From Acidobacteriota bacterium (GTDB taxonomy: Bacteria > Acidobacteriota > Vicinamibacteria > Marinacidobacterales > Marinacidobacteraceae): a stretch of 64,000 bases of DNA. Below, piece after piece: positions 1-64,000 of this stretch (positions within the stretch are counted from its first letter, which is position 1; the number at the start of each line of letters is the position of its first letter). A program made the translations under genes and the position numbers. Location of the stretch: assembly GCA_022820545.1 (NCBI GenBank), contig JAJEFG010000082.1:1-64000 (forward strand), read 5' to 3'. The notes under the pieces are model-generated. The model was not told where the DNA came from. It did not search any database and saw nothing but the letters and a program-made list of their open reading frames with translations.

Positions 1-422
1 CTCCCCGAATGCGGGTAGCTGACGCCCACCGACCCCCCGAATGCGTATATCTGAAGCCCTACGACTCCCCGTATGCGGATAGCTCGCGCTCAGCGGCTCC
101 CCGAATGCGGATAGCTCGCGCTCACCGGCTCCCCGAATGCGGATAGCTGACGCCCACCGACCCCCTGAATGCGGATAGCTGACGCCCACCGGCTCCCCGA
201 ATGCGGATAGCTGACGCCCACCGGCCCCCCGAATGCGGATAGCTGACGCCCACCGACCCCCTGAATGCGTATAGCTGACGCCCACCGGCTCCCCGAATGC
301 GGATAGCTGACGCCCGCCGGCTCCCCGAATGCGGATAGCTGACGCCCGCCGGCTCCCTGAATGCGGATAGCTGACGCCCGCCGGCTCCCCGAATGCGGAT
401 AGCTGACGCTCACCGGCTCTTC
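1..422. repeat. 32-bp tandem repeat array (13 units, runs off left edge)
   Basis: The core GAATGCG (once GTATGCG) recurs at 7, 39, 71, 103, 135, 167, 199, 231, 263, 295, 327, 359 and 391, an exact 32-bp period with no spacers. A typical unit contains GAATGCGGATAGCTGACGCC followed by CACCGGCTCCCC or a close variant. Differences between units are point changes, mostly in the CCCACC/CCCGCC and CTCC/CCCC parts. Because 32 is not a multiple of three, any reading frame through the array cycles through three peptides, so it is not evolving as a protein repeat. It could be a minisatellite or a set of transposase or other protein binding sites; its left end is not in the window. Confidence 0.95.
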
Positions 423-428
423 TATCAA

Positions 429-478
429 GAGACACCCACTCTTACGCAGTTGGGAGACATCCACTCTTACGCACCCCG
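429..478. repeat. Short 25-bp direct repeat, two copies, next to the 32-bp array
   Basis: GAGACACCCACTCTTACGCA starting at 429 recurs as GAGACATCCACTCTTACGCA starting at 454, a 25-bp period. It lies directly beside the last 32-bp unit but is a different sequence. The region between 479 and 630 shows no gene or other structure that I can recognise. Two repeat families side by side look like the end of a mobile element, but no transposase gene is visible inside the window. Confidence 0.7.
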
Positions 479-630
479 GGTTGTGTGGCGGGCAGTCGAT
501 TCGGGTCGGTGAGGGGCGAGGCGGAGGGAGCGGAGCGACCGGAGTTCCCAGCCGCCGACCCCGGATATCGACCGGGGCTTCCGTCACCGACCACCGATAT
601 TGACCGGAACCAGGTTTCCAGGCGAGTTGC

Positions 631-882
631 TCAACTCTCGTCGGCCAATAGCGCGTTCAACCCGGACTCGCCCAGTCCGCTGGCGGCTGCTTCCTTGCCC
701 AGAGCGTCCATCGTTCGCGTCAGCCCCTCCCAGACGCCGCCGCGAAGACGCTCATACTGTGCGACCGACATCAGGACGCTGGCGGGCCTGCCCCTCCTGG
801 TGACGAGCACGGGCGCGCTCTGACAGGCGTCAAGCAAACGCCCGAACCGGTTCCTGGCCTCTCGAGCGGCGATTCTTCTCAC
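631..882 (-). CDS. Orphan Phd/YefM-family antitoxin
   Basis: An 83-residue protein beginning MRRIAAREARNRFGRLLDAC. It has the Phd/YefM layout: an N-terminal DNA-binding part, then VLVTRRGRPASVLMSVAQYERL, in which the R-x-G-x-P-x-x-V-L-x-S segment is the usual family signature, and a short toxin-binding C-terminal tail. In this family the antitoxin represses its own promoter and neutralises a downstream toxin, commonly of the PIN or RelE type. Here no toxin follows: downstream on the minus strand lie about 200 bp of apparently non-coding DNA and then the tandem-repeat array. The toxin has probably been lost, or the protein acts alone as a regulator. Family assignment is fairly secure; function in isolation is unknown. 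Confidence 0.7.
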   Translation of the reverse strand: MRRIAAREARNRFGRLLDACQSAPVLVTRRGRPASVLMSVAQYERLRGGVWEGLTRTMDALGKEAAASGLGESGLNALLADES

Positions 883-918
883 CAGGCCACTGTAGCCATT
901 CCCGCCGGCGTCCCTCCC

Positions 919-1854
919 ATGCCATCCGGCATCGTGTTAGCCTCGGTTCCCGTGGAACGGGAAGCGGGTGGCGCGGCCACGGAGACTCCGGTCGTCGCGG
1001 ACCAGGACTCAGCGCCGCCGGCGGGCAGGGACCGCGACCGTGACTTCATCCGCCGGTTCTTCGAGACCGGGGAGTACCCCTACCAGCGGAAGCTCACCCG
1101 CAAACCGTATGAGCGCCAGAAAGCCGCGCTGCAGGTCGAGCTGCTCAAGGTGCAGGACTGGGTGAAGGCGACGAACCAGAAGATCGTCCTCCTCTTCGAG
1201 GGCCGGGACGCCGCCGGCAAGGGCGGGACGATCAAGCGGTTCACCGAGCATCTCAACCCGCGCGGCGCCCGGGTGGTGGCGCTCCAGAAGCCGACCGAAG
1301 GCGAGCAATCGCAGTGGTTCTTCCAGCGCTACATCTACCACCTGCCGCGGGGCGGCGAAATCGTGCTGTTCGACCGCTCCTGGTACAACCGCGCCGGCGT
1401 CGAGCGGGTCATGGGGTTCTGCAGCGGAAGGGACTACCTCGAGTTCATGCGGCAGACGCCCGAGGTGGAGCGGATGCTCGTGCGCAGCGGGATCCGGCTC
1501 TTCAAGTACTGGTTCTCGGTCACCCGCGAGGAACAGCGCCGCCGTTTCGAGTCCCGCGAGCAGGACGCGCTGAAGCAGTGGAAGCTGTCGCCGATCGACC
1601 GCCAGTCGCTCAACAAGTGGGACGCCTATACCGCGGCCAAGGAGGCGATGTTCTTCTACACCGACACCGCCGACGCCCCCTGGACGATCGTCAAGTCCGA
1701 CTGCAAGAAGCGCGCGCGGCTGAACTGCATGCGGCACTTCCTGGCCGCGCTGCCCTACACGAACAAGAGCGAGCGCGTCGTGGGGCGTCCGGATCCGCTC
1801 ATCGTCGCCAGCGCCGACCTGAGCGGCGTGAGCGAAGCGGTGCCGGGGGCCTGA
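919..1854 (+). CDS. ppk2: Polyphosphate kinase 2 (PPK2 family)
   Basis: A 311-residue cytoplasmic kinase of the PPK2 family, which uses polyphosphate to phosphorylate nucleoside diphosphates or monophosphates. The P-loop is FEGRDAAGKGGTIKR at about residues 93-107, the second conserved motif is VLFDRSWYNRAGVERVMGF at about 148-166, and the lid segment VTREEQRRRFESR follows at about 200-212. Length and motif order match single-domain class I PPK2 proteins. The first ~45 residues are low in complexity and poorly conserved, so the true start could be a later codon. Its upstream neighbour, the antitoxin gene, is divergent. No operon partner is evident; the next 350 bp downstream hold only a gene relic. 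The gene is likely part of the ordinary genome at the island edge. Confidence 0.93.
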   Translation: MPSGIVLASVPVEREAGGAATETPVVADQDSAPPAGRDRDRDFIRRFFETGEYPYQRKLTRKPYERQKAALQVELLKVQDWVKATNQKIVLLFEGRDAAGKGGTIKRFTEHLNPRGARVVALQKPTEGEQSQWFFQRYIYHLPRGGEIVLFDRSWYNRAGVERVMGFCSGRDYLEFMRQTPEVERMLVRSGIRLFKYWFSVTREEQRRRFESREQDALKQWKLSPIDRQSLNKWDAYTAAKEAMFFYTDTADAPWTIVKSDCKKRARLNCMRHFLAALPYTNKSERVVGRPDPLIVASADLSGVSEAVPGA

Positions 1855-1922
1855 TCCGAGCCGGGGCGGCTTCAGTCCCCCCGCTCGCCCTCCGCACCGT
1901 CGGGTAGTCACGAACCCTCACC

Positions 1923-2027
1923 CCGCATCTGCACCGAGGTCGCCGAGTAGCGCGTCGCCGCGTCACGGAAGACGGCGCACGGCTGCCAGCCGCCGTGGCC
2001 GGCCTCGGTGACCGCGCGGTGTACGGA
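1923..2027 (-). pseudogene. Relic of the N-terminus of a third STAND-nuclease gene
   Basis: Read on the minus strand, 2027-1955 encodes VHRAVTEAGHGGWQP then CAVFRDAA. This aligns residue for residue with the start of the intact gene at 7394 (VSRTVTEAGDGGSQP, LAAFRDAA). After a ~4-nt deletion the alignment resumes with LLGDLGA in place of the Walker A lead LLGDPGA, then fades near 1923. The P-loop lysine is gone and the frame is broken, so this is a dead fragment. It implies that another cassette once stood left of the existing one and was deleted when the lone DUF4143 gene came to lie between them. The rest of 1855-2214 shows no other gene. Confidence 0.75.
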
Positions 2028-2214
2028 GTCTCGACCGACCGGAGGACGGCGCGCTCATTTCTGTCAAGCTGGCGCCGCGTCCGCATGTTCGCAGTGACTG
2101 GTTCCAGGCGCACGGCGTGAACGCGAGCTGCGCTCACGCTCGTTCCATGTCGTCGCGGCACCCGATTGCGGGCGGCACAGCGATTGATTATTGTTGTATA
2201 TCCTTGATCGAACC

Positions 2215-3423
2215 GTGGATATTCAACAAATAAGTCGATCCGATCTTCACCGGGCGGCCCTCCAGGGACTCGAGGAAGCCCCTGTCGTTGCCTTGCTTGG
2301 CGCCCGGCAGGTGGGGAAGACGACGCTGGCTCGCCGCATCGTCGCCGACTGGAAGGGGCCCTCCACGCTTCTCGATCTGGAGCGGCCCGACGTTCGGGAA
2401 GCGCTCTCCCGCACTCCGGACCGCGTGCTCCGTGACCGGGAGGGGCTCGTGGTTCTCGATGAGGTCCAGCGGTTACCGGGCCTGTTCGAAACGCTGCGCC
2501 CGATTTGCGACGACCCGGATCGAAAGGCGGTGTTCCTGCTGCTCGGCAGCGCGTCGTGGGACATGGTCCGCGGGATTTCCGAGACCCTGGCCGGGCGCAT
2601 CCAGTTCATCGATGTCCCCGGCTTCTCGCTCGCCGAGGTCGGAGCGCAGCATCAGGACCGTCTGTGGATGCGCGGCGGATTCCCGCGCGCCTGGCTCGCA
2701 GCGTCCGACCCGGCCTGGACGCGCTGGATGCAGTCGTTCACCCGGACCTTCCTCGAGCGGGACATTCCGGGTCTGGGCTCGAAGGTCGCCCCGGAGACCC
2801 TCGGCAGGTTCTGGCGCATGCTCGCCCACTGGCACGGCCAGCTCTGGAACGCCGCCGAACTGGCGCGCTCCATGGACGTGAGCCCCGGCGCGGTGAACCA
2901 CTACCGCGACCTGCTCGCCGGCTCGTTCATGATCCGGGTGCTGCCGCCCTGGTTCGAAAACCTCGGCAAACGGCTCGTCAAATCGCCGCGGGTGTTCCTG
3001 CGCGACACCGGCGTCCTGCACTTCCTGCTGGGGATCGAGGAGCCGGAGCAATTGCCGCTCCATCCACGGTACGGGGCAAGCTGGGAGGGATTCGCGCTGG
3101 AACAGACACTCATCGCCCACGGGGGGCACGAGGCCTGTTTCTACCGGACCCAGCGCGGCGCCGAACTGGATCTTCTGCTATTCCGCGGCGGGAAGCGGTA
3201 CGGCTTCGAGTTCAAGTGCACGGACGCGCCGAAGACCACCAAATCCATGCACGTCGTGGCGGACGATCTGGGCATCGAACACCTCTGGGTGGTGTACCCG
3301 GGGGAGCTGGAGTACCCGCTGACCGAGGGGATCACCGCTGTTCCCCTCGGAAAGGTACGAGGCTTGTCACTACCGGGATCGGGCCGAACGGTCGGCGGAG
3401 TCACATCGAGAACGCGCACCTGA
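2215..3423 (+). CDS. Lone DUF4143-family ATPase with fused 3' end
   Basis: An AAA_14-type ATPase with a C-terminal DUF4143 domain. Walker A is LLGARQVGKTT near residue 28, Walker B is LVVLDEVQR near 88, and the DUF4143 nuclease-like motif is GAELDLLLF ... YGFEFKC near 315-335, so Asp and Glu-x-Lys are present. I prefer the GTG at 2215 over the TTG at 2191 because a TATATC -10-like element at 2197-2202 would put the transcript start downstream of 2191. The normal end is expected near ITAVPLGKV (3356); instead the frame runs on to 3423, antisense to the end of the STAND gene. It is only distantly related to the DUF4143 genes of the two cassettes and has no STAND partner of its own. Role unknown; DUF4143 ATPases are common and mostly uncharacterised. 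Confidence 0.85.
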   Translation: MDIQQISRSDLHRAALQGLEEAPVVALLGARQVGKTTLARRIVADWKGPSTLLDLERPDVREALSRTPDRVLRDREGLVVLDEVQRLPGLFETLRPICDDPDRKAVFLLLGSASWDMVRGISETLAGRIQFIDVPGFSLAEVGAQHQDRLWMRGGFPRAWLAASDPAWTRWMQSFTRTFLERDIPGLGSKVAPETLGRFWRMLAHWHGQLWNAAELARSMDVSPGAVNHYRDLLAGSFMIRVLPPWFENLGKRLVKSPRVFLRDTGVLHFLLGIEEPEQLPLHPRYGASWEGFALEQTLIAHGGHEACFYRTQRGAELDLLLFRGGKRYGFEFKCTDAPKTTKSMHVVADDLGIEHLWVVYPGELEYPLTEGITAVPLGKVRGLSLPGSGRTVGGVTSRTRT

Positions 3424-6400
3424 ATCGTCGCCTCGCTGTCGTGGGGCAGTGTTTCCTCGAGAGCCTGCCGCAGATCCTCCGGAGTCGCCGGCCGCTGCTC
3501 GGACGGACCCTTGCCGACGCGGCCCCCGCCGAACCAGAGGCCGAGATAGATCCCGTGTCCGCTGGCGGCCGGGAGCGTCGTGTACTTCGGAATGAGCTGT
3601 TCGGAGACGGCCGTCCAGAGGCCTGGATGGCCTTCGCGCTTGATTTCGATGGGAACGGCAATTCCGTCGCAGGACACGCGGAGGTCACTCCGAGTGTTGC
3701 CGGCGTGACGGGCCTCGGGCAGCACGACGATCCGGTCGCCCAGTCTCGCGCGCAGCGCCCCGAGCACCGCGTCGCGGCACGAGTTCTCCGGCTTGGGACT
3801 CACGGGACGTCCGTACGAGTCCTCATTCCAGAAGTCGCGCCACGTGTTCTCGTCCCCGCCGCGAAGGTCGGCTGCGAGATCGTCCAGATGACCGGCAACG
3901 AGCGCGACGAGGTCGGCCGCGTTGCTCGGAAGTCCCCCGCGCAGCGTCTCCGCAACGCGCTCCACCGAAGCAGGCGCATAGCCGGCGTCGCGGCTCGCGG
4001 TGCGCTGGCGGTCGCGCGCGAACTCCAGTGTCCGCCTCCACTCGGCCAGAGTCGGATCCGCCAGCAGCGACTCCAGCGCCTCCCCCGCAGCGGCGCCCGG
4101 CTGCGCGCCGAGAATCCCGATCCACCCGCGTGTCATTGCCGCCGCCCGCGCCGGAAGGTCCACGCGGCCTTCCTTCCACTCCTCGTCCGGCGCGAACATC
4201 GGCCCGAATCGCTGGACGAGCGGCTTCAGGGTCGCCGGATCCGTGACTCTCACCATGGACGGGGCGGCCCAATCGGGGCACAGGAAGACCGCCACCTCGC
4301 GCGTGGCCTCGTCCTGGGCCCGTGTGGAGTCGCCAAACTGCGCCCGGTAGTCCTCCGGGGCGGCGACCAGACCCGCCGCCAGCCAGTGCGCCCGCTGGGC
4401 GGTGGTGACGCTCTTCGAAGCGACTTTGCGGGCAATGATCTTCCGGAGTTCCGTCCGGTCGGCGTGCCGCAACGCCGCCCAGAGCAGGCAGTCGAGGACC
4501 CGAAGCTGGGTCCCCAGGCCGCGCAACGGAAAGCCCCGCAAGAGCGGCAGCGACGCTTGGCGGGCTACCTCCGCGTAGTCCGGGTCCATGGCCAGACGAT
4601 CCAGATGCACGAGGCTGGCGCTCCCGGCGGCGATGTTGGGTTTCGCCCAGCGGACGAAGACCTCGGCAACCAGCTCCGGGCGCGACCGCAACAGTTCTCC
4701 AAGCCACGGAGGCGTCTCCAGCCGACCCGTCGGGACCGTGTAGTAGAGGGTCAGTGCGATCCGTCGCTGCGTGTCGTCGAGGGTTGCGAGTCGCCCCGGA
4801 TCCTCTCGCTCGATCACTTCGAGTCCGGCGAGGAACGGCAACGAGAGGTAGTGGAACCGGGATTCGGCGCGCAGGCGGAGGATCTCCGCCATCTCGGGGA
4901 CGTCCTCGCGGAAGGGGACGCCGCTCAGTCCGCGAAGCGCCGCGTCCACGAGGGTCGCATCGGAGAACCAGTCGCCAGCGCCCGGCCCGCCGACGTACTC
5001 GCGCAGCGTCTCCAGATACGCCCGCGCCAGGCGGTGCAGCACCGCAGGTGACGCCCGGTTTCCCCGCAGCGCCTCCGTTTCCGATCTCACCTGATGCTGC
5101 CACTCATCGACCCGCTCCCTCGGTTCCGCCGGGTGTTCCCGCCGGTCGCGCCTGATCCCCAGGTATCCGGGCGGCAGCGGGGTCTGCAGCAAGTCCGGAA
5201 GTCCTTCTTCCAGACGCCCGCGCCAGCGCGTCCGTTCGGTCAGTTCTTCCAGCGTGATTCCCTCCACCGCGGAACGCCGGACGGCCTGCCGGAGCAACTC
5301 TTCCGCCAATCGGGGACGGGCGTCCGCCAGCTCCACGGCCCGGTCCAGACAGAACCTTCCGAAGCCTTCCGGCAACCGGGACCCGTACAGGGTCTCGGCG
5401 ACCCGGTACGTCGGAATCGGGAGATCGTCCGCCTCCGGACACCGGGTGAAGCCCTCCAGCCAGAGCGCCTTCTGGAGATCGGGACGCCGCTCGAGGAACG
5501 TGCGGATCGCGCGCTCCGCTTCCTCGGCGCTGGGGTCCCCGGATGCCGGCGCCACACCGATGCGGAGCCAGTCGTAGAGCCGGGCCGGCGGCGTCCGGTC
5601 GCCGACGGATGCCAGCGTCCGGGCCACCAGACGAACGGGAAGATCGTTGAGGAACGCCGCATTGAGTGCCGGTCGCAGTCCGGGAAGCCTGGCCCCGAGG
5701 GCCTCCAGCAGATCGGGCAGTCGCTCCTCCGGAGTCTGCTCCAGGAAGTCGAAGCGCCAGAATTTGTAGTGCCTGCCGAAGAGTTCGTCCGGCTGGTCGA
5801 GCAGGTAGTTCCAAATCTCCCCGGGTGGAATCTCCTCGGGATACATCCGGGCAAGGAGGGTTCCGAGAAGCTCCCGATCGGGATCGCGGAGCGCGCCGCG
5901 GCGGATGTCGAGCAGGAGCCGGTGTACGCCGTCCCGCCGCGCCTCCGCCGCCACACAGTTGTGGAAGAAGGCGTCCAGCGCTCGGCGGCGGACGACGGAC
6001 CACCGGGTCTCGTCGCGCACGATCCCGAGGAGGAGGTCGGAGAACTCCGGCATCGGCTCGCCGAGCGCCAGCGCCGGGAGCACGAAACCGGTGACAACCT
6101 GGTCGGCGTCCTCACGGCCCGTTGCTTCAAGGACGTGCCGGAGGGTCGGAGCCAGATCCGGGACGGCAAGGGACCGCAGCGTGTCCTCCGGCAGCCGTCC
6201 GGCGTCCAGTTTCGGATCCTGAGCGTGGATCCGGTTCAGGAGTCGCGCTTTGTCGCTGGGTGTGAAGTCGTGGAGGTCCCCGTAAGCCACCACACCGAGC
6301 GGATCCCGTTCGATCAGGCGCGCGCGGGCTGGCGGGCAGTGGGCCGCGAGCCACGCGGCAAGGCCGCGGAGGGGCGTCGGCGGGGCGCCGTCCGGCGCCG

Positions 6401-7394
6401 TCATCAGGGCGAACACGCGGCCAGCCGGCAAGCCGCTCCTGATCCGACCGGCGAGATGCCGTGCTCCCAGGAACTCGGCAGTCTGGCGATGATGGGGTGC
6501 GAACCGCCGGACGCCTGGGGGGTCGGCCTCGGTGAACAGCCTGGTGCCGAGCGCTGCCCGCGCCAGGCGCCGATCGGACGGACGGAAGTCGTCCAGCGGC
6601 GGGTAGCCGTCATCCGACGATGAGGCATTGAGCGAACACCCGGCCGCCCCGGCGAGCAGCAGCTTCGCGCAGAGTTCGGCCGCGGCGTCGACGATCGCAG
6701 CAGGACTTGGCTGGTCTTTCGCCGCGTCGCGGTGCTCGGCGTTGCGCTCGCCGGCCATGTGGAGGCATGCGGCCTCAAAAGCCTCCCGGCGGCTTGCGGG
6801 CCAGTCGCGAGCGGCGGCGAAAGCCCCGATGAGGATTTCGATGCCCTGCGGATTCCGGAGCCACCCGAACAGTCCCTTGTCCCGGGCCGATTTCAGGAAC
6901 CGCCGGGCCTTGGCGCCTCCCAGGTTCGCTTCCAACAGGTGCTCGATGTCCGGATCGCGGAGCGGATCGAGTCGAAGCGCGGTGACGGTTTCGTCCGGGG
7001 ACACCGTCCGCAGGCGCTCCCGATCGCTCGCGAACCAGTCGGCAGCGCGGCACGAGAGCCGGAAGCGCGGCCTGCCGAGCGCATCGAGTTGTCGCCGCAC
7101 ATCGTCAAACACCGCTCGCGGATCGCCCTGCCCCGCCCGCACCTCGTCGAGTCCGTCAAGAAACAGCGTCTTCCCGGACCACGCGTCGGCCCGGGCTTCG
7201 GCGAACGTGAGGAAGTCCCGGACCGGAAGGAACAGCGCGTCGGCCCCGAGAGCCTCCGCCTCGCGGCGGAACTCGGTCGTCTTGCCCGCCCCCGGATCGC
7301 CGAGCAGCACGAAGGCCGCGGCGTCGCGGAAGGCCGCAAGCGGCTGGGACCCGCCGTCGCCGGCTTCGGTGACGGTGCGGGATACGAGGATCAT
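3141..7394 (-). CDS. NACHT/STAND-like NTPase with C-terminal PD-(D/E)XK nuclease motif, cassette copy 1
   Basis: A 1417-residue protein. Walker A GDPGAGKT is at 32-39 and a textbook NACHT Walker B, LFLDGLDEV, at 77-85, followed by RLSCRAADW. An end-of-NTPase block HRQTAEFLGARHLA lies near 315. About 900 helical, repeat-like residues follow, and then a nuclease-type motif: RSDLRVS with Asp ~1237 and PIEIKREGH with Glu-x-Lys ~1250-1252. The architecture resembles antiviral STAND proteins, in which a repeat sensor controls an NTPase and nuclease effector, but with the nuclease at the C-terminus. The ATG overlaps the stop of the upstream DUF4143 gene by 4 bp, so the two are translationally coupled. 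The last ~85 residues are read antisense from the opposing DUF4143 gene; the native stop has been lost. Defence function is inference; domain calls are from motifs. Confidence 0.85.
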   Translation of the reverse strand: MILVSRTVTEAGDGGSQPLAAFRDAAAFVLLGDPGAGKTTEFRREAEALGADALFLPVRDFLTFAEARADAWSGKTLFLDGLDEVRAGQGDPRAVFDDVRRQLDALGRPRFRLSCRAADWFASDRERLRTVSPDETVTALRLDPLRDPDIEHLLEANLGGAKARRFLKSARDKGLFGWLRNPQGIEILIGAFAAARDWPASRREAFEAACLHMAGERNAEHRDAAKDQPSPAAIVDAAAELCAKLLLAGAAGCSLNASSSDDGYPPLDDFRPSDRRLARAALGTRLFTEADPPGVRRFAPHHRQTAEFLGARHLAGRIRSGLPAGRVFALMTAPDGAPPTPLRGLAAWLAAHCPPARARLIERDPLGVVAYGDLHDFTPSDKARLLNRIHAQDPKLDAGRLPEDTLRSLAVPDLAPTLRHVLEATGREDADQVVTGFVLPALALGEPMPEFSDLLLGIVRDETRWSVVRRRALDAFFHNCVAAEARRDGVHRLLLDIRRGALRDPDRELLGTLLARMYPEEIPPGEIWNYLLDQPDELFGRHYKFWRFDFLEQTPEERLPDLLEALGARLPGLRPALNAAFLNDLPVRLVARTLASVGDRTPPARLYDWLRIGVAPASGDPSAEEAERAIRTFLERRPDLQKALWLEGFTRCPEADDLPIPTYRVAETLYGSRLPEGFGRFCLDRAVELADARPRLAEELLRQAVRRSAVEGITLEELTERTRWRGRLEEGLPDLLQTPLPPGYLGIRRDRREHPAEPRERVDEWQHQVRSETEALRGNRASPAVLHRLARAYLETLREYVGGPGAGDWFSDATLVDAALRGLSGVPFREDVPEMAEILRLRAESRFHYLSLPFLAGLEVIEREDPGRLATLDDTQRRIALTLYYTVPTGRLETPPWLGELLRSRPELVAEVFVRWAKPNIAAGSASLVHLDRLAMDPDYAEVARQASLPLLRGFPLRGLGTQLRVLDCLLWAALRHADRTELRKIIARKVASKSVTTAQRAHWLAAGLVAAPEDYRAQFGDSTRAQDEATREVAVFLCPDWAAPSMVRVTDPATLKPLVQRFGPMFAPDEEWKEGRVDLPARAAAMTRGWIGILGAQPGAAAGEALESLLADPTLAEWRRTLEFARDRQRTASRDAGYAPASVERVAETLRGGLPSNAADLVALVAGHLDDLAADLRGGDENTWRDFWNEDSYGRPVSPKPENSCRDAVLGALRARLGDRIVVLPEARHAGNTRSDLRVSCDGIAVPIEIKREGHPGLWTAVSEQLIPKYTTLPAASGHGIYLGLWFGGGRVGKGPSEQRPATPEDLRQALEETLPHDSEATIQVRVLDVTPPTVRPDPGSDKPRTFPRGTAVIPSVSGYSSSPGYTTQRCSMPRSSATTCMDLVVFGASVHLNSKPYRFPPRNSRRSSSAPRWVR

Positions 7395-8644
7395 TCGTCC
7401 GGCGCCACCCAGTACCCGGCAGGCTCGGCAAGGAAATCCGCCAGGGACATGCCTCCCGGCCCCACGAGCACGGTGCGGGCGTGCTCGTAGCGGCGCCGGA
7501 ACGCCGCCAGCCCGCGGCCGCTCGAACGGTCGCGTCCGGTCTTGACCTCGACCGCCGCCAGCTTCGGCCCGCGTTCGATCACGAAGTCCACTTCATGCGC
7601 GTCGTCCCGCCAGTAGTGGACGCGCAGGCCGATCCCACCGGTGTTGATCAGGTGCGCGCCGACGGCGGTCTCGACGACCCGGCCCCAGAACGTGCGGTCC
7701 GCCGTGGCTTCTTCGAAGGTGTAGCCAGAAGCCGCCGTCATCAACGAGGTGTCGAGGACGTTCAGCTTGGGACTCGCCGCCCGGTCGGACATCGGCCCGG
7801 CGTAGCGCGCGAGTCCGGCGACCAGCCCGACGCGCCCCAGCAGGTCGAGGTACCGGGCGAGCGTGGTCGTGTTGCCCGCGTCCCGGAGCTGGCCGAGCAT
7901 CTTGTTGTAGGCGACCATCTGCCCCGACATCTGGCAGGCGAGCCGGAAGAGGCGCGTCAACAACGCCGGCCGGTCCACCCGGGTCAGCGCCAGCACGTCG
8001 CGCTCGACGCTCGCGTCAGCGATCGAGCGGCGCACGTAGTCGCGCCACTCCGGAGGGGTTCCGGCGTGCGGCGCCGCGCCGGGGTAGCCGCCGTAGAAGA
8101 CGTAGCGGTCGATGTCGAAACCGAAGGCGGCGGCGATCTCCGGGAACGACCACTGCGCCACCGGCATCGTCTCGAACCGCCCGGCCAGGCTCTCGTTCAG
8201 GCCCTGCTGCATCGTCATCGGACTCGATCCGGCGATGACGACCCGCAGGGGACGGTCGGCGAACCGGTCCGCGTCCCAGAGTCCCTTGACCACCTCCGAC
8301 CAGCGCGGGACCTTCTGGATCTCGTCGAGCGCCAGCACGAAGCCCCGGCCGGCCGCGGCTTTCTCCCGCGCGCGCTCCCAGCGCCCGACGAGCCAGCGTT
8401 CGTCCCGCATCGCGGCCGGGAACGGATCCGTCCGCGGCGCGTCCCGCCCCGGGCGGCGGCCGGGCGAAGGGTCCGGCTCGTCCACGGCGATGTAGTGAAA
8501 CGGCATCCCGCAACGGACCAGCGCCTGCCGGATGATGACGGTCTTGCCCGTCTGCCGGGGCCCGAACACCGCCACGATCCGGCGGGGCGTCTCGCGGAGG
8601 CGGTCGGCCAGGGCGGCGACCTGGCTGCGCTCGAACCGGGGCAT
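7391..8644 (-). CDS. DUF4143-family ATPase, cassette copy 1
   Basis: A 417-residue ATPase: Walker A FGPRQTGKT at 27-35, Walker B FVLALDEIQ at 102-110, sensor-like VVIAGSSPMTM near 135-145, a winged-helix-like middle, and DUF4143 at the C-terminus. The nuclease-like residues are intact: HEVDFVIE (Glu351, Asp353) and LAAVEVKTG (Glu366-x-Lys368). It is the first gene of the two-gene cassette; its stop overlaps the start of the STAND-nuclease gene. The ATG at 8644 has no Shine-Dalgarno sequence. A promoter-like TTGAGT-N16-GCTAAT places the transcript start at the ATG, so translation is probably leaderless. It may act as a second ATPase/nuclease subunit or as a partner regulating the STAND protein; no function is established. 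Confidence 0.88.
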   Translation of the reverse strand: MPRFERSQVAALADRLRETPRRIVAVFGPRQTGKTVIIRQALVRCGMPFHYIAVDEPDPSPGRRPGRDAPRTDPFPAAMRDERWLVGRWERAREKAAAGRGFVLALDEIQKVPRWSEVVKGLWDADRFADRPLRVVIAGSSPMTMQQGLNESLAGRFETMPVAQWSFPEIAAAFGFDIDRYVFYGGYPGAAPHAGTPPEWRDYVRRSIADASVERDVLALTRVDRPALLTRLFRLACQMSGQMVAYNKMLGQLRDAGNTTTLARYLDLLGRVGLVAGLARYAGPMSDRAASPKLNVLDTSLMTAASGYTFEEATADRTFWGRVVETAVGAHLINTGGIGLRVHYWRDDAHEVDFVIERGPKLAAVEVKTGRDRSSGRGLAAFRRRYEHARTVLVGPGGMSLADFLAEPAGYWVAPDE

Positions 8645-8690
8645 TGCAGGAAATTAGCGTAAATGTTGGAGTTCACTCAATATCGTAATT
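8645..8690 (-). promoter_or_regulatory. Promoter and operator-like palindrome of cassette copy 1
   Basis: This AT-rich block is nearly identical to 33132-33175 in front of cassette copy 2. On the minus strand it has TTGAGT, 16 nt, then GCTAAT, ending about 8 nt before the ATG. An imperfect 21-bp palindrome lies at 8663-8683 with outer arms ATnTTG/CAAnAT and an inner GAGT-GA-ACTC. Conservation of non-coding DNA between copies whose coding parts have diverged suggests a functional promoter and operator. The protein that binds it is unknown. Confidence 0.6.
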
Positions 8691-8830
8691 TCCCTGCTCC
8701 GCCGCAGCTTCATCACCGGATGCGGAAGCTGCGGCCTCGGGACCAGATCCCGTCAGACCTGCCTACCTCGGAGCGCTCGTCACCGTTTGGGACGGGCAAA
8801 CTCGCGAATGCCCGATGCGTCGATTCGCCA

Positions 8831-9166
8831 TCACCGAGGGCTCGGCGCGGCGTGCCCCGCGGCCTCCGAAACGACCGCCGGTTCGGCGCGCAACTTCAGG
8901 CCCAGGGCGTCAAGAACCCGGAGAACGGTGCCCAATGTGGGATTGCGCTCGCCCGAAAGCGCCTTGTAGAGGCTCTCGCGGGACAGGCCGGCATGGGACG
9001 CGACCTCCGACATTCCCCTGGCGCGAGCGATGTCGCCCAACGCCTTGGCGACAAACGCGGCATCGCCGTCTGCCTCCTCCAGGCAGGCTTCCAGGTAGGC
9101 GGCCATTTCCTCCGGCGTGCGGAGGTGCTCGGCCACGTCGTAGGGTGAAGTAACGGTCTTGGTCAT
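8831..9166 (-). CDS. higA: HigA-like antitoxin (HTH, addiction-module antidote)
   Basis: A 111-residue protein of the addiction-module antidote family, starting MTKTVTSPYDVAEHLRTPEE. The conserved N-terminal block, with EEMAAYLEACLEEADGD, precedes an XRE-type helix-turn-helix (IARARGMSEVASHAGLSRES, then LYKALSGERNPTLGT). It binds and neutralises the HigB-type toxin encoded 9 bp upstream and represses the shared promoter. Toxin-first order is typical of this family. The last ~15 residues are Ala/Ser-rich. About 140 bp separate its end from the divergent-side promoter of the cassette at 8690. Confidence 0.88.
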   Translation of the reverse strand: MTKTVTSPYDVAEHLRTPEEMAAYLEACLEEADGDAAFVAKALGDIARARGMSEVASHAGLSRESLYKALSGERNPTLGTVLRVLDALGLKLRAEPAVVSEAAGHAAPSPR

Positions 9167-9175
9167 TGTGTCTAC

Positions 9176-9466
9176 CTACAGGTTTCTTGCGAGGCGCTGG
9201 GCCGTCCGAATGTCGTCGCTCTGGGATCGTTTGTCTCCGCCGGCCAGGAGCACGATGATCGTGCGGTCCCGTTTCGTGAAATACACCCGGTAGCCCGGTC
9301 CGTACGCGATCCGGAGTTCCGAGACGCCTTCGCCGACGGGTCGGACATCTCCCGGGTTCCCGGCTGCCAGCCGCTCAACCCGGACGAGGACACGCGCCCG
9401 GGCGCGGGCATCACGCAAGCTGTCCAGCCACTTGGCGTACGTCCCAGTCTTTCGGATCGTGAACAC
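9176..9466 (-). CDS. higB: HigB/RelE-ParE-superfamily toxin
   Basis: A 96-residue toxin beginning MFTIRKTGTYAKWLDSLRDA. It shows the RelE-like fold signature ARVLVRVERLAAGNPGDVRP, then GVSELRIAYGPGYRVYFT and IIVLLAGGDKRSQ, as in the HigB-like (COG3657) family of ribosome-dependent mRNA interferases or related toxins. The start is a GTG. Transcribed first, with HigA following after a 9-bp gap. The palindrome at 9476-9491 just upstream is the likely operator. Confidence 0.9.
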   Translation of the reverse strand: MFTIRKTGTYAKWLDSLRDARARARVLVRVERLAAGNPGDVRPVGEGVSELRIAYGPGYRVYFTKRDRTIIVLLAGGDKRSQSDDIRTAQRLARNL

Positions 9467-9475
9467 GGATAGAAC

Positions 9476-9491
9476 GTAGCCAGAAGGCTAC
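9476..9491 (-). promoter_or_regulatory. Operator-like palindrome upstream of higBA
   Basis: GTAGCC-AGAA-GGCTAC is a perfect 6-bp inverted repeat with a 4-nt loop, 10-25 bp upstream of the toxin start codon. Toxin-antitoxin promoters of this type are repressed by the antitoxin at such palindromes. The assignment rests on position and symmetry only. Confidence 0.55.
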
Positions 9492-9664
9492 ACCCAGTGC
9501 ATCTTCCGGTCAAACTGTCCGCTGTCTCCGGAGTACCCCCTGGTCGACCGGATCACGGCCTTGCCGCTGCGCGGCGTTCCGCGTCTCGCGCTGGCGTCCA
9601 GCCGGTAGTCGGCGCGGCCGTCAGGGGCGGACCGCCGACTAGAATCGAAATCGAAGAAGTCCGC

Positions 9665-9735
9665 GTGCCGTACCCCCAACCGACGTTCCGGCGTGCTGAG
9701 GTTGATGCCGCTGGAAGGTCCTTGCAGAGACAGCC
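9665..9735 (+). other. Out-of-frame 5' coding segment of the RelA/SpoT gene
   Basis: From a GTG at 9665 this frame encodes VPYPQPTFRRAEVDAAGRSL, which matches the usual N-terminus of RelA/SpoT-domain proteins of this family (a PxFS-x-x-x-V-N-x-A-G-x-x-L pattern, recalled from the family). The rest of the protein is read in another frame from 9784 (with coding character from about 9736, for example AKDIVDDWRASHAYPL). A frameshift between about 9720 and 9780 therefore separates the two parts. It could be a real mutation, an assembly error or, less likely, programmed. Confidence 0.6.
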
Positions 9736-9783
9736 GCAGCAGACGCAGCCAGCATCCCGGCGCGTCACCGGGCCAAGGACATC

Positions 9784-10725
9784 GTGGACGACTGGAGAGC
9801 GTCTCACGCCTATCCGCTCGTAACGCTGCGTACCCTCCTGCAGGAGCGCGCTGACCGCGTGAACGCGGAAGCGCTGGTAGTACAGAGGCTCAAACGCCTA
9901 GCCTCCGTGGAGGCGAAGCTCCGACGGTTCCCCAAGATGAAGGTTTCGCGGATGCAGGACCTCGGTGGCTGTCGGGCTGTTCTTCCGTCTGTACGTGCGG
10001 TGAACGAACTCGTGGATTCGTACAGGACAGGGCGCGAGGGACATGAGTTCATCAAGGAATCCGACTACATCGGCCAGCCGAAGAGCAACGGTTACCGCAG
10101 CCTTCATCGCGTCTATCGGTATCGCTCCCGGGCGAGCCGGAATGCGCCCTGGGACGGCCACCGCATCGAGATCCAGATCCGGTCTCGCCTCCAACACGCT
10201 TGGGCGACGACCGTCGAGACGATCGACGCCGTTGTCGGCACTCACCTGAAGGCGGGCGGGCCCACCAATAGTCAGTGGGATCGCTTCTTCACACTGATGG
10301 GGAGTGTCCTCGCAATCGAAGAGGAGTGTCCTCCGGTGCCCGGGACCCCAACGACGCTGTCCGAACTGCGGAATGAAGTGCATGAACTGTTCGGTGAGCT
10401 CAACGTAGGAGGCACTTTATTTGGGCTCGGCGGCGCCATACACACCGCTGCGTTTTCCCCGAACACAGCGTGGTTCCTGATTGGCCTCAGTGCGATGAGC
10501 AGAACGGTGAGCGTTCAGACCTATCTCCGGCGGGATTTTCCTGTCGCCCGGGCTGACTACCTCCGGCTCGAAGAATGGAGTGAACGCGAGCCAGGGTTCC
10601 AAGCCTGCTTGCTCTCCGCGGATTCGGCAAGAGCCCTGCGAGTGGCGTATCCGAACTACTTTCTCGATGTCAGCGCATTCGCCAAGTCGCTGAATCGGTT
10701 CCTCGGTCCCCGGTCCGGCCGGTAG
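9784..10725 (+). CDS. RelA/SpoT-domain alarmone synthetase-like protein (5' end frameshifted)
   Basis: A RelA/SpoT nucleotidyltransferase-domain protein without hydrolase or regulatory domains. Synthetase motifs are intact: KLRRFPKMKVSRMQDLGGCR (ATP site and catalytic Asp), SDYIGQPKSNGYRSLH (GTP-binding G-Y-x-S-x-H) and RIEIQIRSRLQHAWATTVE (catalytic Glu in E-x-Q-I-R). The C-terminal third is a family-specific domain. Such stand-alone synthetases can be toxic small alarmone synthetases or anti-phage effectors, and the location in a defence island next to HigBA fits that. The in-frame start is only a GTG at 9784, inside the conserved region; the expected first ~40 residues lie in a different frame at 9665-9735. 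Whether the locus makes active protein is uncertain. It ends before a good terminator. Confidence 0.82.
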   Translation: MDDWRASHAYPLVTLRTLLQERADRVNAEALVVQRLKRLASVEAKLRRFPKMKVSRMQDLGGCRAVLPSVRAVNELVDSYRTGREGHEFIKESDYIGQPKSNGYRSLHRVYRYRSRASRNAPWDGHRIEIQIRSRLQHAWATTVETIDAVVGTHLKAGGPTNSQWDRFFTLMGSVLAIEEECPPVPGTPTTLSELRNEVHELFGELNVGGTLFGLGGAIHTAAFSPNTAWFLIGLSAMSRTVSVQTYLRRDFPVARADYLRLEEWSEREPGFQACLLSADSARALRVAYPNYFLDVSAFAKSLNRFLGPRSGR

Positions 10726-10773
10726 TACCATCGAAACCGAAACGGATTACCGGCTCTCCCACGGCTGGTAGAT

Positions 10774-10803
10774 CCGCGAACGCCTTCGCGGCCGACCTTT
10801 TTT
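10774..10803 (+). terminator. Intrinsic terminator after the RelA/SpoT gene
   Basis: A perfect 7-bp stem CCGCGAA/TTCGCGG with a CGCC loop (10774-10791) is followed after 6 nt by six T residues (10798-10803). It lies 49 bp beyond the stop codon, on the coding strand. The spacer between stem and T tract is longer than ideal. Confidence 0.6.
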
Positions 10804-10884
10804 CTTCCCGCGCGCCCGGACGACCGAGAGCCCGCCGGCGTCTCCCCGGAAGAGTCCGCACCACACAATGAACTCGCCCCGCAC

Positions 10885-13800
10885 GTGACGACGCCCGCAG
10901 CAAGCGCCGTCCCGCGCGCCGGGATGCTCGCCACGGTGCGCAACCGGCGCGGGGTAGTGGCGGCGGTCGAACCCTTCGACGGCGACACCGGGCGCCTCCA
11001 CCTCGTCCACCTCGAATACAAGGACTGGCGCTCACCGACGGAAGAACGCCTGCTCTGGGAGCTGGAACCTCAGCGCGCGCTCCTCGAACCGAACGCCCTC
11101 CCCGATCCGGCTGCGGACCCCATGCCGCCGGAGGACTTCGACGCCCTCCTCCGCGCCGCGCGCTGGACCGCGCTCTCCCCCTGGCTCGACCCGGACGGCG
11201 ACGGCCCGCTTGGCCCGCAGCCGGTTGCGAGCCCGTTCCACGGCGGCGTCCGGATCGAGAACTACCAGCTCGTCCCGCTGCTGAAGGCGCTCTCGATGCC
11301 GCGCGTGAGCTTGCTGATCGCCGACGACGTCGGCCTGGGCAAGACCGTCGAGGCCGGCCTGATCCTCACCGAACTGCTGCTCCGGCGGCGCATCCGCCGC
11401 GTGCTCATCCTGACCCCGGCGTCGCTTCGCCACCAGTGGCGCGACGAACTCCACGACAAGTTCTCGCTGCCTTTCGAGGTCGTGGACCGGAAGGGGACCG
11501 ACCGCCTCCGCCGCCGCCTCGGAATGGACGCGAACCCCTGGCGTTCCTTCGACCGCATCGTCGCCTCGTATCACTACCTGCGGCAACCGGACGTGCGGGA
11601 GCAGTTCCTCGCCGCCGCCCCCCCTCCCAACGGTTCGCCGCACCTGCCCTGGGATCTGCTGATCGTGGACGAGTGCCACAACCTGATGCCCGCCCCGCTC
11701 GGCGAGGACAGCGAGCTCTGCCGCACGCTGCGCCTCCTGGCGCCGCAGTTCGAACACCGGCTGTTCCTCTCCGCCACACCGCACAACGGCCACACGCGCT
11801 CGTTCACCGGCCTCCTCGAGATGCTCGACCCGGTGCGCTTCGCCCGCACCAGCGAGATGGGCGACGCCATGCGCCGCCGGGTTCAGGACGTGATGATCCG
11901 CCGGCTGAAACGCCAGGTAAACGAATCCAGCGCCGCACCGCGCTTCGGTCGCCGGCAGGAGCCACAGCCCGTCCCGCTCAACGCCGATACCCGTGAAACG
12001 GCGCTTTCCGACGCATTCGACGCCTTCCGCACGGCGGTGCGCCGGCTGGTCATCGAGGACCCGAAGGCGCGCCGCCGTGCGGGTACCTTCGCCGTGGAGA
12101 TCCTCGGCAAGCGACTCCTCTCCTGCCCGACGGCCTTCGCCGAATCCTGGCGCCGGACACGTCAGGGACTCCGGGAATCGGCAGCGTCCGAGGCAGATCT
12201 GGCCGCCGCCGAACGCGCCCTCCGACGCGAGACGGGCGACGACCGCGAGACCGAACAGCGCGAGGCCACCGCGGCGGCGGTCACCGGCGCCTGGCTCAGG
12301 AACTTCGCCGCCGCCGTGAGTGCCGAGATCCAGGGAATCGAAAGCGCGCTCTCCGGTCTCGGGTTCGACCTCGACGGCGCCACGACCGTCGAGCAGACGC
12401 CCGCTGCCGATGCCCGCTTCGACGCGCTGACCGCCCTGATCGAGCGCCTGCTGCGCGAAGACGGCGGCTTCCGAGCCGACGAACGTCTGGTCGTCTTCAC
12501 CGAATTCAAGACGACGCTCGACTACCTGACGCGGCGACTCCGGGAGCGATATCCATCCGACCGGATCCTGACCCTCTTCGGCGCCGGGTCACCGGACGGG
12601 ATGAGCGAGACCGACCGCGAGACGGTCAAGGCCGCCTTCAACGATCCGGCGTCCCGCGTCCGGGTGCTGGTTGCCACCGACGCCGCGTCGGAAGGGCTCA
12701 ACCTGCACCGCACCGCCCGCGCCCTGCTCCACTACGACCTGCCGTGGAACCCGTCCCGGCTGGAGCAGCGGAACGGCCGGCTCGACCGCTACGGCCAGGG
12801 GCGCGGCGTCATCGTCCACTACTTCCTCGGGCGTACGGACTCCGACCTCGCCTTCCTCAATCACGTGCTGCGCAAGGCGGACGAGATCCGCGAGGACCTC
12901 GGTTCCGTCAACGAGGTCTTCGACCGGGCCGCGCACCGGCGGCTGATCCGGGGTGAGAAGCACGCCCCGGTGCTCGCGGAGCTCGACGGGGGACTCGCGG
13001 ACGCACGACACCGCGGCGCCCCCGACGCGGACGCGCGGATCACCGCCGACGCCCGCACCGCCGCGCTGGCCGCGGAGGTGGACCTCGACCCCGACACGCT
13101 CCGGGACACCCTGGAAGCCGCGATGGCGATCCGCGCCGGGCGGCCCCAACTGGCGCCGGTCCCGACGCAACCCGGCCTCTACCGCCTGAAACGCACGGAC
13201 CTGCCGGATTGGACGGACGTCGTGGACGAGGCGGTGCGGCTACGAGCGGCGGGCAACGGGAAGGGAGCGGTGCCGCAACTCGCCTTCAGCGAGGACCCCT
13301 TCATGGAAGAAGTGGGGCCGCTCCAAGTGTTCCGGCCGCGCCCGGACGCCCTGCTCATGCACCTGGCGCACCCGCTGTTCCACCGCGCGCTCGGCGTGCT
13401 CGCGCGGCGGCGCTATCCCGGCGAAGTCCAGGTCTCGCGCTGGACGGTGCGCCGCGGCGGGATTCCGGAGGGCGCACCGCCGGGACTGGACGCCCTCGTC
13501 CTGCTGAGCGTCGAGGAGTTCGCAGTGAACGAACTCCGGGAGACCTTCCACCGCTGGGTCCGGACGGTGACGCTCCCGGTGCGCGGCGGCGCGCTCGGCG
13601 CGGCGCTTCCCCATTCCCCGGCGCGCACGGTCCACGGCGGCCGTCCAACCGACGCTCCCGAGGACCGCGGCCGCGCCGCCGACATCCTGGAGAGTGTCGG
13701 ACCCGCGTTGAAACGCTTGTTGCGCGCCCACCGCAACGAACTCACCGAGGCGCTCAAGGAGCAACTCGAAGTCGCCGGGGCGCAGGCGTTGAAGGACGAG

Positions 13801-14139
13801 GACGAGCGCTACCGGCAGCGCCAGGGCGAGCTGTCGGCGCTGATCCAGAACCAGACGATCGCCCGCCTGGAGACCGAGCTGGAGAAGCTGGCCGCTGAAC
13901 GCGCCCGTGGCCTGCTCTTCAACCAGGCGGAGCGTCACGCGGAGATCGAACGCTCTGAGGAGGAAAAGCGGGAAGAGCTCGTCCGCCGCCGTCAGCACCT
14001 CGATCAAGTCCGGGAGCGGCTCGCGGAGGAGCGCACGCGCATCCTCGAACGCCTGCTCCCGGCGCGCTTCGCGCTCGCCGACGAGGCCCAGGTGTTTCCG
14101 GTGACGGTCGAGGTGCGCCTCCCCGATCGGCTTTCATGA
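10885..14139 (+). CDS. drmD: SNF2-family helicase, DISARM DrmD-like
   Basis: A 1084-residue SWI2/SNF2-type DNA translocase. Motif I is ADDVGLGKTVEAGLIL at about 145-160, motif II is VDECHN near 264, motif III is LSATPHNGHT near 296, and motifs V-VI, ASEGLNLH and EQRNGRLDRYGQG, are near 600-640. The C-terminal ~250 residues include a long charged coiled coil (about 950-1060). Its stop overlaps the ATG of the methylase by 4 bp. This helicase + adenine methylase order is that of the drmD-drmMI accessory pair of class 1 DISARM, in which the helicase cooperates with methylation-guided restriction. DrmABC core genes are not next to it, so a stand-alone SNF2-methylase restriction system is an alternative. 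The start is a GTG at 10885, chosen because homology-like sequence begins soon after. Confidence 0.78.
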   Translation: MTTPAASAVPRAGMLATVRNRRGVVAAVEPFDGDTGRLHLVHLEYKDWRSPTEERLLWELEPQRALLEPNALPDPAADPMPPEDFDALLRAARWTALSPWLDPDGDGPLGPQPVASPFHGGVRIENYQLVPLLKALSMPRVSLLIADDVGLGKTVEAGLILTELLLRRRIRRVLILTPASLRHQWRDELHDKFSLPFEVVDRKGTDRLRRRLGMDANPWRSFDRIVASYHYLRQPDVREQFLAAAPPPNGSPHLPWDLLIVDECHNLMPAPLGEDSELCRTLRLLAPQFEHRLFLSATPHNGHTRSFTGLLEMLDPVRFARTSEMGDAMRRRVQDVMIRRLKRQVNESSAAPRFGRRQEPQPVPLNADTRETALSDAFDAFRTAVRRLVIEDPKARRRAGTFAVEILGKRLLSCPTAFAESWRRTRQGLRESAASEADLAAAERALRRETGDDRETEQREATAAAVTGAWLRNFAAAVSAEIQGIESALSGLGFDLDGATTVEQTPAADARFDALTALIERLLREDGGFRADERLVVFTEFKTTLDYLTRRLRERYPSDRILTLFGAGSPDGMSETDRETVKAAFNDPASRVRVLVATDAASEGLNLHRTARALLHYDLPWNPSRLEQRNGRLDRYGQGRGVIVHYFLGRTDSDLAFLNHVLRKADEIREDLGSVNEVFDRAAHRRLIRGEKHAPVLAELDGGLADARHRGAPDADARITADARTAALAAEVDLDPDTLRDTLEAAMAIRAGRPQLAPVPTQPGLYRLKRTDLPDWTDVVDEAVRLRAAGNGKGAVPQLAFSEDPFMEEVGPLQVFRPRPDALLMHLAHPLFHRALGVLARRRYPGEVQVSRWTVRRGGIPEGAPPGLDALVLLSVEEFAVNELRETFHRWVRTVTLPVRGGALGAALPHSPARTVHGGRPTDAPEDRGRAADILESVGPALKRLLRAHRNELTEALKEQLEVAGAQALKDEDERYRQRQGELSALIQNQTIARLETELEKLAAERARGLLFNQAERHAEIERSEEEKREELVRRRQHLDQVRERLAEERTRILERLLPARFALADEAQVFPVTVEVRLPDRLS

Positions 14140-17100
14140 AGGCGCCGAAGCCTCTAGGGCTGCCCGGCTGGGACCGGCTCAGCCATGGCGGCCTGCTGCT
14201 CGACCCCACCCGGCTCGCGGCGCTCTCCCGAACGAAACCCCAGCCGCTTTCCCGGTTCGCCGAGCAGCAGTTGCGCAAACGCGCGAGCGCCGTTCTCGAC
14301 GGAAGCGGCGATCCCTCCGGCTTCGCAGCGTTCGTGCTCGAGGAGATCTGCGGTCTTCGCCAACCGCAGGGCGCCTGGACGCGCGGCAACCGTATTTCGC
14401 CGCGCGAGAGTAGGAAGGCGGTCACCGGCGAGACGGTCCGGCCGCGCCAGTTGTGGGCCGGACCTCGCGGTGCCCGCCTGCCGGTGTTCTTCGACGAAAG
14501 CAAGCGGATCGGGATCGGGCGTGGCCGCCGCGTCGTCAGCCGGGTGCTCGGCTGGCTCCGCGCCGGCGGCGAGCCGCTCGCGCTGCTGACCAACGGTCGC
14601 GAGTGGCGGCTGCTGTTCGCCGGACTCGATTACGAAGCGTGGTGCCAGTGGGACCTCGAGCTGTGGTTCGACGAGGGGCAGCTCTCGCCACAGGTCACGG
14701 CGCTCCGCGCCCTGCTGAACCCCAAGCTCTGGATCCCGGAGACCGAGGGCGCCATCCCGCCGCTCCTCCAGGCGATCCGCGACACGCGCAAGGGACAGGC
14801 GGAACTCTCGGAAGTCCTCGGCGAGCGGGTGCGCGAAGCGGTCGAGATCCTCATCCGGGGACACGGCGAGGCCCTCCGCGACGGCTGCGCGGACGTGGCC
14901 CCGGCAGACATCTACCGCGCCGCCTGCCGGGTGGCGATGCGGCTCGTGGTGATCCTGTTCGCCGAGGCGCGCGGGTTGCTGCCCCGGAACAACGCGCTCT
15001 ACGACGCAAGCTACGGCCTGAAGGGTCTGTTCGAACGCCTCGACCGCGCCGACATGCGCGGCGGATTCGGAAACGATTTCGCCGCCTGGCCGCGGGTGCT
15101 CGCGCTGTTCGCGCTGGTGCGCGACGGCTCGCACCACCCGGAACTCCCAGTCAAGGCCTACGGTGGGGAGTTGTTCGCGCCGGGGGAGCGCGATGCCGAC
15201 GGCGTCTCCCGCGCCCTCGCGGTGTTCGAGACGGCCTCCGTCGACGTCGAGAGCAAGGCCCTCCCGGACCGGGACGTCCACGCCATGCTCCGGCTGCTCA
15301 CGCGAACCACGGTCCGCATCCGACAAGGCCGCGCCGGAACGCGGATTGCGGCCCCGGTGGACTTCTCCGACCTGTCCTCGGAATACATCGGCGTCCTCTA
15401 CGAGGGGCTGCTCGACTACGAGCTCAAGGCGGCACCGAAGGACGGTCCGGTGATCTTCCTGTCGGTCGGCGACCAGGCCGCGCTGCCGCTCGGCCGGCTG
15501 GAGGCGATGGACGACCGCGCCCTCAAGATGCTCTTCGAGAGCCTGAAGAAGCCCGGACGGACGGAAACGGACGACGCGGCCGAGGACGAAGCGGAGGACG
15601 ACGAGCCGATCCCAGAGACCGCGGCGCCCGCCGACGAAACCGAACCGACCCCGGGCGACGAGCGCCAGCACAGCCGCGAGCGGGCCGAGGCGTGGGCGCG
15701 CCGGGCGGCGCAGGCGGCGGGACTGGTGCGGAAACCGCGCGGGCGGGACACCCCCGAACGGCGGCTGCTCCACGATCAGCGACTCGCAGCCCAGGCGCAC
15801 AAGCTCGTCGCCCGCGTCGTGCTTCCCGGGGAGTGGTATCTCGTCCGCTGGGGCGGCACCCGTAAGGGCTCGGGCAGCTTCTACACCCGGCCCGGGCTCG
15901 CGGTGCCCACCGTGCACCGCACCCTGCGCCCGCTCGCCTATGACCCGCCGGCGGGTGGCGACGGTTCCCCGCACACCGCCGCGCCGGCCGCGCGCTGGAC
16001 TCCCAAACCGCCCCAGCGCATCCTGGCGCTGACGGTCTGCGATCCGGCATGCGGCTCGGGGACCTTTCCGCTCGGCGCGCTCCGGTTTCTAACCGACGCG
16101 CTCTACGCGTCGCTTCAGCATCACGGCCGGCTCCAACCGGAGGGCGATCGCACGCTGGTGCGGCTGCTCGGCATCCAGACGAATGCGGACGAGGAAGACG
16201 AGAGCCTGGCCGACGAGCTGATTCCCTGCCGCCCCGAAGACGACGATTTCGAACCGCGCCTCCGGGCGGTGCTGCGCCGTTACGTCGTGGAGCGGTGCAT
16301 CTACGCCGTGGATCTCGACCCGCTGGCGGTCGAGCTCTGCCGGCTATCGCTCTGGATCGAGACGATGGACCGGAACCTGCCCTTCGGGTTCCTCGACCAC
16401 AAGATCAAGTGCGGGAACGCGCTCGTCGGCGCGTGGTTCGACCAGTTCCGCCACTACCCGGCCATGGCGTGGAAGAACCGGGAGGGCGGCGACAAGAACC
16501 ACACGAACGGCGTCCACTTCGAGCGAAATGCCCGCACGAAGGCGATCAAGGAGTTCGTGAAGGACACCCTGACGCCGGATCTGCGCCGCTTCCTGCGTGG
16601 CCCGGGGCTTTTCTCGCCGGACGACCTGCTGGCGAAGACGGCGGCCGCGCACGACGAGGCGTTCGATGTCCTGGCGCAGTGCCACTCCCTGCCCGTCCGC
16701 GACGCCGCCGCGCGGGCGCGGGTGTATCGGGAGGACTTCCTGGGCTCGGCTCCGTGGCGCTCACTGAAGGAGGCAATGGACCGCTGGTGCGCGTGCTGGT
16801 TCTGGCCGGCCGAGGAGATCGAAGCAGCTCCGCTGCCGACAACCTTCGCCGATCCGCCGCCGGAGACCCGCGCCGCCGCCGAGCGCATCGCGTCGGAAAT
16901 GCGGTTCTTCCACTGGGAGCTGGAGTTCCCGGACGTGTTCCGCGAGGCGGGCTCCGGGTTCGACGCCGTCCTCGGCAACCCGCCCTGGGACATCGCCAAA
17001 CCGAACTCAAGGGAGTTCTTCTCCAACCGGGATCCGCTCTATCGGTCCTACGGCAAACAGGAGGCGATCCGCCGTCAGTCCGAGTACTTCGCGGACGCCA

Positions 17101-19382
17101 CCGTAGAGCGGGCCTGGCTCGACTACTGCGGCCGGTTCCGCGCCCAGTCGAACTTCATGGGCCATAGCGCATACCCATTCGGCGATCCGGAGGAACACCC
17201 GAAGAGTCGTTTCGCCGTCGCCCGCGGCAACGACAACGCGGCGCTGCATGGCCGGTGGCGAGCCGGCCGCCCGCGCTCGATCGGCTACGCCGACCCGGAT
17301 CACCCGTTCCGCCATCAGGGCTCGGCGGACCTGAATCTCTACAAGCTGTTTCTCGAAACCGCCCACGCGCTGCTGCGGTCCGGCGGCCGGCTGGGGTTCC
17401 TGATCCCGTCCGGCCTGTACTCGGACCACGGGACCGGCGCGCTGCGCGACCTGTTTTTGGAGCGCTGCCGCTGGGAATGGCTGTTCAGCTTTGAGAACCC
17501 GGAGCGGATCTTTCCGATTCATCGAAGCTTCAAGTTCAACCCGATCGTTGTCGAGAAGGGCGGGACCACCGAGGCAATCAGGACCGCGTTCATGCGGCGC
17601 AACCTCAACGACTGGGAACGCGCGGAAGAACTCGCCACGACCTACTCGCGAGCCCAGATCACGCAGTTCAGCCCGAAGAGCCGCGCCATCCTCGAGATCC
17701 AGTCGCAGCGCGACCTCGGAATCCTGGAGAAGATCTACGCGAACGGGGTGCTACTGGGCGATGAGGGGCCGGAAGGTTGGACAGTCCAGTACAGCACCGA
17801 GTTCCACATGACGGGCGACTCGCCCCTCTTCCGGTCGCGCGAACAGTGGGAAATCGAGGGCTACCACCCCGATGAATACAGCCGCTGGCTCCTCGGTGAC
17901 TGGCACCCCATCGGCGAACTCTGGGCTGAACTCGGTGTGGATCCATCACGTCCAAAACCGCCGGAGATCGCACTTGAAGACTGGCTGTTCGACACAGCGG
18001 CCAAACCGGATCGCCGCGACGCGGAAGCACGGTTTGTCCACGGGCACCTCCTAAAGCCCGGTGACGTCGAACACACCGATTGGGAGGCGCGCTGCGCTCA
18101 ACCGCCCTACGACGGGTTTCCCGTTCCGCGGGGGGAGATTCCGCCGGGCATGGTGCTCTCACGGGACGGGACTGCTTGGATTCGAGAAGCCGAAATCCGG
18201 GACATCGCGCTACCCCTGCACCAGGGGATCATGGTGCAGCCCTTTGTACCCAGCGCCCGCGGATGGATCAGCGGGACCGGGCTTCGGGCGAAATGGGATT
18301 ACCGCAGTCTCGATAACCCGCAGTGGAATCCGCAGTTTCTGCTGAAACGGAGCGTGGCCGCCCAGAAGGACCGCGGGTGGTCTCGGGCGCGGCTCGGCTA
18401 TCGTGAGGTAGCGCGGAGTACGGACGCCCGCTCGTTCATCGGGGCAGTGCTCCCCTCGTTTCCGGCCGGGCACAAGGTGCCGATTCTGCATGTCGCTGAC
18501 GACGCGGCTAATGGCGTCGCAAACGCCGCAGCCCTGTTCAACAGCTTCGTATTCGACTGGCTCGTCCGGCGGCGTCTCGGAGCGGCTGCTCTGGCCTGGT
18601 ACGTCCTCGCCGAATGCGCCCTGCCGCATCCCGCCGGAATGCCGCGCCTGCTGTCGCTCGTGGACACGCTCAACTTCTCTGCGAAACCGTTCGCCGCCCT
18701 ACAGACCGCCCGCGCGGCGCCGGTTCCTGCCGCACTATGCCCGGGAGAGCGGATCCGGCTCCGTGCGATTCTGGACGCCGTCGCCTGCACCGTTTACGGG
18801 TGCGACTCGAATGATCTTCGCTACATCCTGCGCGACTCCGACCTGCCCGTACGAAACGTGAGCGCCCGTTCCCGCCGGGCCGCTACGTTCGACCCGCGCG
18901 GATTCTGGCGCGTGGACCGCGACAAGGATCCCGAACTCCGCCACGCCGTCCTGACCGCCGTCGCCCTCCACGACCTCGAAGCCAAGATCGAGACCACCAG
19001 CGGCGACCGCGACGCAGGAATCGAAGCGTTCCTGAACCAAAACCACGGCGACGGCTGGCTCCTCCCCGAAACCCTCCGCCTCGCCGACTACGGCCTCGGG
19101 CACGACGACCGCGCCCGCCACCCGCAACCCGTCGCTTCCCGCCTTGGCCCCCGCTTCCTCGACTGGCAGCTCACCCAGACCCCCGAGGAGTCCCACCGCG
19201 AATCCCACCTCCACGCCCGCAACCTCCTCGGCGAACACCCCTACCACCGCCTCCTCGAAGACATCACCCGCCGCCGAGAAGGACGCGAGCCCGAGCCCGC
19301 CGACCTCCTCCGCGTCGCCGAACCCGACTTCGAGTACCGCGCCAAGAAGCCACGCGACACCAAACAACCAAAGCTCTTCTGA
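14136..19382 (+). CDS. drmMI: Giant adenine-specific DNA methylase (Eco57I/DrmMI-like)
   Basis: A 1748-residue protein with an N6-adenine methyltransferase core: SAM-binding CDPACGSGTFPLGALRFL near 635 and catalytic NPPWDIAKPN near 947. The N-terminal ~500 residues look like the specificity/nuclease-type region of type IIG-like enzymes (FDESKRIGIGRGRRVVSRVL, then LLTNGREWRLLF); an acidic low-complexity linker lies at about 485-520. The C-terminal part (about 1050-1700) is a target-recognition-like region. It is translationally coupled to the SNF2 helicase gene upstream. In class 1 DISARM the methylase marks self DNA; here the pair may be the modification side of a restriction system. Whether it can also cut DNA cannot be told from motifs that I can see. 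Confidence 0.8.
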   Translation: MKAPKPLGLPGWDRLSHGGLLLDPTRLAALSRTKPQPLSRFAEQQLRKRASAVLDGSGDPSGFAAFVLEEICGLRQPQGAWTRGNRISPRESRKAVTGETVRPRQLWAGPRGARLPVFFDESKRIGIGRGRRVVSRVLGWLRAGGEPLALLTNGREWRLLFAGLDYEAWCQWDLELWFDEGQLSPQVTALRALLNPKLWIPETEGAIPPLLQAIRDTRKGQAELSEVLGERVREAVEILIRGHGEALRDGCADVAPADIYRAACRVAMRLVVILFAEARGLLPRNNALYDASYGLKGLFERLDRADMRGGFGNDFAAWPRVLALFALVRDGSHHPELPVKAYGGELFAPGERDADGVSRALAVFETASVDVESKALPDRDVHAMLRLLTRTTVRIRQGRAGTRIAAPVDFSDLSSEYIGVLYEGLLDYELKAAPKDGPVIFLSVGDQAALPLGRLEAMDDRALKMLFESLKKPGRTETDDAAEDEAEDDEPIPETAAPADETEPTPGDERQHSRERAEAWARRAAQAAGLVRKPRGRDTPERRLLHDQRLAAQAHKLVARVVLPGEWYLVRWGGTRKGSGSFYTRPGLAVPTVHRTLRPLAYDPPAGGDGSPHTAAPAARWTPKPPQRILALTVCDPACGSGTFPLGALRFLTDALYASLQHHGRLQPEGDRTLVRLLGIQTNADEEDESLADELIPCRPEDDDFEPRLRAVLRRYVVERCIYAVDLDPLAVELCRLSLWIETMDRNLPFGFLDHKIKCGNALVGAWFDQFRHYPAMAWKNREGGDKNHTNGVHFERNARTKAIKEFVKDTLTPDLRRFLRGPGLFSPDDLLAKTAAAHDEAFDVLAQCHSLPVRDAAARARVYREDFLGSAPWRSLKEAMDRWCACWFWPAEEIEAAPLPTTFADPPPETRAAAERIASEMRFFHWELEFPDVFREAGSGFDAVLGNPPWDIAKPNSREFFSNRDPLYRSYGKQEAIRRQSEYFADATVERAWLDYCGRFRAQSNFMGHSAYPFGDPEEHPKSRFAVARGNDNAALHGRWRAGRPRSIGYADPDHPFRHQGSADLNLYKLFLETAHALLRSGGRLGFLIPSGLYSDHGTGALRDLFLERCRWEWLFSFENPERIFPIHRSFKFNPIVVEKGGTTEAIRTAFMRRNLNDWERAEELATTYSRAQITQFSPKSRAILEIQSQRDLGILEKIYANGVLLGDEGPEGWTVQYSTEFHMTGDSPLFRSREQWEIEGYHPDEYSRWLLGDWHPIGELWAELGVDPSRPKPPEIALEDWLFDTAAKPDRRDAEARFVHGHLLKPGDVEHTDWEARCAQPPYDGFPVPRGEIPPGMVLSRDGTAWIREAEIRDIALPLHQGIMVQPFVPSARGWISGTGLRAKWDYRSLDNPQWNPQFLLKRSVAAQKDRGWSRARLGYREVARSTDARSFIGAVLPSFPAGHKVPILHVADDAANGVANAAALFNSFVFDWLVRRRLGAAALAWYVLAECALPHPAGMPRLLSLVDTLNFSAKPFAALQTARAAPVPAALCPGERIRLRAILDAVACTVYGCDSNDLRYILRDSDLPVRNVSARSRRAATFDPRGFWRVDRDKDPELRHAVLTAVALHDLEAKIETTSGDRDAGIEAFLNQNHGDGWLLPETLRLADYGLGHDDRARHPQPVASRLGPRFLDWQLTQTPEESHRESHLHARNLLGEHPYHRLLEDITRRREGREPEPADLLRVAEPDFEYRAKKPRDTKQPKLF

Positions 19383-19386
19383 CCCG

Positions 19387-19461
19387 ATGTTCGACACATC
19401 CGACAGAGTCCTCTGTCGGTGCCGCGCAGACCAAGAGAGCCGCATCGAGTGCAGCGAAGCG
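19387..19461 (+). pseudogene. Relic of the 5' end of the AlbA_2-type gene, left of the sirtuin
   Basis: Four bases after the methylase stop, ATG TTC GAC ACA starts a short frame MFDTSDRVLCRCRADQES. It aligns codon by codon with the start of the broken gene at 23395 (MFDTSEEVLRQCHAGEDT), including the preceding CTGACCC. Only about 75 bp remain before the sirtuin gene. The same gene start thus lies on both sides of the sirtuin, in the same orientation, about 4 kb apart. I read this as the footprint of insertion of the sirtuin gene. Confidence 0.65.
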
Positions 19462-19505
19462 CGGACGCATGATCGACGCCGATACAAGTTCCCGTATTCA
19501 CGCCC

Positions 19506-22500
19506 ATGAAGCTGATCCCGGACGAGCTTCGACGCGCCCACGAGGACGGCGAAGTGGTCTTCTTTTGTGGCGCGGGTGTCTCACAGGCCGCCGGCCTCCC
19601 AGGATTCAGGGACCTGGTCTGCAAGGTCATGACCCATCTCCTGCCCGCACGCGACAAATGCGCGGAAGGCGAACCCGCCGGACTGGCATGGGCCGCATTC
19701 GACCGGTGTGCCTACGATGACGCCCTAGACCTGCTCGAATCTCCCAATCTGGGTACCTTCGACGCGGAGGAGGTCCGCCGTCGAGTCCGGAAATACCTGT
19801 CACCTCCCACAACCGGAGCCGCTGACGCCCACGCGGCACTGATTCGCCTCGCCGACCTTGACCGTGGCCAAGGGAGATTGGTTACGACCAACTTTGATCG
19901 GCTCTTCGAGACCGCCTATGCGTCAATCCGGAGCAAGAGCAGCGGCGCGACACTGGAACTGCATGTCGCGCCCGCGCTGCCCCCTGCCAGCCCTAGTGCG
20001 TTTCGCGGGCTTCTATACCTTCACGGGCGACTCGACCCTCACCGGATCGAGCGCGACCGGAGCCTGGTACTCACACGATCCGACTTTGGTATGGCTTACC
20101 TGCTCGACGGATGGGCACGCCGATTCGTCGTAGATTTGTTCCGGAACTACCACGTCGTCTTCTTGGGCTACTCCGTTGACGACCCGACGGTGCACTACCT
20201 CGTAAGTGCCATGGCAGCCGTCCGCGAAGCAAACCCCAGACTATTCCGACCGGCATATTCCTTTGCCGGATACCGTGGAGCCGTAAGCCCTGACGAAAGA
20301 GACCGCACAGCCCTGACATGGAAATCCAAGGGCGTTAAACCAGTCCTGTACGACAGCGACGCCAGACACGTCCAACTGTGGGACGGCATCCGGGCTTGGG
20401 CGGATTACCACGGGCGTGGCCTTGCCGGGCACCGACAGACGGTTCGCGATCTCGGTCCGGTCACACTGACGGGCAAGAAGGACGACCGGATCGCCGAGAT
20501 GGCATGGGCTTTGAAGAAGCCGGGAATCGCCGAGTACTTTGCGAAACGCGTCGGGCCTGATCGGCCAGTTCCAGCGTGGATTGCGCCGCTACAAGAACGC
20601 GAGCTCTTGAGTCGTCCCGAATACCGTCCCGATGACCCGCACTCACCGCGGGCCCCGTTAGTTTCCCGACAACTAGCTGATTTCGTCACGCCTGACGACA
20701 CGACAGCCTATTTGTCGCGGTGGATTGCACAATGCCTCGAGAACCGACACACGCTGTACTGGGCGCTCGCCCACGGCGGCGTGCTTCACTCCGTGCTTCG
20801 ACGAGACATCCGTTGGGCCCTCGACGATGTCCGGTCGGATCTTCCACTCGCGCTGCGGAAAATCTGGCGTGTTTTGGCCAGAGATGACTACGCCGGTGCT
20901 CTGTCTCGCACGAACTCGACTACCCGCTCCTCCCTGTCGCCGTGCAACGGCCTGAGCGCGAAGGAGCATTTCGCACGGAACACCCTTCTTCGCTGGCTCC
21001 GACCCGTGCCCGTGTTCCAGGTTCGGGAGCCCGGATCTCTTGGGACAACGGCCGAATATGAGAGCGACCCAAGTCAGTGGTACGCACTGGATCTGGCACT
21101 TGAAGGTATAGACCACAGGAGCGAGATCACTGAAATCAAGCAGTCCGCTGCCGACTGGAACGGCACGCTCGCGGTGATGGCGGAAGAGCTTACTGGCTTG
21201 TTGAATGAAGCGATGGATTGGCTTCGCGAATTCGGGCTCGCCACAGACGAATTCGACTTGACATACATCCACTATCGGTCGATCAGCCCGCACGAACAAA
21301 ACGCTGTCACACCACTATGGACCGAGCTAATCGGCCTGTGCCGTGACGCGCATGATGCGCTCATCGCATCCACCGATGGTGCTCAAGCGAATGGGCTCCG
21401 CGCCCACTGGCGATCGCTTCCATATCCTGTGTTTCGGCGCTTGGCATTACACGCGGCAACCGAGCATGAAACAGGGCAAGACGTGGGTCTTGAAATGCTC
21501 ATCACGGACAGGAACCCCACGCTGTGGGATCCCTGTGTCCAGCGCGAGACGCTACGGTTCCTCAGGAGACGAGGACGCGATCTTCAAGAGGGTCAGTTGA
21601 ACATGCTGGTTCGAGAGATCCTAAGCGGCCCGCCGAACGTGCCCTACCCGGATGGCTTCACGAAGGAGAACCAGAACCGACAGCGTGGACACGCGACACG
21701 GCTCCGTCTACAGAAGCTCATGGAGTCCGGGGCGCACCTGTCACAAGAAGCTCTCGCGGTATATCAGGACCTTCCGAAGGACGGCGTAATGAGACCACGG
21801 AGCGGTGGGAATCATCCGGAGGAGTTCAACACGTTCATTGCCTTTGGTTGGGGCGGCGTTCCGGGTTTCGAGGATCCCATCACAGTAAGTCAGCTCCGAA
21901 ACTGCTCTCTCTCGGATTTCATCCAATGGGCCGAAAAGCATGAGCATGAACCGTGGATCTTGCGTACCGCGTGGACGGAGTTGGCGGAACAAGACGCGCC
22001 AATGGCATCTCGCCGTCTCGCCGAGGCCGGAGGAAAGGGTGTCTGGCCAATCCGGCTATGGTCGGAACTAGTCCACGCTCTACGAGACGCAGGCAAGAGT
22101 GCTGAACACCGCACGGTAGCGCGAGTATCGGCAAGGGCTCTCCTCCAGATGCCGGTCCCAACACTGGAAGGAATGATTGTGGAGGCCTCTCGATGGCTCA
22201 AAGGCAACAGAGAACTCCTTGAGGCTCGGGAGAGGCTTCAGCTTTGGCAGAGGATCTGGCAGGCCAGCGTGTCAGCCGAAGGATCCGAAGCGGAGAGAGC
22301 AGCCAATCTTGAACTCGCCCTAAATCATGCGGGCGGTCACCTCGGGGAGTTTCTCTACGCAGAGATGGCCGACGATATTCCGACCGTACCTGGAAAGGAG
22401 GCCCCTGGGCTTCCCGATAGGCTCAAGACAGAGTTTGCGCTGGTCAGCGACGGTGAGGATCTGACCAGCAGACTTGCTCGCGTCCATATGGCCATCAGGC

Positions 22501-23273
22501 TGGTGGAACTGCATCGTGTAGATCCACTGTGGACCAGAGATGCGCTTCTGAGTCATATGGACATCAAGTCGGGGAAGCGTTCGTTCGAACCGGGACTCTG
22601 GGACGGATACTTCGCCGGGCGCCAGTGCTCGGAAGATCTTCTCGTAGCGTTCAAGGGGCAGCTTCTCGCGATTCTGAGCAACTTGGACCTACTGCCTGAA
22701 CGAACGCGAGCCGGCGCCGTTCGCCACTTCGTGCATCTTGCGATTTGGCAGGACCGCGGCATCGGCCGGGATGAGGCCAAGGAAGTTGCCTGGCGATGGG
22801 ATGAAACCAGCCTCGGGGAGGCAGCGTGGGCGATTGCCGACATATTGCAAGCAGCGGGCAACAGAGTTGATGTCCTGTGGACAGAACTAGTCGGTCCGTG
22901 GATCGAACAGGTCTGGCCGAGGCGGGAGCAGGACAAGACCCCCGATGTGTCCGCAGCGCTGTGCCGCATCGCTATGGCCGTGGACACCATGTTCCCCGCC
23001 GTCGTCGATCAGATTGAGGGTCTCTTGGTCCCCGAACTTCGAGATGACACCTTGAGCCAATTGTCGGACAGGCCGGTAGCCGCCAAGTTCCCGGAAGCCA
23101 CGCTGCGGCTTTTGAACGGTGTCTTCGGTGACTCCGAAGACGAAGTCAGCACGGAACCGGCAAGAAAACTCTGGAAGGAAGCGCTGGAGACCCAGCCGAG
23201 CTTGCGGCAACGCCCGGAGTTCGAGAGGCTGCGGGCTCTCTTGGAGCCGGACCCGGATTCGGAGACGGAGTGA
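19506..23273 (+). CDS. dsr1: Dsr1-like defence-associated sirtuin (SIR2 + helical C-terminal domain)
   Basis: A 1255-residue protein with an N-terminal SIR2 domain: NAD-binding FFCGAGVSQAAGLPGF at 19-34, VTTNFDRLFE near 128, LYLHGRLD with the catalytic His near 175, and VFLGYSVDDPTVHYL near 218. About 900 mostly helical residues follow, without recognised motifs. This is the plan of defence-associated sirtuins, which sense phage proteins through the C-terminal part and deplete NAD+ to stop infection. Length and the segment GIAEYFAKRVGPDRPVPAWI after the SIR2 domain fit the Dsr1 group, a tentative subfamily call. Its GC content is visibly lower than that of the methylase before it, consistent with separate acquisition, and it sits between two copies of the start of another gene. 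Confidence 0.82.
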   Translation: MKLIPDELRRAHEDGEVVFFCGAGVSQAAGLPGFRDLVCKVMTHLLPARDKCAEGEPAGLAWAAFDRCAYDDALDLLESPNLGTFDAEEVRRRVRKYLSPPTTGAADAHAALIRLADLDRGQGRLVTTNFDRLFETAYASIRSKSSGATLELHVAPALPPASPSAFRGLLYLHGRLDPHRIERDRSLVLTRSDFGMAYLLDGWARRFVVDLFRNYHVVFLGYSVDDPTVHYLVSAMAAVREANPRLFRPAYSFAGYRGAVSPDERDRTALTWKSKGVKPVLYDSDARHVQLWDGIRAWADYHGRGLAGHRQTVRDLGPVTLTGKKDDRIAEMAWALKKPGIAEYFAKRVGPDRPVPAWIAPLQERELLSRPEYRPDDPHSPRAPLVSRQLADFVTPDDTTAYLSRWIAQCLENRHTLYWALAHGGVLHSVLRRDIRWALDDVRSDLPLALRKIWRVLARDDYAGALSRTNSTTRSSLSPCNGLSAKEHFARNTLLRWLRPVPVFQVREPGSLGTTAEYESDPSQWYALDLALEGIDHRSEITEIKQSAADWNGTLAVMAEELTGLLNEAMDWLREFGLATDEFDLTYIHYRSISPHEQNAVTPLWTELIGLCRDAHDALIASTDGAQANGLRAHWRSLPYPVFRRLALHAATEHETGQDVGLEMLITDRNPTLWDPCVQRETLRFLRRRGRDLQEGQLNMLVREILSGPPNVPYPDGFTKENQNRQRGHATRLRLQKLMESGAHLSQEALAVYQDLPKDGVMRPRSGGNHPEEFNTFIAFGWGGVPGFEDPITVSQLRNCSLSDFIQWAEKHEHEPWILRTAWTELAEQDAPMASRRLAEAGGKGVWPIRLWSELVHALRDAGKSAEHRTVARVSARALLQMPVPTLEGMIVEASRWLKGNRELLEARERLQLWQRIWQASVSAEGSEAERAANLELALNHAGGHLGEFLYAEMADDIPTVPGKEAPGLPDRLKTEFALVSDGEDLTSRLARVHMAIRLVELHRVDPLWTRDALLSHMDIKSGKRSFEPGLWDGYFAGRQCSEDLLVAFKGQLLAILSNLDLLPERTRAGAVRHFVHLAIWQDRGIGRDEAKEVAWRWDETSLGEAAWAIADILQAAGNRVDVLWTELVGPWIEQVWPRREQDKTPDVSAALCRIAMAVDTMFPAVVDQIEGLLVPELRDDTLSQLSDRPVAAKFPEATLRLLNGVFGDSEDEVSTEPARKLWKEALETQPSLRQRPEFERLRALLEPDPDSETE

Positions 23274-23394
23274 GGGGAAAGTCGGAAGACCTGTCGGCGA
23301 CGGTTACCCGATGACCGGTTGGGCTCAACTCGCCTTGGAATTCAACGTGGAGGCTCCTAGCGCCTTCAAGCCGGTGGCGGTTGTCCTGACCCCA

Positions 23395-24345
23395 TGTTCG
23401 ATACGTCGGAGGAGGTCCTCCGCCAGTGCCACGCCGGCGAGGACACTTCCGCGGAGTTCAAGGAAGTCCGGTTCAGGAAGGGCGCGTGATCTCCCCGACG
23501 CCGCGGGGGAGCTCGTGACCCTCGCGAGTGCCGGTGGCGGGGCGCTCTTTCTCGGCGTGGACGATTCGAGGACCGCGCGCGGGATCCCGGGACCACGTCA
23601 GCGCCACGGAACACTGGCTCGTCAACGTGGCGACGAACAACCGTGACTCCCCGATTCGTCCCGATCCTCGGAGAGTCTGCCTTCCCGCCACCGGCGGAGA
23701 CGAGAGGACGATCCCGTCGTCCGCGTGCTCCGGGGAACGTTCGTCCACCAGACGTGGGGACGCAGGCACTACGCGCGGGTCGGCTCGATGAAGCAGCGGC
23801 TCACCTCGCCGGAATCCGGGCCTCCGCCAGAATTGAGGCTGCGGCTACGTGTTCGACGAGCAGGCGGTATTCGCCGCCGGCGTGAACGACCTTGACTGGA
23901 ACCGCCTCGAAGCGTCCTTCGGGTGTGCGCCCAAGATGCCGCGGCGCGACCTGCTCGGCTATTCGCGGGGGACGCTTTGCGACGAGCGGGGCACCGAAAG
24001 GCCTCGGTGGCCGGTCTCTTGACGTCCGGATCAAACACCTGCGAAGCGCCGGTTTCGAAGCCGCCTGTTGCCGGGGAGCCCGCCTGTCGGTCGACGACTC
24101 AGTCCACGAGGAGAGCCTACGCGGCGCAGCTCCCGACCGGATGGACGCGGCAGTCCCCTTCGTCATGCGCTACGGCGCCACCGGCGACCCGGACCGCCGA
24201 CCCCTCTACGACATCGAGAGTGTGGACGCGACCATCGTCAACGCGGTGGCCCACCGCGACTACTCGATCTGCGGCGCGAAGATCCGCCTCCTCCCGTTCG
24301 CCAACCGCCTGGCCTCCCGCTGCGGCTCCCGTGTGTCTCAGCGGG
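23395..24345 (+). pseudogene. Broken AlbA_2/Schlafen-type ATP-binding regulator gene
   Basis: Pieces of one protein appear in all three frames in the right order: MFDTSEEVLRQCHAGEDT and SAEFKEVRFRKG, then DLPDAAGELVTLASAGGGAL and FLGVDDSRTARGIPG, then EHWLVNVATNN, then VRVLRGTFVHQT, GRHYARVGSMKQRL, VFDEQAVFAAGVNDLDWNRL, and finally TIVNAVAHRDYSICGAKIRL. This is the order of the AlbA_2 DNA-binding domain (E-F-K-E, A-N-x-x-G-G-x-L-x-x-G-V-D-D) and the HATPase-like HRDYS block of AlbA_2/RecG-like proteins. At least four frameshifts and the TGA after RKGA make it non-functional. 23274-23394 shows no gene, and 24346-24420 is a short leader to the next gene. Confidence 0.85.
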
Positions 24346-24420
24346 CCGCCCGTTCTCACCCCACTCCCCCGGCCCGCCAGGCACCCCGTCCTTTCACTAG
24401 AATCCGCCCCCGGCTGCCCG

Positions 24421-25134
24421 ATGACCCTGCTCGTTGACTACGACAATCTGCACCTGCTCATACGCCGACGAGGAGCACGACACGCGATTACCAGCCTCGT
24501 GGAGGCCCTGGGTTTGTGGCAGCCCGCCTGGGGGCGAAGGGTCACCTGCAGGCTCTACGGCGGTTGGCTACACGGATCTTCGTTGTCACGGGATGCCCAA
24601 CGCCTGATCCCCGATCTCCAGCGCGAGTTCCCTCGTTCCATTCGTGTAAGGAGCACCGGCGGCGCACACGCGGTGATCTGCGAGGTCCAGCTCGCTCGAT
24701 CCCTCGCCTGCGACCCGGCGGTCGTGTTGACGCATACCTACCGTCCACGTTCCCTGCCGCGGCGCCTTCAGTGCGACAGAGCCCCGTTCTCCGGCTGCGT
24801 GGCCCCATCGCAGTGTCCGATCGCACCTCTTGAACCGTTCATCAGCAACACGAAGTGTCCCGTCACCAACTGCTCCGTCGAACCGGAAACTGTCCTGGCC
24901 CGTGCTGAACAGAAGCTCGTGGATTCGATGCTGATCGTGGATCTCGTGCATTTCGCCGACACCATGCCACGTCCGCTGGTCGTCGTATCGGCAGACGAAG
25001 ACCTCTGGCCCGGTATCCGCTTCGCACTGCTGCGCGGCGCGCAGATCATTCATGTGCTGCCGCCGCGCAGTCGGGTTCGCGTCCGTCGTTACCAGAATCT
25101 GGAGACGAATACGTATTCCCGTGTCATCATGTAG
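24421..25134 (+). CDS. NYN/PIN-like nuclease-domain protein, partner of the NACHT protein
   Basis: A 237-residue protein. The start MTLLVDYDNLHLLIRRRG carries the NYN/LabA-PIN signature with acidic residues in VDYDN; MLIVDLVHFAD and VVVSADEDLWPGIRFALLRG supply the further conserved aspartates and the G-A-x-x-x-H-V strand typical of the fold. NYN domains are metal-dependent RNases. A longer open frame upstream of 24421 runs through the dead AlbA_2 gene and is not real coding sequence. The stop is 11 bp before the next gene, which has AGGACA as a probable ribosome binding site, so the two form an operon. I infer that this is the effector nuclease controlled by the NACHT protein; no direct evidence. 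Confidence 0.72.
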   Translation: MTLLVDYDNLHLLIRRRGARHAITSLVEALGLWQPAWGRRVTCRLYGGWLHGSSLSRDAQRLIPDLQREFPRSIRVRSTGGAHAVICEVQLARSLACDPAVVLTHTYRPRSLPRRLQCDRAPFSGCVAPSQCPIAPLEPFISNTKCPVTNCSVEPETVLARAEQKLVDSMLIVDLVHFADTMPRPLVVVSADEDLWPGIRFALLRGAQIIHVLPPRSRVRVRRYQNLETNTYSRVIM

Positions 25135-25145
25135 GACAAGATCAA

Positions 25146-27404
25146 ATGCAATTCGACGACTTCAGACGGGTCGTAACCTGTTTCGCCGATCGCGTGGACG
25201 ACGTCGCCGCTCACCGCGGTGAGCTCCTGGTACAGATCCGGGACGAGACGATCAACGTCAAGCTACATCAGCGGCCGGACGGCTTGTTGGTCGAGGAACT
25301 GGATGAGCGCATGCCGGCGGCGCGTTGGATCATCAACCGACTCGCTCGAATTCCGCTGCTCGCAGACCGGATCTGTTCGTATGTATCGCCACCGACGGCT
25401 TTCGTACCGCCGTCCGGACGCCTGCTCCTGAACCCCAATGAGAGCACGTCCGCGGGGGACCATTCCTGCGACGACACCGAGCAAGCACTCACAGAGGTTC
25501 TCAGCCGCCGGCCTGCAGGAACCACCTCCGTCTTGTACCTCACTTCCGACGCGGGTGAGGGAAAGACGTCGCTGATCAATAGGGTGGCGGTTCGACAGGC
25601 GGAAGCGTACAGGGCAAAACAAACCGACTGGCTCTTGGTGCCGGTCCCGTTGGGGGGCCGTACCTTCTTGCGATTCGACGATGTTGTCGTCTCTGCGCTT
25701 GTAAACCGGCTCCGCTTCCAGCTCCTGTACTACGATGCCTTTTTGGAACTGGTCCGTCTCGGCGTTCTCGTGCCCGCCTTTGACGGCTTTGAGGAAATGA
25801 TCGTCGAGTCCACTTCCGGAGAGGCCCTTTCTGCCCTCGGTGGCCTGGTAGGCAGGCTGCGTTCCGCCGGCACGGTACTCGTGGCCGCGCGCAAGGCCTA
25901 TTTCGACTATCCGAATTTCGGCTCCCATGCGAGGCTTTTCGACAGCATCGGGTCAAAGAGCGAAGTGGCGTTCGGACGCCTCTCGCTCAATCGCTGGGAT
26001 CATCAGACCTTCGCCAAGTACGCGACAGAAAGACGAATCCACGATCCCAGTCGCCTGTATACCAGCGTTTCTGATCGTCTCGGAGAGACGCATCCCATCC
26101 TGACTCGTGCGGTGCTGGTAAAGCGATTGCTGGACGTCGCGACCGAAGGGGACGACCTCCCTGCGCTTCTGGCGCGTATCGGACAGGACGAGCGCGACTA
26201 CTTCCGTGACTTCGTTTCCAGCATCGTGGAACGGGAGGCAGTCAAGTGGCAGGACAGGTCAGGTGACGGGTCGGGCGCACTGTTGACGACTGATGAACAT
26301 CATGAACTGCTGTCCATGCTTGCACGGGAAATGTGGCTGAGCGCGACAGACGAACTTGGAATCGACCTCCTGACGCTTGCCGTGGATATGTTCGCCGAGG
26401 ACAAGAATCCGACCGTCGCGCGGCAAATCCAGGAACGCATCAAGCAGCACGCGCTTCTTACCGTCACTCGAATGGGTCGCACGACGTTGGTCTTCGACCA
26501 CGAGGATTTTCGAGTCTTCTACCTCGGGCGGGCGTTGGGCTGCGCTCTGGTAAACGGCGACACCGGTGCGGTGCGGTCGCTGTTGGACAAGGCGGGCCTG
26601 CCTGGCTCGGCGGTGGCAGAGGCAGCCAGCTTCGTCCGACACTCCGACACGATGTTGGAGTCTGTCCTCGCACTGCTCCAGACCCTGGCTGACGAGGCCC
26701 TTTTCGCATCGTTCGAGCGGGAGAACTGTGGAGCGTTGGCGATGTGTCTGCTGGACCGGGAGGTTGGCCCGTACGAAATCCGGAACATGAGTTTTCCGAC
26801 TGCGGCTTTGCGCGGACGACACCTGGATCGCGTTACGGCGTCCAGGTCGTATTTCCACGCCACGGGTTTGACGGGAGCGACACTACACGGTTGCAGTTTT
26901 CGGGACTGTCACTTCGAGCGGTTCGACGTTGACGGATCAGAAACTGTGTCTGACACAACACTCGACGAAGCGTGCCATGTAGACAGTGTCGTTCGTATGG
27001 GGAAGAACGACGAAGATCCGATCACATGGTTCGACCCAGCGAACATTCAACGCTGTCTGCGTACTTCTGGGTTCGACTTCAAGGACCGCGAGGATGCGCA
27101 GGCTGCAGGCGGCGCGGAGCTTGAGTTCGACGACGATCTGATCGTCGTACAGCGGTTTCTGCGAACATTTCTGCGAGCGACCGGACTGAATGAGATGACC
27201 ATCAGGCAGCGCTTGGGTGTCAAGGCCAACCACTTCTTCAAGGATCTGCTGCCGCCACTTTCCCAAGCGGGTGTTGTGCAGGAGGTCCAGTACGAGGGTC
27301 ATGGTAACCAGCGTCGTTTCCGGCTAAGCGTGCCAATGACCCAGATCGAGGAAGCAATGAGCGCGTCACACGGAGAGTTCAAGCGCTTCCTGAGAGAGCT
27401 CTAG
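25146..27404 (+). CDS. NACHT-type NTPase with pentapeptide repeats and C-terminal winged helix
   Basis: A 752-residue STAND-like protein. Domains in order: an N-terminal ~110 residues of unknown type; Walker A TSDAGEGKTSLI near 132-143; NACHT Walker B VPAFDGFEEMI near 208-218; VLVAARKAYFDY sensor region near 240; the end-of-NTPase block FDHEDFRVFYLGRALG near 455; pentapeptide-like repeats (AALRGRHLDRVTASRSYFHA, then TGLTGATLHGCSFRDCHF) at about 548-595; and a winged-helix tail (MTIRQRLGVKANHFFKDLLP, then GNQRRFRLSVP) near 675-730. NACHT proteins of this kind are sensors in anti-phage and regulatory systems. It follows the NYN gene by 11 bp. GC is lower than in the flanking cassette. The combination with NYN is not one that I recognise as a named system. 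Confidence 0.78.
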   Translation: MQFDDFRRVVTCFADRVDDVAAHRGELLVQIRDETINVKLHQRPDGLLVEELDERMPAARWIINRLARIPLLADRICSYVSPPTAFVPPSGRLLLNPNESTSAGDHSCDDTEQALTEVLSRRPAGTTSVLYLTSDAGEGKTSLINRVAVRQAEAYRAKQTDWLLVPVPLGGRTFLRFDDVVVSALVNRLRFQLLYYDAFLELVRLGVLVPAFDGFEEMIVESTSGEALSALGGLVGRLRSAGTVLVAARKAYFDYPNFGSHARLFDSIGSKSEVAFGRLSLNRWDHQTFAKYATERRIHDPSRLYTSVSDRLGETHPILTRAVLVKRLLDVATEGDDLPALLARIGQDERDYFRDFVSSIVEREAVKWQDRSGDGSGALLTTDEHHELLSMLAREMWLSATDELGIDLLTLAVDMFAEDKNPTVARQIQERIKQHALLTVTRMGRTTLVFDHEDFRVFYLGRALGCALVNGDTGAVRSLLDKAGLPGSAVAEAASFVRHSDTMLESVLALLQTLADEALFASFERENCGALAMCLLDREVGPYEIRNMSFPTAALRGRHLDRVTASRSYFHATGLTGATLHGCSFRDCHFERFDVDGSETVSDTTLDEACHVDSVVRMGKNDEDPITWFDPANIQRCLRTSGFDFKDREDAQAAGGAELEFDDDLIVVQRFLRTFLRATGLNEMTIRQRLGVKANHFFKDLLPPLSQAGVVQEVQYEGHGNQRRFRLSVPMTQIEEAMSASHGEFKRFLREL

Positions 27405-27834
27405 TAACGGGGTCGGAAGTACAAGCCACCGGGGAGCGCTTGGTACCCCATGGTCACGCAAAGTCGTCTTGCGTTGTCCCTTGGGCGGTAGCCGCCGGTT
27501 CCTTCGCGCCCCGACGACAGAGACGTCACTACCGAGTCGAGGTCCCGTCGGGCGGAATGTCGAAGAAAAGTGAGGCGGACCCCGCGTGAACGCAATGGGG
27601 AGCCTCTCCAATCGAGTCAACACGAGTGATTTCACTCATATGGTCGTTTCATCACTCCGCTGAAAGAGTCCGATATGGAGAAAACACCGCCGCGATGCCA
27701 ACCGGAGGCCGGCGTCCGGTCCGGTCCGTCACTCGCCCTGATGGAGACGCGGTTGCGCTGATCTTCGGGCAGCGGTGCCGGTGTAACACCGGCGTTCCCC
27801 GCCTCTCCGCCGTGGCGCCATCGGGAGGGCCACC
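27405..27834. other. Intergenic region with palindromes, no supported gene
   Basis: This 430-bp gap between the NACHT gene and the end of cassette copy 2 holds no convincing gene. A perfect palindrome GAGTGA-TT-TCACTC lies near 27625. On the minus strand it is preceded by ATAT and resembles the cassette operator (ATATTGAGTGAATCAC). An ATG there opens only a 36-codon frame. A second palindrome, GCCGGTGT-A-ACACCGGC near 27776, is listed separately. The DNA looks like decayed sequence. Confidence 0.5.
27771..27798. repeat. REP-like palindrome, variant
   Basis: AGCGGTGCCGGTGTAACACC followed by GGCGTTCC is a variant of the palindromic element found repeatedly at 43-60 kb (CGGTGCCGGTCTGGAGACCG then GCGTTCC). 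The stem GCCGGTGT/ACACCGGC is perfect with one central base. It lies 37 bp beyond the stop codon of cassette copy 2 and could also work as a weak terminator. It is the only member seen inside the defence island. Confidence 0.6.
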
Positions 27835-30800
27835 TTACGCGCGAGCGTCGGCGGAGAACGAATGCCGTTGGCCTGGCTCGCCGACGGGCCGGGTGACATC
27901 AACAACACGCACGTCGATCTTCGACCCGCTGGCGGCTGGCAGCGTCTCTTCAAGGGCCTGCTTCAGCGTTTGTGGCGTCTGTACCAACTGGCCGGACGGC
28001 CCCTTGGGAATCCGTTGCCCGCCGAACCAGAGGACGAGGTAGATCCCGTGTCCGTCGGCGGCGGGGAGCGTCGTGTACTTCGCGACGAGTTGGTCGGAAA
28101 CGGCGGTCCAGAGGCCGCGATGGCCCTCGCGCTTGATTTCGATGGGCACTGTGAAGCCGCTGTACGACACCCGAAGGTCGCTGCGGGTGTTGTTCGCGTG
28201 CTGCGCTTCGGGCGCCACGGTGATCCGGTCGTCCAGCCTGGTGCGCAGCTCGCGCAGTACGAGATCGCGGCACGAGTTCTCCGACCTGGGGCTCGTGGGG
28301 CGGCCGTAGCCATCCACGTTCCAGAAACCGCGCCAGATGTTCTCGTCCCCACGGCACACCTCAGCGGCTAAGTCGTCGAGATGGTCGGTGACGAGCGCCA
28401 GAAGATCAGTGGCCTTCGTCGGGACCCCCCCGCGCAACGCTTCCGCGACGCGCTCTACGGAGGCAGGCGCGTACCCGGCGTCGCGGCTCTCGGTGCGCTG
28501 CCGATCGCGCGCCAGTTCCACTGTTCTCCTCCAATCCGCCAAGGCCGGATCCGCGAGCAGCGAATCGAGCGACTGTCCCGCAGCGGCGCCCGGTTGCGTG
28601 CCGAGGGCCTGGATGAACCCGCGCGTGCGCGCAGCGGCCCTTTCCGGAAGGCCCACCCAGCCCTCCTTCCACTCTTCATCCGGGGCAAACATCGGTCCGA
28701 ATCGCGTGATCAGCAGACTGAGGGTTGCGGCGTCGGTATCCGCGTCCGGGAACGACGTGCCCCAATCAGGAAACAGGAATACCGCCGCTTCCCGCGTGGC
28801 CTCGTCCCGGCCGCGGGTGAACTCGTCGAACCGGGACCGGTAATCATCCGGCGCCGCAGCCAGACCGGCCGCGAGCCAGTGCGCCCGCTGTGCGGCGGTC
28901 ACGCTCTTCGATCCGACTTTCCTGGCGATGATCCTGCGAAGTTGTGTCCGGCCGGCGTGTCCAAGCGCTGCCCAGAGCAGGCAGTCGAGGACCCGGAGTT
29001 GCGGTCCCCGGCCACGCACCGGGAATCCTGTCAAAAGCGGCAGTGCGCTCCGGTGCGCGACTTCCGCGTGATCCGCGTCGGTGACCAGACGATCCAGGTG
29101 CACCAGGCTGTCGCTGCCCGCGACGATCTCGGGCTTGGCCCAGCGGACCAGGACTTCGGCGACCAGGTCCGGGCGCGACCGCACGAGCTTCCGATACCAC
29201 GGCGGCAACTCCAAGCGACCGGTCGGGACGGTGAAGTAGAGAGCCAAGGCAGTCCGCCGTTGGATGTCATCGAGCGCCGCGAACTCTGCCGGATTCTCCC
29301 GCTCCATCACTTCGAGTCCGGCGAGGAACGGCAACGCGAGGTAGTGAGACCGCGATTCGGCGCGCAGCCGAAGAACTTCCGCCACGTCGGGGAGGTCCTC
29401 CCGATGCGGGACGCCGCGCAGCCCGCGGAGCACCGCCTCCGCGAGGGCCGCATCGGAGAACCAGACCCGGCGACCCCGAACAACGAAGTACTGGTTCAGA
29501 GTCCCAAGATATGCGCCCGCCAGGGCGTGCAGCAGCTCGGGCGACGCCCGATTCTCGTGGAGCGCCTCCGCCTCTGCACGCACCTGATCCTCCCACTGCG
29601 CCTTCTGCTTGCTCCGCTCCGCTGCGGAGTCCTTTTCCCGCCGCTTCCGGTCCAGAAACCGAGTCGCCAGCGGGGTCTGCAGCAAGTCCGGGAGCCGCAC
29701 TGCCAGATGCCCGGACCAACGGGTCCGCTCGGTGAGTTCCTCGAACGTGATTCCCTCTTCGGCCGTGCGCTGGATGGCCTGTCCGAGCAGCCATTCGGCC
29801 AGTCCGGGGCGAGCGTCCGCAAAACCCGCCGCCTGGTCCAGACAGAACCTCCCGAAGTCGTCCGGCAGCGGTGCCGCGTACAGCGTCTCGACGGCCTCGT
29901 AGGCGCAGACCGGGAAGTCCTCCGCCTCCGGACACCGCGTGAGTCCCTCCAGCAAGAGCGCCTTTTGGAGATCGGGACGCTGCTCAAGGAATGCGCGGAT
30001 CGCGCGCACCGATTCGGCGGCGCCCGGACCCCCGGACCACGACGCCGCACCCATGCGGAGCCAGTCGTAGAGCCGGGGCGGAAGGACCTGGTCGCCCACG
30101 GATTCCAGCGTCCGGGCGACCAGGCGGAGAGGAAGATCGTTGAGGAACTGCGCGTCGAGTGCCGGTCGCAGTCCCGGCAGCCTGACGCCGAGGCCTTCCA
30201 ACAGGTCGGGGAGACGCTGCGCCGGAGTCTGCTCCAGAAGGTCGAACCACCAGAATCGGTAGTACCTGCCGACAAGTTCGTCCGGCTGTTCGAGCAGGTA
30301 GTTCCAAAGTTCGTCAGGCGAAATCTCCTCGGGGTACATCCGCGCCAGCAGGGTCCCAAGGAGTTCCCGGTCAGCGTCACGGACGGCGCCTCGGTGGATG
30401 TCTCGCAGGAGTCGGCGCGCGTCCTCCCGCCGCCCTGCGTCATCGGAGCAGTTGTGGAAGAAGGCGTCCAGAGCCCGCCGGTTGGCGACGGACCACCGCG
30501 TCTCGTCGCGGGAGATCTCGAGAAGCGGGTCGGCGAATTCCGGCATCGGTTCGCCGAGTGCCAGCGCCCGGAGCACAAAACCGGTGACAACCTGGTCGGC
30601 GTCCTCACGCCCCGGTGCTTCAAGGACATGTCGGAGCGCCGCCGCTAATTCGGGGACCGCGAGGGGCCGCAGTGCGTCTTCGGGCAGCCGTCCGGCATCC
30701 AGTTTCGGATCCTGAGCGTGAATCCGGTCCAGAAGTCGCGCCTTCTCGCCGGGTGAGAAATCGTGGAGGTCGCCGTAAGCCGCCATACCGACCGGGTCCC

Positions 30801-31890
30801 GTTCGACCAGGCGCGCCCGCGCCGGCCGGCAGTGGGCCGCAAGCCATGCGGCAAGACCGCGGAGGGGCGTTGGCGGGGCGCCGTCCCGCGCCGTCATGAG
30901 GGCGAACACGCGGCCGATGGGCAGGCCGCTCTCGATCCTCCCGGCGAGGTGCCGCGCTCCCAGGAACTCGGCGATCTGGCGGTGATGGGGTGCGAACCGC
31001 CGGATGCCGGCGGGGGCGGCCTCGGTGAACAGCTTGGTGTCGAGCGCGGCCCGCGCCAGGCTCTGATCGGTGGGACGGAAGTCGTCCAGCGGCGGGTAGT
31101 CGTCATCCGACGACGAGGCGTCGAGCGAACATCCGGCCGCGCCGGAGAGCAGCAGCGTCGCGCAGAACTCGGCGGCGGCGTCCAGAACATCGGAAGGGTT
31201 TGGCTGGTCCTGCGCAGCGTCCCGGTGCTCGGCGTTGCTCTCGCCAGCCATACGGCGGCATGCGGTCTCGAAAGCCTCCCGGCGGCTTGCGGGCCAGTTG
31301 CGGCCGGCGGCGAACGCCCCGATGAGGATTTCAATGCCCTGCGGGTTCCGCAGCCACCCGGACAGACCCTTCTCCCGGGCGGACTTCAGGAAACGCCGGG
31401 CCTCGGCGCCGCCCAGGTTCGCTTCCAACAGGTTCTCGATGTCGGGATCGCGGAGCGGATCGAGCCGAAGGACCGTGACGCTTTCGTCCGGGGAGACCAC
31501 CCGCAGGCGCTCCCGATCGCTCGCAAGCCAGTCCGCGGCGCGGCACGAGAGCCGGAATCGCGGCCGTCCGAGCGCATCGAGCTGCCGCCGAATCTCGTCG
31601 AGCGGCATCCGCGGATCGCCGCTCCCCGCTCGGACTTCGTCGAGCCCGTCGAGGAAGAGCGTCTTCCCGGACCAGTCGGGCGCGCGGGTTTCGGCGAACG
31701 CGAGGAAGTCCCGAACCGGAAGGAAGAGCGCGTCGGCCCCGAGAGCGGCTCGCTCGCGCTCGAACTCGCTGGTTTTTCCCGCACCCGGATCGCCGAGTAG
31801 CACGAACGCCGGCGCGTCGCGGAAGGCGGCAAGCGGCCGTGGGCGGTCGCTGCCGGCCACGGTGACGGTGCGGGGTACGAGGCCCTTCAT
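27835..31890 (-). CDS. NACHT/STAND-like NTPase with C-terminal PD-(D/E)XK nuclease motif, cassette copy 2
   Basis: A 1351-residue paralogue of the protein at 3141-7394, alike along its full length and perhaps 75-80 percent identical by eye. Walker A GDPGAGKT and Walker B LFLDGLDEV are conserved, as are HRQIAEFLGARHLA, the ~900-residue helical middle and the nuclease motif RSDLRVS ... PIEIKREGH. This copy keeps its own stop, ending VVDVTRPVGEP and a short Ala-rich tail, and so shows what copy 1 has lost. The start ATG at 31890 overlaps the DUF4143 stop by 4 bp; an open frame extending further upstream to 32535 lies in the wrong frame of the DUF4143 gene and is rejected. The level of divergence means that the duplication is old or that the copies were acquired separately. 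Confidence 0.87.
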   Translation of the reverse strand: MKGLVPRTVTVAGSDRPRPLAAFRDAPAFVLLGDPGAGKTSEFERERAALGADALFLPVRDFLAFAETRAPDWSGKTLFLDGLDEVRAGSGDPRMPLDEIRRQLDALGRPRFRLSCRAADWLASDRERLRVVSPDESVTVLRLDPLRDPDIENLLEANLGGAEARRFLKSAREKGLSGWLRNPQGIEILIGAFAAGRNWPASRREAFETACRRMAGESNAEHRDAAQDQPNPSDVLDAAAEFCATLLLSGAAGCSLDASSSDDDYPPLDDFRPTDQSLARAALDTKLFTEAAPAGIRRFAPHHRQIAEFLGARHLAGRIESGLPIGRVFALMTARDGAPPTPLRGLAAWLAAHCRPARARLVERDPVGMAAYGDLHDFSPGEKARLLDRIHAQDPKLDAGRLPEDALRPLAVPELAAALRHVLEAPGREDADQVVTGFVLRALALGEPMPEFADPLLEISRDETRWSVANRRALDAFFHNCSDDAGRREDARRLLRDIHRGAVRDADRELLGTLLARMYPEEISPDELWNYLLEQPDELVGRYYRFWWFDLLEQTPAQRLPDLLEGLGVRLPGLRPALDAQFLNDLPLRLVARTLESVGDQVLPPRLYDWLRMGAASWSGGPGAAESVRAIRAFLEQRPDLQKALLLEGLTRCPEAEDFPVCAYEAVETLYAAPLPDDFGRFCLDQAAGFADARPGLAEWLLGQAIQRTAEEGITFEELTERTRWSGHLAVRLPDLLQTPLATRFLDRKRREKDSAAERSKQKAQWEDQVRAEAEALHENRASPELLHALAGAYLGTLNQYFVVRGRRVWFSDAALAEAVLRGLRGVPHREDLPDVAEVLRLRAESRSHYLALPFLAGLEVMERENPAEFAALDDIQRRTALALYFTVPTGRLELPPWYRKLVRSRPDLVAEVLVRWAKPEIVAGSDSLVHLDRLVTDADHAEVAHRSALPLLTGFPVRGRGPQLRVLDCLLWAALGHAGRTQLRRIIARKVGSKSVTAAQRAHWLAAGLAAAPDDYRSRFDEFTRGRDEATREAAVFLFPDWGTSFPDADTDAATLSLLITRFGPMFAPDEEWKEGWVGLPERAAARTRGFIQALGTQPGAAAGQSLDSLLADPALADWRRTVELARDRQRTESRDAGYAPASVERVAEALRGGVPTKATDLLALVTDHLDDLAAEVCRGDENIWRGFWNVDGYGRPTSPRSENSCRDLVLRELRTRLDDRITVAPEAQHANNTRSDLRVSYSGFTVPIEIKREGHRGLWTAVSDQLVAKYTTLPAADGHGIYLVLWFGGQRIPKGPSGQLVQTPQTLKQALEETLPAASGSKIDVRVVDVTRPVGEPGQRHSFSADARA

Positions 31891-33131
31891 TCCGGCGCGA
31901 CCCAGTGCCCGGCGGGGTGCGAAAGAAAATCCGCCAGGGAAAGGCCCCCCGGCCCCACGAGGACCGTGCGGGCGCGCTCGTAGCGCTGCCGGAACGCGGC
32001 CAGGGCGCGGCCGCTCGAACGGTCGCGGCCAGTCTTGACCGCGGCCAGTTTCGGGCCACGCTCGATGACGAAGTCCACCTCGTGCGCGTCGTCCCGCCAG
32101 TAGTGCACGCGCAGGCCGATCTCTCCGGTGTTGACGAGGTGCGCCCCGACCGCGGTCTCGACGACCCGGCCCCAGAACGTGCGGTCCGCCTGGGCCTCTT
32201 TGAAGGTGTAGCCGGAAGCCGCCGTCATCAACGAGGTGTCGAGGACGTTCAGCTTGGGACTCGCGGCCCGGTCGGACAGCGGCCCCGCGTAGCGCGCGAG
32301 CCCGGCGACCAGCCCGACGCGCGCCAGCAGGTCGAGATACCGCGCCAGCGTCGTGGTGTTGCCGGCGTCCCGGAGCTGGCCGAGCATCTTGTTGTAGGCG
32401 ACGATCTGCCCGGACATCCGGCAGGCAAGCCAGAAGAGGCGCGTCAGCAGCGCGGGCCGGTCCACGCGGGTCATCGCCAGCACGTCGCGTTCGACGCTGG
32501 CGTCGGCGATGGCGCGGCGCACGTAATCGCGCCACTCCGGCGGGGTTCCGATGTGCCGCGCCGCGCCGGGGTAGCCCCCGTAGAAGACGTAGCGGCCGGC
32601 ATCGAAACCGAAGGCCGCGGCGACCTCAGGGAACGACCACTGCGCCACCGGGATCGTCTCGAAGCGTCCGGCCAAGCTCTCGTTCAGGCCTTGCTGCATC
32701 GTCATGGGGGATGACCCGGAGATGACGACCCGCAGGGGACGGTCGGCGAAGCGGTCCGCGTCCCAGAGTCCCTTGACCACTTCCGACCAGCGGGGGACCT
32801 TCTGGATCTCGTCGAGGGCCAGCACGAAGCCGCGACCCGCGGCGGCCTCCTCCCGTGCGCTCTCCCAGCGCTGGACGACCCAGCGTTCGTCCCGCATGGC
32901 GGCCGGGAAGGGATCGGTGCGGGGCGCTGCGAGCGACCTACCGCCCGCCGGCGAACGGTCGGGCTCGTCCACCGCGATGTAGCGAAACGGCATCCCGCAG
33001 CGGGCGAGCGCCTGCCGGATGATGGTGGTCTTGCCCGTCTGTCGAGGGCCGAACACGGCGACGATCCGGCGCGGCGTCTCGCGGAGGCGGTCGGTCAGGC
33101 TGGCAACCTGGCTGCGCTCGAAACGGGGCAT
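31887..33131 (-). CDS. DUF4143-family ATPase, cassette copy 2 (nuclease-like Glu-x-Lys lost)
   Basis: A 414-residue paralogue of the protein at 7391-8644. Walker A FGPRQTGKT and Walker B FVLALDEIQ are intact, as are the middle region and HEVDFVIERGPKLAAV. The next residues are KTGRD, where copy 1 has EVKTGRD. GTC GAG GTC AAG has become GTC AAG, a 6-bp in-frame loss that looks like slippage between the two GTC codons. It removes the Glu of the Glu-x-Lys motif. ATPase function should persist, but any DUF4143 nuclease activity is probably lost. The gene has no Shine-Dalgarno sequence and shares the leaderless-type promoter of copy 1. It is divergent from the giant helicase gene, 133 bp apart. 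Confidence 0.88.
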   Translation of the reverse strand: MPRFERSQVASLTDRLRETPRRIVAVFGPRQTGKTTIIRQALARCGMPFRYIAVDEPDRSPAGGRSLAAPRTDPFPAAMRDERWVVQRWESAREEAAAGRGFVLALDEIQKVPRWSEVVKGLWDADRFADRPLRVVISGSSPMTMQQGLNESLAGRFETIPVAQWSFPEVAAAFGFDAGRYVFYGGYPGAARHIGTPPEWRDYVRRAIADASVERDVLAMTRVDRPALLTRLFWLACRMSGQIVAYNKMLGQLRDAGNTTTLARYLDLLARVGLVAGLARYAGPLSDRAASPKLNVLDTSLMTAASGYTFKEAQADRTFWGRVVETAVGAHLVNTGEIGLRVHYWRDDAHEVDFVIERGPKLAAVKTGRDRSSGRALAAFRQRYERARTVLVGPGGLSLADFLSHPAGHWVAPE

Positions 33132-33175
33132 CGCAGGAAATTAGCGTAAATGTTGTGATTCACTCAATATCGTAA
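33132..33175 (-). promoter_or_regulatory. Promoter and operator-like palindrome of cassette copy 2
   Basis: On the minus strand TTGAGT, 16 nt, GCTAAT lie just before the ATG at 33131, and the block matches 8645-8690 at nearly every position. The 21-bp palindrome at 33150-33170 keeps the outer arms ATnTTG/CAAnAT; its centre here is GTGA-A-TCAC. TTTACG also occurs twice, 26 bp apart. The DUF4143 gene is probably leaderless, since no Shine-Dalgarno sequence lies between promoter and start. Confidence 0.6.
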
Positions 33176-33264
33176 ATTTGAAGCTCGAAACATCGCCGGC
33201 GTCTATCACGGCGGTACGATGGAATCCATGAGGTCTCAACGTTGACCCGCGAGGAACCCGACCT

Positions 33265-36200
33265 GTGGCGCTGAATCCGGTCGTCTACACCGAGAACGTC
33301 GTCCGCAGCTTCCTCCGCTACCAGCTCACCGCGTACCCGTTCGCCGCTCCGCATCTGCATCAGCAGATGCGCGACCTCCTCTCGCTCGACGAGACCCGGC
33401 AGTCGCCCCTTCTCCAAGGTCCGTTCGTCAGCCTCTCGCAGCCCTTCCGGCAGGGCGCGGAAATGGCTGACCTCGTCCGCGAGGGGGTACTCCATCCCCA
33501 TCTTGCCGACCGGATCCCCGACGGCATCAACCGGCTCTACGCGCACCAGGAGCGGGCCATCCGCTCCGTCGTGGAGGGTCGGACGACGCTCGTCTCGACG
33601 GGCACCGGTTCCGGCAAGACCGAGTGCTTCCTCTATCCGGTCGTGAGCCGTTGCTTCGAACTCCGGGACCGGTCAGCGGCGCCCGGAATCAGCGCGGTCA
33701 TCGTCTATCCCATGAACGCGCTGGCGGAAGACCAGTTGATGCGCCTGCGCGGCCTGCTCGCCGGGACGGGTGTTCCGTTCGGGCTCTACGTCGGCAAGAC
33801 GCCCGAATATGAAGCCCAGGTGGCGGGCGTCCGGCTGCCGCCGGGAGCGTCGCGGGCGGACTACGAAGCCCGGCTGGCGCAGGCGCAGCACGAGGGGAGC
33901 GGAGAGACCGTGATTCCGCCGGAGGAAGTCTGCTCGCGCGAGGTGATGCGCACCGCGGGGCGGCAGCCGCGCATCCTGCTTACGAACATCAAACAGTTGG
34001 AGTTGTTGCTGACCCGGCAGCAGGACATCGAGTTGTTCGCGGACGCCCGGCTGGATTTCCTTGTCTTCGACGAGGCGCACACCTTCACGGGGGCGCTGGG
34101 CGCCGAAACCGCCTGCCTGATTCGGCGGCTGCGCGCATTCGGCCCTTCCGGGGCCAGCCGCACGACCTGCGTTGCGACCTCGGCCACCATCGTGGACCGC
34201 GAGGACCCGGACGCAGCGCGCCGGTTCGCGGCCCGGTTCTTCGGGGTCGAAGCGGCCGAGGTCACGACCGTCGGCGAGGAAACCGAGGCGGAGGTGTGGG
34301 CAGCGCCCCGGTCCGTTCCACCCGTCCCGCGCGGGGACACAGCGGAGATCCTGGAACGCTGCGTCCAGGCGGTGGAGGACGCGGACGAAGCGGGGGGAGC
34401 CGTCCGCGGCGTCTGGCGTTCGCTCACGAGCGGGCATCTGGCCGGCGGGAACTGGCCGGAGTCCCTGTACGACGCCCTGTCGCGGAACGAACTCGTCTTC
34501 CGGCTGGGCGAGGAGCTGGCCGCCCCGAAGGCGCTGGAGGCGCTGCCCTCCGCCCTGGAGAAACACCTCGGGCGGCCGGTGACCGAAGCGGAGATCCTGG
34601 CCTGGCTGACGCTCGGCGCGGCGGCGCGTCGCGACGGGAGGCCCCTACTCCGGCCGGTCGTCCATGGATTCGTGCGGGGCATCGGCGGAGCGGTGGTGTC
34701 CTTCCCGGACGATGCCGACGGCCCGCGGCTCTGGCTTACCGCCGAAGACGAAGCCGCCAGCGAACCCAGCGGCGCCAACGGTCGCCCCGGCCGGGCGCAT
34801 TTCCAGGTAACGACCTGCACCACCTGCGGCCAGCACTACTTCCTCGCGTTCCTGAAGGACTTCGAGTTTCTCGGCAAGACCCCGGGCGGCGGCGAGGCCG
34901 GGCCGGACGGGTCGCATTGGCCGCTTCTGGAGCCGGCCCTCGGAGGGAAACGGGTCGTCCTCTTCGACGCGCTCATCGGTGCGAGCGACGACGCGGAGGA
35001 CGATGCTCCCGCCCTGGCGCGCACGGCGGCGCTCCATTTCTGCCGGAGCTGCGGCGCGGCGCACCCGGAACCAGCCGCCCGCTGCCTTGACTGCGGCTCG
35101 CTCGCACCGGCCGTCCGGCTCCACGCGGTGCGTCAACGCAAGGACCGACCGGGGAAGCTGGTCAGTTGCCTTTCATGCGGCGCCCACGGGCGGACATGGG
35201 CCGGTGGTTACCGGGAGCCGGCGCGCCGGGTGCGCGCGGTCAACGTCGCCGACGTGCATGTGCTGACCCAGGACATGGTGCACCACGCCGAGCGGCGGCG
35301 GTTGCTCGTGTTCTGCGACAACCGGCAGGACGCCGCGTTCCAGGCCGGATGGATGAAGGACCACGCCCGCCGCTTCCGGTTGCGGGCGCTGATGGCGCAG
35401 GGCATTCAGGAGGGGGCCGCCTCGGTCGGCGACCTGGTGGGCTGGCTCGACGACCGGCTCGAGGACGACGAGGCCCTCTCCCGCGCCCTGATTCCCGAGG
35501 TCTGGCAGGTGGCTCGCCGGGAGACCGCCGGCGGGCGCCACGGCGTGGAACGGCGGAAGTACCTCCGCTTCCAGGTGCTGCGTGAGGTCGCACTGGCCTC
35601 GGGGCAGGCGCTCGGACTCGAACCGTGGGGCCGGATGAAGGTGGAGTACGAGGGACTCGACAGCGCCGCGCCCTGGATCCAGGAACACGCGCACCGGCTC
35701 GGCATCTCGGCGGACCGTTTGCGCGAGGGTGTTGCCGGGATCCTCGACTTCTTCCGCCGGCGGCGCGCGCTCTACGACGCCGAATACGGGATCTTCACGA
35801 AGTACTGGGCGGACGGCAGCCCCGAAGTGCAGCAGGGCTACCTGCCCCACTTTCGCGGTCCGGCCGCCACGAAATTGCAGCGGGAGCCGACGGAAAAGAA
35901 GGAACTCCTCATCCAGTGGCTGAGCCGCGGCGGCGACACCACGATGCGCCAGCTCGCGGCCAAATGGGGCGTGGTCTCGGAATCCATCGAAGCGTTCCTG
36001 ACCGGCCTTTTCGGCTTCCTCGTGGAACGCGAGCTGCTGGTCCCGGTCCGGCTCAAGGGATGGCGTGGGGGCCCGTTGCCCAACATCCACGGCGTGTACC
36101 AGGTGAGCGCCGACCGGCTGCGCCTCTTCCCGAACCGGGGCGTGTACCGGTGTCGAAACTGCCGCCGTACGACCCCCAGAAACCTGCCCGGCGACCGGTG

Positions 36201-38700
36201 CCCGGCGTGGCGCTGCCGCGGTTCGCTGGAATGGGTCAAGGAGGACGAGGACAACTACGACCTGCAACTGCTCGACGGCGCCTACTCCATGCTGCGCCCC
36301 GAAGAGCACACGGCCATGGTGCCGAACCACGAGCGCGAGCGGTTGGAGAACCTGTTCAGGGGCAGTTCGGACGCGGTGAACTGCCTCGTCTGCACCCCGA
36401 CGCTGGAACTCGGCATCGACATCGGGCAGCTCGATTCGGTGCTGATGCGCAACGTGCCGCCGCTGCCGGCCAACTACTGGCAAAGGGCCGGACGGGCGGG
36501 GCGGCGCCACCGGATGGCCGTGGACATCACCTACTGCCGCCCGACGTCCCACGACCGCGCCTATTTCGCGGAGCCGCCAAAGATGCTCGCGGGACGGATC
36601 GATCCGCCGGCGTTCAACCTGCGGAACGAGGTGATGATCGCGAAACACGTCCACGCGTCGGTGATCGGCGGTCTGTTCCGCTATGCGCGTGACCCGGGCC
36701 AGACCGATGAGGAGCGGGAGAGGATCGCGGCGGTGCTTGCCGAATGCCTGCCGCGGCAGGTCGTCTCGTGGCTCTTCGACGGCGGCGCACTGCGAACCGA
36801 TCCGTTCGATTTCGGGCCGCTGCGCGCGCTCGTGGCGGACCGTGCGGAGGAGTTGGCCGCGGATGTGCGGCGCGTGTTCGAGGGTGGCTGGCCGGCTGAG
36901 GACGCCGATGTAGTGGCCCCCGAAGCGCTCCGCGCCCATGTCGCGGGATTCGCTGACGAACTGGAAACCGTCGTCGTGCGACTGCGGCGTCGTCTGGAGT
37001 GGGCGATGGAGCAGATCCGCCGGCTCAACAGAGTCCGTGAGCGCCGCGGCGCGCTCGAACCGGGGGATGACACGCTGTTCCGTCGCTGCGACAGGCTGGT
37101 GAAGCGCCTCAGGGGAGAGGGCCGGCGGCGCACCCAGGCGGAGGGGCACGACGACGTGGGCACCTTCAGCGTGCTGGCCGCGGAGGGTTTCCTGCCCGGT
37201 TACGGCCTCGAGGCCGGTTCGGTGGTCGGCTCGGCGGAGATTCCGTTCTGGCGCACCGGGGCCATGGACTTCGATCTGCCCCGGCCTCCGGCGACCGCCC
37301 TCCGCGAGTACGTACCCGGCAACCTGATCTACGCGAACGGCCACCGTTTCGTGGCGCGGCGGTTCCGCCGCGAGCCGGGCGAGCAGCAGGCGGAGATGCC
37401 GTACTTCCACGTGTCACGGGAGCGTCAGGCGGTGAAGGAGGCTGTCGGCGGCGAAGCCTCCACCCTCGGGGGAAACACCCTGCGGACGATGGCCGTCTGT
37501 GATGCGGACCTCGTTCACCGGTCGCACATCTCTGACGAAGAGGAGTTCCGCTTCCAGATGGGCGTCGCGATCTACGGTCTGGAGCGCCAGCGGCACAGCG
37601 GCGGACGTGCCTTCCTGTGGGGACCGCAGCCGGTACAGATCCGGCGCGGGGTGAACCTGCGCCTCGTGAACGTGGGCGCCTCGGCAGCACTCGAACGCGG
37701 TGGGGAGCTCGGATATCCCATCTGTGCGGTGTGCGGCCAGAGCGTCTCGCCGCTCTCTTCCGAGCTTCAGCGCGAGCAGTTCGACAAGGACCACGGGGAG
37801 CGGTGCGGGCGACCGGCCAAGCCGCTCGGCTTTCACACGGACGTGGTCGCGGACGCCCTCTCGCTGCCCGACTGCGCAGACGCAACCACGGCGTACAGCG
37901 TTCTGGAGGCGCTCCGGCTCGGCGCGGCCCGTGTGCTCGACATGCACGTCGAGGACTTGCAGGTCCTGGTGGTCGGTCACGTGGAGCGCGATACGCCGGA
38001 TGCGCTGCTGTGGGACCCCATGCCCGGCGGTTCCGGATTGACGGGCCGCCTGCTGGATCGGTTCGACGAGGTCGTCGCGATAGCGCGTGAAGTGGTCGCG
38101 GACTGCCCCGCCGCCTGCGATTCATCGTGCATCGACTGCCTGCAGTCGTTCCGGAACGCGTACTACCACCGCTTCCTGCACCGCGAAACCGCCCGCAAGC
38201 GACTCGACGACTGGGGCCGGCGCCTCCGGTTCACGCACGACATCCCGCCGTTGCAACCGGCGGCGGCACCCGGCGAGAACGCCCCGCCGGTCAACGAGGC
38301 GGAGACGCGGTTACGTCACCTGCTGCTCGCCGCCGGGTTCGGCGAAGGAGTGCGGGGCGAACAGATTCGGCTCGACCGCGCGCTGGGCACCACGACCCCC
38401 GACGTGATCTACCGTGCTCCCGATGACGATCCGCACGAGGGCGTTTGCATCTACCTGGACGGCCTGAGCCGGCACCTGCACGGCAACCCGGCGACGGCCG
38501 AGAGAGACAGGGATATCCGCACCTGGCTCCGCAACCACGACTATGAGGTGATCGAGATCGCCGCCAACCAGCTCACCGACGAGGACGCCATGGTGCGCCA
38601 CTTCCGGCGGCTGGCCGCGTATCTCGGGCGGCAGGATCTGCGGGGTCGGGTGCGGAAGGATCGGTCCTGGTTTCACGCTCCTGTGCCCGTAAAGGACTGA
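33265..38700 (+). CDS. druE: Giant DEAD/DEAH helicase with DUF1998-type zinc cluster, DruE-like
   Basis: An 1811-residue superfamily 2 helicase. Motif I is STGTGSGKTE at 111-120, motif Ia YPMNALAEDQ near 148, motif II DEAH at 269-272, motif III TSAT near 310, and motifs V-VI TLELGIDIGQLDSV and YWQRAGRAGRR near 1048-1090. Zinc-type CxxC pairs occur near 518 and 592-612. The DUF1998/MZB cluster CDSSCIDCLQSFRN is near 1617, and NxxYHRFLHRETA follows. The final ~120 residues (PDVIYRAP, VCIYLDGLSRHLHG, DRDIRTWLRNHDYEVIEI) look like a DUF559/Vsr-type endonuclease fold. Size and domains fit DruE, the one gene common to all Druantia defence types. No other Druantia gene is adjacent. The start GTG at 33265 has GAGGAA 8 nt upstream. 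Confidence 0.8.
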   Translation: MALNPVVYTENVVRSFLRYQLTAYPFAAPHLHQQMRDLLSLDETRQSPLLQGPFVSLSQPFRQGAEMADLVREGVLHPHLADRIPDGINRLYAHQERAIRSVVEGRTTLVSTGTGSGKTECFLYPVVSRCFELRDRSAAPGISAVIVYPMNALAEDQLMRLRGLLAGTGVPFGLYVGKTPEYEAQVAGVRLPPGASRADYEARLAQAQHEGSGETVIPPEEVCSREVMRTAGRQPRILLTNIKQLELLLTRQQDIELFADARLDFLVFDEAHTFTGALGAETACLIRRLRAFGPSGASRTTCVATSATIVDREDPDAARRFAARFFGVEAAEVTTVGEETEAEVWAAPRSVPPVPRGDTAEILERCVQAVEDADEAGGAVRGVWRSLTSGHLAGGNWPESLYDALSRNELVFRLGEELAAPKALEALPSALEKHLGRPVTEAEILAWLTLGAAARRDGRPLLRPVVHGFVRGIGGAVVSFPDDADGPRLWLTAEDEAASEPSGANGRPGRAHFQVTTCTTCGQHYFLAFLKDFEFLGKTPGGGEAGPDGSHWPLLEPALGGKRVVLFDALIGASDDAEDDAPALARTAALHFCRSCGAAHPEPAARCLDCGSLAPAVRLHAVRQRKDRPGKLVSCLSCGAHGRTWAGGYREPARRVRAVNVADVHVLTQDMVHHAERRRLLVFCDNRQDAAFQAGWMKDHARRFRLRALMAQGIQEGAASVGDLVGWLDDRLEDDEALSRALIPEVWQVARRETAGGRHGVERRKYLRFQVLREVALASGQALGLEPWGRMKVEYEGLDSAAPWIQEHAHRLGISADRLREGVAGILDFFRRRRALYDAEYGIFTKYWADGSPEVQQGYLPHFRGPAATKLQREPTEKKELLIQWLSRGGDTTMRQLAAKWGVVSESIEAFLTGLFGFLVERELLVPVRLKGWRGGPLPNIHGVYQVSADRLRLFPNRGVYRCRNCRRTTPRNLPGDRCPAWRCRGSLEWVKEDEDNYDLQLLDGAYSMLRPEEHTAMVPNHERERLENLFRGSSDAVNCLVCTPTLELGIDIGQLDSVLMRNVPPLPANYWQRAGRAGRRHRMAVDITYCRPTSHDRAYFAEPPKMLAGRIDPPAFNLRNEVMIAKHVHASVIGGLFRYARDPGQTDEERERIAAVLAECLPRQVVSWLFDGGALRTDPFDFGPLRALVADRAEELAADVRRVFEGGWPAEDADVVAPEALRAHVAGFADELETVVVRLRRRLEWAMEQIRRLNRVRERRGALEPGDDTLFRRCDRLVKRLRGEGRRRTQAEGHDDVGTFSVLAAEGFLPGYGLEAGSVVGSAEIPFWRTGAMDFDLPRPPATALREYVPGNLIYANGHRFVARRFRREPGEQQAEMPYFHVSRERQAVKEAVGGEASTLGGNTLRTMAVCDADLVHRSHISDEEEFRFQMGVAIYGLERQRHSGGRAFLWGPQPVQIRRGVNLRLVNVGASAALERGGELGYPICAVCGQSVSPLSSELQREQFDKDHGERCGRPAKPLGFHTDVVADALSLPDCADATTAYSVLEALRLGAARVLDMHVEDLQVLVVGHVERDTPDALLWDPMPGGSGLTGRLLDRFDEVVAIAREVVADCPAACDSSCIDCLQSFRNAYYHRFLHRETARKRLDDWGRRLRFTHDIPPLQPAAAPGENAPPVNEAETRLRHLLLAAGFGEGVRGEQIRLDRALGTTTPDVIYRAPDDDPHEGVCIYLDGLSRHLHGNPATAERDRDIRTWLRNHDYEVIEIAANQLTDEDAMVRHFRRLAAYLGRQDLRGRVRKDRSWFHAPVPVKD

Positions 38701-38738
38701 CGGCTCAAATCTTCACTCCTCTACGGGCAAGAGACGAT

Positions 38739-40310
38739 TCATTGCGCGTTCGGGATCATGGTCAACGTGACCGATCTAAAACCCATTAGCTTCAACCACT
38801 CCGCAGTGCTTCGCAGATTGACGGCACTGAAAAACGGCAGCGTCACATCATCCTTTCCCGGCTTCGCGATGATTGCGTATGCAATCTCATGCCGCCGTGG
38901 CTCAAACGAATCGACCTCCAGGCCGGCATTCGGGAACTTCGCGCCGGCATTCCGACGGAACTCCACATTGGAAACCATGTTCAGTGCGGACATTTCCCCC
39001 TGGGCGAACAGATGGCTTAGCGTGCTCGATCCGCTGTACCGTTTCACGTGAATGAAGGCCCTTCTGCCCTTGTCGTAGAGGTCGCAGACTTCGATCTGGC
39101 TGCGTCCTGAAGCGGCCTTCACCGTTCGGTCGTCCATCAACGTAAGCTGCCCCGCTTTGGCGGCCCGTTTGTTGTAGCTCCCTTCTGTTTCGTTCTCGCA
39201 TTGAGGCAGCGGCACAGAGGTCTGACTCATGTTGTCGACGAAGGTGCGTACCGCGGTAGCGAACTCGGTAGCAATTCGGTGCCATTTACCTTCGTTGAGA
39301 ACGTACGTCACACCACTTTGTTCAACCTCAGCACAGACGCACCGATACACTCTCCACTTGTGCACGTCGGTATCGTGAAATCGGGACTGAACAAAAACAC
39401 TGTCTGCCTTCAGGTTGTGAAGTAACCGTTCGTCATCTGGCGAGCGGTAGCGGTCATCGAAGTAACCTTCTAGCTCCAACTCAGAGAAGGACGGTTGTGA
39501 TTCCTTGTTCGTCCGAAACTTGAATCCACCGATATCGCTCCAGTCGACTATCTCCGGGGGGGCCAGCCATATTCTCTCCCACGCTTGAGCACGAATCTGG
39601 CCAACTAGGAGCTCGTCGAGTTCTCTTACTTTCCCGGAATCACGTACGTCCGCGAGGTTATCTACCCACCCAAAGTGGTCTCGGTATGCAGTTTTCGTAC
39701 TTAGATGAAACCATGCATCGATCTTGGTCAGAAGGGTGCGTATGCTGATGTGCGATGTGAACGTCAGAGCATCACTCCCCGTGACTCTCGTTCCTAGATC
39801 TGAATCCAATGGGCTACCGGTCACGGACCGAAGGAAGTCCCGCTGTACGTTTACATCGAACATACTGAGCGAAGACTCCCGGCTCGCCTGCTCACGCGTG
39901 TACATGGAAACTGCCTCAAGTGTTCTTCGGTCCATCGACCGAATGCGATCCGCATCGATTCCATTCAACGCAGTTCGAAGGCCAAAGCCTGCCTCGATGG
40001 CCTCCGGCTCCAGCATGTGTCGTCCGTGCCCAAAAGTGACTGCGAACATCTTGCCATTGCGTCGAACGAGCAGGACGGCCGCACTAGACGAACTTCGTAG
40101 GCGCAGCGACTTGGGGTCAATCGCATCCTCAAAGAAGTCGAGCCACTTTGGGGTAATGGGTTTACTTGGCTTTACGTAGAGGGTCCCTATGGAAACACCG
40201 TCCAGTACAATTGGATGTGAACTGTACTTATCCGGCTCCTTTAGAATCTGATGCGGACCGAGCGCGTGATTGCGTATTGCTACGATCGTGAGAGTCATGG
40301 AGGGAGACAT
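38739..40310 (-). CDS. TIGR04141 (DUF6119) family sporadically distributed protein
   Basis: A 523-residue protein that I place in the TIGR04141/DUF6119 family from its overall pattern: VLFVRR-type strand AAVLLVRRNGKMFAVTFGHG near 82-101, GFGLRTALNGID near 112, YRCVCAEVEQSGVTYVLNEG with KWHRIATEFA near 320-350, and CDLYDKGRRAFIHVKRYSGS near 420-440. Family members occur patchily, often in defence islands, and have no settled function; the middle block resembles a nuclease-like core, which is only a suggestion. It is convergent with the giant helicase gene (38-bp gap). An alternative start is the ATG at 40298, four codons in. GC is clearly lower than in the helicase gene. Confidence 0.68.
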   Translation of the reverse strand: MSPSMTLTIVAIRNHALGPHQILKEPDKYSSHPIVLDGVSIGTLYVKPSKPITPKWLDFFEDAIDPKSLRLRSSSSAAVLLVRRNGKMFAVTFGHGRHMLEPEAIEAGFGLRTALNGIDADRIRSMDRRTLEAVSMYTREQASRESSLSMFDVNVQRDFLRSVTGSPLDSDLGTRVTGSDALTFTSHISIRTLLTKIDAWFHLSTKTAYRDHFGWVDNLADVRDSGKVRELDELLVGQIRAQAWERIWLAPPEIVDWSDIGGFKFRTNKESQPSFSELELEGYFDDRYRSPDDERLLHNLKADSVFVQSRFHDTDVHKWRVYRCVCAEVEQSGVTYVLNEGKWHRIATEFATAVRTFVDNMSQTSVPLPQCENETEGSYNKRAAKAGQLTLMDDRTVKAASGRSQIEVCDLYDKGRRAFIHVKRYSGSSTLSHLFAQGEMSALNMVSNVEFRRNAGAKFPNAGLEVDSFEPRRHEIAYAIIAKPGKDDVTLPFFSAVNLRSTAEWLKLMGFRSVTLTMIPNAQ

Positions 40311-40493
40311 GTCAAGATTGTTCCTTGTGATGGGACAAGACGCATGGTACTGATGGTGATCGAGAGGGCTTTCATTCCGTCAGTATCGTCGCTGCCATGA
40401 GCAACGAGGCTGTCCGATTCCCACAACAAGTGACTGTGCTCAAACCCGAGGAAGGTGGGAAGGGTTGTTCGGACCATGAGTTACGATTCGCGC

Positions 40494-40515
40494 GGGCGGC
40501 CCACAGGGGTCGCCC
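40494..40515. terminator. Hairpin between two minus-strand genes
   Basis: GGGCGGCCC-ACAG-GGGTCGCCC forms a 9-bp stem with one G-T or mismatch position. It lies about 95 bp beyond the stop of the minus-strand gene at 40610. No T tract follows on the minus strand, so terminator function is doubtful. The rest of 40311-40609 shows no gene. Confidence 0.35.
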
Positions 40516-40609
40516 GTTTCTCACTATAGACAAAACGGCAAACTGGCCCACGAGGTCCGATCCAGTCGCCTCCTAATTCACCGAACGAAGGTACTTCTGG
40601 GGGAGAAAA

Positions 40610-41353
40610 CTACTTGCTCCGCAGTTGTTGCTCGTTGAGGGCTGCTGAGAGCTCTTTCCAAAAGGAAATCACGGCGTCACACCACGCGGAGAGATCGCGC
40701 TCACAAACATAGAGATCCTCCCCTGTAAGCGGCGCAAGGTGCGAGGAGGCCAGAATCCCGGCGCGCTCAAAATTCGCAGCGTCAAGCGGACCCTCTCGGT
40801 CCTGCGCGAGGACCGGATGCTCGAACAGGTCAGGCCGTATTTTGGCCAGCTCGCCAGCAGACGGCCCGGCTCCGTGCTTGATCGTGTTCGCCGCTAACCT
40901 GAGTTCACTAACCTTGCTGGTGCACTCAGCACCGTAGGGGTCGACCCCGTACCTTTTCAGGCGATTCTCGAACTGCGAACGGCGCCGCGGTCCTGTTGGA
41001 GCCCGGGGCAGATCCCGATCAAGAAAGAACTGCTGCTGCTGCTCGAAGAGATGGTGGAGCCCCACAGCAAGGAGGTTCAACACCCCCTGCCTTACCACGG
41101 AAATCGTTTCGTAGTACTCAGCGCCATGCTCGGTTGCCCAATCGGCTAGGTGAGCCATATCAAAAGCACTGTCGGGGTCCGCCGGCATTGAGACGAGGCG
41201 CTCGTACTCCGCCTCGGCGGCGGCCCGCGCTTCCTCTTCGATGCCGCTGAACGCCGGGATTACTCTGTTTAGTGCGGCGGTTCGGAATCTCTCGATTGCT
41301 TGAACGTGAAACTCGCGGAAGTAGTTTGCCCAGAATCCGGCATTCGCCATCAT
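40610..41353 (-). CDS. Uncharacterised protein at the right end of the defence island
   Basis: A 247-residue, mostly helical cytoplasmic protein that I do not recognise with certainty. Visible points: a possible early alternative start (MMANAG, second Met plausible); glutamine-rich HHLFEQQQQFF near 119; and SELRLAANTIKHGAGPS near 166, a pattern shared by hypothetical proteins and vaguely like the R...H motif of HEPN RNases, though the spacing (7 residues between R and H) is longer than usual. No signal peptide or membrane segment. Low GC resembles the TIGR04141 gene, which lies on the same strand 300 bp downstream; the two may have arrived together. Confidence 0.7.
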   Translation of the reverse strand: MMANAGFWANYFREFHVQAIERFRTAALNRVIPAFSGIEEEARAAAEAEYERLVSMPADPDSAFDMAHLADWATEHGAEYYETISVVRQGVLNLLAVGLHHLFEQQQQFFLDRDLPRAPTGPRRRSQFENRLKRYGVDPYGAECTSKVSELRLAANTIKHGAGPSAGELAKIRPDLFEHPVLAQDREGPLDAANFERAGILASSHLAPLTGEDLYVCERDLSAWCDAVISFWKELSAALNEQQLRSK

Positions 41354-41615
41354 GGCGTCAGCTTAGGCGCTCGTAGATTGTTCCGTTCAAGATCGGGCTC
41401 CCACACGAACGGCTTACCCATGCACTTGGCGTCGGAGCTCGCTCTCGATTTGGCCAACCGAGCACGGTATACGAGTGACATGGGACCTGAAACGGTCGAC
41501 TTACGCGAACGAGCGAGGCGTTCCGCGAACTTGTGGATGCGAAGGGACGTCCACTACGCGAACCACAAGAACCCTCGTAACTGCCGGATTCAGCGTTCGT
41601 CGACTGGCACCGCCG
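41354..41615. other. Intergenic region at island boundary, nothing recognised
   Basis: This stretch separates the island from the ordinary chromosome. Frames on both strands are open but encode Arg/Ser-rich sequence with no family resemblance, as expected for chance frames in GC-rich DNA. No tRNA, integrase remnant or repeat was seen. Confidence 0.5.
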
Positions 41616-41646
41616 GGAGGTCTTCCGGGGCGAACCCCGGACCTCC
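41616..41646 (-). terminator. Strong hairpin after the M20 amidohydrolase gene
   Basis: GGAGGT-CTT-CCGGGG-CGAA-CCCCGG-ACCTCC makes two perfect 6-bp stem segments with a 3-nt bulge and a CGAA tetraloop. It begins 18 bp beyond the stop codon (minus strand). No U-run follows, so termination may be weak or factor-assisted. Confidence 0.5.
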
Positions 41647-41664
41647 TGATCGACCTGGCCGCGC

Positions 41665-43254
41665 TCAGTTCTCTCGTTCGCCCTCCCGCACCGTCGGGTA
41701 CTCGATCCCGAGCTGCTCCAGATAGCTGTCATACCGCTCCGGGTCGTAGTAGAACGGCCGCATCGCCTCCCGGAAGGAATCCATCCGCTCCTTGTTGAGA
41801 TGGATCGCCGGCGGGTCGTTCGGCCCGATCAGGGGGCTGTACTGGTGCTCCGCGGTCTGCTCGGCGAAGTAGTCCTTCGCCGCCGCCACCAGTGACGGGT
41901 CGAGGAACAGGTCCATCAGGGTCATCGCGATCACCCGCGCCCCGGCGGTCACGCCCTTGTGCGCGATCGGGGTCGCCATCGCCACCGCGTTCGCCCAGTG
42001 GTGGCCGGGGCCGCCCGGGATGTTGGACGGGTAGCGCATCGTGACCGTCGGCACCTTCCATGAGATGTCCCCGATGTCGTCGGAGAAGCCGCCGAGCCGG
42101 GGCTCGGGCGCCGGGCCGCCGATCTGGCCGAGTTCCATCGCGAGGCCGCGTTCCTCGACGCCGAGCTCGCGCTGGAGACCCCGGGCGAGCGTCTGGTCCG
42201 CCTCGCTCCACTCGGGGAGACCCACCCGCTCGATGTTGGCCCACAGCGCCTCGGCCACCGGCTTGTTGAAGTGGCGCGGATACGCGTGGCCCAGGATGCG
42301 CCAGGACGCCTTGGTGGAGGTCATCGCCGCCGCGGCCTCCGCCATCGTGTTGCCGAGCTCGTAGAGCTCCTTCATGTGCGGCTGGTCGAGCTCACGGAAG
42401 TAGTACCAGACCGAAGCGAGCTGCGGCACCACGTTCGGCTGGTCGCCGCCGTTCGAGATCACGTAGTGCGAGCGGTGCGGGAGGCGCAGGTGCTCGCGCT
42501 TCACGTTCCAGGCCATGTTCATGATCTCGACCGCGTCGAGCGCGCTGCGTCCCCGCCACGGCGCGCCCGCGGAGTGCGCCGACTCGCCCTCGAAGGTGTA
42601 TTCCACGGAGACGAGGCCGCTGCCCCGCCCCTGGCCCCAGCTCACCCCGAAGTCGGAGGCGACGTGCGTGAAGATGTTGATGTCGATGTCGTCGAAGTGG
42701 CCGGCGCGGATGAACCACGCCTTGGTGGCGAGCAGTTCTTCCGCCACCCCCGGCCAGATCACGATGGTCCCGGGGATCCCCTCGCGCTCCATGACCTCCT
42801 TGGCGGCGAGCGCGCCGACGATGATCACCGCCTGCCCGGAGTTGTGGCCCTCGCCGTGGCCGGGAGCGCCCTCGACGAGCGGGTCGAAGTAGGCGACGCC
42901 GGGCTTCTGGGAAGCCTTCGGGATGCCGTCGATGTCGCTGCCGAGCGCGATCACCGGTGAACCCGACCCCCAGCGCGCCATCCAGGCGGTGGGGATGCCG
43001 GCGATGCCTTCCTCGATCTCGAAGCCGTTGTCGCGGAGGACGCCGGTGAGGTAGCGGGAGGTCTCGACCTCCTGGAAGCCGAGCTCGCCGAAGCTGAAGA
43101 CGGAGTCCACGATGACCTGCGCCAGCTTGGCGCGCTCGGCGGCGCCCTGGTCGGCGACGGGGCGGAGGGTCTCGAGGTCCTGGGCGGCAGCGGGGGCGGT
43201 CAGGAGCGCGAGCGAGAGGGCGGCGAGAGCGGTGATTCTCGTGAGTGAGGACAT
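41665..43254 (-). CDS. Secreted M20-family amidohydrolase (AbgB-like)
   Basis: A 529-residue metallo-amidohydrolase with a cleavable signal peptide (MSSLTRITALAALSLALLTA, cleavage after PAAA near 23). Metal-site motifs are GSDIDGIPKASQ near 104, GAPGHGEGHNSGQAV near 130, and Glu-Glu in WPGVAEELLATK near 167. The dimerisation/lid domain follows with ESAHSAGAPWRGRSALDAVE near 225. The C-terminus contains the third metal His region (GGPGHHWANAVAMATPIAHKG near 428). The closest plan is the p-aminobenzoyl-glutamate hydrolase subunit B group of M20D, cleaving N-acyl bonds in the periplasm. It is monocistronic, followed by a hairpin. The exact substrate is not deducible. Confidence 0.9.
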   Translation of the reverse strand: MSSLTRITALAALSLALLTAPAAAQDLETLRPVADQGAAERAKLAQVIVDSVFSFGELGFQEVETSRYLTGVLRDNGFEIEEGIAGIPTAWMARWGSGSPVIALGSDIDGIPKASQKPGVAYFDPLVEGAPGHGEGHNSGQAVIIVGALAAKEVMEREGIPGTIVIWPGVAEELLATKAWFIRAGHFDDIDINIFTHVASDFGVSWGQGRGSGLVSVEYTFEGESAHSAGAPWRGRSALDAVEIMNMAWNVKREHLRLPHRSHYVISNGGDQPNVVPQLASVWYYFRELDQPHMKELYELGNTMAEAAAAMTSTKASWRILGHAYPRHFNKPVAEALWANIERVGLPEWSEADQTLARGLQRELGVEERGLAMELGQIGGPAPEPRLGGFSDDIGDISWKVPTVTMRYPSNIPGGPGHHWANAVAMATPIAHKGVTAGARVIAMTLMDLFLDPSLVAAAKDYFAEQTAEHQYSPLIGPNDPPAIHLNKERMDSFREAMRPFYYDPERYDSYLEQLGIEYPTVREGEREN

Positions 43255-43330
43255 AGGGGGAACCTCCCGTGGACGGCCCGGAGGCCGACTGGCGATTCTA
43301 CGGGGAGGTTCCGCCCGCTGCGCGGGCGGG

Positions 43331-43437
43331 TGCCGGCTGAAGCCGGCGCTCCGAGCCGTACGTGCTTTGACGTGGAGTTGCGACGGGCGCGGCGCGGAGC
43401 GCCGCGGTGCCGGTCTGGAGACCGGCGTTCCAAGCCG
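43331..43437. repeat. REP-like palindromic elements, tandem pair
   Basis: Two elements: TGCCGGCTGAAGCCGGC with GCTCCGAGCC at 43331-43357, and a full element at about 43391-43437 with GGCGCGGAGCGCCGCGG, then TGCCGGTCTGGAGACCGGCG and TTCCAAGCC. The core GCCGGTCT-GG-AGACCGGC is a perfect 8-bp stem. The flank GGCGCGGAGCGCC is a second palindrome. Confidence 0.85.
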
Positions 43438-43464
43438 GGGCGTTGCTTGCGCCGGGGACGGGGG

Positions 43465-44214
43465 TCAGTTGCCGCTGCGGGCCTGGGCGATGAGCTGCCG
43501 GAGGCGGGCGCCGTCCACCGCGCCGGGCACCAGCGTGTTCCCGATCACGAAGGCCGGGGTGCCGTTGATCCCGAGCTCGCGGGCGAGACGCTGGGTGTCC
43601 TGCAGATAGGAAATGACCTCCGCGTCGGCCATGTCCTGCTGCAGGCGCGCCACGTCGAGCCCGGCCTGCCCCGCGATCTCCATCACCGACTCCTCGGTGA
43701 GGCGCTCGGGCGAGCCCATGAGCGCCTTGTGGAACTCCAGGTACTTTCCCTGCTTCTGCGCCGCCATGGAGGCGAGCGCGGCGAAGGTCGAGACCTGTCC
43801 CAGTACCGGGAAGTCCTTCCACACGACCCGCAGTCCCGGGTCGGTCTCCAGCAGGTCCATGACCGGCTCGAGCGAGCGCTTGCAGTAGCCGCACTGGTAG
43901 TCGAAGAACTCGACGAGTGTCACGTCGCCGTCCGGGTTGCCGGACACCGGCGACATCGGGTGGTCCTCAAGCGCCACGCGGTTCTTCACCAGCGCGTCGC
44001 GGGTCCGCGCCACCTGGTCGGCCTGGCGCCTCGCCTGGAGCGCGCGGATCGCCTCCTCGATGACCTCCGGGTGCTCGAGCAGGTACTCCCGGACGATCTT
44101 CCGCACGGCCTCCTCGTCCGGGGGCGGTTGCGGCGTGGGCTGCGCCTGGCCGCTGGCGGCGACCGCGGCGCAGAGGAGCGCCGCGGCCAGCGCGAGCGCC
44201 AGCTTGGACTTCAT
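43465..44214 (-). CDS. DsbA-family thiol oxidoreductase (periplasmic)
   Basis: A 249-residue secreted thioredoxin-fold protein. The signal peptide MKSKLALALAAALLCAAVAA is followed by a Pro-rich linker. An N-terminal helical segment EEAVRKIVREYLLEHPEVIE (about 33-52) resembles the extension of ScsC/Com1-type DsbA proteins. The active site is FFDYQCGYCKRS near 112, with Cys-Gly-Tyr-Cys, and the cis-Pro loop is INGTPAFVIGNTLVPGAVD near 218. Members oxidise or isomerise disulphides in exported proteins. It lies alone between REP-like elements, probably transcribed separately. Confidence 0.92.
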   Translation of the reverse strand: MKSKLALALAAALLCAAVAASGQAQPTPQPPPDEEAVRKIVREYLLEHPEVIEEAIRALQARRQADQVARTRDALVKNRVALEDHPMSPVSGNPDGDVTLVEFFDYQCGYCKRSLEPVMDLLETDPGLRVVWKDFPVLGQVSTFAALASMAAQKQGKYLEFHKALMGSPERLTEESVMEIAGQAGLDVARLQQDMADAEVISYLQDTQRLARELGINGTPAFVIGNTLVPGAVDGARLRQLIAQARSGN

Positions 44215-44230
44215 GTGCAGGGATTGTAGG

Positions 44231-44282
44231 TGCGCGGCGCGGAGCGCCGCGGTGCCGGTCTGGAGACCGGCGTTCCAAGCCG
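44231..44282. repeat. REP-like palindromic element
   Basis: A full element, TGCGCGGCGCGGAGCGCCGC then GGTGCCGGTCTGGAGACCGG and CGTTCCAAGC, almost identical to the one at 43391-43437. It lies between the S9-family gene and the DsbA-like gene. Confidence 0.88.
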
Positions 44283-44294
44283 TTGCGCCACCCC

Positions 44295-46250
44295 TCAGTG
44301 GGAGACGCCCTCGAGTTCCTCGAGGTAACCGACGCCCGGCAGGTCAACGTCCTTTCCCAGGAGGTAGAAGTCGAAGAACGCCTTCATGTCGGCGAGCATC
44401 TCCACCCGGTTGTCGAAGCCCCGGACGTAGAAGTTCTCGCCGGGGTAGGCCTTGTAGCGGGCGGGCTTGTAGAGGCGCTGGAGTTCGCGGAAGAACTCGG
44501 TCATCTGCGGGGAGCCGGGATAGCGGCCCTCGCCGTGGAGGACGAAGACGGGCGCCTGCGCGCCGGCGAGGTGGTAGTAGGGGGAGTTCGCGAGGTAGCG
44601 GTCCCGGTGATCTTCGAGCCGGCCCATCTCCTTGCGGAGTTGCTGGAGGTGGCGGAACTCGCCGTCGTCGAAGAAGGTGACGCGGTCGCAGTAGCCGGAG
44701 GCGGCGATCACGGCCTGGAAGGTCTCGCCGCCGAAGCTCACCGCCGCGCACGACATGAACCCTCCGTAGCTGGTGCCGGTGGTCCCGATGCGCTCGGGGT
44801 GGACGAACGGGAGGGTCCGGAGGTAGTCGGCGGCGGCCACCGCGTCCGCGAAGTCGCACTTGCCCCAGCAGCCGTCGTTCGCCTCCTCGAACGCGCGGCC
44901 GTACCCGGAGCTGCCGCGGACGTTGGGCAGGAGGACCACGTAGCCGCGCTGCACGAAGAACTGGATGGCCGGCTCGAAGCTGTCCTCCCACTGCGACGTG
45001 GGTCCGCCGTGGGTCCAGACGATGGCGGGATGGCGGCCGTTCCCGTCACCCCATCCGGCGCCGGGCCGGTAGAGATACGAGGGGATTTCCAGGCCGTCCG
45101 CGCTCGAGAATGACACCTTCCCGGGCATGACCAGGCGACGTTCGATCGCCTCCACCGGCGCCGAATCGGTCAGCCGGGACGACTTCCCCGCGGCGAGGTC
45201 GTGAACAAACAGGTCCCCGGGGCGGGTCGGCGTCTCGAGGGTGGTTGAGATGCGGCCGCCGTCCGGAGACCACTGGGGAGCTCCGACGATTCCGGACTCG
45301 GGCGCCGCGATGACTTGTGGCTCGCCGCCGCCCGCCGGCGCGACCCGGAGCTGGTAGGTGCCCCCGTGGTTCTCGACGTACAGGAATCCGCCGCCGTCCG
45401 GGGACCAGGCGCCTTCCGTCTGGTCGGCTTCGGCCGCCGCCAGCGGCTTCGGTTCGCCTCCCGACCGGGGCACGGCCCAGTAGTTGATCCATCCGGAGCG
45501 GTAGGACGGAAAGACGACCGTGGCGCCGTCCGGGGAGACCAGGGGATAGCCGAACGTGCCGCCCTCGCCGTAGTCGAAGAAGTCCTCGTCACGCACGATG
45601 ACCCGCTCTTCGCCGCCGCCAGCGAGGACCTCCACGATCGTGTGGTCCATCCATTCGCGATCGAGCCGGACGAACAGCACCGACTGGGAGTCGGGACCCC
45701 AGGCGGGATAGACCTCCAGCTCGGGCCCGTCGGTCAGCCGGCGGGCCTCCCCGGACGGGACCTCCACCGTCCACACGTCGTACTGCCCGTGGCGATTGCC
45801 GGCGAACGCGATCCGGCGCCCGTCCGGCGACCAGGAGTAGCCCTTGATCAGCCGCCCCCCGTTCCCGGTCAGGCGGAGCGCTTCGGCTCCCTCGACGGAC
45901 CAGAGCCAGATCTCCGGCGTGCCGCTCCGGTCCGAGACGTAGGAGATCCAGCGGCCGTCCGGCGACCAGCGCGGCTCGGCCGACGCGAGGAAGTGACCGC
46001 TGCCTCCCGTGGACACCGGCAGTTCGCTGACCGCGCCGCCCTCGGCGCGGATGAGCCGCAGGTTCGCGCCGCCCAGGAGGATGCGGTCGCCGTCCGGGGC
46101 CCAGCGCGGCGTCTCGCCGCCCACGGATGAGGAGAGCGACAGGAGCGTCTCCACGGGGAGCGGTTCGGGGGCGTTCTGGGCGGCCGAGGGGGCGGCGAGG
46201 AGGGCGAACGAGAGGATGGAGAGGGCGCTGGTTCTCGTGACTGACGGCAT
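44295..46250 (-). CDS. Secreted S9-family (prolyl oligopeptidase-like) protein with altered catalytic triad
   Basis: A 651-residue exported protein: signal peptide (about 1-24, ending APSAAQ), a PD40/WD40-like beta-propeller with repeated WSPDG blades (about 45-370), then an alpha/beta-hydrolase domain. HGGPTSQWEDSF and PNVRGSSGYG form the oxyanion region, and GTSYGGFMSCAAV near 505 carries the nucleophile Ser. The positions of the other triad residues are changed: the usual HGxxD reads HGEGR (LHGEGRYPGSP near 583), and the usual EGHG reads PGENFYV. A paralogue at 57506 has matching losses and shares an unusual GCWGKCD motif. It may be a pseudoenzyme or use another triad arrangement. Peptidase activity is therefore doubtful though the family call is firm. 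Confidence 0.88.
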   Translation of the reverse strand: MPSVTRTSALSILSFALLAAPSAAQNAPEPLPVETLLSLSSSVGGETPRWAPDGDRILLGGANLRLIRAEGGAVSELPVSTGGSGHFLASAEPRWSPDGRWISYVSDRSGTPEIWLWSVEGAEALRLTGNGGRLIKGYSWSPDGRRIAFAGNRHGQYDVWTVEVPSGEARRLTDGPELEVYPAWGPDSQSVLFVRLDREWMDHTIVEVLAGGGEERVIVRDEDFFDYGEGGTFGYPLVSPDGATVVFPSYRSGWINYWAVPRSGGEPKPLAAAEADQTEGAWSPDGGGFLYVENHGGTYQLRVAPAGGGEPQVIAAPESGIVGAPQWSPDGGRISTTLETPTRPGDLFVHDLAAGKSSRLTDSAPVEAIERRLVMPGKVSFSSADGLEIPSYLYRPGAGWGDGNGRHPAIVWTHGGPTSQWEDSFEPAIQFFVQRGYVVLLPNVRGSSGYGRAFEEANDGCWGKCDFADAVAAADYLRTLPFVHPERIGTTGTSYGGFMSCAAVSFGGETFQAVIAASGYCDRVTFFDDGEFRHLQQLRKEMGRLEDHRDRYLANSPYYHLAGAQAPVFVLHGEGRYPGSPQMTEFFRELQRLYKPARYKAYPGENFYVRGFDNRVEMLADMKAFFDFYLLGKDVDLPGVGYLEELEGVSH

Positions 46251-46344
46251 GGGGGACCTCCCGTTGGCGGTACGGTGGCGGGCAACCGATTCTATGGAGG
46301 GGGGACAGTGGTCGCACCGTCACGGGAAGGCAGCGCCGTGCGGT

Positions 46345-46395
46345 TTCGCGGCCCTCCCGGGCCGCGATGCCGGCCGGAGGCCGGCGCTCCGAGCC
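46345..46395. repeat. REP-like palindromic element, variant
   Basis: TTCGCGGCCCTCCCGGGCCG, then CGATGCCGGCCGGAGGCCGG and CGCTCCGAGCC. The left palindrome differs from the standard type (GCGGCCC/GGGCCGC), while the right part keeps GCCGGCC-GGA-GGCCGGC. It abuts the stop codon of the methyltransferase gene. Confidence 0.8.
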
Positions 46396-47235
46396 CTACC
46401 TGCGCTCCAGGACGCAGTACCGGTACAGCTTGAGCGTCTCGCGCCAGTCTTCGGGATAGGCCGCCACCATTTCGCCCAGCCCGAACTCCTCGGCCAGGTT
46501 GTCGAAGGAGCCGTCCTCGGCGACCCGGAACGGCGCCTGTTCCTCGAACACCTTGAGGTCGGCGAACCCGGTCGGGAAACTGGCGCCCATCGCGCGTTCC
46601 ACGTCCTCGAGCCGGCGGCGGTCCTCCTCGTTCTCGAAGTCGCGGCTCTGCAGGTCGACGGCGAAGTAGTCGAAGGCGATGCGGAACGAGGTCATGGCCT
46701 CGGCGAGCCGGTTGAGGAACGGCAGGATGCTCTCGGGGGGCAGGTACATGGTGTTGCCCTCCCAGACCATCAGCGTCGGCGCGGCGCGGTCGAAGCCGAG
46801 ATCGGCCAGGCCGTTCGGAACGTCGGCCTCGAGGTAGTTGGCGAAGAGGGACGGCGGTTGCTCGATCCCGTTCTCCGCCAGCGTCGCCCGCTTGAACTCC
46901 AGAACCGCCTGCTGGTCCAACTCGAAGAAACGGGCGTCCGAGTCGGCGAACAGATGGGCGCGCATGTCGAAGCCGCCGCCCAGCAGGACCACCTGCCGCG
47001 CCCCCGCCGCGATCCCGCGCTCGACGAACCGGGTGAAGTAGCGGGTGCGGAAGCGGACCATGCTGGTGGACGGCGGAAAGGCCGCGTCCAATTGCTCGGC
47101 GACCGCCCGTGCCCGGTCGTTCGAGAACCACCGGGCGTAGGGGTCGTCGAAGAGCGGTTGCGGCTTTTCGGACTCGCCGGCCCGGATGGCCGCGATGACG
47201 AAGGCGGTGGCGCCGATTTCGTTGATGTCGGTCAT
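46396..47235 (-). CDS. SAM-dependent methyltransferase, leucine carboxyl methyltransferase/TIGR00027 family
   Basis: A 279-residue class I methyltransferase. The N-terminal family signature is GATAFVIAAIRAGESEKPQP then LFDDPYARWF (about 8-37). SAM-binding motif I is QVVLLGGGFDMRAHLF near 81, with FFELDQ as the acidic strand near 103. VWEGNTMYLPPESI near 156 matches the conserved G-x-x-x-Y-L of the family. Members methylate carboxylates or polyketide-type substrates; the substrate here is unknown. The gene is flanked on both sides by REP-like elements and has no operon partner. Confidence 0.88.
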   Translation of the reverse strand: MTDINEIGATAFVIAAIRAGESEKPQPLFDDPYARWFSNDRARAVAEQLDAAFPPSTSMVRFRTRYFTRFVERGIAAGARQVVLLGGGFDMRAHLFADSDARFFELDQQAVLEFKRATLAENGIEQPPSLFANYLEADVPNGLADLGFDRAAPTLMVWEGNTMYLPPESILPFLNRLAEAMTSFRIAFDYFAVDLQSRDFENEEDRRRLEDVERAMGASFPTGFADLKVFEEQAPFRVAEDGSFDNLAEEFGLGEMVAAYPEDWRETLKLYRYCVLERR

Positions 47236-47239
47236 GGCG

Positions 47240-47290
47240 GTTTCGCGGCCCTCCCTTGCCGCGGCGCCGGTCTGAAGACCGGCGGTCCCT
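47240..47290. repeat. REP-like palindromic element, variant
   Basis: GTTTCGCGGCCCTCCCTTGC, then CGCGGCGCCGGTCTGAAGAC and CGGCGGTCCC. The core GCCGGTCTGAAGACCGGC is the same palindrome as in the standard element with a changed loop. It lies between smpB and the methyltransferase gene. Confidence 0.8.
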
Positions 47291-47296
47291 GCGTCC

Positions 47297-47809
47297 CTAG
47301 CCGAGCGCTTCCCGCGCTTCGCGGTCGGCCTCGCGGCGGCGGAGGGTCTCGCGGCGGTCGCGGTTGCTCTTGCCCTTCGCGAGCGCCACCTGGACCTTGA
47401 TCCAGCCGTTCCGGAGATGGATGCGGAGCGGCACCAGCGTCAGGCCCGCGGTGGTGAGCTTGCCGGCGATCCGCCGCATCTCGTCCTCGTGGAGCAGGAG
47501 CTTCCGGTTCCGCTCCGGATTCCCCTGTTCCGGCGGCGCGTTCACGTAGGGCGCGATGTGGCAGTTCACGAGGAAGATCTCGCCGTTCCGCTCCCGGCCG
47601 TAGGCGTCCTTGAGGTTCGCCCCGCCGGCCCGGCACGACTTCACCTCGGCGCCGGTGAGCGCGATGCCCGCCTCGAACTGCTCGAGGATCACGAAGTTCC
47701 GCCGCGCCCTCCGGTTCTCGGAGAGCACCTGCTCGTTGCGGAAGCCTCCCCCATGCGCTCCGGCGGAGCGCAGCCGGCGTTTCTTCCTGGCGGTCTTCTT
47801 TCGACTCAT
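47297..47809 (-). CDS. smpB: SsrA-binding protein SmpB
   Basis: A 170-residue protein that delivers tmRNA to stalled ribosomes. Family blocks are ENRRARRNFVILEQFEAGIA then LTGAEVKSCRAG (about 31-62), AYGRERNGEIFLVNCHIAPY near 69-88, NPERNRKLLLHEDEMRRI near 97, and the basic C-terminal tail KGKSNRDRRETLRRREADRE. The lysine-rich N-terminus is slightly longer than usual. No tmRNA gene was found in the window. Confidence 0.97.
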   Translation of the reverse strand: MSRKKTARKKRRLRSAGAHGGGFRNEQVLSENRRARRNFVILEQFEAGIALTGAEVKSCRAGGANLKDAYGRERNGEIFLVNCHIAPYVNAPPEQGNPERNRKLLLHEDEMRRIAGKLTTAGLTLVPLRIHLRNGWIKVQVALAKGKSNRDRRETLRRREADREAREALG

Positions 47810-47882
47810 GGAAACGAGTCTAGCGGTCGCATGCCGGAAACAGCACGGGTGTCGCCCTCACGTTTACCATGCGGAAAACGAG

Positions 47883-49112
47883 ATGCCCGAATTCCTGTGC
47901 CAGGTCGGCGAACCCGCGGGCGACCTGCGGCGGCTCCGGCTGACCGCCCGGGACGCCGACGCGGCCCGCCAGGAACTCCAGGAACAGGGACTGCACGTCT
48001 TCGCGGTCCGGCGCCTGTCCTCGTTCGCCGCGTTCGGCCGCCTCTTCGAGGGCCGAACGTCCTTCTGGCGCCGGCGTCCGGTCCGCAGCCGCGAGGTGCT
48101 GCTCTTCAACCAGGAGCTCGCCGCGCTGCTGCACGCCGGGCTGCCGCTCGCCGAGTCGCTCGGCATCATGGTCGAGCGCATGGAGAATCCGACCCTGCGG
48201 GAGGCGGTCCAGACCATCCTCTCCGAGGTCCGGTCCGGCGTGCCGATGAGCACCGCCGTCACCCGCTATCCCTTCTTCCCGTCGGTCTATCCGGCGTGCC
48301 TCCAGGCCGGCGAGACGAGCGGGGACCTCCCGGGGATGATCGTCCGGTTCACGGACGCCATGCGCGTCGCGGTGAAGGCGCGGTCGAGCCTGACCGCCGC
48401 CATGGTCTATCCCGCCTTCCTGCTGGCCGCGCTGCTCGGCACCGCCGCCTACCTCCTGCTCGGGGTGGTCCCGAACTTCGTCCCCTTCTTCGCCGGGTTC
48501 GGACAGGAACTGCCGCCCCTGACCACCGCGCTCCTCGGCGGCGCCGAGTTCGTCCGGACGCACCTGCTGTGGGTCGTCTCCGGCCTGCTGGCCGCGGTCC
48601 TGCTCTTCGCGGCCTGGTCCCGGACCGCCCGGGCAAAGCGCATCCGGGACCGCGCGGTCCTCCGCCTGCCGGCCATCGGCGAAGTGCTCCGGCTGTATGC
48701 GGTCTCCCAGTTCTCGCGGTCGCTCGGCACCCTGCTCGCCGGGGGGATGCCGCTCGTCAGCGCGATCCCGGTGGCGGGGCGCGCGGTGGGGAACCGCTAT
48801 CTCCGGAGCGTGCTCGAGCCCACCGCCGCGGCCGTCCGCGAGGGCCGTTCCTTCGTCGAGACCCTGGCGGAGACCGGCGAGATCCCCGGCTTCGCGCTCC
48901 AGATGGTCCGGGTGGGCGAGGGCACCGGCGATCTCGCCCGGATGGTCTCCTCGGTGGCCGACTTCAACGACGAGGTGATCGAGAACCGGGTGACCGTGCT
49001 CCTCAGCCTCCTCACCCCGGTCGTGCTCCTCATCCTGGGCGGCTTCGTGGCGCTGGTCCTCCTCGCGATCTACCTGCCGCTCTTCAGCCTCGCGTCGGTT
49101 CCGCAGTTCTGA
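47883..49112 (+). CDS. gspF: Type II secretion/type IV pilus inner-membrane platform protein (GspF/PilC)
   Basis: A 409-residue T2SSF protein with two homologous cytoplasmic domains. Family sequence FNQELAALLHAGLPLAESLG near 76-95 recurs as QFSRSLGTLLAGGMPLVSAI in the second half. Three membrane segments are visible near 184, 225 and 385-405 (VVLLILGGFVALVLLAIYLP). It anchors the assembly ATPase to the pseudopilus machinery. I chose the ATG at 47883 (MPEFLCQVGE); the open frame runs further up without family sequence. The stop overlaps the next start (TGATG), beginning a four-gene operon of pseudopilin-like genes. Confidence 0.92.
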   Translation: MPEFLCQVGEPAGDLRRLRLTARDADAARQELQEQGLHVFAVRRLSSFAAFGRLFEGRTSFWRRRPVRSREVLLFNQELAALLHAGLPLAESLGIMVERMENPTLREAVQTILSEVRSGVPMSTAVTRYPFFPSVYPACLQAGETSGDLPGMIVRFTDAMRVAVKARSSLTAAMVYPAFLLAALLGTAAYLLLGVVPNFVPFFAGFGQELPPLTTALLGGAEFVRTHLLWVVSGLLAAVLLFAAWSRTARAKRIRDRAVLRLPAIGEVLRLYAVSQFSRSLGTLLAGGMPLVSAIPVAGRAVGNRYLRSVLEPTAAAVREGRSFVETLAETGEIPGFALQMVRVGEGTGDLARMVSSVADFNDEVIENRVTVLLSLLTPVVLLILGGFVALVLLAIYLPLFSLASVPQF

Positions 49113-49600
49113 TGCGCCTCTCCCGGCCCGCCGGCCAGCGGGGCTTCACCCTCATCGAGCTGGTGGTGGCCGCCGGAATCCTCGCGGTGCTGGCGATGGG
49201 GATCATCCCGGTGGCCAAGGTCGCCTCCGTCCGCGCCGACGAGATCGAGCTGAGCCGCACCCTGCGGACCCTCCGGATGGCGATCGACGCCTACCACGAG
49301 GCCGCCGAAGCCGGCGAGATCGATCCGGACTTCATCGAGCCCGACCACGAGAACTACCCGCCGGACCTGGACGCGCTGGTCGAAGGAGTGCCCGGTCCCC
49401 GGGGCCCGGACGGCCGCGCCCCCGTGCTCCGCTTCCTCCGGCGCCTCCCGGCGGACCCGATGACCGGACGCGCCGACTGGATGCTGCGCTCCTACCAGGA
49501 CGATCCGGGACGCCTCTCCTGGGGCGGCCAGAACGTCTACGACGTCCGCTCCGCCTCCCCCCGCCGCGCCCTCGACGGCACGCTCTACCGGTCATGGTGA
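49112..49600 (+). CDS. Type II secretion pseudopilin-like protein
   Basis: A 162-residue prepilin-type protein. The leader MRLSRPAGQRG is followed by FTLIELVVAAGILAVLAMGI, the class III prepilin peptidase site (cleavage after Gly, methylated Phe, Glu at +5). The globular part carries YHEAAEAGEIDPDF and LPADPMTGRADWMLRSYQDD near 110-130, the P-x-D-P-x-T block typical of GspG-like pseudopilins. Its start overlaps the gspF stop and its end overlaps the next gene by 7 bp, so expression is coupled. Confidence 0.9.
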   Translation: MRLSRPAGQRGFTLIELVVAAGILAVLAMGIIPVAKVASVRADEIELSRTLRTLRMAIDAYHEAAEAGEIDPDFIEPDHENYPPDLDALVEGVPGPRGPDGRAPVLRFLRRLPADPMTGRADWMLRSYQDDPGRLSWGGQNVYDVRSASPRRALDGTLYRSW

Positions 49601-50001
49601 CGAGCCCCTCCCGCGCCGGCCGATCGGCCGGCTTCAGCTTCATCGAGATGGTGCTGGTGCTGCTGGTCCTCGGGATCCTCTTCGCGATCGCCGTGCCCCG
49701 CTACCAGGCGCAGATCGTGAGGGCGAAGGAAGCGGTGCTGGAGCACAACCTAGCGACCATCCGGGAGCGGCTCGACCAGTACCGGGCCGACCACGACGAG
49801 TTCCCCGCGAACCTCGCCGATCTCGTCGTCTCGGGGTATCTCCGGGAGATCCCCGAGGACCCCATCACCCAGTCCATCCTCTGGGAGGAGGTGCGCGACG
49901 GCTACGACCCCATGTTCCCGGACGCACCGGCCGGGGTCTCCGACGTCCGCAGCCGATCGGAGGAGATGGGCAGCGATGGACGGCCGTACCGTGAGTGGTA
50001 G
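49594..50001 (+). CDS. gspG: Pseudopilin, GspG-like
   Basis: A 135-residue protein with leader SRAGRSAG, then FSFIEMVLVLLVLGILFAIA (class III signal, Glu+5), VPRYQAQIVRAKEAVLEHNL, and a C-terminal FPANLADLVVSGYLREIPED then PITQSILW. The pattern L-x-x-L-V-x-x-G-Y-L-x-x-I-P-x-D-P is typical of GspG-type major pseudopilins. The C-terminal WEEVRDGYDP ... DVRSRSEE part resembles the usual calcium-site loop. Overlaps both neighbours. Confidence 0.88.
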   Translation: MVTSPSRAGRSAGFSFIEMVLVLLVLGILFAIAVPRYQAQIVRAKEAVLEHNLATIRERLDQYRADHDEFPANLADLVVSGYLREIPEDPITQSILWEEVRDGYDPMFPDAPAGVSDVRSRSEEMGSDGRPYREW

Positions 50002-50605
50002 CCGCGCCGGGAACTCGTCCGGTTACGTGCTCTTCGGGGTGCTCATCGGCATCACCCTGCTCGGCGTGGGGCTGACCGCCGCGGTCACGCTCTGGAGCCA
50101 GGCCGTCCAGCGCGAAGACGAAGCGGAGCTGCTCTTCCGGGGCGAGGCGATCGTGCGGGCGCTGGAGCGCTTCCAGCAGGACCGCCCGGGCACCCTTCCC
50201 GAGACCCTGGACGAACTCGTGGAGGGCAGGTACCTCCGGCGGGCCTGGCTCGATCCGATGACGGGACGCGGCTTCCGCATCCTGCGGGCCGAGGAAGCGG
50301 CGGCCCCCGCCACCTCCGCGGCGGGGATCACCGGCGCGCGGCCGCGGCCCACGAACCCGGCGGGCGAGGAGTTCGAGGAGCGGGCCGAAGAGGAACAGCG
50401 TCCCGAACCCGACGCGCCCGGCGCCGTCACCGGGATCACCGGAGTGGTCAGCACCAGCGACCTCCTCAGCTTCCGCACCTACGAGGGCGCCCGCCGCTAC
50501 AACGAGTGGCGCTTCGAGGCCGAGGTCAGCGCCGCGGCGGGAAGCGGCGCCGGGCGGTCGGAAGCTCCCGGCGAGGAGCGTCCCGGAACCCGGCCGATCC
50601 GCTAG
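49976..50605 (+). CDS. Pseudopilin-like protein, last gene of the secretion cluster
   Basis: A 209-residue protein with a single N-terminal hydrophobic helix (YVLFGVLIGITLLGVGLTAA near 17-36), no Glu+5, and an E-A-E-L-L-F-R-G-E-A-I-V-R-A-L region followed by YLRRAWLDPMTGRGF. The middle is low in complexity (Ala/Glu/Pro-rich, 105-150), and DLLSFRTYEGARRYNEWRF closes the conserved part. Such proteins follow GspG-like genes in Acidobacteriota-type clusters; missing Glu+5 suggests a minor, tip-type pseudopilin. It overlaps the gspG-like gene by 26 bp. Confidence 0.8.
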   Translation: MDGRTVSGSRAGNSSGYVLFGVLIGITLLGVGLTAAVTLWSQAVQREDEAELLFRGEAIVRALERFQQDRPGTLPETLDELVEGRYLRRAWLDPMTGRGFRILRAEEAAAPATSAAGITGARPRPTNPAGEEFEERAEEEQRPEPDAPGAVTGITGVVSTSDLLSFRTYEGARRYNEWRFEAEVSAAAGSGAGRSEAPGEERPGTRPIR

Positions 50606-50690
50606 CCGCGGCGCGCGAAGGCCTCGAGCCCCGCCCGCGGAGAGGCGCTCCGCTCGACGTAATCGAGCGAACGACGACCGGAGAGTTCCG

Positions 50691-53588
50691 CTAGGCGCCC
50701 GCGTCCGGCCCGCCGCCGTCGGCGAGGTACTGCGCGATGTATTCCGCCGGGTGGATCGCGGTGCGGCGCGTCGCGTCGAACACCTGGTGCCGGCAGGAGG
50801 TCCCCGCCGCCACCAGCGCGTCCTCGGTCGCGAGTTCCCGCACCGCCGGGAAGAGCCGGCGCTCGCCGATGGCGAGGGAGATCTCGTAGTGGTCGGAGGT
50901 GTAGCCGAAGCTGCCCGCCATCCCGCAGCATCCCGAATCGGCCACGGTGACCTCGGCGCCGGTGGTCCCGAGGAGCCCGGCGAGCGGGCCGGTCCCGCAG
51001 AACGTCTTCTGGTGGCAGTGGCCGTGGGCGAGGACGTGGGCCCCCTCGCCGCGCCCGCCGGTGAGCCGGGCGAGCTCCTCGCGGTGATCGGCCAGGAACT
51101 CGTCGAAGAGCACCGCGCGCTGCGCGACGTGCTCGGCCGCCGCCCGCTCCTCCTCGGGAACGAGCTCCGGGATCTCGTCGCGGAAGCTGAACAGGCACGA
51201 GGGCTCGAGCCCGACGATGGGCGTGCGTTGCGCGGCGACGGGGCCGAGGGCCCGGACGCTCTCCCGGGCCAGCCGGCGGGCCCGGTCGAGCAGACCCCGG
51301 GAGATCGCCGGCCGGCCGCAGCAGACCTCGGGCGCCAGCACCACGCGGTAGCCGAGCGCCCACAGCACCCGGCAGGCGGCGATCCCGATCTGCGGCTCGA
51401 AGTAGTTCGTGAAGGTGTCCGGGAAGAGCGCCACCTCGCCCCGCGGCGCGGCCGGCCGGGAGGCGGCCTCCACGCTCCGGAACCAGCGCGCGAAGGGCTG
51501 GCGGGCGAGGCTCGGCAGGCTCCGGCGGCGGTCGAAACCGATGGTCCGCGACAGCAGGGAGGCGGCCCAGCCCCGCCGGTCGGCCCAGCGGGCGAGCGGC
51601 CCGAACCGGCTTCCCCAGCGGGCCAGCACGTCGGGCGCGCCGAAGATGCGGTCGGCGAGCGGACGGCGCCGGTCGCGGTAGTAACGGTGCTGGAAGTCGG
51701 ACTTGAGCCGGGCCATGTCCACTCCGGACGGGCACTCGGCCTTGCAGGCCTTGCAGCCGAGGCAGAGGTCGAGCGCCTCGAGCACCCGGTCCTCCGACTC
51801 CCGCTCGGGCGGGAGCCGCCCGTCGAGCAGCGCGCGGAGGAGGTTGGCCCGGCCCCGGGTGGAGTGCTCCTCCTCCTTGGTCGCCATGAACGAGGGGCAC
51901 ATCGTCCCCACGAGCTCCTTGCGGCAGACCCCGGCCCCGTTGCACAGCTCGACCGCCCCGGCGAAGCCGCCGTGGCGCTGGTAGGGATAGACCACCGGCA
52001 GTTCCTCCGCCCGGTAGTCCCCTCCGTAGCGCAGGTTGTCGGTCATCGCCGGCGCGTCCACCACCTTCCCCGGGTTCATGATGCCGGCCGGGTCGAACGC
52101 CGCCTTGAGGCGCTTGAACGCGTCGTAGACCCGCGGCCCGAAGACCTTCTCGTTGAAGTGGCTGCGCGCGAGGCCGTCGCCGTGCTCGCCGCTCATGGCG
52201 CCCCCGAAGTCGAGCACCAGCTCGCAGATCTCCTGGGCGAGGGCGTCCATCTTCCGGATCTCGGCGGGGTCCTTCAGGTTGATCAGCGGCCGGATGTGGA
52301 GGCAGCCGGCGCCGGCGTGCGCGTAGAAGCTCCCCTCGGTGTCGCGGCCGGCGAGGATGTCCTCGAACCCGCGGATGAACTCCGGAAGCCGCGAGGGTTC
52401 GACCGCGGTGTCCTCGACGAAGGCGATGGGTTTCTTGTCGCCGGGGAGGCTGAGGAGGAGCGGCAACGCGGCCTTCCGCACCGCCCAGACGTTCTTCTGT
52501 TCGTCGGGGTCGAGCACGCGGAGGTGGGGGCGGCCGCGGCTCCCGAGGCGGCGTTCGAGGTCGGCCAGCTTGGACGTCACCTCCGCCCGGCTGTGGCCGG
52601 CGAACTCGACGAGGATGAGCGCCCCGGGCTCGCCCTCGATGAAGTGGAGGCGCCGCGAATACTCGAGCGACTCGCGGGCGAGCTCCATGACCATCCGGTC
52701 CACGAGTTCGACGCAGGTCGGACGCAGCTCGAGCGCCACCACCCCCGCCTCGAGCGCCGGGAGCATCCCGTCGAAGTGCAGGACGGCGAGTCCGACCGCG
52801 GGCGGCAGCCGGTAGAGCTTCACCCGCGCCTCGACCACGGTCCCGAGCGTTCCCTCGGACCCGACGACGAGGTGCGCCAGGTTCACCCCCCCGGGATCGA
52901 GCAGCACGTCGAGGTTGTAGCCGGAGACCCGCCGGGGGATGCGCGGGAACCGCTCCCGGATGTCCTCCGAATACTCCTCCCGAAGCGCCAGTAGCTCGCG
53001 GAGCAGCGGGGCGAGCACCCCGTTCCCCCGCGCCCGGCGCCGGATGTCCTCCCAGCTCAGCCACCCGAGCCGCTCGCAGCTCCCGTCGGCCAGCACCACG
53101 GTGGCGTCGATGACGTTCTCCACCGTCTTGCCGTAGACCAGCGAGCGGGCCCCGGCCGAGTTGTTGCCGATCATGCCGCCGAGGTTCGCGCGGTTCGAGG
53201 TCGAGGTCTCGGGGCCGAACCGCAGTCCGTGGGGGGCGAGCGCGGCGCTGAAGGCGTCCTGCACCACCCCGGGCTGCACCCGGGCCCACATCTCCTCGCG
53301 GTTGATCTCGAGCACGCTCCGGAAGTGCACCGACAGGTCGAGCACCACCGCCTCGCCGACCGCCTGCCCGGCGAGCGAGGTGCCGCCGCCGCGCGGCAGC
53401 ACCGGCGCGCCCGCCTCCGCGGCGACCCGGACCGCCTCCGCCACGTCCGCGGTGTGGCGCGGGATCACCACCCCGAGCGGCTCGACCTGGTAGATGCTGG
53501 CGTCGTTCGAGTAGAGGATCCGGCTCGCGCGGTCGAACCGGACGTCCCCCTCGATGCGCGACGCGAGTTCGCGCGCCAGTTCTCCCAT
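50691..53588 (-). CDS. FAD-linked and Fe-S oxidoreductase (YdiJ/Dld-type, D-2-hydroxyacid dehydrogenase)
   Basis: A 965-residue two-part flavoprotein. The N-terminal FAD_binding_4 domain has VLPRGGGTSLAGQAVGEAVV near 65-84 and STSNRANLGGMIGNNSAGAR near 125-145; FAD-oxidase C-terminal sequence with EHGDGLARSHFNEK follows near 470. The C-terminal half carries a 4Fe-4S motif, LCLGCKACKAECPSGVDMAR near 620, and two cysteine-rich CCG-type domains, with CCGMAGSFGY near 900. E. coli YdiJ, of similar length, oxidises D-2-hydroxyglutarate; glycolate or D-lactate are other family substrates. The ATG at 53588 is chosen because upstream sequence is a REP-like element. Electrons probably go to quinone or an electron-transfer flavoprotein. 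Confidence 0.92.
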   Translation of the reverse strand: MGELARELASRIEGDVRFDRASRILYSNDASIYQVEPLGVVIPRHTADVAEAVRVAAEAGAPVLPRGGGTSLAGQAVGEAVVLDLSVHFRSVLEINREEMWARVQPGVVQDAFSAALAPHGLRFGPETSTSNRANLGGMIGNNSAGARSLVYGKTVENVIDATVVLADGSCERLGWLSWEDIRRRARGNGVLAPLLRELLALREEYSEDIRERFPRIPRRVSGYNLDVLLDPGGVNLAHLVVGSEGTLGTVVEARVKLYRLPPAVGLAVLHFDGMLPALEAGVVALELRPTCVELVDRMVMELARESLEYSRRLHFIEGEPGALILVEFAGHSRAEVTSKLADLERRLGSRGRPHLRVLDPDEQKNVWAVRKAALPLLLSLPGDKKPIAFVEDTAVEPSRLPEFIRGFEDILAGRDTEGSFYAHAGAGCLHIRPLINLKDPAEIRKMDALAQEICELVLDFGGAMSGEHGDGLARSHFNEKVFGPRVYDAFKRLKAAFDPAGIMNPGKVVDAPAMTDNLRYGGDYRAEELPVVYPYQRHGGFAGAVELCNGAGVCRKELVGTMCPSFMATKEEEHSTRGRANLLRALLDGRLPPERESEDRVLEALDLCLGCKACKAECPSGVDMARLKSDFQHRYYRDRRRPLADRIFGAPDVLARWGSRFGPLARWADRRGWAASLLSRTIGFDRRRSLPSLARQPFARWFRSVEAASRPAAPRGEVALFPDTFTNYFEPQIGIAACRVLWALGYRVVLAPEVCCGRPAISRGLLDRARRLARESVRALGPVAAQRTPIVGLEPSCLFSFRDEIPELVPEEERAAAEHVAQRAVLFDEFLADHREELARLTGGRGEGAHVLAHGHCHQKTFCGTGPLAGLLGTTGAEVTVADSGCCGMAGSFGYTSDHYEISLAIGERRLFPAVRELATEDALVAAGTSCRHQVFDATRRTAIHPAEYIAQYLADGGGPDAGA

Positions 53589-53614
53589 GGGCCGTGGAGG
53601 GTACCGGAGCAAGG

Positions 53615-53736
53615 GAGCGCCGGTCTCCAGACAGGCGCCGCGGCGCTCCGCGCCGCGCACGCCGCAACCTCACCAGCCTCGCGGCGTGTCGGAGCGCCGG
53701 CCTCCGGCCGGCATCGCGGCCGCAGGCCGCGAAACG
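53615..53736. repeat. Two REP-like palindromic elements, opposite in orientation to the 43-47 kb copies
   Basis: GAGCGCCGGTCTCCAGACAG, then GCGCCGCGGCGCTCCGCGCC at 53615-53657, and a second unit with CGGAGCGCCGGCCTCCGGCC and GGCATCGCGGCCGCAGGCCG at about 53689-53731. Both are reverse complements of the standard element or its variant. They fill the gap between two minus-strand genes. Confidence 0.82.
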
Positions 53737-53737
53737 C

Positions 53738-54700
53738 CTAATCCCCCAGCGCCTCCAGCGTCATGCTCGCAATCGCCAGATCCTGAACGCCCATCCCGGT
53801 CAGATCCACCACCGAGATCCCGTCCTCGGCCATCCGCGGGTCCGGCTCCGCGAGCGCCAGCATTTCGCCGAACGAAACGTCGCAGTCCTCGGCGATCTCC
53901 CCGGCGCGCACCGCGGCGCCGAAGTCGCTGTTGCCGAGGCACTCCTCATGGGCGTCGGTGACGATGGTGTGAGCCCTGCCCAGAATGCGCGGATCCAGTT
54001 CCGTCTTCCCCGGGGTGTCGGCCCCGACCGCGACGATGTGGAGCGTCCCGGGAACGTCCTCGAGCTGGACGACGGGGCTCGAGGCGGGGGTGGTGGTGAC
54101 CAGGATGGCGCTCGCGTGGCACACCTCTCGAACCGTGTCCATCGGGGTCGCCACGAGTCCTCCGGCCGCGAGCTTCTCGCAGAGCGCGGCCGCCTTCGCG
54201 GTCGAGCGCCCCCAGACGGCCACCGACGAGAGCCCCAGGTGGGCGCAGATCATCCCGGCCTGCATCTCCGCCTGGGTCCCGGTGCCGATCACCCCGAGCG
54301 TCGCGTCCTTTCGGACCGGTTTCAGGCCGGCGGCGAGGGCCCCGGCGGCCGCGGTGCGGACGTTCGTGAGCCAGCACTCGTCGTGGAGCAGAGCCACCGG
54401 CAGGCCGGTGTCCGCGGAGATCAGCAGGACCATGCCGCCGGCGCCCGGCAGGCCGCGCGCCGCGTTCCGGTAGGACCCCGAGGCGATCTTGACCGCCACG
54501 TACGGATTCCCGCTCCAGGTCGCCGACTTGACGTGGCACTCGCCGTGCTGCTCATCCGAGTCGTCGCGGAAGACGATCTGCGTCGGCTCGGGGCAGTGCA
54601 CGAGCCCCCTCGCGTGGGCGATGAACCCCGCCTTCACCGCTTCGACGGCGGCCTCCGGGGCGATGGCCGCCTGGATCTCGGCCAGGGAAACGATGCGCAC
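53738..54700 (-). CDS. Ornithine cyclodeaminase/mu-crystallin family protein
   Basis: A 320-residue NAD(P)-dependent enzyme. N-terminal half: HVKSATWSGNPYVAVKIASG near 68-87, with conserved Lys residues for substrate contact. Rossmann motif: LGVIGTGTQAEMQAGMICAH near 142-161. Then VWGRSTAKAAAL near 166 and ILVTTTPASSPVVQ near 200. VAVGADTPGKTELDP near 222 is the conserved G-x-D-x-P-x-K-x-E-L segment of the family. Members act as ornithine cyclodeaminase, alanine dehydrogenase or ketimine reductase; substrate not decidable here. I chose the GTG at 54700 (VRIVSLAEI); it lies 5 bp after the upstream membrane-protein gene, so they are probably cotranscribed. Confidence 0.9.
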   Translation of the reverse strand: MRIVSLAEIQAAIAPEAAVEAVKAGFIAHARGLVHCPEPTQIVFRDDSDEQHGECHVKSATWSGNPYVAVKIASGSYRNAARGLPGAGGMVLLISADTGLPVALLHDECWLTNVRTAAAGALAAGLKPVRKDATLGVIGTGTQAEMQAGMICAHLGLSSVAVWGRSTAKAAALCEKLAAGGLVATPMDTVREVCHASAILVTTTPASSPVVQLEDVPGTLHIVAVGADTPGKTELDPRILGRAHTIVTDAHEECLGNSDFGAAVRAGEIAEDCDVSFGEMLALAEPDPRMAEDGISVVDLTGMGVQDLAIASMTLEALGD

Positions 54701-54705
54701 CGCCG

Positions 54706-55137
54706 TCAGGCCTGGCGGCGCGCCACCACCCCGAGTGCGGCGGCGATCAGGATCAGCACCAGGGGGACGAAGGCGGTGACGAGGCCGAGGCCGACGCCCA
54801 GCACCGGCGCGCGGAGCAGGATGACGCCCGCGTTCACCAGGCTGGCGATGAGCAGCCACTTGAAGAGCCGGCCGCGCCTCCGGTACGGCCCCCAGGCGAT
54901 CCCGAACAGCAGGATCCCGTAGGAGAGGCCGAAGGCGGCCGCGGTGCCGCGGCGGGCGGAGAGGGCCGCGGCGAGTTCCGCGTCTCCGTTCGCGACCTCG
55001 GCCGGGGTGAACCGGCCGGCGATGAGGTCGGCGTCCGGGTTGAAGTAGGCGGCACTGAGCGAGGTCAGCGAGATCACGACGGTGATGGCTCCCAGCAGCG
55101 CGAAGATCGCCCAACTGATGGTGTGCGCGTGCTTCAT
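54706..55137 (-). CDS. Small four-helix membrane protein
   Basis: A 143-residue inner-membrane protein with hydrophobic segments at about 8-30 (AIFALLGAITVVISL), 70-84 (GLSYGILLFGIAWG), 92-108 (WLLIASLVNAGVILL) and 113-136 (GVGLGLVTAFVPLVLILIAA), and a short periplasmic or cytoplasmic loop rich in Ala/Glu between the first two. Unknown function. It starts the probable two-gene transcript with the cyclodeaminase-family gene. Confidence 0.82.
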   Translation of the reverse strand: MKHAHTISWAIFALLGAITVVISLTSLSAAYFNPDADLIAGRFTPAEVANGDAELAAALSARRGTAAAFGLSYGILLFGIAWGPYRRRGRLFKWLLIASLVNAGVILLRAPVLGVGLGLVTAFVPLVLILIAAALGVVARRQA

Positions 55138-55148
55138 GGCCGCGGCGC

Positions 55149-56420
55149 CTACTGTCCGCCGACCCAGCCGGCGCTCAGTCCGGCCCGGTCCACCTCCTCG
55201 CCGCGGAGATACACCGACTCGATGTCCCGGGTGTTGGTGATGTCATCGAGCGGGTTCGATCCGAGCACCACGAAGTCGGCGCTCTTCCCGGCCGCGATGC
55301 TGCCGGTGTCGTGCAGCATTAGGTACTCGGCGCCGGCGCTGGTGGAGGCGACGATCACCTCGTGCGGGGTCATCCCGGACTCCACCATGTCGCGCATCTC
55401 GATGTGGGGCCGCCAGCCGGCGTTGCCGTCGGTGCCCATGACGATCTTCATTCCCGCCTCGTTCAACCGGGCGAGGTTCCGCGCCTGGATACCGAACGAT
55501 TCGTGCGCCTCGGGACGGTCCATGTGCTGCGCCTGGGCCGCCTCGAGCGCTTCGCCGGAGAGGGTCCCCGACAGGAAGCTCATGTCCTCGTGGGCGCCGC
55601 GCCCTCCCAGGTTCGGGATCAGGACCACGTTGGGCCGCTCCTGGACCATCGCGACGAACTCGTCGTCCACGTCCATGTCGCGGACGCTGTGGGCGAACGA
55701 GTCCACCCCGGCCTCCAGCAGTCCCTTCGCGTCTTCGAGCGAGAAGATGTGGGCGGTCACCCGCAGCCCGTGCTCGTGGGCCTCCTCGATGATCGGGCCG
55801 TAGAGGTCCGCGGTCAGCTTGTCGTACTGGCCGCCCCGGTCGTCCACCCAGATCTTCACGAAATCCACGTTCGCGGCGGCAAGTTCCTGGACCGCGGCGC
55901 GGCCTTCCTCCGGCGTGTTGATCCAGTAGGGGACTTCCGAACGCCCCGGCTCGGGACGCGTGATGCCCCGCCCGGCGGTCATGGCGAGGGCCGCGCCCGC
56001 GACCGGAGCGTCCCGGACCGCGGCGGTGGCGTCGCCGTCATCATGGCCCAGACTCACCGCGGCGCCCACCCCGTAGTAGGCGCGCCGCTGGAGGTCGTCG
56101 ATCAGGGCCTCGCGAGGCACCGAAAGGTGCACGTGGGTGTCGATGAGCGCCGGGATCACGAACCGGCCCGAGAGGTCGACCCGCGCGGCGCCCTCCGGCG
56201 CCATGACCTCGTCCGCCGCGCCCGCGGCGACGAACCGGCCGTCCTCGACCACGAAGACGCCGTTTGCGATCGGGTCGCTGCCGTCACCGACGATGACGGT
56301 CGCGCCCTCGAACACGACGGCGTTCGACTGCGGGGCCTCCTCGGTGGGGGCGCAGGCGCCGAAGAGCAAAAGCGCGGCGGAAAGAGTGGCGCCGGCCGCG
56401 CCGGTTCTGGTTCGGAACAT
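55149..56420 (-). CDS. Lipoprotein amidohydrolase (imidazolonepropionase/prolidase-like)
   Basis: A 423-residue metal-dependent hydrolase. The lipoprotein signal MFRTRTGAAGATLSAALLLF ends in the lipobox LFGAC (Cys23). Metal-site motifs: DTHVHLSVP near 94, VDFVKIWVDD near 194 (a Lys at the usual carbamylated position), VTAHIFSLEDAKGLLEAGVD near 229 with SFAHSVRD, and GTDGNAGW near 339. The C-terminal GSIAAGKSADFVVLGSNPLD is the usual end of the amidohydrolase family. A strong AGGAGG lies 8-9 nt before the ATG at 56420 and decides the start. Likely cleaves small cyclic amides or X-Pro dipeptides on the outer-membrane side; substrate unknown. Confidence 0.9.
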   Translation of the reverse strand: MFRTRTGAAGATLSAALLLFGACAPTEEAPQSNAVVFEGATVIVGDGSDPIANGVFVVEDGRFVAAGAADEVMAPEGAARVDLSGRFVIPALIDTHVHLSVPREALIDDLQRRAYYGVGAAVSLGHDDGDATAAVRDAPVAGAALAMTAGRGITRPEPGRSEVPYWINTPEEGRAAVQELAAANVDFVKIWVDDRGGQYDKLTADLYGPIIEEAHEHGLRVTAHIFSLEDAKGLLEAGVDSFAHSVRDMDVDDEFVAMVQERPNVVLIPNLGGRGAHEDMSFLSGTLSGEALEAAQAQHMDRPEAHESFGIQARNLARLNEAGMKIVMGTDGNAGWRPHIEMRDMVESGMTPHEVIVASTSAGAEYLMLHDTGSIAAGKSADFVVLGSNPLDDITNTRDIESVYLRGEEVDRAGLSAGWVGGQ

Positions 56421-56580
56421 GCTGTCTCCTCCTGGTCTCGCGGCGGGTCTGCGGACCCGTCCGCGGGGAATTGCGAAGGGAGAGACTACCGGCTCGGACG
56501 GTGGAGATGCGATTCCGCAACCGGGCCCGTGGCCGACGCCGCCACGCCCGCCCCGGCGGTTAGGATGGGCCGCCCGCCCA

Positions 56581-57450
56581 ATGCGGGGTCCGCAGATGCC
56601 GGAACACGAATCGGACATCGAGGCCATCCTCGCCCGCCGGTACGACAACGGGGCGGACTACTGGGCCACGCCGGATGGCCGGTGCTACGTCGGCAACCCC
56701 TTCAGCACGCTCGCGTGCCTGGGCATGCTCCATGAACTCGGCGTCCCGGCGGACCACGAGGCGGTGGCCGGGGGACTGGAGATCGTCCTCGGCGCCTGCC
56801 GCGACGACGGCCGGATCCGCCTCGCCCCGAGGGCGCCGCTCTACCCGTGCTACACCGCCGAGGCCGCGCGCGTGCTGTGCCGGTTCGGGATGACGGAACA
56901 CCCGGCGCTGCAACGGACGATGGCCTACTTCATGGGGGCCGCGCACGATACGGGCGGATGGCGCTGCAACTTCACCCGGTTCGGCCGCGGGCCGGAAACC
57001 GAGTGCGCCAACCCGGGCGCAACCCTCAACGTCCTCGACGTCCTCCGCCACGTTCCCGCGCACCGGGACGGAAACGGGGTCATCGGGCGGGCCGTGGAAT
57101 CCCTGCTCGACCACTGGGAGACGCGGCTGCCGGCGGGACCCTGTCACTGGGGCATCGGGAGCCGGTTCCTGAAGGTCGAATATCCCTTCCTCCGATACAA
57201 CCTCTTCTTCTACGTGTACGTCCTGTCGTTCTTCGAACGCGCGAGGGAGGACGCCCGTTTCCGGGCGGCCCTGGCAACGCTGGAAGCCCGGCTGGACGAC
57301 ACGGGGCGGGTCGTCGTGGAGCGGCCGCACCGCGATCTGAAGGGGCTCCGCTTCTGCGCGCGCGGCCAGCCGTCCGAGTTGGCCACGCGGAGATATCGCG
57401 AGATCCGGCGGAACCTCGCCGGCGCGGATTCCGCGTCGCGCATCCAGTAG
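56581..57450 (+). CDS. Prenyltransferase/squalene-oxidase-repeat-like protein
   Basis: A 289-residue soluble protein. It has alpha/alpha-toroid-like features: YWATPDGRCYVGNPFSTLAC then LGMLHELG near 26-55, DGRIRLAPRAPLYPCYTAEA near 76-95 (a G-x-I-x-x...Y-x-x-Y-T repeat), and GGWRCNFTRF near 124. PCHWGIGSRFLKVEYPFLRY near 184-203 is the most striking block. Proteins of this type are usually annotated as hypothetical or terpene-cyclase-like. Whether it is catalytic is unknown. The start may instead be the ATG at 56596. It is divergent from the amidohydrolase gene. Confidence 0.72.
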   Translation: MRGPQMPEHESDIEAILARRYDNGADYWATPDGRCYVGNPFSTLACLGMLHELGVPADHEAVAGGLEIVLGACRDDGRIRLAPRAPLYPCYTAEAARVLCRFGMTEHPALQRTMAYFMGAAHDTGGWRCNFTRFGRGPETECANPGATLNVLDVLRHVPAHRDGNGVIGRAVESLLDHWETRLPAGPCHWGIGSRFLKVEYPFLRYNLFFYVYVLSFFERAREDARFRAALATLEARLDDTGRVVVERPHRDLKGLRFCARGQPSELATRRYREIRRNLAGADSASRIQ

Positions 57451-57505
57451 GCTCCGTCCTGTGTTCCGGTCGCCGGAGCGGCGGCGGGAGCGAGGAGGCG
57501 GGATC

Positions 57506-59485
57506 ATGAGACAGCACCGATTTCTTGTCGTCGCGGCCGGATGCGCGTTCGCCGGAGCGCTCGCGTGCGCCCTCGAGGAAGGCGGCTCGCCGGCCGGGAC
57601 CGCCGACGTGGCCACCGGCCCGATCGGCGCCGCCGAGCTGGTGGACCTGCGGGCCGCGGTCGGCGGCGCCCGTTCGCCGCAGTGGGCGCCGGACGGGTCC
57701 CTGATCACCTTCGTGTCGGCCGGCGGCGACCTCGGCGGCGTGGACCCCGAGACCGGGTCGTTCCGGGTCCTCACCGAGGACCTGACGCTCAGCGGGGTGG
57801 GATCGCTCGGGGCCCCGCAGCCGGTCTGGTCGCCCGACGGGCGCTTCGTCGCCTACACCACCGACCGCGACGGGGCGCCGGACATCTACCTGTGGTCGGC
57901 CGAGGACGGCACGGACCGGCGGCTCACCCGGCTTTCGGCGCGGGCGAACGGGCTCGCCTGGTCTCCGGACGGGCAATGGATCGCGTTCGCCGGCGACCGG
58001 TTCGGCAACATGGACATCTGGAAGGTGTCGGTCCCCGGGGGGGAGGTGCACCGCCTGACCAGCGACCCGCTCTACGAGGGGTATCCGAGCTGGGCGCCGG
58101 ACTCCGGGGCGCTCTTCTACGTGCGCATGGACGACCGCTGGGTGGACCACGACGTGATCGAGACCGCCCCCGACGGCGGGAATCCACGCACGGTCATCGA
58201 AGACCGCGGCTTCTTCGACTACCGCGCGGGCCGGGGTTTCGGCGCCGCCCAGCCGTCGCCCGACGGCGGGCACCTGCTCTTCCGCTCCCAGCGCAGCGGC
58301 TGGCTCAACTTCTGGATCGCGCCGCGCGCGGGGGGTGAGCCCCGGCCGTTGGCCGCTTCGGACCACGACCAGAGCGACGCCCGCTGGTCGCCCGACGGCG
58401 CCTGGGTCAGCTACACCGAGAACCGGGGCGGCGTGCATTCGCTGCGGCTGGCGGCGGCGGACGGGTCCGGGGGCCGGACGCTCGTGGAGCGGGAGAACGG
58501 AGCGGCGCTCCGTCCCGAATGGTCGCCCGACGGGAACCGGATGAGCTACACCTTCGAGACCCCGGCGCGTCCCGCGGAGCTCTTCGTGCTCGACGTCGCT
58601 TCGGGAGAGAGCACGCTGGCGCACAGCGAGATCGGCGCGGACGCCGAGCCCCGGGTCCAGCTCCCCGAGAGAATCAGCTACCCGAGCACCGACGGCCTCA
58701 CCATCGAGGCCTACGTGCACCGGCCGCCGGACGCCGCTCCCGGCGAACGCTTCCCCGGCGTGGTCTGGATCCACGGCGGACCCACGTCCCAGTTCGACGA
58801 GCAGTTCCGGCGGCACCAGCAGGTGCACTTCTTCGCCCAGCGCGGCTACGTGGTGCTCATGCCGAACATCCGCGGCAGCTACGGCTACGGACTCGCCTTC
58901 GAGGACCTCAACAACGGCTGCTGGGGACACTGCGACCTCGAGGACGTCCTCGCGGGGGTGGACTACCTGAAGGGCCGCGCCGACGTGGACCCCGACCGGA
59001 TCGGGGTCACCGGCACCAGCTACGGCGGGATCATGACCATGGCGGCGGTCGCCTTCGCCCCGGATGTCTTCCAGGCGGCGATCTCGCTGTCGGGCTACGG
59101 CGACATGACCGAGTTCCACTCCACGGTCCACGAGCTCCAGCACATCAAGCTGGTCGAGTACGAACTCGGGCCGTACCCCGAGAACCGCGAGACGTACCTG
59201 AACAGCTCCTCCATCCTGAAGGCGCACCAGGTCACGACGCCGACGTTCGTGATCCAGGGCGAAGGGGTGGCGGCCGGCTGGCGGATGCGCGAGGACCAGC
59301 CGCAGGCCGCGCTGAACTTCGCCCGCAAGCTCGACCAGCACTACAAGATCGTCCGCTACCAGGCGTATCCGGGTGAGGGGTACTACGTCTACGGGAGGCA
59401 GAACACGATCGACAAGCTCCACGACATGCTCGACTTCTTCGAGGAGTTCCTGGTCACCGACATCCGCTACCCCACCACGGACTGA
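57506..59485 (+). CDS. S9-family lipoprotein with altered catalytic triad
   Basis: A 659-residue paralogue of the protein at 44295. AGGAGG precedes the ATG at 57506. The lipoprotein signal MRQHRFLVVAAGCAFAGALA ends in the lipobox ALAC (Cys21). A beta-propeller with WSPDG blades is followed by an alpha/beta-hydrolase domain: HGGPTSQFDEQF, PNIRGSYGYG, the GCWGHCD motif shared with the paralogue, and nucleophile GTSYGGIMTMAAV near 514. The expected catalytic Asp block reads IQGEGVAAGW and the His block reads YPGEGYYVYG, so Asp and His of the standard triad are missing, as in the paralogue. Membrane-anchored and exposed outside the cytoplasm; may bind rather than cleave peptides. Confidence 0.87.
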   Translation: MRQHRFLVVAAGCAFAGALACALEEGGSPAGTADVATGPIGAAELVDLRAAVGGARSPQWAPDGSLITFVSAGGDLGGVDPETGSFRVLTEDLTLSGVGSLGAPQPVWSPDGRFVAYTTDRDGAPDIYLWSAEDGTDRRLTRLSARANGLAWSPDGQWIAFAGDRFGNMDIWKVSVPGGEVHRLTSDPLYEGYPSWAPDSGALFYVRMDDRWVDHDVIETAPDGGNPRTVIEDRGFFDYRAGRGFGAAQPSPDGGHLLFRSQRSGWLNFWIAPRAGGEPRPLAASDHDQSDARWSPDGAWVSYTENRGGVHSLRLAAADGSGGRTLVERENGAALRPEWSPDGNRMSYTFETPARPAELFVLDVASGESTLAHSEIGADAEPRVQLPERISYPSTDGLTIEAYVHRPPDAAPGERFPGVVWIHGGPTSQFDEQFRRHQQVHFFAQRGYVVLMPNIRGSYGYGLAFEDLNNGCWGHCDLEDVLAGVDYLKGRADVDPDRIGVTGTSYGGIMTMAAVAFAPDVFQAAISLSGYGDMTEFHSTVHELQHIKLVEYELGPYPENRETYLNSSSILKAHQVTTPTFVIQGEGVAAGWRMREDQPQAALNFARKLDQHYKIVRYQAYPGEGYYVYGRQNTIDKLHDMLDFFEEFLVTDIRYPTTD

Positions 59486-59495
59486 CGACGCGTAC

Positions 59496-59569
59496 GGCTT
59501 GGAACGCCGGCCGGTTCTTGCGGTAGCGGCCTCCAGACCGGCACCGCGGCGCTCCGCGCCGCGCACGTC
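59496..59569. repeat. REP-like palindromic element, with a central insertion
   Basis: GGCTTGGAACGCCGGCCGG then TTCTTGCGGTAGCGG, CCTCCAGACCGGCACCGCGG and CGCTCCGCGCCGCGC. Reverse orientation relative to the 43-44 kb copies. The two halves of the element are complete but separated by about 14 extra bases. Lies between the S9 lipoprotein gene and the CPBP protease gene. Confidence 0.75.
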
Positions 59570-59625
59570 GCAACCCCCATCCCCGCTGACGCCGCGAACC
59601 GCGCTGGAACGCCGCTGAGTCCCGA

Positions 59626-60363
59626 TCACGCCTCACTCCCGGAAGCCCGCAGGAACCGGAACCCCAGCCACCCCATGAACAGGTCCCACCCGACGTGGCA
59701 CACCACCCCCGGCCACAGGGAACCGGTCTCGATCACCACGAATCCCCACGCCAAAGCGCCCGCCGCGGCCCCTACGACGCCGCGCCACCCCTGCGCGGCG
59801 TGCGCGGCCCCGAAGAAGAGCGCCGGTAGTCCGACCGCAAGCGCGGCTCCCTCCCATCCGGGGCCGAACCACGCGCGGAGCACCGCGATCATGAAGCCCC
59901 GGTAGACGATCTCCTCGCAGATGCCGGCGCTCAGAGCCAGGACTGTGTAGCTCCGGAACTCGGCCCCCGAGACCGGAATGTACGGATTCTGCTTCCGCCA
60001 TCGCTTCCGGGTGCCGGAGATCCGCGAAGGGGCCGTCTGCCTCGCGGTGTCGGCGGCCAGCCAGACGAGAAGTGCGAGGGCGGCGCCGGCCGCCGGCCCC
60101 GTCCAGCGGGGCGCCGTCAGGCCCAGCGAAGCCCAGTCCCGTCCGGCGAGAACCCACCAGACCACGGTCCCCGCCGCGAGCACCCACAGCATCACGCTTC
60201 CGCGCCGGTAGATGGAACGCTTCTCGGCCGCCGTCAGCTCCGCCGGTGGCGCCTCCCGGGCCTCGCGGACGGCGAGGGCGCCCGACCAGGCCGACACCCC
60301 CGAAACCAGGATCAGGACGCCCAGCCAGACGGCGTCCACCAGTCCCGGTTCGATGCGCTCCAA
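59626..60363 (-). CDS. CPBP-family intramembrane metalloprotease (CAAX protease-like)
   Basis: A 245-residue polytopic membrane protein. The family's catalytic motifs are visible: ICEEIVYRGFMIAVLR (EExxxR) near 149-164, FFGAAHAAQGW (H-x-x-x) near 189, and VVCHVGWDLF near 222. Hydrophobic segments flank each. CPBP proteins in bacteria process peptides or are linked to bacteriocin immunity; a specific role cannot be given. The N-terminal half has two membrane segments and a basic cytoplasmic loop (SRISGTRKRWRKQN near 110). Confidence 0.9.
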   Translation of the reverse strand: MERIEPGLVDAVWLGVLILVSGVSAWSGALAVREAREAPPAELTAAEKRSIYRRGSVMLWVLAAGTVVWWVLAGRDWASLGLTAPRWTGPAAGAALALLVWLAADTARQTAPSRISGTRKRWRKQNPYIPVSGAEFRSYTVLALSAGICEEIVYRGFMIAVLRAWFGPGWEGAALAVGLPALFFGAAHAAQGWRGVVGAAAGALAWGFVVIETGSLWPGVVCHVGWDLFMGWLGFRFLRASGSEA

Positions 60364-60409
60364 ATCTCTGCGCCCCTCGTTGCGGCGCGGAGTATAGGGA
60401 GCGTCGGAC

Positions 60410-60540
60410 TATGGGCGGGACGTGGCGCCCGGGGCGCCGCGCGGGTCCGGCGGCCGGAAGACCGCGATCTCGCGACGCTGGGATTCTTGGTCGCCGCGCA
60501 GTTCGACGGCGGTATCCACCAGGCGCAAGCCGTCACGCGG
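60410..60540 (-). pseudogene. Relic of a 3' segment of an LVIVD-type gene
   Basis: On the minus strand 60537-60440 encodes GLRLVDTAVELRGDQESQRR then EIAVFRPPDPR, aligning without gaps to GLRVVDISGELRGDLYRQGR then EIAVFWPQDPE of the intact gene (about 62490-62400). Identity is roughly 65 percent in protein, with changes at third positions, so the piece diverged while it was coding. A TAG follows near 60410. The relic and the intact gene have the same orientation and flank the AbiE operon. Only the C-terminal third of the domain survives. Confidence 0.7.
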
Positions 60541-60592
60541 CACCCGAGGTAGCGGAGTTCGTCCTCGACTGACGGACAGGTATAGACTCTAT

Positions 60593-60627
60593 CTGCATAA
60601 AGTATCGAATATTGATATATTGTGCAG
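60593..60627 (+). promoter_or_regulatory. 35-bp palindromic operator of the AbiE operon
   Basis: The AT-rich sequence from CTGCATAAAGTATCG to ATATATTGTGCAG is a near-perfect inverted repeat: arms CTGCAnAA and TTnTGCAG, and inner TATC/GATA around AATATT. It ends directly before the ATG at 60628. AbiEi proteins are known to bind inverted repeats in their own promoters and repress them; position and symmetry fit that. There is no Shine-Dalgarno sequence, so the operator may overlap both promoter and translation start. Confidence 0.75.
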
Positions 60628-61434
60628 ATGAAATCGGAACCGCGACCACGCCGAGCCAGCAGCCTGGTTGCCGATTTCGCGGCTGACGGCCGATATCACT
60701 TCACGGCGGCGGAGATGCGCAGGTTGCTCGGCGTCTCGCCGGCGGCGGCCAGACTCGCCCTGAGCCGCCTGGCGAACAAGGGGCTGATCGCGAGTCCCGG
60801 GCGAGGCTTTTACGTGGTAGTGCCCCCCGAGTATCGGCGTCTCGGCTGCCTGCCGGCCGAGCAGTTCGTCCCTGCTCTCATGGCGCATCTCGATCAGCGC
60901 TACTACGCCGCGCTTCTGTCCGCCGCCCAGTTCCACGGCGCCGCGCACCACCGTCCGCAAACCTTCCAGGTAGCTCTGGCCGGGTATCGCCGGCCGATTT
61001 CCTGCGGCAGGGTCGCAGTTTCGTTCGTCACCCGCGTGCGCCTCGCCGAGGTTCCCGTCCAAAGCTTCAACACGCCGCGCGGAACGATCCAGGTATCGAG
61101 TCCGGAAGCAACCGCAATCGATCTGGTTGGCTACGAACGGCGTGTCGGCGGACTGGACCAGGTGGCGACGCTCATTGCGGAACTCGCCGAACGCATCCAT
61201 CCGGATCGACTCGCCGCGGCAGCACAGACCGCTCCGGTGTCCTGGGCGCAGCGCCTCGGCTACCTGCTCGACCTCGTTGGGGCCGGCGACAAGGCGTCGT
61301 CTCTCCAGCGCGACGTGCGCAGCCGCGCGCGCGACACCGCGCTGCTCGTGCCGAGCGGCTCCAACAAAGGCCGACCGCCGCGTGACCAGCGATGGCGGCT
61401 GCGCATCAACGCCGCGGTCGAGGCGGAGACGTGA
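60628..61434 (+). CDS. abiEi: AbiEi antitoxin of type IV toxin-antitoxin system
   Basis: A 268-residue protein. The N-terminal winged helix is YHFTAAEMRRLLGVSPAAAR then LALSRLANKGLIA at about 22-55. The AbiEi C-terminal domain follows, with the typical VPPEYRRLGCLPAEQFVPAL near 68-87, YYAALLSAAQFHGAAHHRPQ near 93-112 and SSPEATAIDLVGYERRVGG near 155. Members repress the operon and counteract the AbiEii toxin, and the system blocks some phages. I start at ATG 60628 rather than the GTG at 60622, since the operator reaches 60627. The stop overlaps the start of abiEii (GTGA). Confidence 0.94.
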   Translation: MKSEPRPRRASSLVADFAADGRYHFTAAEMRRLLGVSPAAARLALSRLANKGLIASPGRGFYVVVPPEYRRLGCLPAEQFVPALMAHLDQRYYAALLSAAQFHGAAHHRPQTFQVALAGYRRPISCGRVAVSFVTRVRLAEVPVQSFNTPRGTIQVSSPEATAIDLVGYERRVGGLDQVATLIAELAERIHPDRLAAAAQTAPVSWAQRLGYLLDLVGAGDKASSLQRDVRSRARDTALLVPSGSNKGRPPRDQRWRLRINAAVEAET

Positions 61435-62246
61435 TCCCGCGCGACTACATCACCGAGTGGCGGGCGCGGGCGCCCTGGGTGCAGGATGCCCAGGTCGAGC
61501 AGGATCTCGTAGTCACCCGGGCCTTGGTCGAGCTCTTCTCGCATCCGGCGGTGGCCGGCGAGTTGGCGTTTCGCGGCGGGACCGCGCTCTACAAGCTCTA
61601 TCTGACGCCGCCCGCGCGGTACTCGGAAGACATTGATCTGGTGCAGACCACCCCCGGGCCGATCGGTCCGGTCATGGACGGCGTGCGGGAAGCGCTGAAT
61701 CCTTGGCTCGGCAGACCGAAATGGAAGCAGACCGAGGCCCGCGTCACCTTCATCTACCGCTTCGCGTCCGAGGACGCACCGTCCTGGCGGCTGCGCCTGA
61801 AGGTCGAGATCAGCTCCCGGGAGCATTACTCCGTGCTCGGGCTCGTGAAGGTTCCGTTCTCCGTGAGCTCGCGTTGGTTCCGTGGGGAGGCCGATGTCCT
61901 GACGTACGAATTGGACGAGCTTCTCGCTACCAAACTGCGGGCCCTGTATCAGCGCAGGAAGGGCCGGGACCTGTTCGATCTCGCCACCGCTCTCGACCGA
62001 GCTGCCGTGAATCCCGCACGCGTCGTGGAGGCGTTCGCCGAACATATGGCGCGCACCACTGGTCCCGTAAGGCGCGCGACGTTTGAACGAAGCCTCGCGG
62101 CCAAGGTTCGCGACCCGCAGTTCGGCAGCGACATCGTCCCCCTGCTCGCACACGGCTACTCGTGGGACCTGGAAGCGGCGGCGCGCCAAGTCCGGGCCCG
62201 GCTCCTTTCGCTGCTGCCGGGCGCTCCCGGGAGGGACGCGCGGTAG
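61431..62246 (+). CDS. abiEii: AbiEii nucleotidyltransferase toxin of type IV toxin-antitoxin system
   Basis: A 271-residue nucleotidyltransferase of the AbiEii family. Core motif ELAFRGGTALYKLYLTPPAR then YSEDIDLVQ near 43-72 supplies GG-T-A-L-x-K and the catalytic D-I-D; RLKVEISSREH near 123 adds the third acidic position. LDELLATKLRALYQRRKGRD then LFDLATAL near 160-187 is the conserved helical block. Toxins of this family transfer nucleotides to tRNA or other targets and stop growth. The GTG start at 61431 overlaps the stop of abiEi, so translation is coupled. 9 bp separate its end from the stop of the convergent LVIVD gene. Confidence 0.94.
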   Translation: MIPRDYITEWRARAPWVQDAQVEQDLVVTRALVELFSHPAVAGELAFRGGTALYKLYLTPPARYSEDIDLVQTTPGPIGPVMDGVREALNPWLGRPKWKQTEARVTFIYRFASEDAPSWRLRLKVEISSREHYSVLGLVKVPFSVSSRWFRGEADVLTYELDELLATKLRALYQRRKGRDLFDLATALDRAAVNPARVVEAFAEHMARTTGPVRRATFERSLAAKVRDPQFGSDIVPLLAHGYSWDLEAAARQVRARLLSLLPGAPGRDAR

Positions 62247-62255
62247 CGGCCCCCC

Positions 62256-64000
62256 TTACTGCGGTTCGCCCAGGTTCAGCGGCTCCGGGTCCACCAGCTT
62301 CACCGCCCAGAGCCCCGAGTGGTGGTCGGCGACGAAGATGTGCCCCTTGTAGGGCTGCGGTCCCCAGACCATCGGCGCGTTGGGGATGAAGCTCTCGGGA
62401 TCCTGCGGCCAGAAGACCGCGATCTCCCGTCCCTGGCGGTAGAGGTCGCCGCGCAGCTCGCCCGAGATGTCCACGACCCGCAGGCCTCCGTTGTAGTAGC
62501 CGATGTAGAGGATGTCGTCCTCGACCCAGAGGTTGTGGGTCCCGGCCTCGGGCACCTGGTAGCGCGCCACCTCGCGGGCGTCCTCCCACTCGTCCCACTC
62601 GTAGATGTGGATCCAGCCGGCGGCGCGGTCGGGAGTGTCCGGCTCGCCGATCGTCTGGTAGGGGAACGCCTCGTCGCCCCCGATCATCAGGAACTTGCCG
62701 GTGGACTGGCTCCGGTAGGGGTAGGCGGCGTGGTTCCAGCCGCTCGGGTAGCGGGTCCGCCCCAGTTCGACCGGGTTGTTCGGGGCGCCGCCCATGCCGC
62801 CGCCGCCCACGTCCACCGCGACGATCCCGTCGTCCCAGTTGGATGAGTACGCGATGCCGTCCACCACCCACACGTCATGGATGGAGTGGCCGGGCGTGTC
62901 CAGTTCGAAGCGCCCCACGCGGTACGGATTCGTCGGGTCCTCGGCGTTCAGGATGTCGTAGCGCCGGCCCGCCGAGAGCGCGTAGATGTGGTCCTCGGCG
63001 ATGAAGACGTTGTGCACCCCGCCGGTGAGCTGGTCGTCGTAGCGGGCGATCACCTGCACGCCGCTTTGGGGATCGCTCACGTCGAGGATCACGAGGCCGT
63101 TCCGCCGGTTCGAGGCGCCCTCGCGGCTGATCACGCAGAACTGCCCGTCCTCCGAGACCTTCACGTCGTTCACCGTCCGGGCGTCCACCCGCACGGTATC
63201 GATGAGCGACATGGCGGACGGGTCGGTGACGTCCCAGAAGTAGGCGTGGCCGTCGGCGCCCCAGGTGCCGGTGACCGCGTAGTCCCGGCCGTCGACGCCC
63301 TCCCAGACCCAGAGGTCCGAGGTGTAGCGGTCGCGGACCGGGCCCTGCCCCACGATCTCGACGTCCTTCCGGACCTTCCGTGACACCACCGCCACCGTGG
63401 CGCTGGCCGAAGTCGTGAAGCCGTCGGCGATCACGGTGTGGGTCCCCGAGCGCTCCGCCACGAAGGCGCCGTCCGCGTCCACCTGGCCGATGGCGCCCGG
63501 CGCCACGATCCCGTCCGCCGGCACCCCGAGAGTCGCGAACTGCACCGGGTAGTCGGGAACCTCGTTCCCGGAGGCGTCGGTCACCTTCGCCTCGAAGAAG
63601 ACCACGTCGCCGGTGCGGATCGCCTCCTCGGGCGCCCCGGTGAGCGCGATGGAGGCGACCGGGTTGGCGAGCACCTCGATCGAGGTGTCGCTGGATGCCT
63701 CCTCGGCGGAGACGGTGATGGTCGTCCGTCCCGCTCCGGTCAGGGCCAGCGTCCCGAGGGCGTCCACGCTCGCCACCGACGGATCGGCGCTGCTCCAGCT
63801 CACCTCCACGTCGCTGCGGACCGCGCCCGAGACGTCGGTGACCGTCGAACGCAGCCCGATCTCGGTGCCCGCGTAGAGGTGGCCCGGCAGGTTGGCGACC
63901 TCCACGGTGGCCACCGGCGGGTTGGGGATCGTCACCGGGATCTCCACCGTCACCGCGGGCTCGGCCCGCCGGTCGGTGTCCTCGGGATCCTTCGGGACCA
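62256..64000 (-). CDS. Large Ig-like/LVIVD-repeat surface protein (partial, 5' end outside window)
   Basis: The frame is open to the right edge, so the N-terminus lies outside. Visible domains in order: Ig-like (BIG2-type) repeats with DVEVSWSSADPSVASVDALG then TLALTGAGRTTITV, followed by a second Ig-like repeat (DVVFFEAKVTDASGNEVPDY). Then a beta-propeller of LVIVD type: LWVWEGVDGRDYAVTGTWGA, NGLVILDVSDPQSGVQVIAR, DHIYALSAGRRYDILNAEDP, and DILYIGYYNGGLRVVDISGE. The C-terminal LRGDLYRQGREIAVFWPQDP leads to a stop at 62256. Probably a secreted or cell-surface protein. A relic of its 3' part lies beyond the AbiE operon. Confidence 0.82.
   Translation of the reverse strand, partial: VPKDPEDTDRRAEPAVTVEIPVTIPNPPVATVEVANLPGHLYAGTEIGLRSTVTDVSGAVRSDVEVSWSSADPSVASVDALGTLALTGAGRTTITVSAEEASSDTSIEVLANPVASIALTGAPEEAIRTGDVVFFEAKVTDASGNEVPDYPVQFATLGVPADGIVAPGAIGQVDADGAFVAERSGTHTVIADGFTTSASATVAVVSRKVRKDVEIVGQGPVRDRYTSDLWVWEGVDGRDYAVTGTWGADGHAYFWDVTDPSAMSLIDTVRVDARTVNDVKVSEDGQFCVISREGASNRRNGLVILDVSDPQSGVQVIARYDDQLTGGVHNVFIAEDHIYALSAGRRYDILNAEDPTNPYRVGRFELDTPGHSIHDVWVVDGIAYSSNWDDGIVAVDVGGGGMGGAPNNPVELGRTRYPSGWNHAAYPYRSQSTGKFLMIGGDEAFPYQTIGEPDTPDRAAGWIHIYEWDEWEDAREVARYQVPEAGTHNLWVEDDILYIGYYNGGLRVVDISGELRGDLYRQGREIAVFWPQDPESFIPNAPMVWGPQPYKGHIFVADHHSGLWAVKLVDPEPLNLGEPQ

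Follow-up and report, generated by a model that had tools for sequence, protein, structure and literature searches.

A DUF4143 ATPase gene paired with an EruA-like NACHT gene in an Acidobacteriota bacterium: a candidate two-protein antiphage system

Our analysis of a 64,000-nucleotide stretch of an Acidobacteriota genome (contig JAJEFG010000082.1; hereafter the window) shows, at the level of sequence, that a gene for a DUF4143 ATPase and a gene for a large EruA-like protein form a pair with a long co-inheritance and natural in-frame fusions, and that the active-site residues are intact in both proteins. The large protein is predicted to combine an NLR-type NACHT module, an alpha-solenoid and a C-terminal PD-(D/E)XK nuclease, an NLR-like order of parts in which the effector comes last. 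We consider it probable, at roughly 60%, that the pair is a two-protein antiphage system of an NLR-like, abortive type, in which the large protein ends in a DNase and the DUF4143 protein sits at the N-terminus of the NACHT module. A DUF4143 lineage tied to a NACHT family that NCBI names antiphage offers a concrete and testable setting for the function of DUF4143. The DUF4143 ATPases that PADLOC calls PDC-S01 reportedly rank fourth in frequency among the defence types of prokaryotes, and most candidates of the PADLOC core set are said still to await experimental validation (PMC12988326).

Predicted architecture of the large protein

The large gene was called as an open reading frame of 1417 codons on the minus strand (3141-7394). 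Its EruA-like NACHT-solenoid-nuclease product is delimited by the NCBIfam match and by alignment to residues 1-1338 (3381-7394, minus strand), and in the comparison with relatives homology stops near residue 1338, at position 3381. The original prediction of a 1417-residue protein was right in its coordinates; the part that does not stand is the last ~80 codons (3141-3380, minus strand), a read-through tail past the homologous end that lies antisense to a convergent DUF4143 gene (2191-3423), which it overruns because the stop codon of close relatives is missing. Pfam finds almost nothing in the protein (AAA_22 at E 0.18), and a search of solved structures with the large-protein profile returned two chance-level chains only.

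Alignment and AlphaFold2 models (pLDDT 85.7 for residues 1-1100 and 92.2 for the C-terminal part) place a NACHT module at about residues 1-420 (6135-7394, minus strand), with Walker A at G32-T39 and Walker B at D80-E84, and a PD-(D/E)XK domain at about residues 1203-1330 (3405-3788, minus strand; E1203, D1237, E1250, K1252, Q1266 and Y1271), while an alpha-solenoid occupies about residues 340-1097 of the model (4104-6377, minus strand). As modelled, the NACHT module begins at the protein N-terminus with no effector domain ahead of it. In structure comparison it matches NLRC4, NLRP3 and NOD2 with Z from 24.2 (NLRC4) to 21 over ~360-470 residues, and unrelated AAA rows lie far below, at only Z ~10. 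The C-terminal model has the alpha-beta-beta-beta-alpha-beta order of the PD-(D/E)XK core, and the matches listed for it are nearly all nucleases, including Can2 (Z 9.0), PaqCI (8.5), EcoT38I (7.7) and McrC (7.5); Can2, PaqCI, McrC and EcoRV stand among the best 50 matches listed, at Z 9.0 to 5.8, and the Foldseek E-values are weak, the best being 9.4e-3. These predicted folds bear out an earlier reading of the letters alone as an N-terminal NACHT/STAND NTPase, a helical middle and a C-terminal PD-(D/E)XK nuclease, and the outcome that would have spoken against the last of these, a C-terminal region without such a fold, did not occur.

The residues expected of both activities are invariant in the relatives compared. 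K38 of Walker A and D80, D83 and E84 of Walker B, as well as E1203, D1237, E1250, K1252 and Y1271 of the nuclease domain, are identical in all 85 DUF4143-coupled relatives and in all 14 plasmid relatives, and D1237, E1250 and K1252 make up the D...ExK active site of PD-(D/E)XK nucleases. The solenoid is presumed to be the sensor, and two low-confidence loops of the model (738-758 and 796-808) fall in this presumed sensor stretch.

The DUF4143 partner and its association with the large gene

The first gene of the pair (7391-8644, minus strand) encodes an ATPase of 417 residues with the AAA_14 and DUF4143 domains of the PDC-S01 type, as detected by Pfam (AAA_14 at 1e-19, DUF4143 at 7e-29) and by the PADLOC PDC-S01 model (E 5.8e-144). 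It carries Walker A, Walker B and a C-terminal D...ExK (PD-(D/E)XK-like) motif, the residues of which are kept in 78-80 of 80 partners, and a sequence search of solved structures found no match for this ATPase at E up to 0.1. Its end overlaps the start of the large gene by the 4 bp ATGA (7391-7394, minus strand), as the original prediction had described. The same kind of junction prevails elsewhere: among 80 named loci there are 68 four-base overlaps, 7 other overlaps, one gap of at most 30 bp and 4 in-frame fusions into one open reading frame, all four in one subclade, which may stem from one or two events.

Because the DUF4143 profile matches 26 stretches of this genome with E no higher than 1e-5 (24 genes or fewer, since two of them yield two stretches each), a DUF4143 gene somewhere nearby would be unremarkable. 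Chance adjacency was nonetheless rejected, since in most loci the neighbour is on the same strand, overlapping and co-evolving. In 75 of the 80 named loci the gene immediately upstream, in the same orientation, is a DUF4143 gene; one of the five others ends at a contig edge. In the tree of the large protein, an upstream DUF4143 accompanies 90 of the 97 tips of one clade, which spans many phyla, and none of the 33 tips outside it; the partner that had been proposed is thus real and conserved in the clade of the window protein, and the expectation of a DUF4143 neighbour in homologues holds for close relatives and fails for the wider family. The trees of the two proteins are correlated (mirror-tree r 0.836, n=80; best of 1000 permutations 0.20), and the partner DUF4143s are monophyletic (80/80, support 0.869) with none of the sampled solo genes among them. 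The partner is not always needed, as six tips of the coupled clade have kept the large gene but no intact DUF4143 (L005, L073, L076, L092, L121 and L158, of which L073 and L076 come from one genome).

A complete second copy of the pair, unmentioned in the original prediction, is found at 27835-33131 of the window. It consists of a DUF4143 ATPase of 414 residues (31887-33131, minus strand), 89% identical to that of copy 1, and an EruA-like protein of 1351 residues (27835-31890, minus strand), 74% identical to its counterpart. The pair is real and under selection, dN/dS between the copies being 0.28 for the large gene and 0.18 for the DUF4143 gene. The divergence of the large proteins peaks at residues 696-834, within the solenoid. 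A two-residue deletion in the copy 2 DUF4143 takes out the glutamate of its ExK motif, and its loss in a sequence that is still constrained speaks against a nuclease role for DUF4143 there.

Relation to named systems and genomic surroundings

The pair had not been recognised as a named system, but a nameless system is rejected for the large protein, which is related over its full length to EruA (NF058535, a NACHT domain-containing antiphage protein). The NCBIfam profile matches at E 6.1e-264, with residues 17-1332 aligned to profile positions 16-1318, and the likeness includes the N-terminal NACHT module and the conserved C-terminal D/ExK residues. Both window copies stay below the 1000-bit cut-off, with 879.4 and 891.9 bits. 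Above it, 12 of the 14 relatives seen stand alone (three plasmid genes and genes of nine genomes), unlike the DUF4143-coupled window protein, and the two coupled ones are from Accumulibacter (1024.8 bits) and Sideroxydans (1017.7 bits). HyoA (NF058534) matches only in part, best over residues 855-1332, with 147 bits where the cut-off is 1200. When the best-scoring stand-alone relative was used to search E. coli genomes, nothing matched. In our literature search we found neither the paper that named EruA nor any paper on EruA or HyoA as an antiphage protein; the bacterial-gene title with the name EruA concerns, from the part available, an unrelated E. coli regulator (PMC12839154), and the accessible text of DefensePredictor (PMC13092281) mentions NACHT and contains no Eru, Hyo or DUF4143.

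Among other defence systems, PADLOC lists DUF4143 proteins (PDC-S01) as single-gene candidates, as the 'S' in the name indicates; the partner matches this model, but the lineage described here is tied to a NACHT protein. Avs systems likewise join a STAND NTPase, a large sensor and a nuclease, but their effector is N-terminal, unlike that of the window protein, and PADLOC (2023 models) assigned the large protein to no family, Avs included, at E up to 1. Proteins of the bNACHT25 type also combine NACHT signalling with a PD-(D/E)XK DNase on a single chain, but they are described as having the nuclease effector at the N-terminus and the sensor at the C-terminus (PMC12169576). The window protein has the NACHT module with Walker A and B of bacterial NLR-like proteins and departs from their layout as given there, with its nuclease at the C-terminus and a second ATPase gene upstream. 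This reversed order, correctly predicted as to the place of the nuclease, is not special to the pair: it is a family trait, because stand-alone relatives share the C-terminal nuclease residues.

Neighbours in the window match models of DrmD, DrmMI/type IIG, Dsr1 and DruE, and some stand-alone relatives adjoin Ppl, Abi, TIR or Shedu genes on plasmids. We compared 96 neighbour ORFs of 13 cassettes, chosen by us from the 80 named loci, with 97 ORFs of 11 control stretches from five genomes, three further stretches (L191-L193) having been left out before counting because a cassette was only some tens of kb away. With ORFs picked by a simple greedy rule and PADLOC run at E up to 1e-20, whose output gives families with member counts and not matches per protein, 36 families were found around cassettes and 46 around controls; among the first 25 listed for each, cassettes had HmaB, NERD+UvrD, HerA, CARF6, AbiEi, PDC-S01 and methylases, controls had DpdE, ZorD, mad3, mad6, MkoA, PD-T4-6 and AbiLi, and there was no clear difference in defence genes.

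A possible mechanism and its alternatives

For the pair we infer antiphage activity, sensing, oligomerisation, DNA cutting, a physical complex and a role for DUF4143. The EruA-like protein would stay inactive until a phage product is sensed by its solenoid; the NACHT modules would then oligomerise, driven by ATP, and bring the C-terminal PD-(D/E)XK domains together, and the assembled domains would cut DNA, ending the infection by cell death or arrest. Coupled translation of a shared message would supply the DUF4143 protein, which may sit at the N-terminal side of NACHT, the place of the effector in other bacterial NLRs, and would work within this complex either as a second ATPase-nuclease or in a licensing role. 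A tentative and more specific possibility is a split, double-ended NLR, with a C-terminal nuclease of its own and a DUF4143 ATPase-nuclease recruited to the empty N-terminal effector position, a recruitment that, if so, is covalent in the four fused loci. In that event DUF4143/PDC-S01 proteins, which rank among the commonest candidate defence genes of prokaryotes, would serve STAND receptors as effectors or accessory modules, and receptors encoded at other loci might call on the solo DUF4143 copies.

Alternatively, DUF4143 could be a brake or antidote that restrains the EruA-like nuclease as long as the cell is uninfected, inactivation of DUF4143 by a phage being the trigger. Its position upstream, with the stop of one gene overlapping the start of the next, would fix the ratio of the two proteins, and a copy 2 DUF4143 that is constrained despite its lost ExK glutamate fits a non-catalytic role. 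We nevertheless regard a brake as unlikely, given that the large gene is kept without an intact DUF4143 in six tips, that it has stand-alone relatives and that partners conserve their Walker and ExK residues; in the fusions, moreover, the two parts could presumably not dissociate. It seems improbable, too, that the large protein is the whole machine, like stand-alone EruA, and that DUF4143 is a separate single-gene defence (PDC-S01) travelling along: stand-alone EruA-type genes and solo DUF4143 genes both exist, and the single-gene listing by PADLOC would agree, but trees that correlate, genes that overlap by four bases or are fused in frame, and a DUF4143 clade made up of partners only go beyond co-location. 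We give an equally low chance to a role away from phages, in the exclusion of plasmids or other mobile DNA or in a cellular stress response; the neighbour count around cassettes and controls is compatible with it, as is our finding no phage assay for the coupled clade, whereas the kinship with a family that NCBI names antiphage and the defence-type genes in the window argue for the antiphage reading. As a separate observation, IMG/VR contains three relatives at 29% identity, and there is one partial phage record.

The gene pair and its two copies

The AAA_14-DUF4143 ATPase gene (Pfam domains; 7391-8644, minus strand) overlaps by four bases, ATGA, the very long EruA-like gene downstream of it (3141-7394, minus strand). 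The window contains the pair twice, with copy 2 at 27835-33131 (minus strand). Between the copies, protein identity is 74% for the large protein and 89% for the DUF4143 protein, and dN/dS is 0.28 for the large gene and 0.18 for the DUF4143 gene; both cassettes have therefore been retained by selection. The gene pair of the original prediction is real and unusual. In copy 2, a two-residue deletion in the DUF4143 gene (31887-33131, minus strand) removes the glutamate of the ExK active-site motif, and the rest of the gene is still constrained. In close relatives the reading frame contains nothing that corresponds to the final ~80 codons of the copy 1 large gene (3141-3380). The stop codon found in L034 and L050, loci from two genomes of the same genus, is absent here, and the frame continues antisense over a convergent gene (2191-3423, plus strand). 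This gene, which shares 283 bp with the 3' end of the read-through frame, encodes a third DUF4143 ATPase that belongs to another lineage. In L034 and L050 the cassette is likewise followed by a comparable DUF4143 gene in convergent orientation.

Pfam matches almost nothing in the large protein, and PADLOC has no match to it at E up to 1. It does align over its full length to NCBIfam NF058535 ('NACHT domain-containing antiphage protein EruA'; E 6.1e-264, 879 bits, below the curated cut-off of 1000 bits), so that, contrary to the initial view that no named system was recognisable, it has a named relative. Among the 14 relatives seen above that cut-off, 12 are stand-alone (1035-1462 bits) and two, from Accumulibacter and Sideroxydans, are coupled to DUF4143.

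Predicted architecture of the large protein

The AlphaFold2 model of residues 1-1100 (69 rows, pLDDT 85.7, pTM 0.67) combines an NTPase with a winged-helix-like part and a long alpha-solenoid. Its best match among solved structures, where Foldseek was also run, is NLRC4 (Z 24.2, 414 residues, 4.6 A), and it also matches the NLRP3 NACHT (Z 23.9, 358 residues, 3.2 A) and NOD2 (Z 21.1), unrelated AAA proteins scoring about Z 10. The NACHT module starts at residue 1 of the predicted model, so an N-terminal effector is absent. Residues 1085-1338 (78 rows, pLDDT 92.2, pTM 0.78) are predicted to form a PD-(D/E)XK core, with structural matches to Can2 (Z 9.0), PaqCI (8.5), EcoT38I (7.7), McrC (7.5) and EcoRV (6.3); Foldseek alone gave weak matches to this model (best E 9.4e-3). 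E1203, D1237, E1250, K1252 and Y1271 are identical in 85/85 coupled and 14/14 plasmid relatives. The models, with their NLRC4 and Can2 matches, agree with the predicted NACHT and C-terminal nuclease folds; the reversed domain order holds as to the position of the nuclease, but it is a trait of EruA relatives and not special to this pair. By entropy, the most variable blocks across the clade are residues 721-780, followed by 1021-1080 and 601-660, and the window copies differ most at residues 696-834 (57% identity). Judging from sequence variation, the stretch around 696-834, in which 738-758 and 796-808 are low-confidence loops of the model, is likely to be the sensor.

Linkage to DUF4143 and its history

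Scanning one genome per species gave 385 relatives, of which the best 80 were analysed without deduplication; retaining only the best-scoring ones favours close relatives in this sample. In 75/80 the gene immediately upstream on the same strand encodes a DUF4143 protein, counting loci where it is cut by a contig end (L067, L113, L127) or split between two frames (L132), or where the large gene is split (L059). Among the remaining five, L103 is truncated by a contig end, L092 retains only a remnant, and DUF4143 is absent from L121 and from L073 and L076, which belong to one genome. Where both proteins were long enough (80 loci including both window copies, in-frame starts chosen by script), the two genes overlap by four bases in 68 and by another length in seven, are separated by no more than 30 bases in one and form a continuous reading frame in four (L007, L010, L083, L089); these fusions sit in one subclade and may therefore represent one or two events. 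The DUF4143 and large-protein trees correlate with r 0.836 (best of 1000 permutations 0.20), a value to which shared species history could add since the permutation keeps no relatedness, and nearest neighbours agree in 46/80. Walker and ExK residues are retained in 78-80 of the 80 partners, copy 2 being among the exceptions. The upstream position, the four-base overlaps and the tree correlation support the proposed coupling.

The sample was widened with matches at E up to 1e-50 from the phyla of Accumulibacter (25/398 genomes) and of an Acidimicrobiia genome (2/246), and with plasmid relatives (26 records, 14 regions read). The resulting tree has 130 long sequences, and in it DUF4143 accompanies 90/97 tips of one clade (L092 scored absent and L059 present, by hand) and 0/33 outside it, counts that are slightly generous given two repeated tips (L160/L135, L177/L085) and short upstream sequence in four outside loci (L163, L167, L175, L015). 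Support is 0.834 for the coupled clade, 0.995 for its main branch (81 tips) and 0.242 for the other (16 tips). A Paracoccus plasmid relative has a distant DUF4143 gene downstream instead of upstream. The partner DUF4143s form one clade (80/80, support 0.869) that excludes 23 close solo loci, near which no EruA-like gene was seen within 1.5 kb on each side. The simplest history, as read from these phylogenies, would be that one EruA lineage recruited a solo DUF4143 once, and that the two were then co-inherited in loci assigned by their record titles to Acidobacteria, Latescibacteria, Gemmatimonadetes, Chloroflexi, Nitrospinota, Binatota, Dadabacteria, Acidimicrobiia, Rhodothermales, Nitrospira and Proteobacteria. 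The whole genome (3.5 Mb) has 26 stretches, at most 24 genes, matching the DUF4143 profile at E up to 1e-5, among them a close solo relative of the partner (C18:85318-86499). What seems new is the coupling across the whole clade; a search limited to open-licence literature found no published description of such clade-wide coupling.

Proposed function and neighbouring genes

We infer that the cassette serves defence. The EruA family carries an antiphage name, the window is rich in defence-type genes, with matches to DrmD, DrmMI/type IIG, Dsr1 and DruE models, and some stand-alone relatives adjoin Ppl, Abi, Shedu or TIR genes; defence-gene counts around 13 cassettes showed no clear enrichment over control stretches. 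In bNACHT25, according to PMC12169576, infection triggers an N-terminal DNase, and by analogy the large protein would pass from sensing to oligomerisation and then to DNA cutting. The fusions place DUF4143 at the N-terminal position where bNACHT25-type proteins carry their effector. Possible roles of DUF4143 are those of a second effector, a licensing subunit or a brake. Six tips of the clade lack an intact DUF4143 gene and copy 2 has lost the glutamate, which speaks against DUF4143, or its nuclease site, being strictly required.

Between the cassette copies, consecutive genes (10885-23273, plus strand) encode a DrmD-like helicase, a 1748-aa DrmMI/type IIG-like methylase and a Dsr1-like (SIR2) protein. 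They are followed by a 403-aa protein without Pfam match beside a 752-aa P-loop protein with weak STAND and pentapeptide matches (23923-27404, plus strand), possibly another STAND system. A 1811-aa DruE-like helicase (33265-38700, plus strand) adjoins copy 2. A RelA/SpoT-domain protein (9784-10725, plus strand) matches the defence candidate PDC-S33 and is adjoined by a TIGR02683/TIGR02684 toxin-antitoxin pair (8831-9466, minus strand), and a DUF6119 protein (38739-40310, minus strand) lies at the edge of the defence-type region.

What the first reader, a model, noticed from the sequence alone, without database searches (positions are those of the whole stretch)
27835..33175. Second, diverged copy of the same cassette 25 kb away in the same orientation
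Gene order, 4-bp overlap, promoter and full-length protein similarity are all repeated. Roughly 20-25 percent of residues differ by eye across the whole protein, including the presumed sensor, so the copies are old or separately acquired. Keeping two could give two recognition specificities in one island.
Basis: partly seen in the sequence, partly recalled or inferred. Interest (0 to 1): 0.7.

Follow-up and report, generated by a model that had tools for sequence, protein, structure and literature searches.

The report
Paired NACHT immune-receptor cassettes, old paralogs
An Acidobacterium carries two old, diverged copies of a two-gene antiphage module (a DUF4143 ATPase followed by an NLR-like NACHT protein with a nuclease tail), and relatives show that the module's helical recognition segment is exchanged as a block between cassettes.

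Summary
Copy 2 (27835-33131, minus) repeats copy 1 (3141-8644, minus) in gene order, ATGA overlap, promoter block and full-length similarity: DUF4143 protein 90% identical, large protein 73-74%. The large protein is a NACHT protein related over its full length to antiphage EruA (NCBIfam, 892 bits, cut-off 1000). Its N-terminal model resembles NLRC4/NOD2/NLRP3; a helical array and a predicted PD-(D/E)xK nuclease follow. The partner is PDC-S01, an abundant unvalidated defence candidate; two relatives fuse the genes. The copies are not recent in-genome duplicates: copy 1's sister is in another species, and genome G001 has positional counterparts of both. Divergence is uneven (NTPase 83%, array 71%, nuclease 69%), but synonymous divergence rises in parallel (omega 0.18-0.38), so it does not itself show selection for new specificity. 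Other pairs do show block exchange of the array with nearly fixed borders (residues ~353-397 to ~1138-1146), and copy 1 carries an exchanged 536-800 block, part copy-2-like. Copy 2's DUF4143 protein alone lost the invariant Glu of its EVK motif. A palindromic operator travels with this DUF4143 clade. Two specificities are plausible, not shown.

The parts
31887..33131 (-). B2: DUF4143 ATPase (AAA_14 + DUF4143), PADLOC PDC-S01, 414 aa, first gene of copy 2
   Evidence: Pfam AAA_14 2.9e-21 and DUF4143 8e-25; PDC-S01 9.5e-142
27835..31890 (-). A2: EruA-like NACHT protein, 1351 aa, second gene of copy 2, ATGA overlap with B2
   Evidence: NCBIfam NF058535 8.9e-268 over 16-1333, 892 bits against cut-off 1000
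30811..31890 (-). A2 residues 1-360: NACHT NTPase part (Walker A 36-39, Walker B 81-85)
   Evidence: invariant G36 G38 K39 D81 L83 D84 E85 in 22 homologs; AF2 model of 1-700 (pLDDT 85) matches NLRC4 5.5e-8, NOD2, NLRP3
28456..30810 (-). A2 residues 361-1145: all-helical array, presumed sensor; the block exchanged between cassettes in relatives
   Evidence: AF2; block borders
27871..28455 (-). A2 residues 1146-1340: predicted PD-(D/E)xK nuclease (E1204, D1238, E1251-x-K1253, Q1267)
   Evidence: invariant residues; helix/strand order of the model; not confirmed by Pfam or Foldseek
32034..32042 (-). Site of the two-residue (VE) loss in B2: AAVEVK in copy 1, AAVK here, removing the invariant Glu of the DUF4143 PD-(D/E)xK-like motif
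   Evidence: E-V-K present in all 16 other B proteins compared; DNA
33132..33179 (-). Promoter/operator block of copy 2, ends next to the ATG; likely leaderless start
7391..8644 (-). B1: DUF4143 ATPase of copy 1, 417 aa, with intact EVK
3141..7394 (-). A1: EruA-like NACHT protein of copy 1, 1417 aa; homology ends near 3378, the remainder is a read-through tail
8645..8692 (-). Promoter/operator block of copy 1
2191..3423 (+). Convergent third DUF4143/PDC-S01 protein next to copy 1; marks positional counterparts of copy 1 in G003 and G001
33265..38700 (+). DruE-like helicase divergent to copy 2; marks the positional counterpart of copy 2 in G001 (87% identical)

Best explanation
Copy 2 is the second of two old paralogous (or anciently separately acquired) two-gene antiphage cassettes in a defence island. 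A is the immune receptor: a NACHT NTPase followed by a long helical array that recognises a phage product, and a C-terminal PD-(D/E)xK nuclease that destroys nucleic acid once the NACHT part is triggered. B (AAA + DUF4143, PDC-S01) is made from the same, probably leaderless, message, is translationally coupled to A, and probably regulates the operon through the palindrome at its promoter and/or acts as an N-terminal companion or effector module of A. The receptors diversify in large part by recombination that swaps the helical array between cassettes, so two copies in one island could give two recognition ranges and a donor for gene conversion. Shown by computation: anatomy, homology, age and order of the copies, block exchange. 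Inferred: phage recognition, nuclease action, role of B, difference in specificity.
For: EruA full-length match of A1 and A2. NLRC4/NOD2/NLRP3 structural matches of the N-terminal model. Walker and PD-(D/E)xK residues invariant in 22 homologs. B-A adjacency across Acidobacteriota and on one contig classed as viral; fusion into one ORF in G252 and G338. Copy 1 pairs with G003C17 (99/96 for B, 100/100 for A) and copy1+copy2 is rejected. Synteny: G001C66 corresponds to copy 2; G001C130 and G003C17 correspond to copy 1. Purifying selection on both copies, omega 0.18-0.38 between them. Block exchange: G338/G301 residues 397-1143 (pS 0.10-0.23 inside, about 0.60 outside), G252/G338 383-1138, G003C65/G001C148 353-1146, copy1/G003C17 536-800. 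Operator motif lies 14-20 bp before DUF4143 genes. Dense defence island around: Dsr1, DrmD, type IIG/DrmMI, DruE, PDC-S33.
Against: No experiment exists for this pair. A lies below NCBI's EruA cut-off. Pfam and a sequence search of the PDB do not recognise A2's nuclease or NTPase at significance, and the C-terminal model has no Foldseek match at E<=0.001. A occurs without B on Proteobacteria plasmids and in G141/G350C9, and G205 keeps A with only a B remnant, so B is not essential to A everywhere. Copy 1 and copy 2 do not differ by a clean sensor swap: the nuclease is as diverged as the array. On fourfold sites alone the copy1/G003C17 block was not significant (LLR 7.6, shuffle maximum 9.6).
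Confidence: 0.66

Rival explanations
1. The two copies are functionally redundant relics: copy 2 is a decaying spare (its B has lost the EVK Glu) kept only because the island is inherited, with no difference in specificity.
For: B2 alone lacks the invariant Glu. B decay, or an internal cassette deletion, occurs in relatives G205, G418 and G082. Cassette G001C66, the positional counterpart of copy 2, shows frameshifts. dS gradient without raised omega.
Against: A2 is fully open over 1351 codons, keeps every invariant residue of NTPase and nuclease, and shows omega 0.16-0.39 by region in comparisons with the intact cassettes.
Confidence: 0.2
2. B (PDC-S01) is a complete defence gene of its own, and A is a separate EruA-like gene that happens to sit behind B's promoter; the pairing is convenience, not a joint mechanism.
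For: Solo B in Thermus, Collinsella, Bacteroides and at C18 of the own genome; solo A on Proteobacteria plasmids; B and A identities disagree, e.g. G003C65/G001C148 B 92%, A 51%. The operator belongs to B, not to A.
Against: Pairing with a coupled start persists in most acidobacterial A loci spanning 35-81% identity of A, and B-A fusion exists in two genomes.
Confidence: 0.25
3. Recent tandem or in-genome duplication with neutral divergence.
For: Both copies in one island, same orientation; residues about 541-660 of A group copy 1 with copy 2.
Against: Trees, AU tests, positional counterparts in G001 and G003, and copy1/copy2 dS of 0.35-0.57 against about 0.30 for a flanking gene between species. 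The shared stretch fits local gene conversion.
Confidence: 0.04

Closest known systems
EruA, NACHT antiphage protein (NCBIfam NF058535)
   Same: Full-length match 16-1333 of A2 to 13-1318 of 1318 model positions, E 8.9e-268
   Different: 892 bits, below the curated equivalog cut-off of 1000; here paired or fused with a DUF4143 ATPase. The primary paper was not found in the library.
PDC-S01 defence candidate (PADLOC)
   Same: B1/B2 match PDLC04791 at 5.8e-144 and 9.5e-142; AAA + PD-(D/E)xK-superfamily domain (PMC12988326)
   Different: Described as a single-gene candidate (PMC12988326); here the first gene of an operon with a NACHT receptor, sometimes fused to it.
bNACHT proteins (bNACHT25/32, clade 6)
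   Same: NACHT module plus PD-(D/E)xK nuclease plus helical region (PMC12169576)
   Different: Canonical order is effector-NACHT-sensor from N to C (PMC12169576); here the order is NACHT-helical array-nuclease.
AVAST/Avs STAND proteins
   Same: STAND-type NTPase with effector and recognition array (own knowledge)
   Different: No Avs model hit in PADLOC; domain order differs.

Membership tests
EruA (NF058535) | Full-length alignment to the model | tested here: met
   A2 16-1333 to model 13-1318 of 1318; A1 17-1332
EruA (NF058535) | Score above the curated equivalog cut-off (1000 bits) | tested here: not met
   892 and 879 bits; 0 of 396 phylum genomes exceed it. Filed as an EruA homolog, not as EruA.
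EruA (NF058535) | Antiphage activity | not testable with these tools
   needs phage challenge
NACHT / NLR-like STAND NTPase | Walker A and B residues | tested here: met
   G36 G38 K39, D81 L83 D84 E85 invariant in 22 homologs
NACHT / NLR-like STAND NTPase | NACHT fold | tested here: met
   Foldseek NLRC4 5.5e-8, NOD2 1.1e-6, NLRP3 1.4e-6; the Pfam NACHT model hits only 1 of 22 homologs
bNACHT canonical architecture | Order effector-NACHT-sensor | tested here: not met
   NTPase at 1-360, helical array, predicted nuclease last
PDC-S01 | AAA_14 + DUF4143 with strong PADLOC match | tested here: met
PDC-S01 | PD-(D/E)xK-like motif intact in copy 2 (present in most members compared; not a formal criterion of the PADLOC model) | tested here: not met
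   copy 2 lacks the Glu of EVK; copy 1 and 15 other B proteins keep it
PD-(D/E)xK nuclease (C-terminus of A) | E...D...ExK (Q) residues in an alpha/beta core | tested here: inconclusive
   residues invariant and topology plausible, but no Pfam or Foldseek confirmation

The most novel reading that the evidence does not exclude
PDC-S01, one of the commonest unexplained defence genes, is a working part (autoregulator plus N-terminal effector or licensing subunit) of an NLR-like receptor, and that receptor's sensor of about 780 residues is a swappable module: cassettes keep B, NACHT and nuclease and trade the helical array as a block, with paralogs in the same island serving as donors, giving bacteria a recombining receptor repertoire.
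Probability: 0.3. Interest if true: 0.78.

Novelty: new variant of a known kind. Interest (0 to 1): 0.52.

Why it matters
[quoted passage not shown] Its operonic and fused association with an EruA-type NACHT receptor gives a concrete, testable partner. The block exchange with nearly fixed borders marks the likely recognition module of this receptor family by natural experiment, so sensor exchanges can be tested along borders that evolution already uses. The two natural copies, one with and one without the EVK Glu in B, form a ready contrast.

Tried and rejected
Pfam on A: no family above cut-off for A1/A2. Sequence search of the PDB with the A profile: best 0.046, not usable. Foldseek of the C-terminal half: only weak HEAT-repeat matches, none at E<=0.001. 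Paper searches for EruA, HyoA and DUF4143 gave no defence paper. The longest-identical-run statistic was discarded because shared gap columns inflate it. The fourfold-site-only block scan for copy1/G003C17 was not significant, whereas the all-sites scan was (LLR 66.6, shuffle maximum 32.6). Recent in-genome duplication rejected. The window operator scored as a free palindrome is not significant; only the comparison with relatives identifies it.
Full report
Observation. Copy 2 consists of B2 (31887-33131, minus, 414 aa) and A2 (27835-31890, minus, 1351 aa). Copy 1 consists of B1 (7391-8644) and A1 (3141-7394), on the same strand about 24.5 kb away. In both, ATGA is shared by the B stop and the A start, and a nearly identical block of about 45 bp abuts the B start codon. 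The 31-bp core of that block occurs exactly twice in the window, against 0.00 expected. B is 90% identical and A 73-74%, with A aligned end to end with a single-residue indel before the diverged C-terminal tails.

What the proteins are. B is AAA_14 + DUF4143 and the PADLOC candidate PDC-S01. A has no significant Pfam or PADLOC hit, but over its full length it matches NCBIfam NF058535, 'NACHT domain-containing antiphage protein EruA' (892 bits, below the 1000-bit equivalog cut-off). In 22 homologs, from Acidobacteriota to Bradyrhizobium, Vibrio and Pantoea plasmids, the invariant residues include a Walker A/B set (G36, G38, K39; D81, L83, D84, E85) and a C-terminal PD-(D/E)xK-like set (E1204, D1238, E1251-x-K1253, Q1267). 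AlphaFold2 of residues 1-700 (pLDDT 85) matches NLRC4, NOD2 and NLRP3 in the PDB. Residues 640-1351 (pLDDT 81) are an all-helical array followed by a mixed alpha/beta domain. The order NACHT - array - nuclease differs from the effector - NACHT - sensor order described for bNACHT proteins (PMC12169576).

The pair as a unit. B lies directly upstream of A, usually with an overlapping or abutting start, in most acidobacterial A loci, and on IMG/VR contig L112. In G252 and G338 they form one open frame of about 1850 codons. A remnant in G082 joins the B N-terminus to the A C-terminus after an internal deletion, and G205 keeps an intact A behind a B reduced to its tail. Proteobacterial plasmids and the G141/G350C9 branch have A without B. 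B also occurs alone, for instance in Thermus, and the window's own genome has 22 DUF4143 hits of which only two are next to A.

Age and origin of the two copies. In trees of B (99/96) and A (100/100) copy 1 pairs with G003C17, and copy1+copy2 as one clade is rejected (AU p 0.025 for B, 0.0011 for A). Synteny agrees. G001C66 sits between the DruE-like helicase (87% identical) and DrmMI, as copy 2 does, whereas G001C130 and G003C17 have the convergent DUF4143 gene of copy 1. Synonymous divergence between the copies (0.35 in B, 0.57 in A) exceeds that of a flanking peptidase-like gene (44295-46250) between the species (0.30-0.33), while copy1/G003C17 (0.19 in B, 0.32 in A) is at or below it; another flanking gene, ppk2, gave 0.55-0.64, so the clock is loose. 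Two cassettes thus probably existed before these species split; an old double acquisition is not excluded.

Sensor divergence. Copy1/copy2 identity is 83% for residues 1-360, 71% for 361-1145 and 69% for 1146-1340, with a low of about 50% at 741-840. But dS rises in step (0.38, 0.47, 0.67, 0.78, 0.91 along A), and omega stays at 0.21-0.38. The gradient is therefore better read as recombination or homogenisation of the 5' half than as selection for a new specificity in this pair.

Block exchange. Copy 1 and G003C17 differ at 12% of DNA sites outside and 29% inside residues 536-800 of A (LLR 66.6, maximum of 500 shuffles 32.6). Part of that block (about 541-660) is closest to copy 2, which fits gene conversion within the island. 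Elsewhere in the phylum the pattern is cleaner. G338/G301 have near-saturated synonymous divergence in B, NTPase and nuclease (pS about 0.60) but 0.10-0.23 in the array; their block is 397-1143. G252/G338 (383-1138) and G003C65/G001C148 (353-1146) show the reverse, more alike at the ends and diverged in the array. G252/G301 are most alike in 1149-1292 at the nuclease end. Nearly the same borders in different pairs, coinciding with the domain borders of the model, indicate a module that is exchanged as a unit. The pairs overlap in members, so they are not fully independent.

B2 and its operator. B2 alone has lost two residues, turning the invariant EVK of the DUF4143 PD-(D/E)xK-like site into AVK; all 16 other B proteins compared, including a solo Thermus one, keep E-V-K. 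Upstream of the B genes lies a promoter-like block (TTGAgt, about 17 bp, then a TA-rich -10-like hexamer) ending 6-8 bp before the start codon, so the message is probably leaderless (inference). In relatives it contains a palindrome like TTGAGTAAAATTACTCAA. Searching 60 genomes for TGAGTNNNNNTACTCA gave 17 places, 15 with a palindromic core; 12 of the 14 such loci fetched have a DUF4143 gene of this clade starting 14-20 bp downstream, and the fifteenth place is the G049 cassette. The window copies carry a degenerate form. A regulator conserved with the gene, most simply B itself, is the likeliest reader; this is inference.

Verdict. The finding is a real, old pair of paralogous NACHT-nuclease cassettes with a PDC-S01 partner.

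Noticed in passing
L123-L136 (relatives), own genome C18:86523-86538: A palindrome like TGAGTAAAATTACTCA lies 14-20 bp before the start codon of DUF4143/PDC-S01 genes in 12 of 14 fetched loci, including solo genes: a conserved operator for this clade.
   Followed up: yes
window 31887-33131: B2 alone among 17 compared B proteins lacks the Glu of the EVK motif (two-residue deletion).
   Followed up: yes
L014/L086 (G252) and L018/L083 (G338): B and A are fused in one open frame of about 1850 codons in two genomes.
   Followed up: partly
L096 (G082), L016/L084 (G205), L088 (G418): Decayed cassettes: an internal deletion joining B's start to A's end, and B reduced to a C-terminal tail while A remains intact (G205).
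   Followed up: partly
window 3141-3423: A1 and the convergent DUF4143 gene both seem to run past their homologous ends, giving a tail-to-tail antisense overlap of 283 bp that is absent in G003.
   Followed up: no
window 1-419: 32-bp tandem repeat array (13 copies, 89% matches), also present next to the G003 cassette (L074 18548-19942); no spacers, so not CRISPR.
   Followed up: no
window 9784-40310: Dense defence island: PDC-S33 (RelA/SpoT-like), DrmD, DrmMI/type IIG, Dsr1, a STAND-like protein with pentapeptide-like region (25146-27404), DruE-like helicase, TIGR04141/DUF6119 protein; a HI1420-type antidote gene at 8831-9166.
   Followed up: partly
L112 (IMG/VR 3300022743_000214): A contig classed as viral encodes B (48%) and A (31%) back to back, followed by genes that look like part of a type I restriction system.
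   Followed up: no
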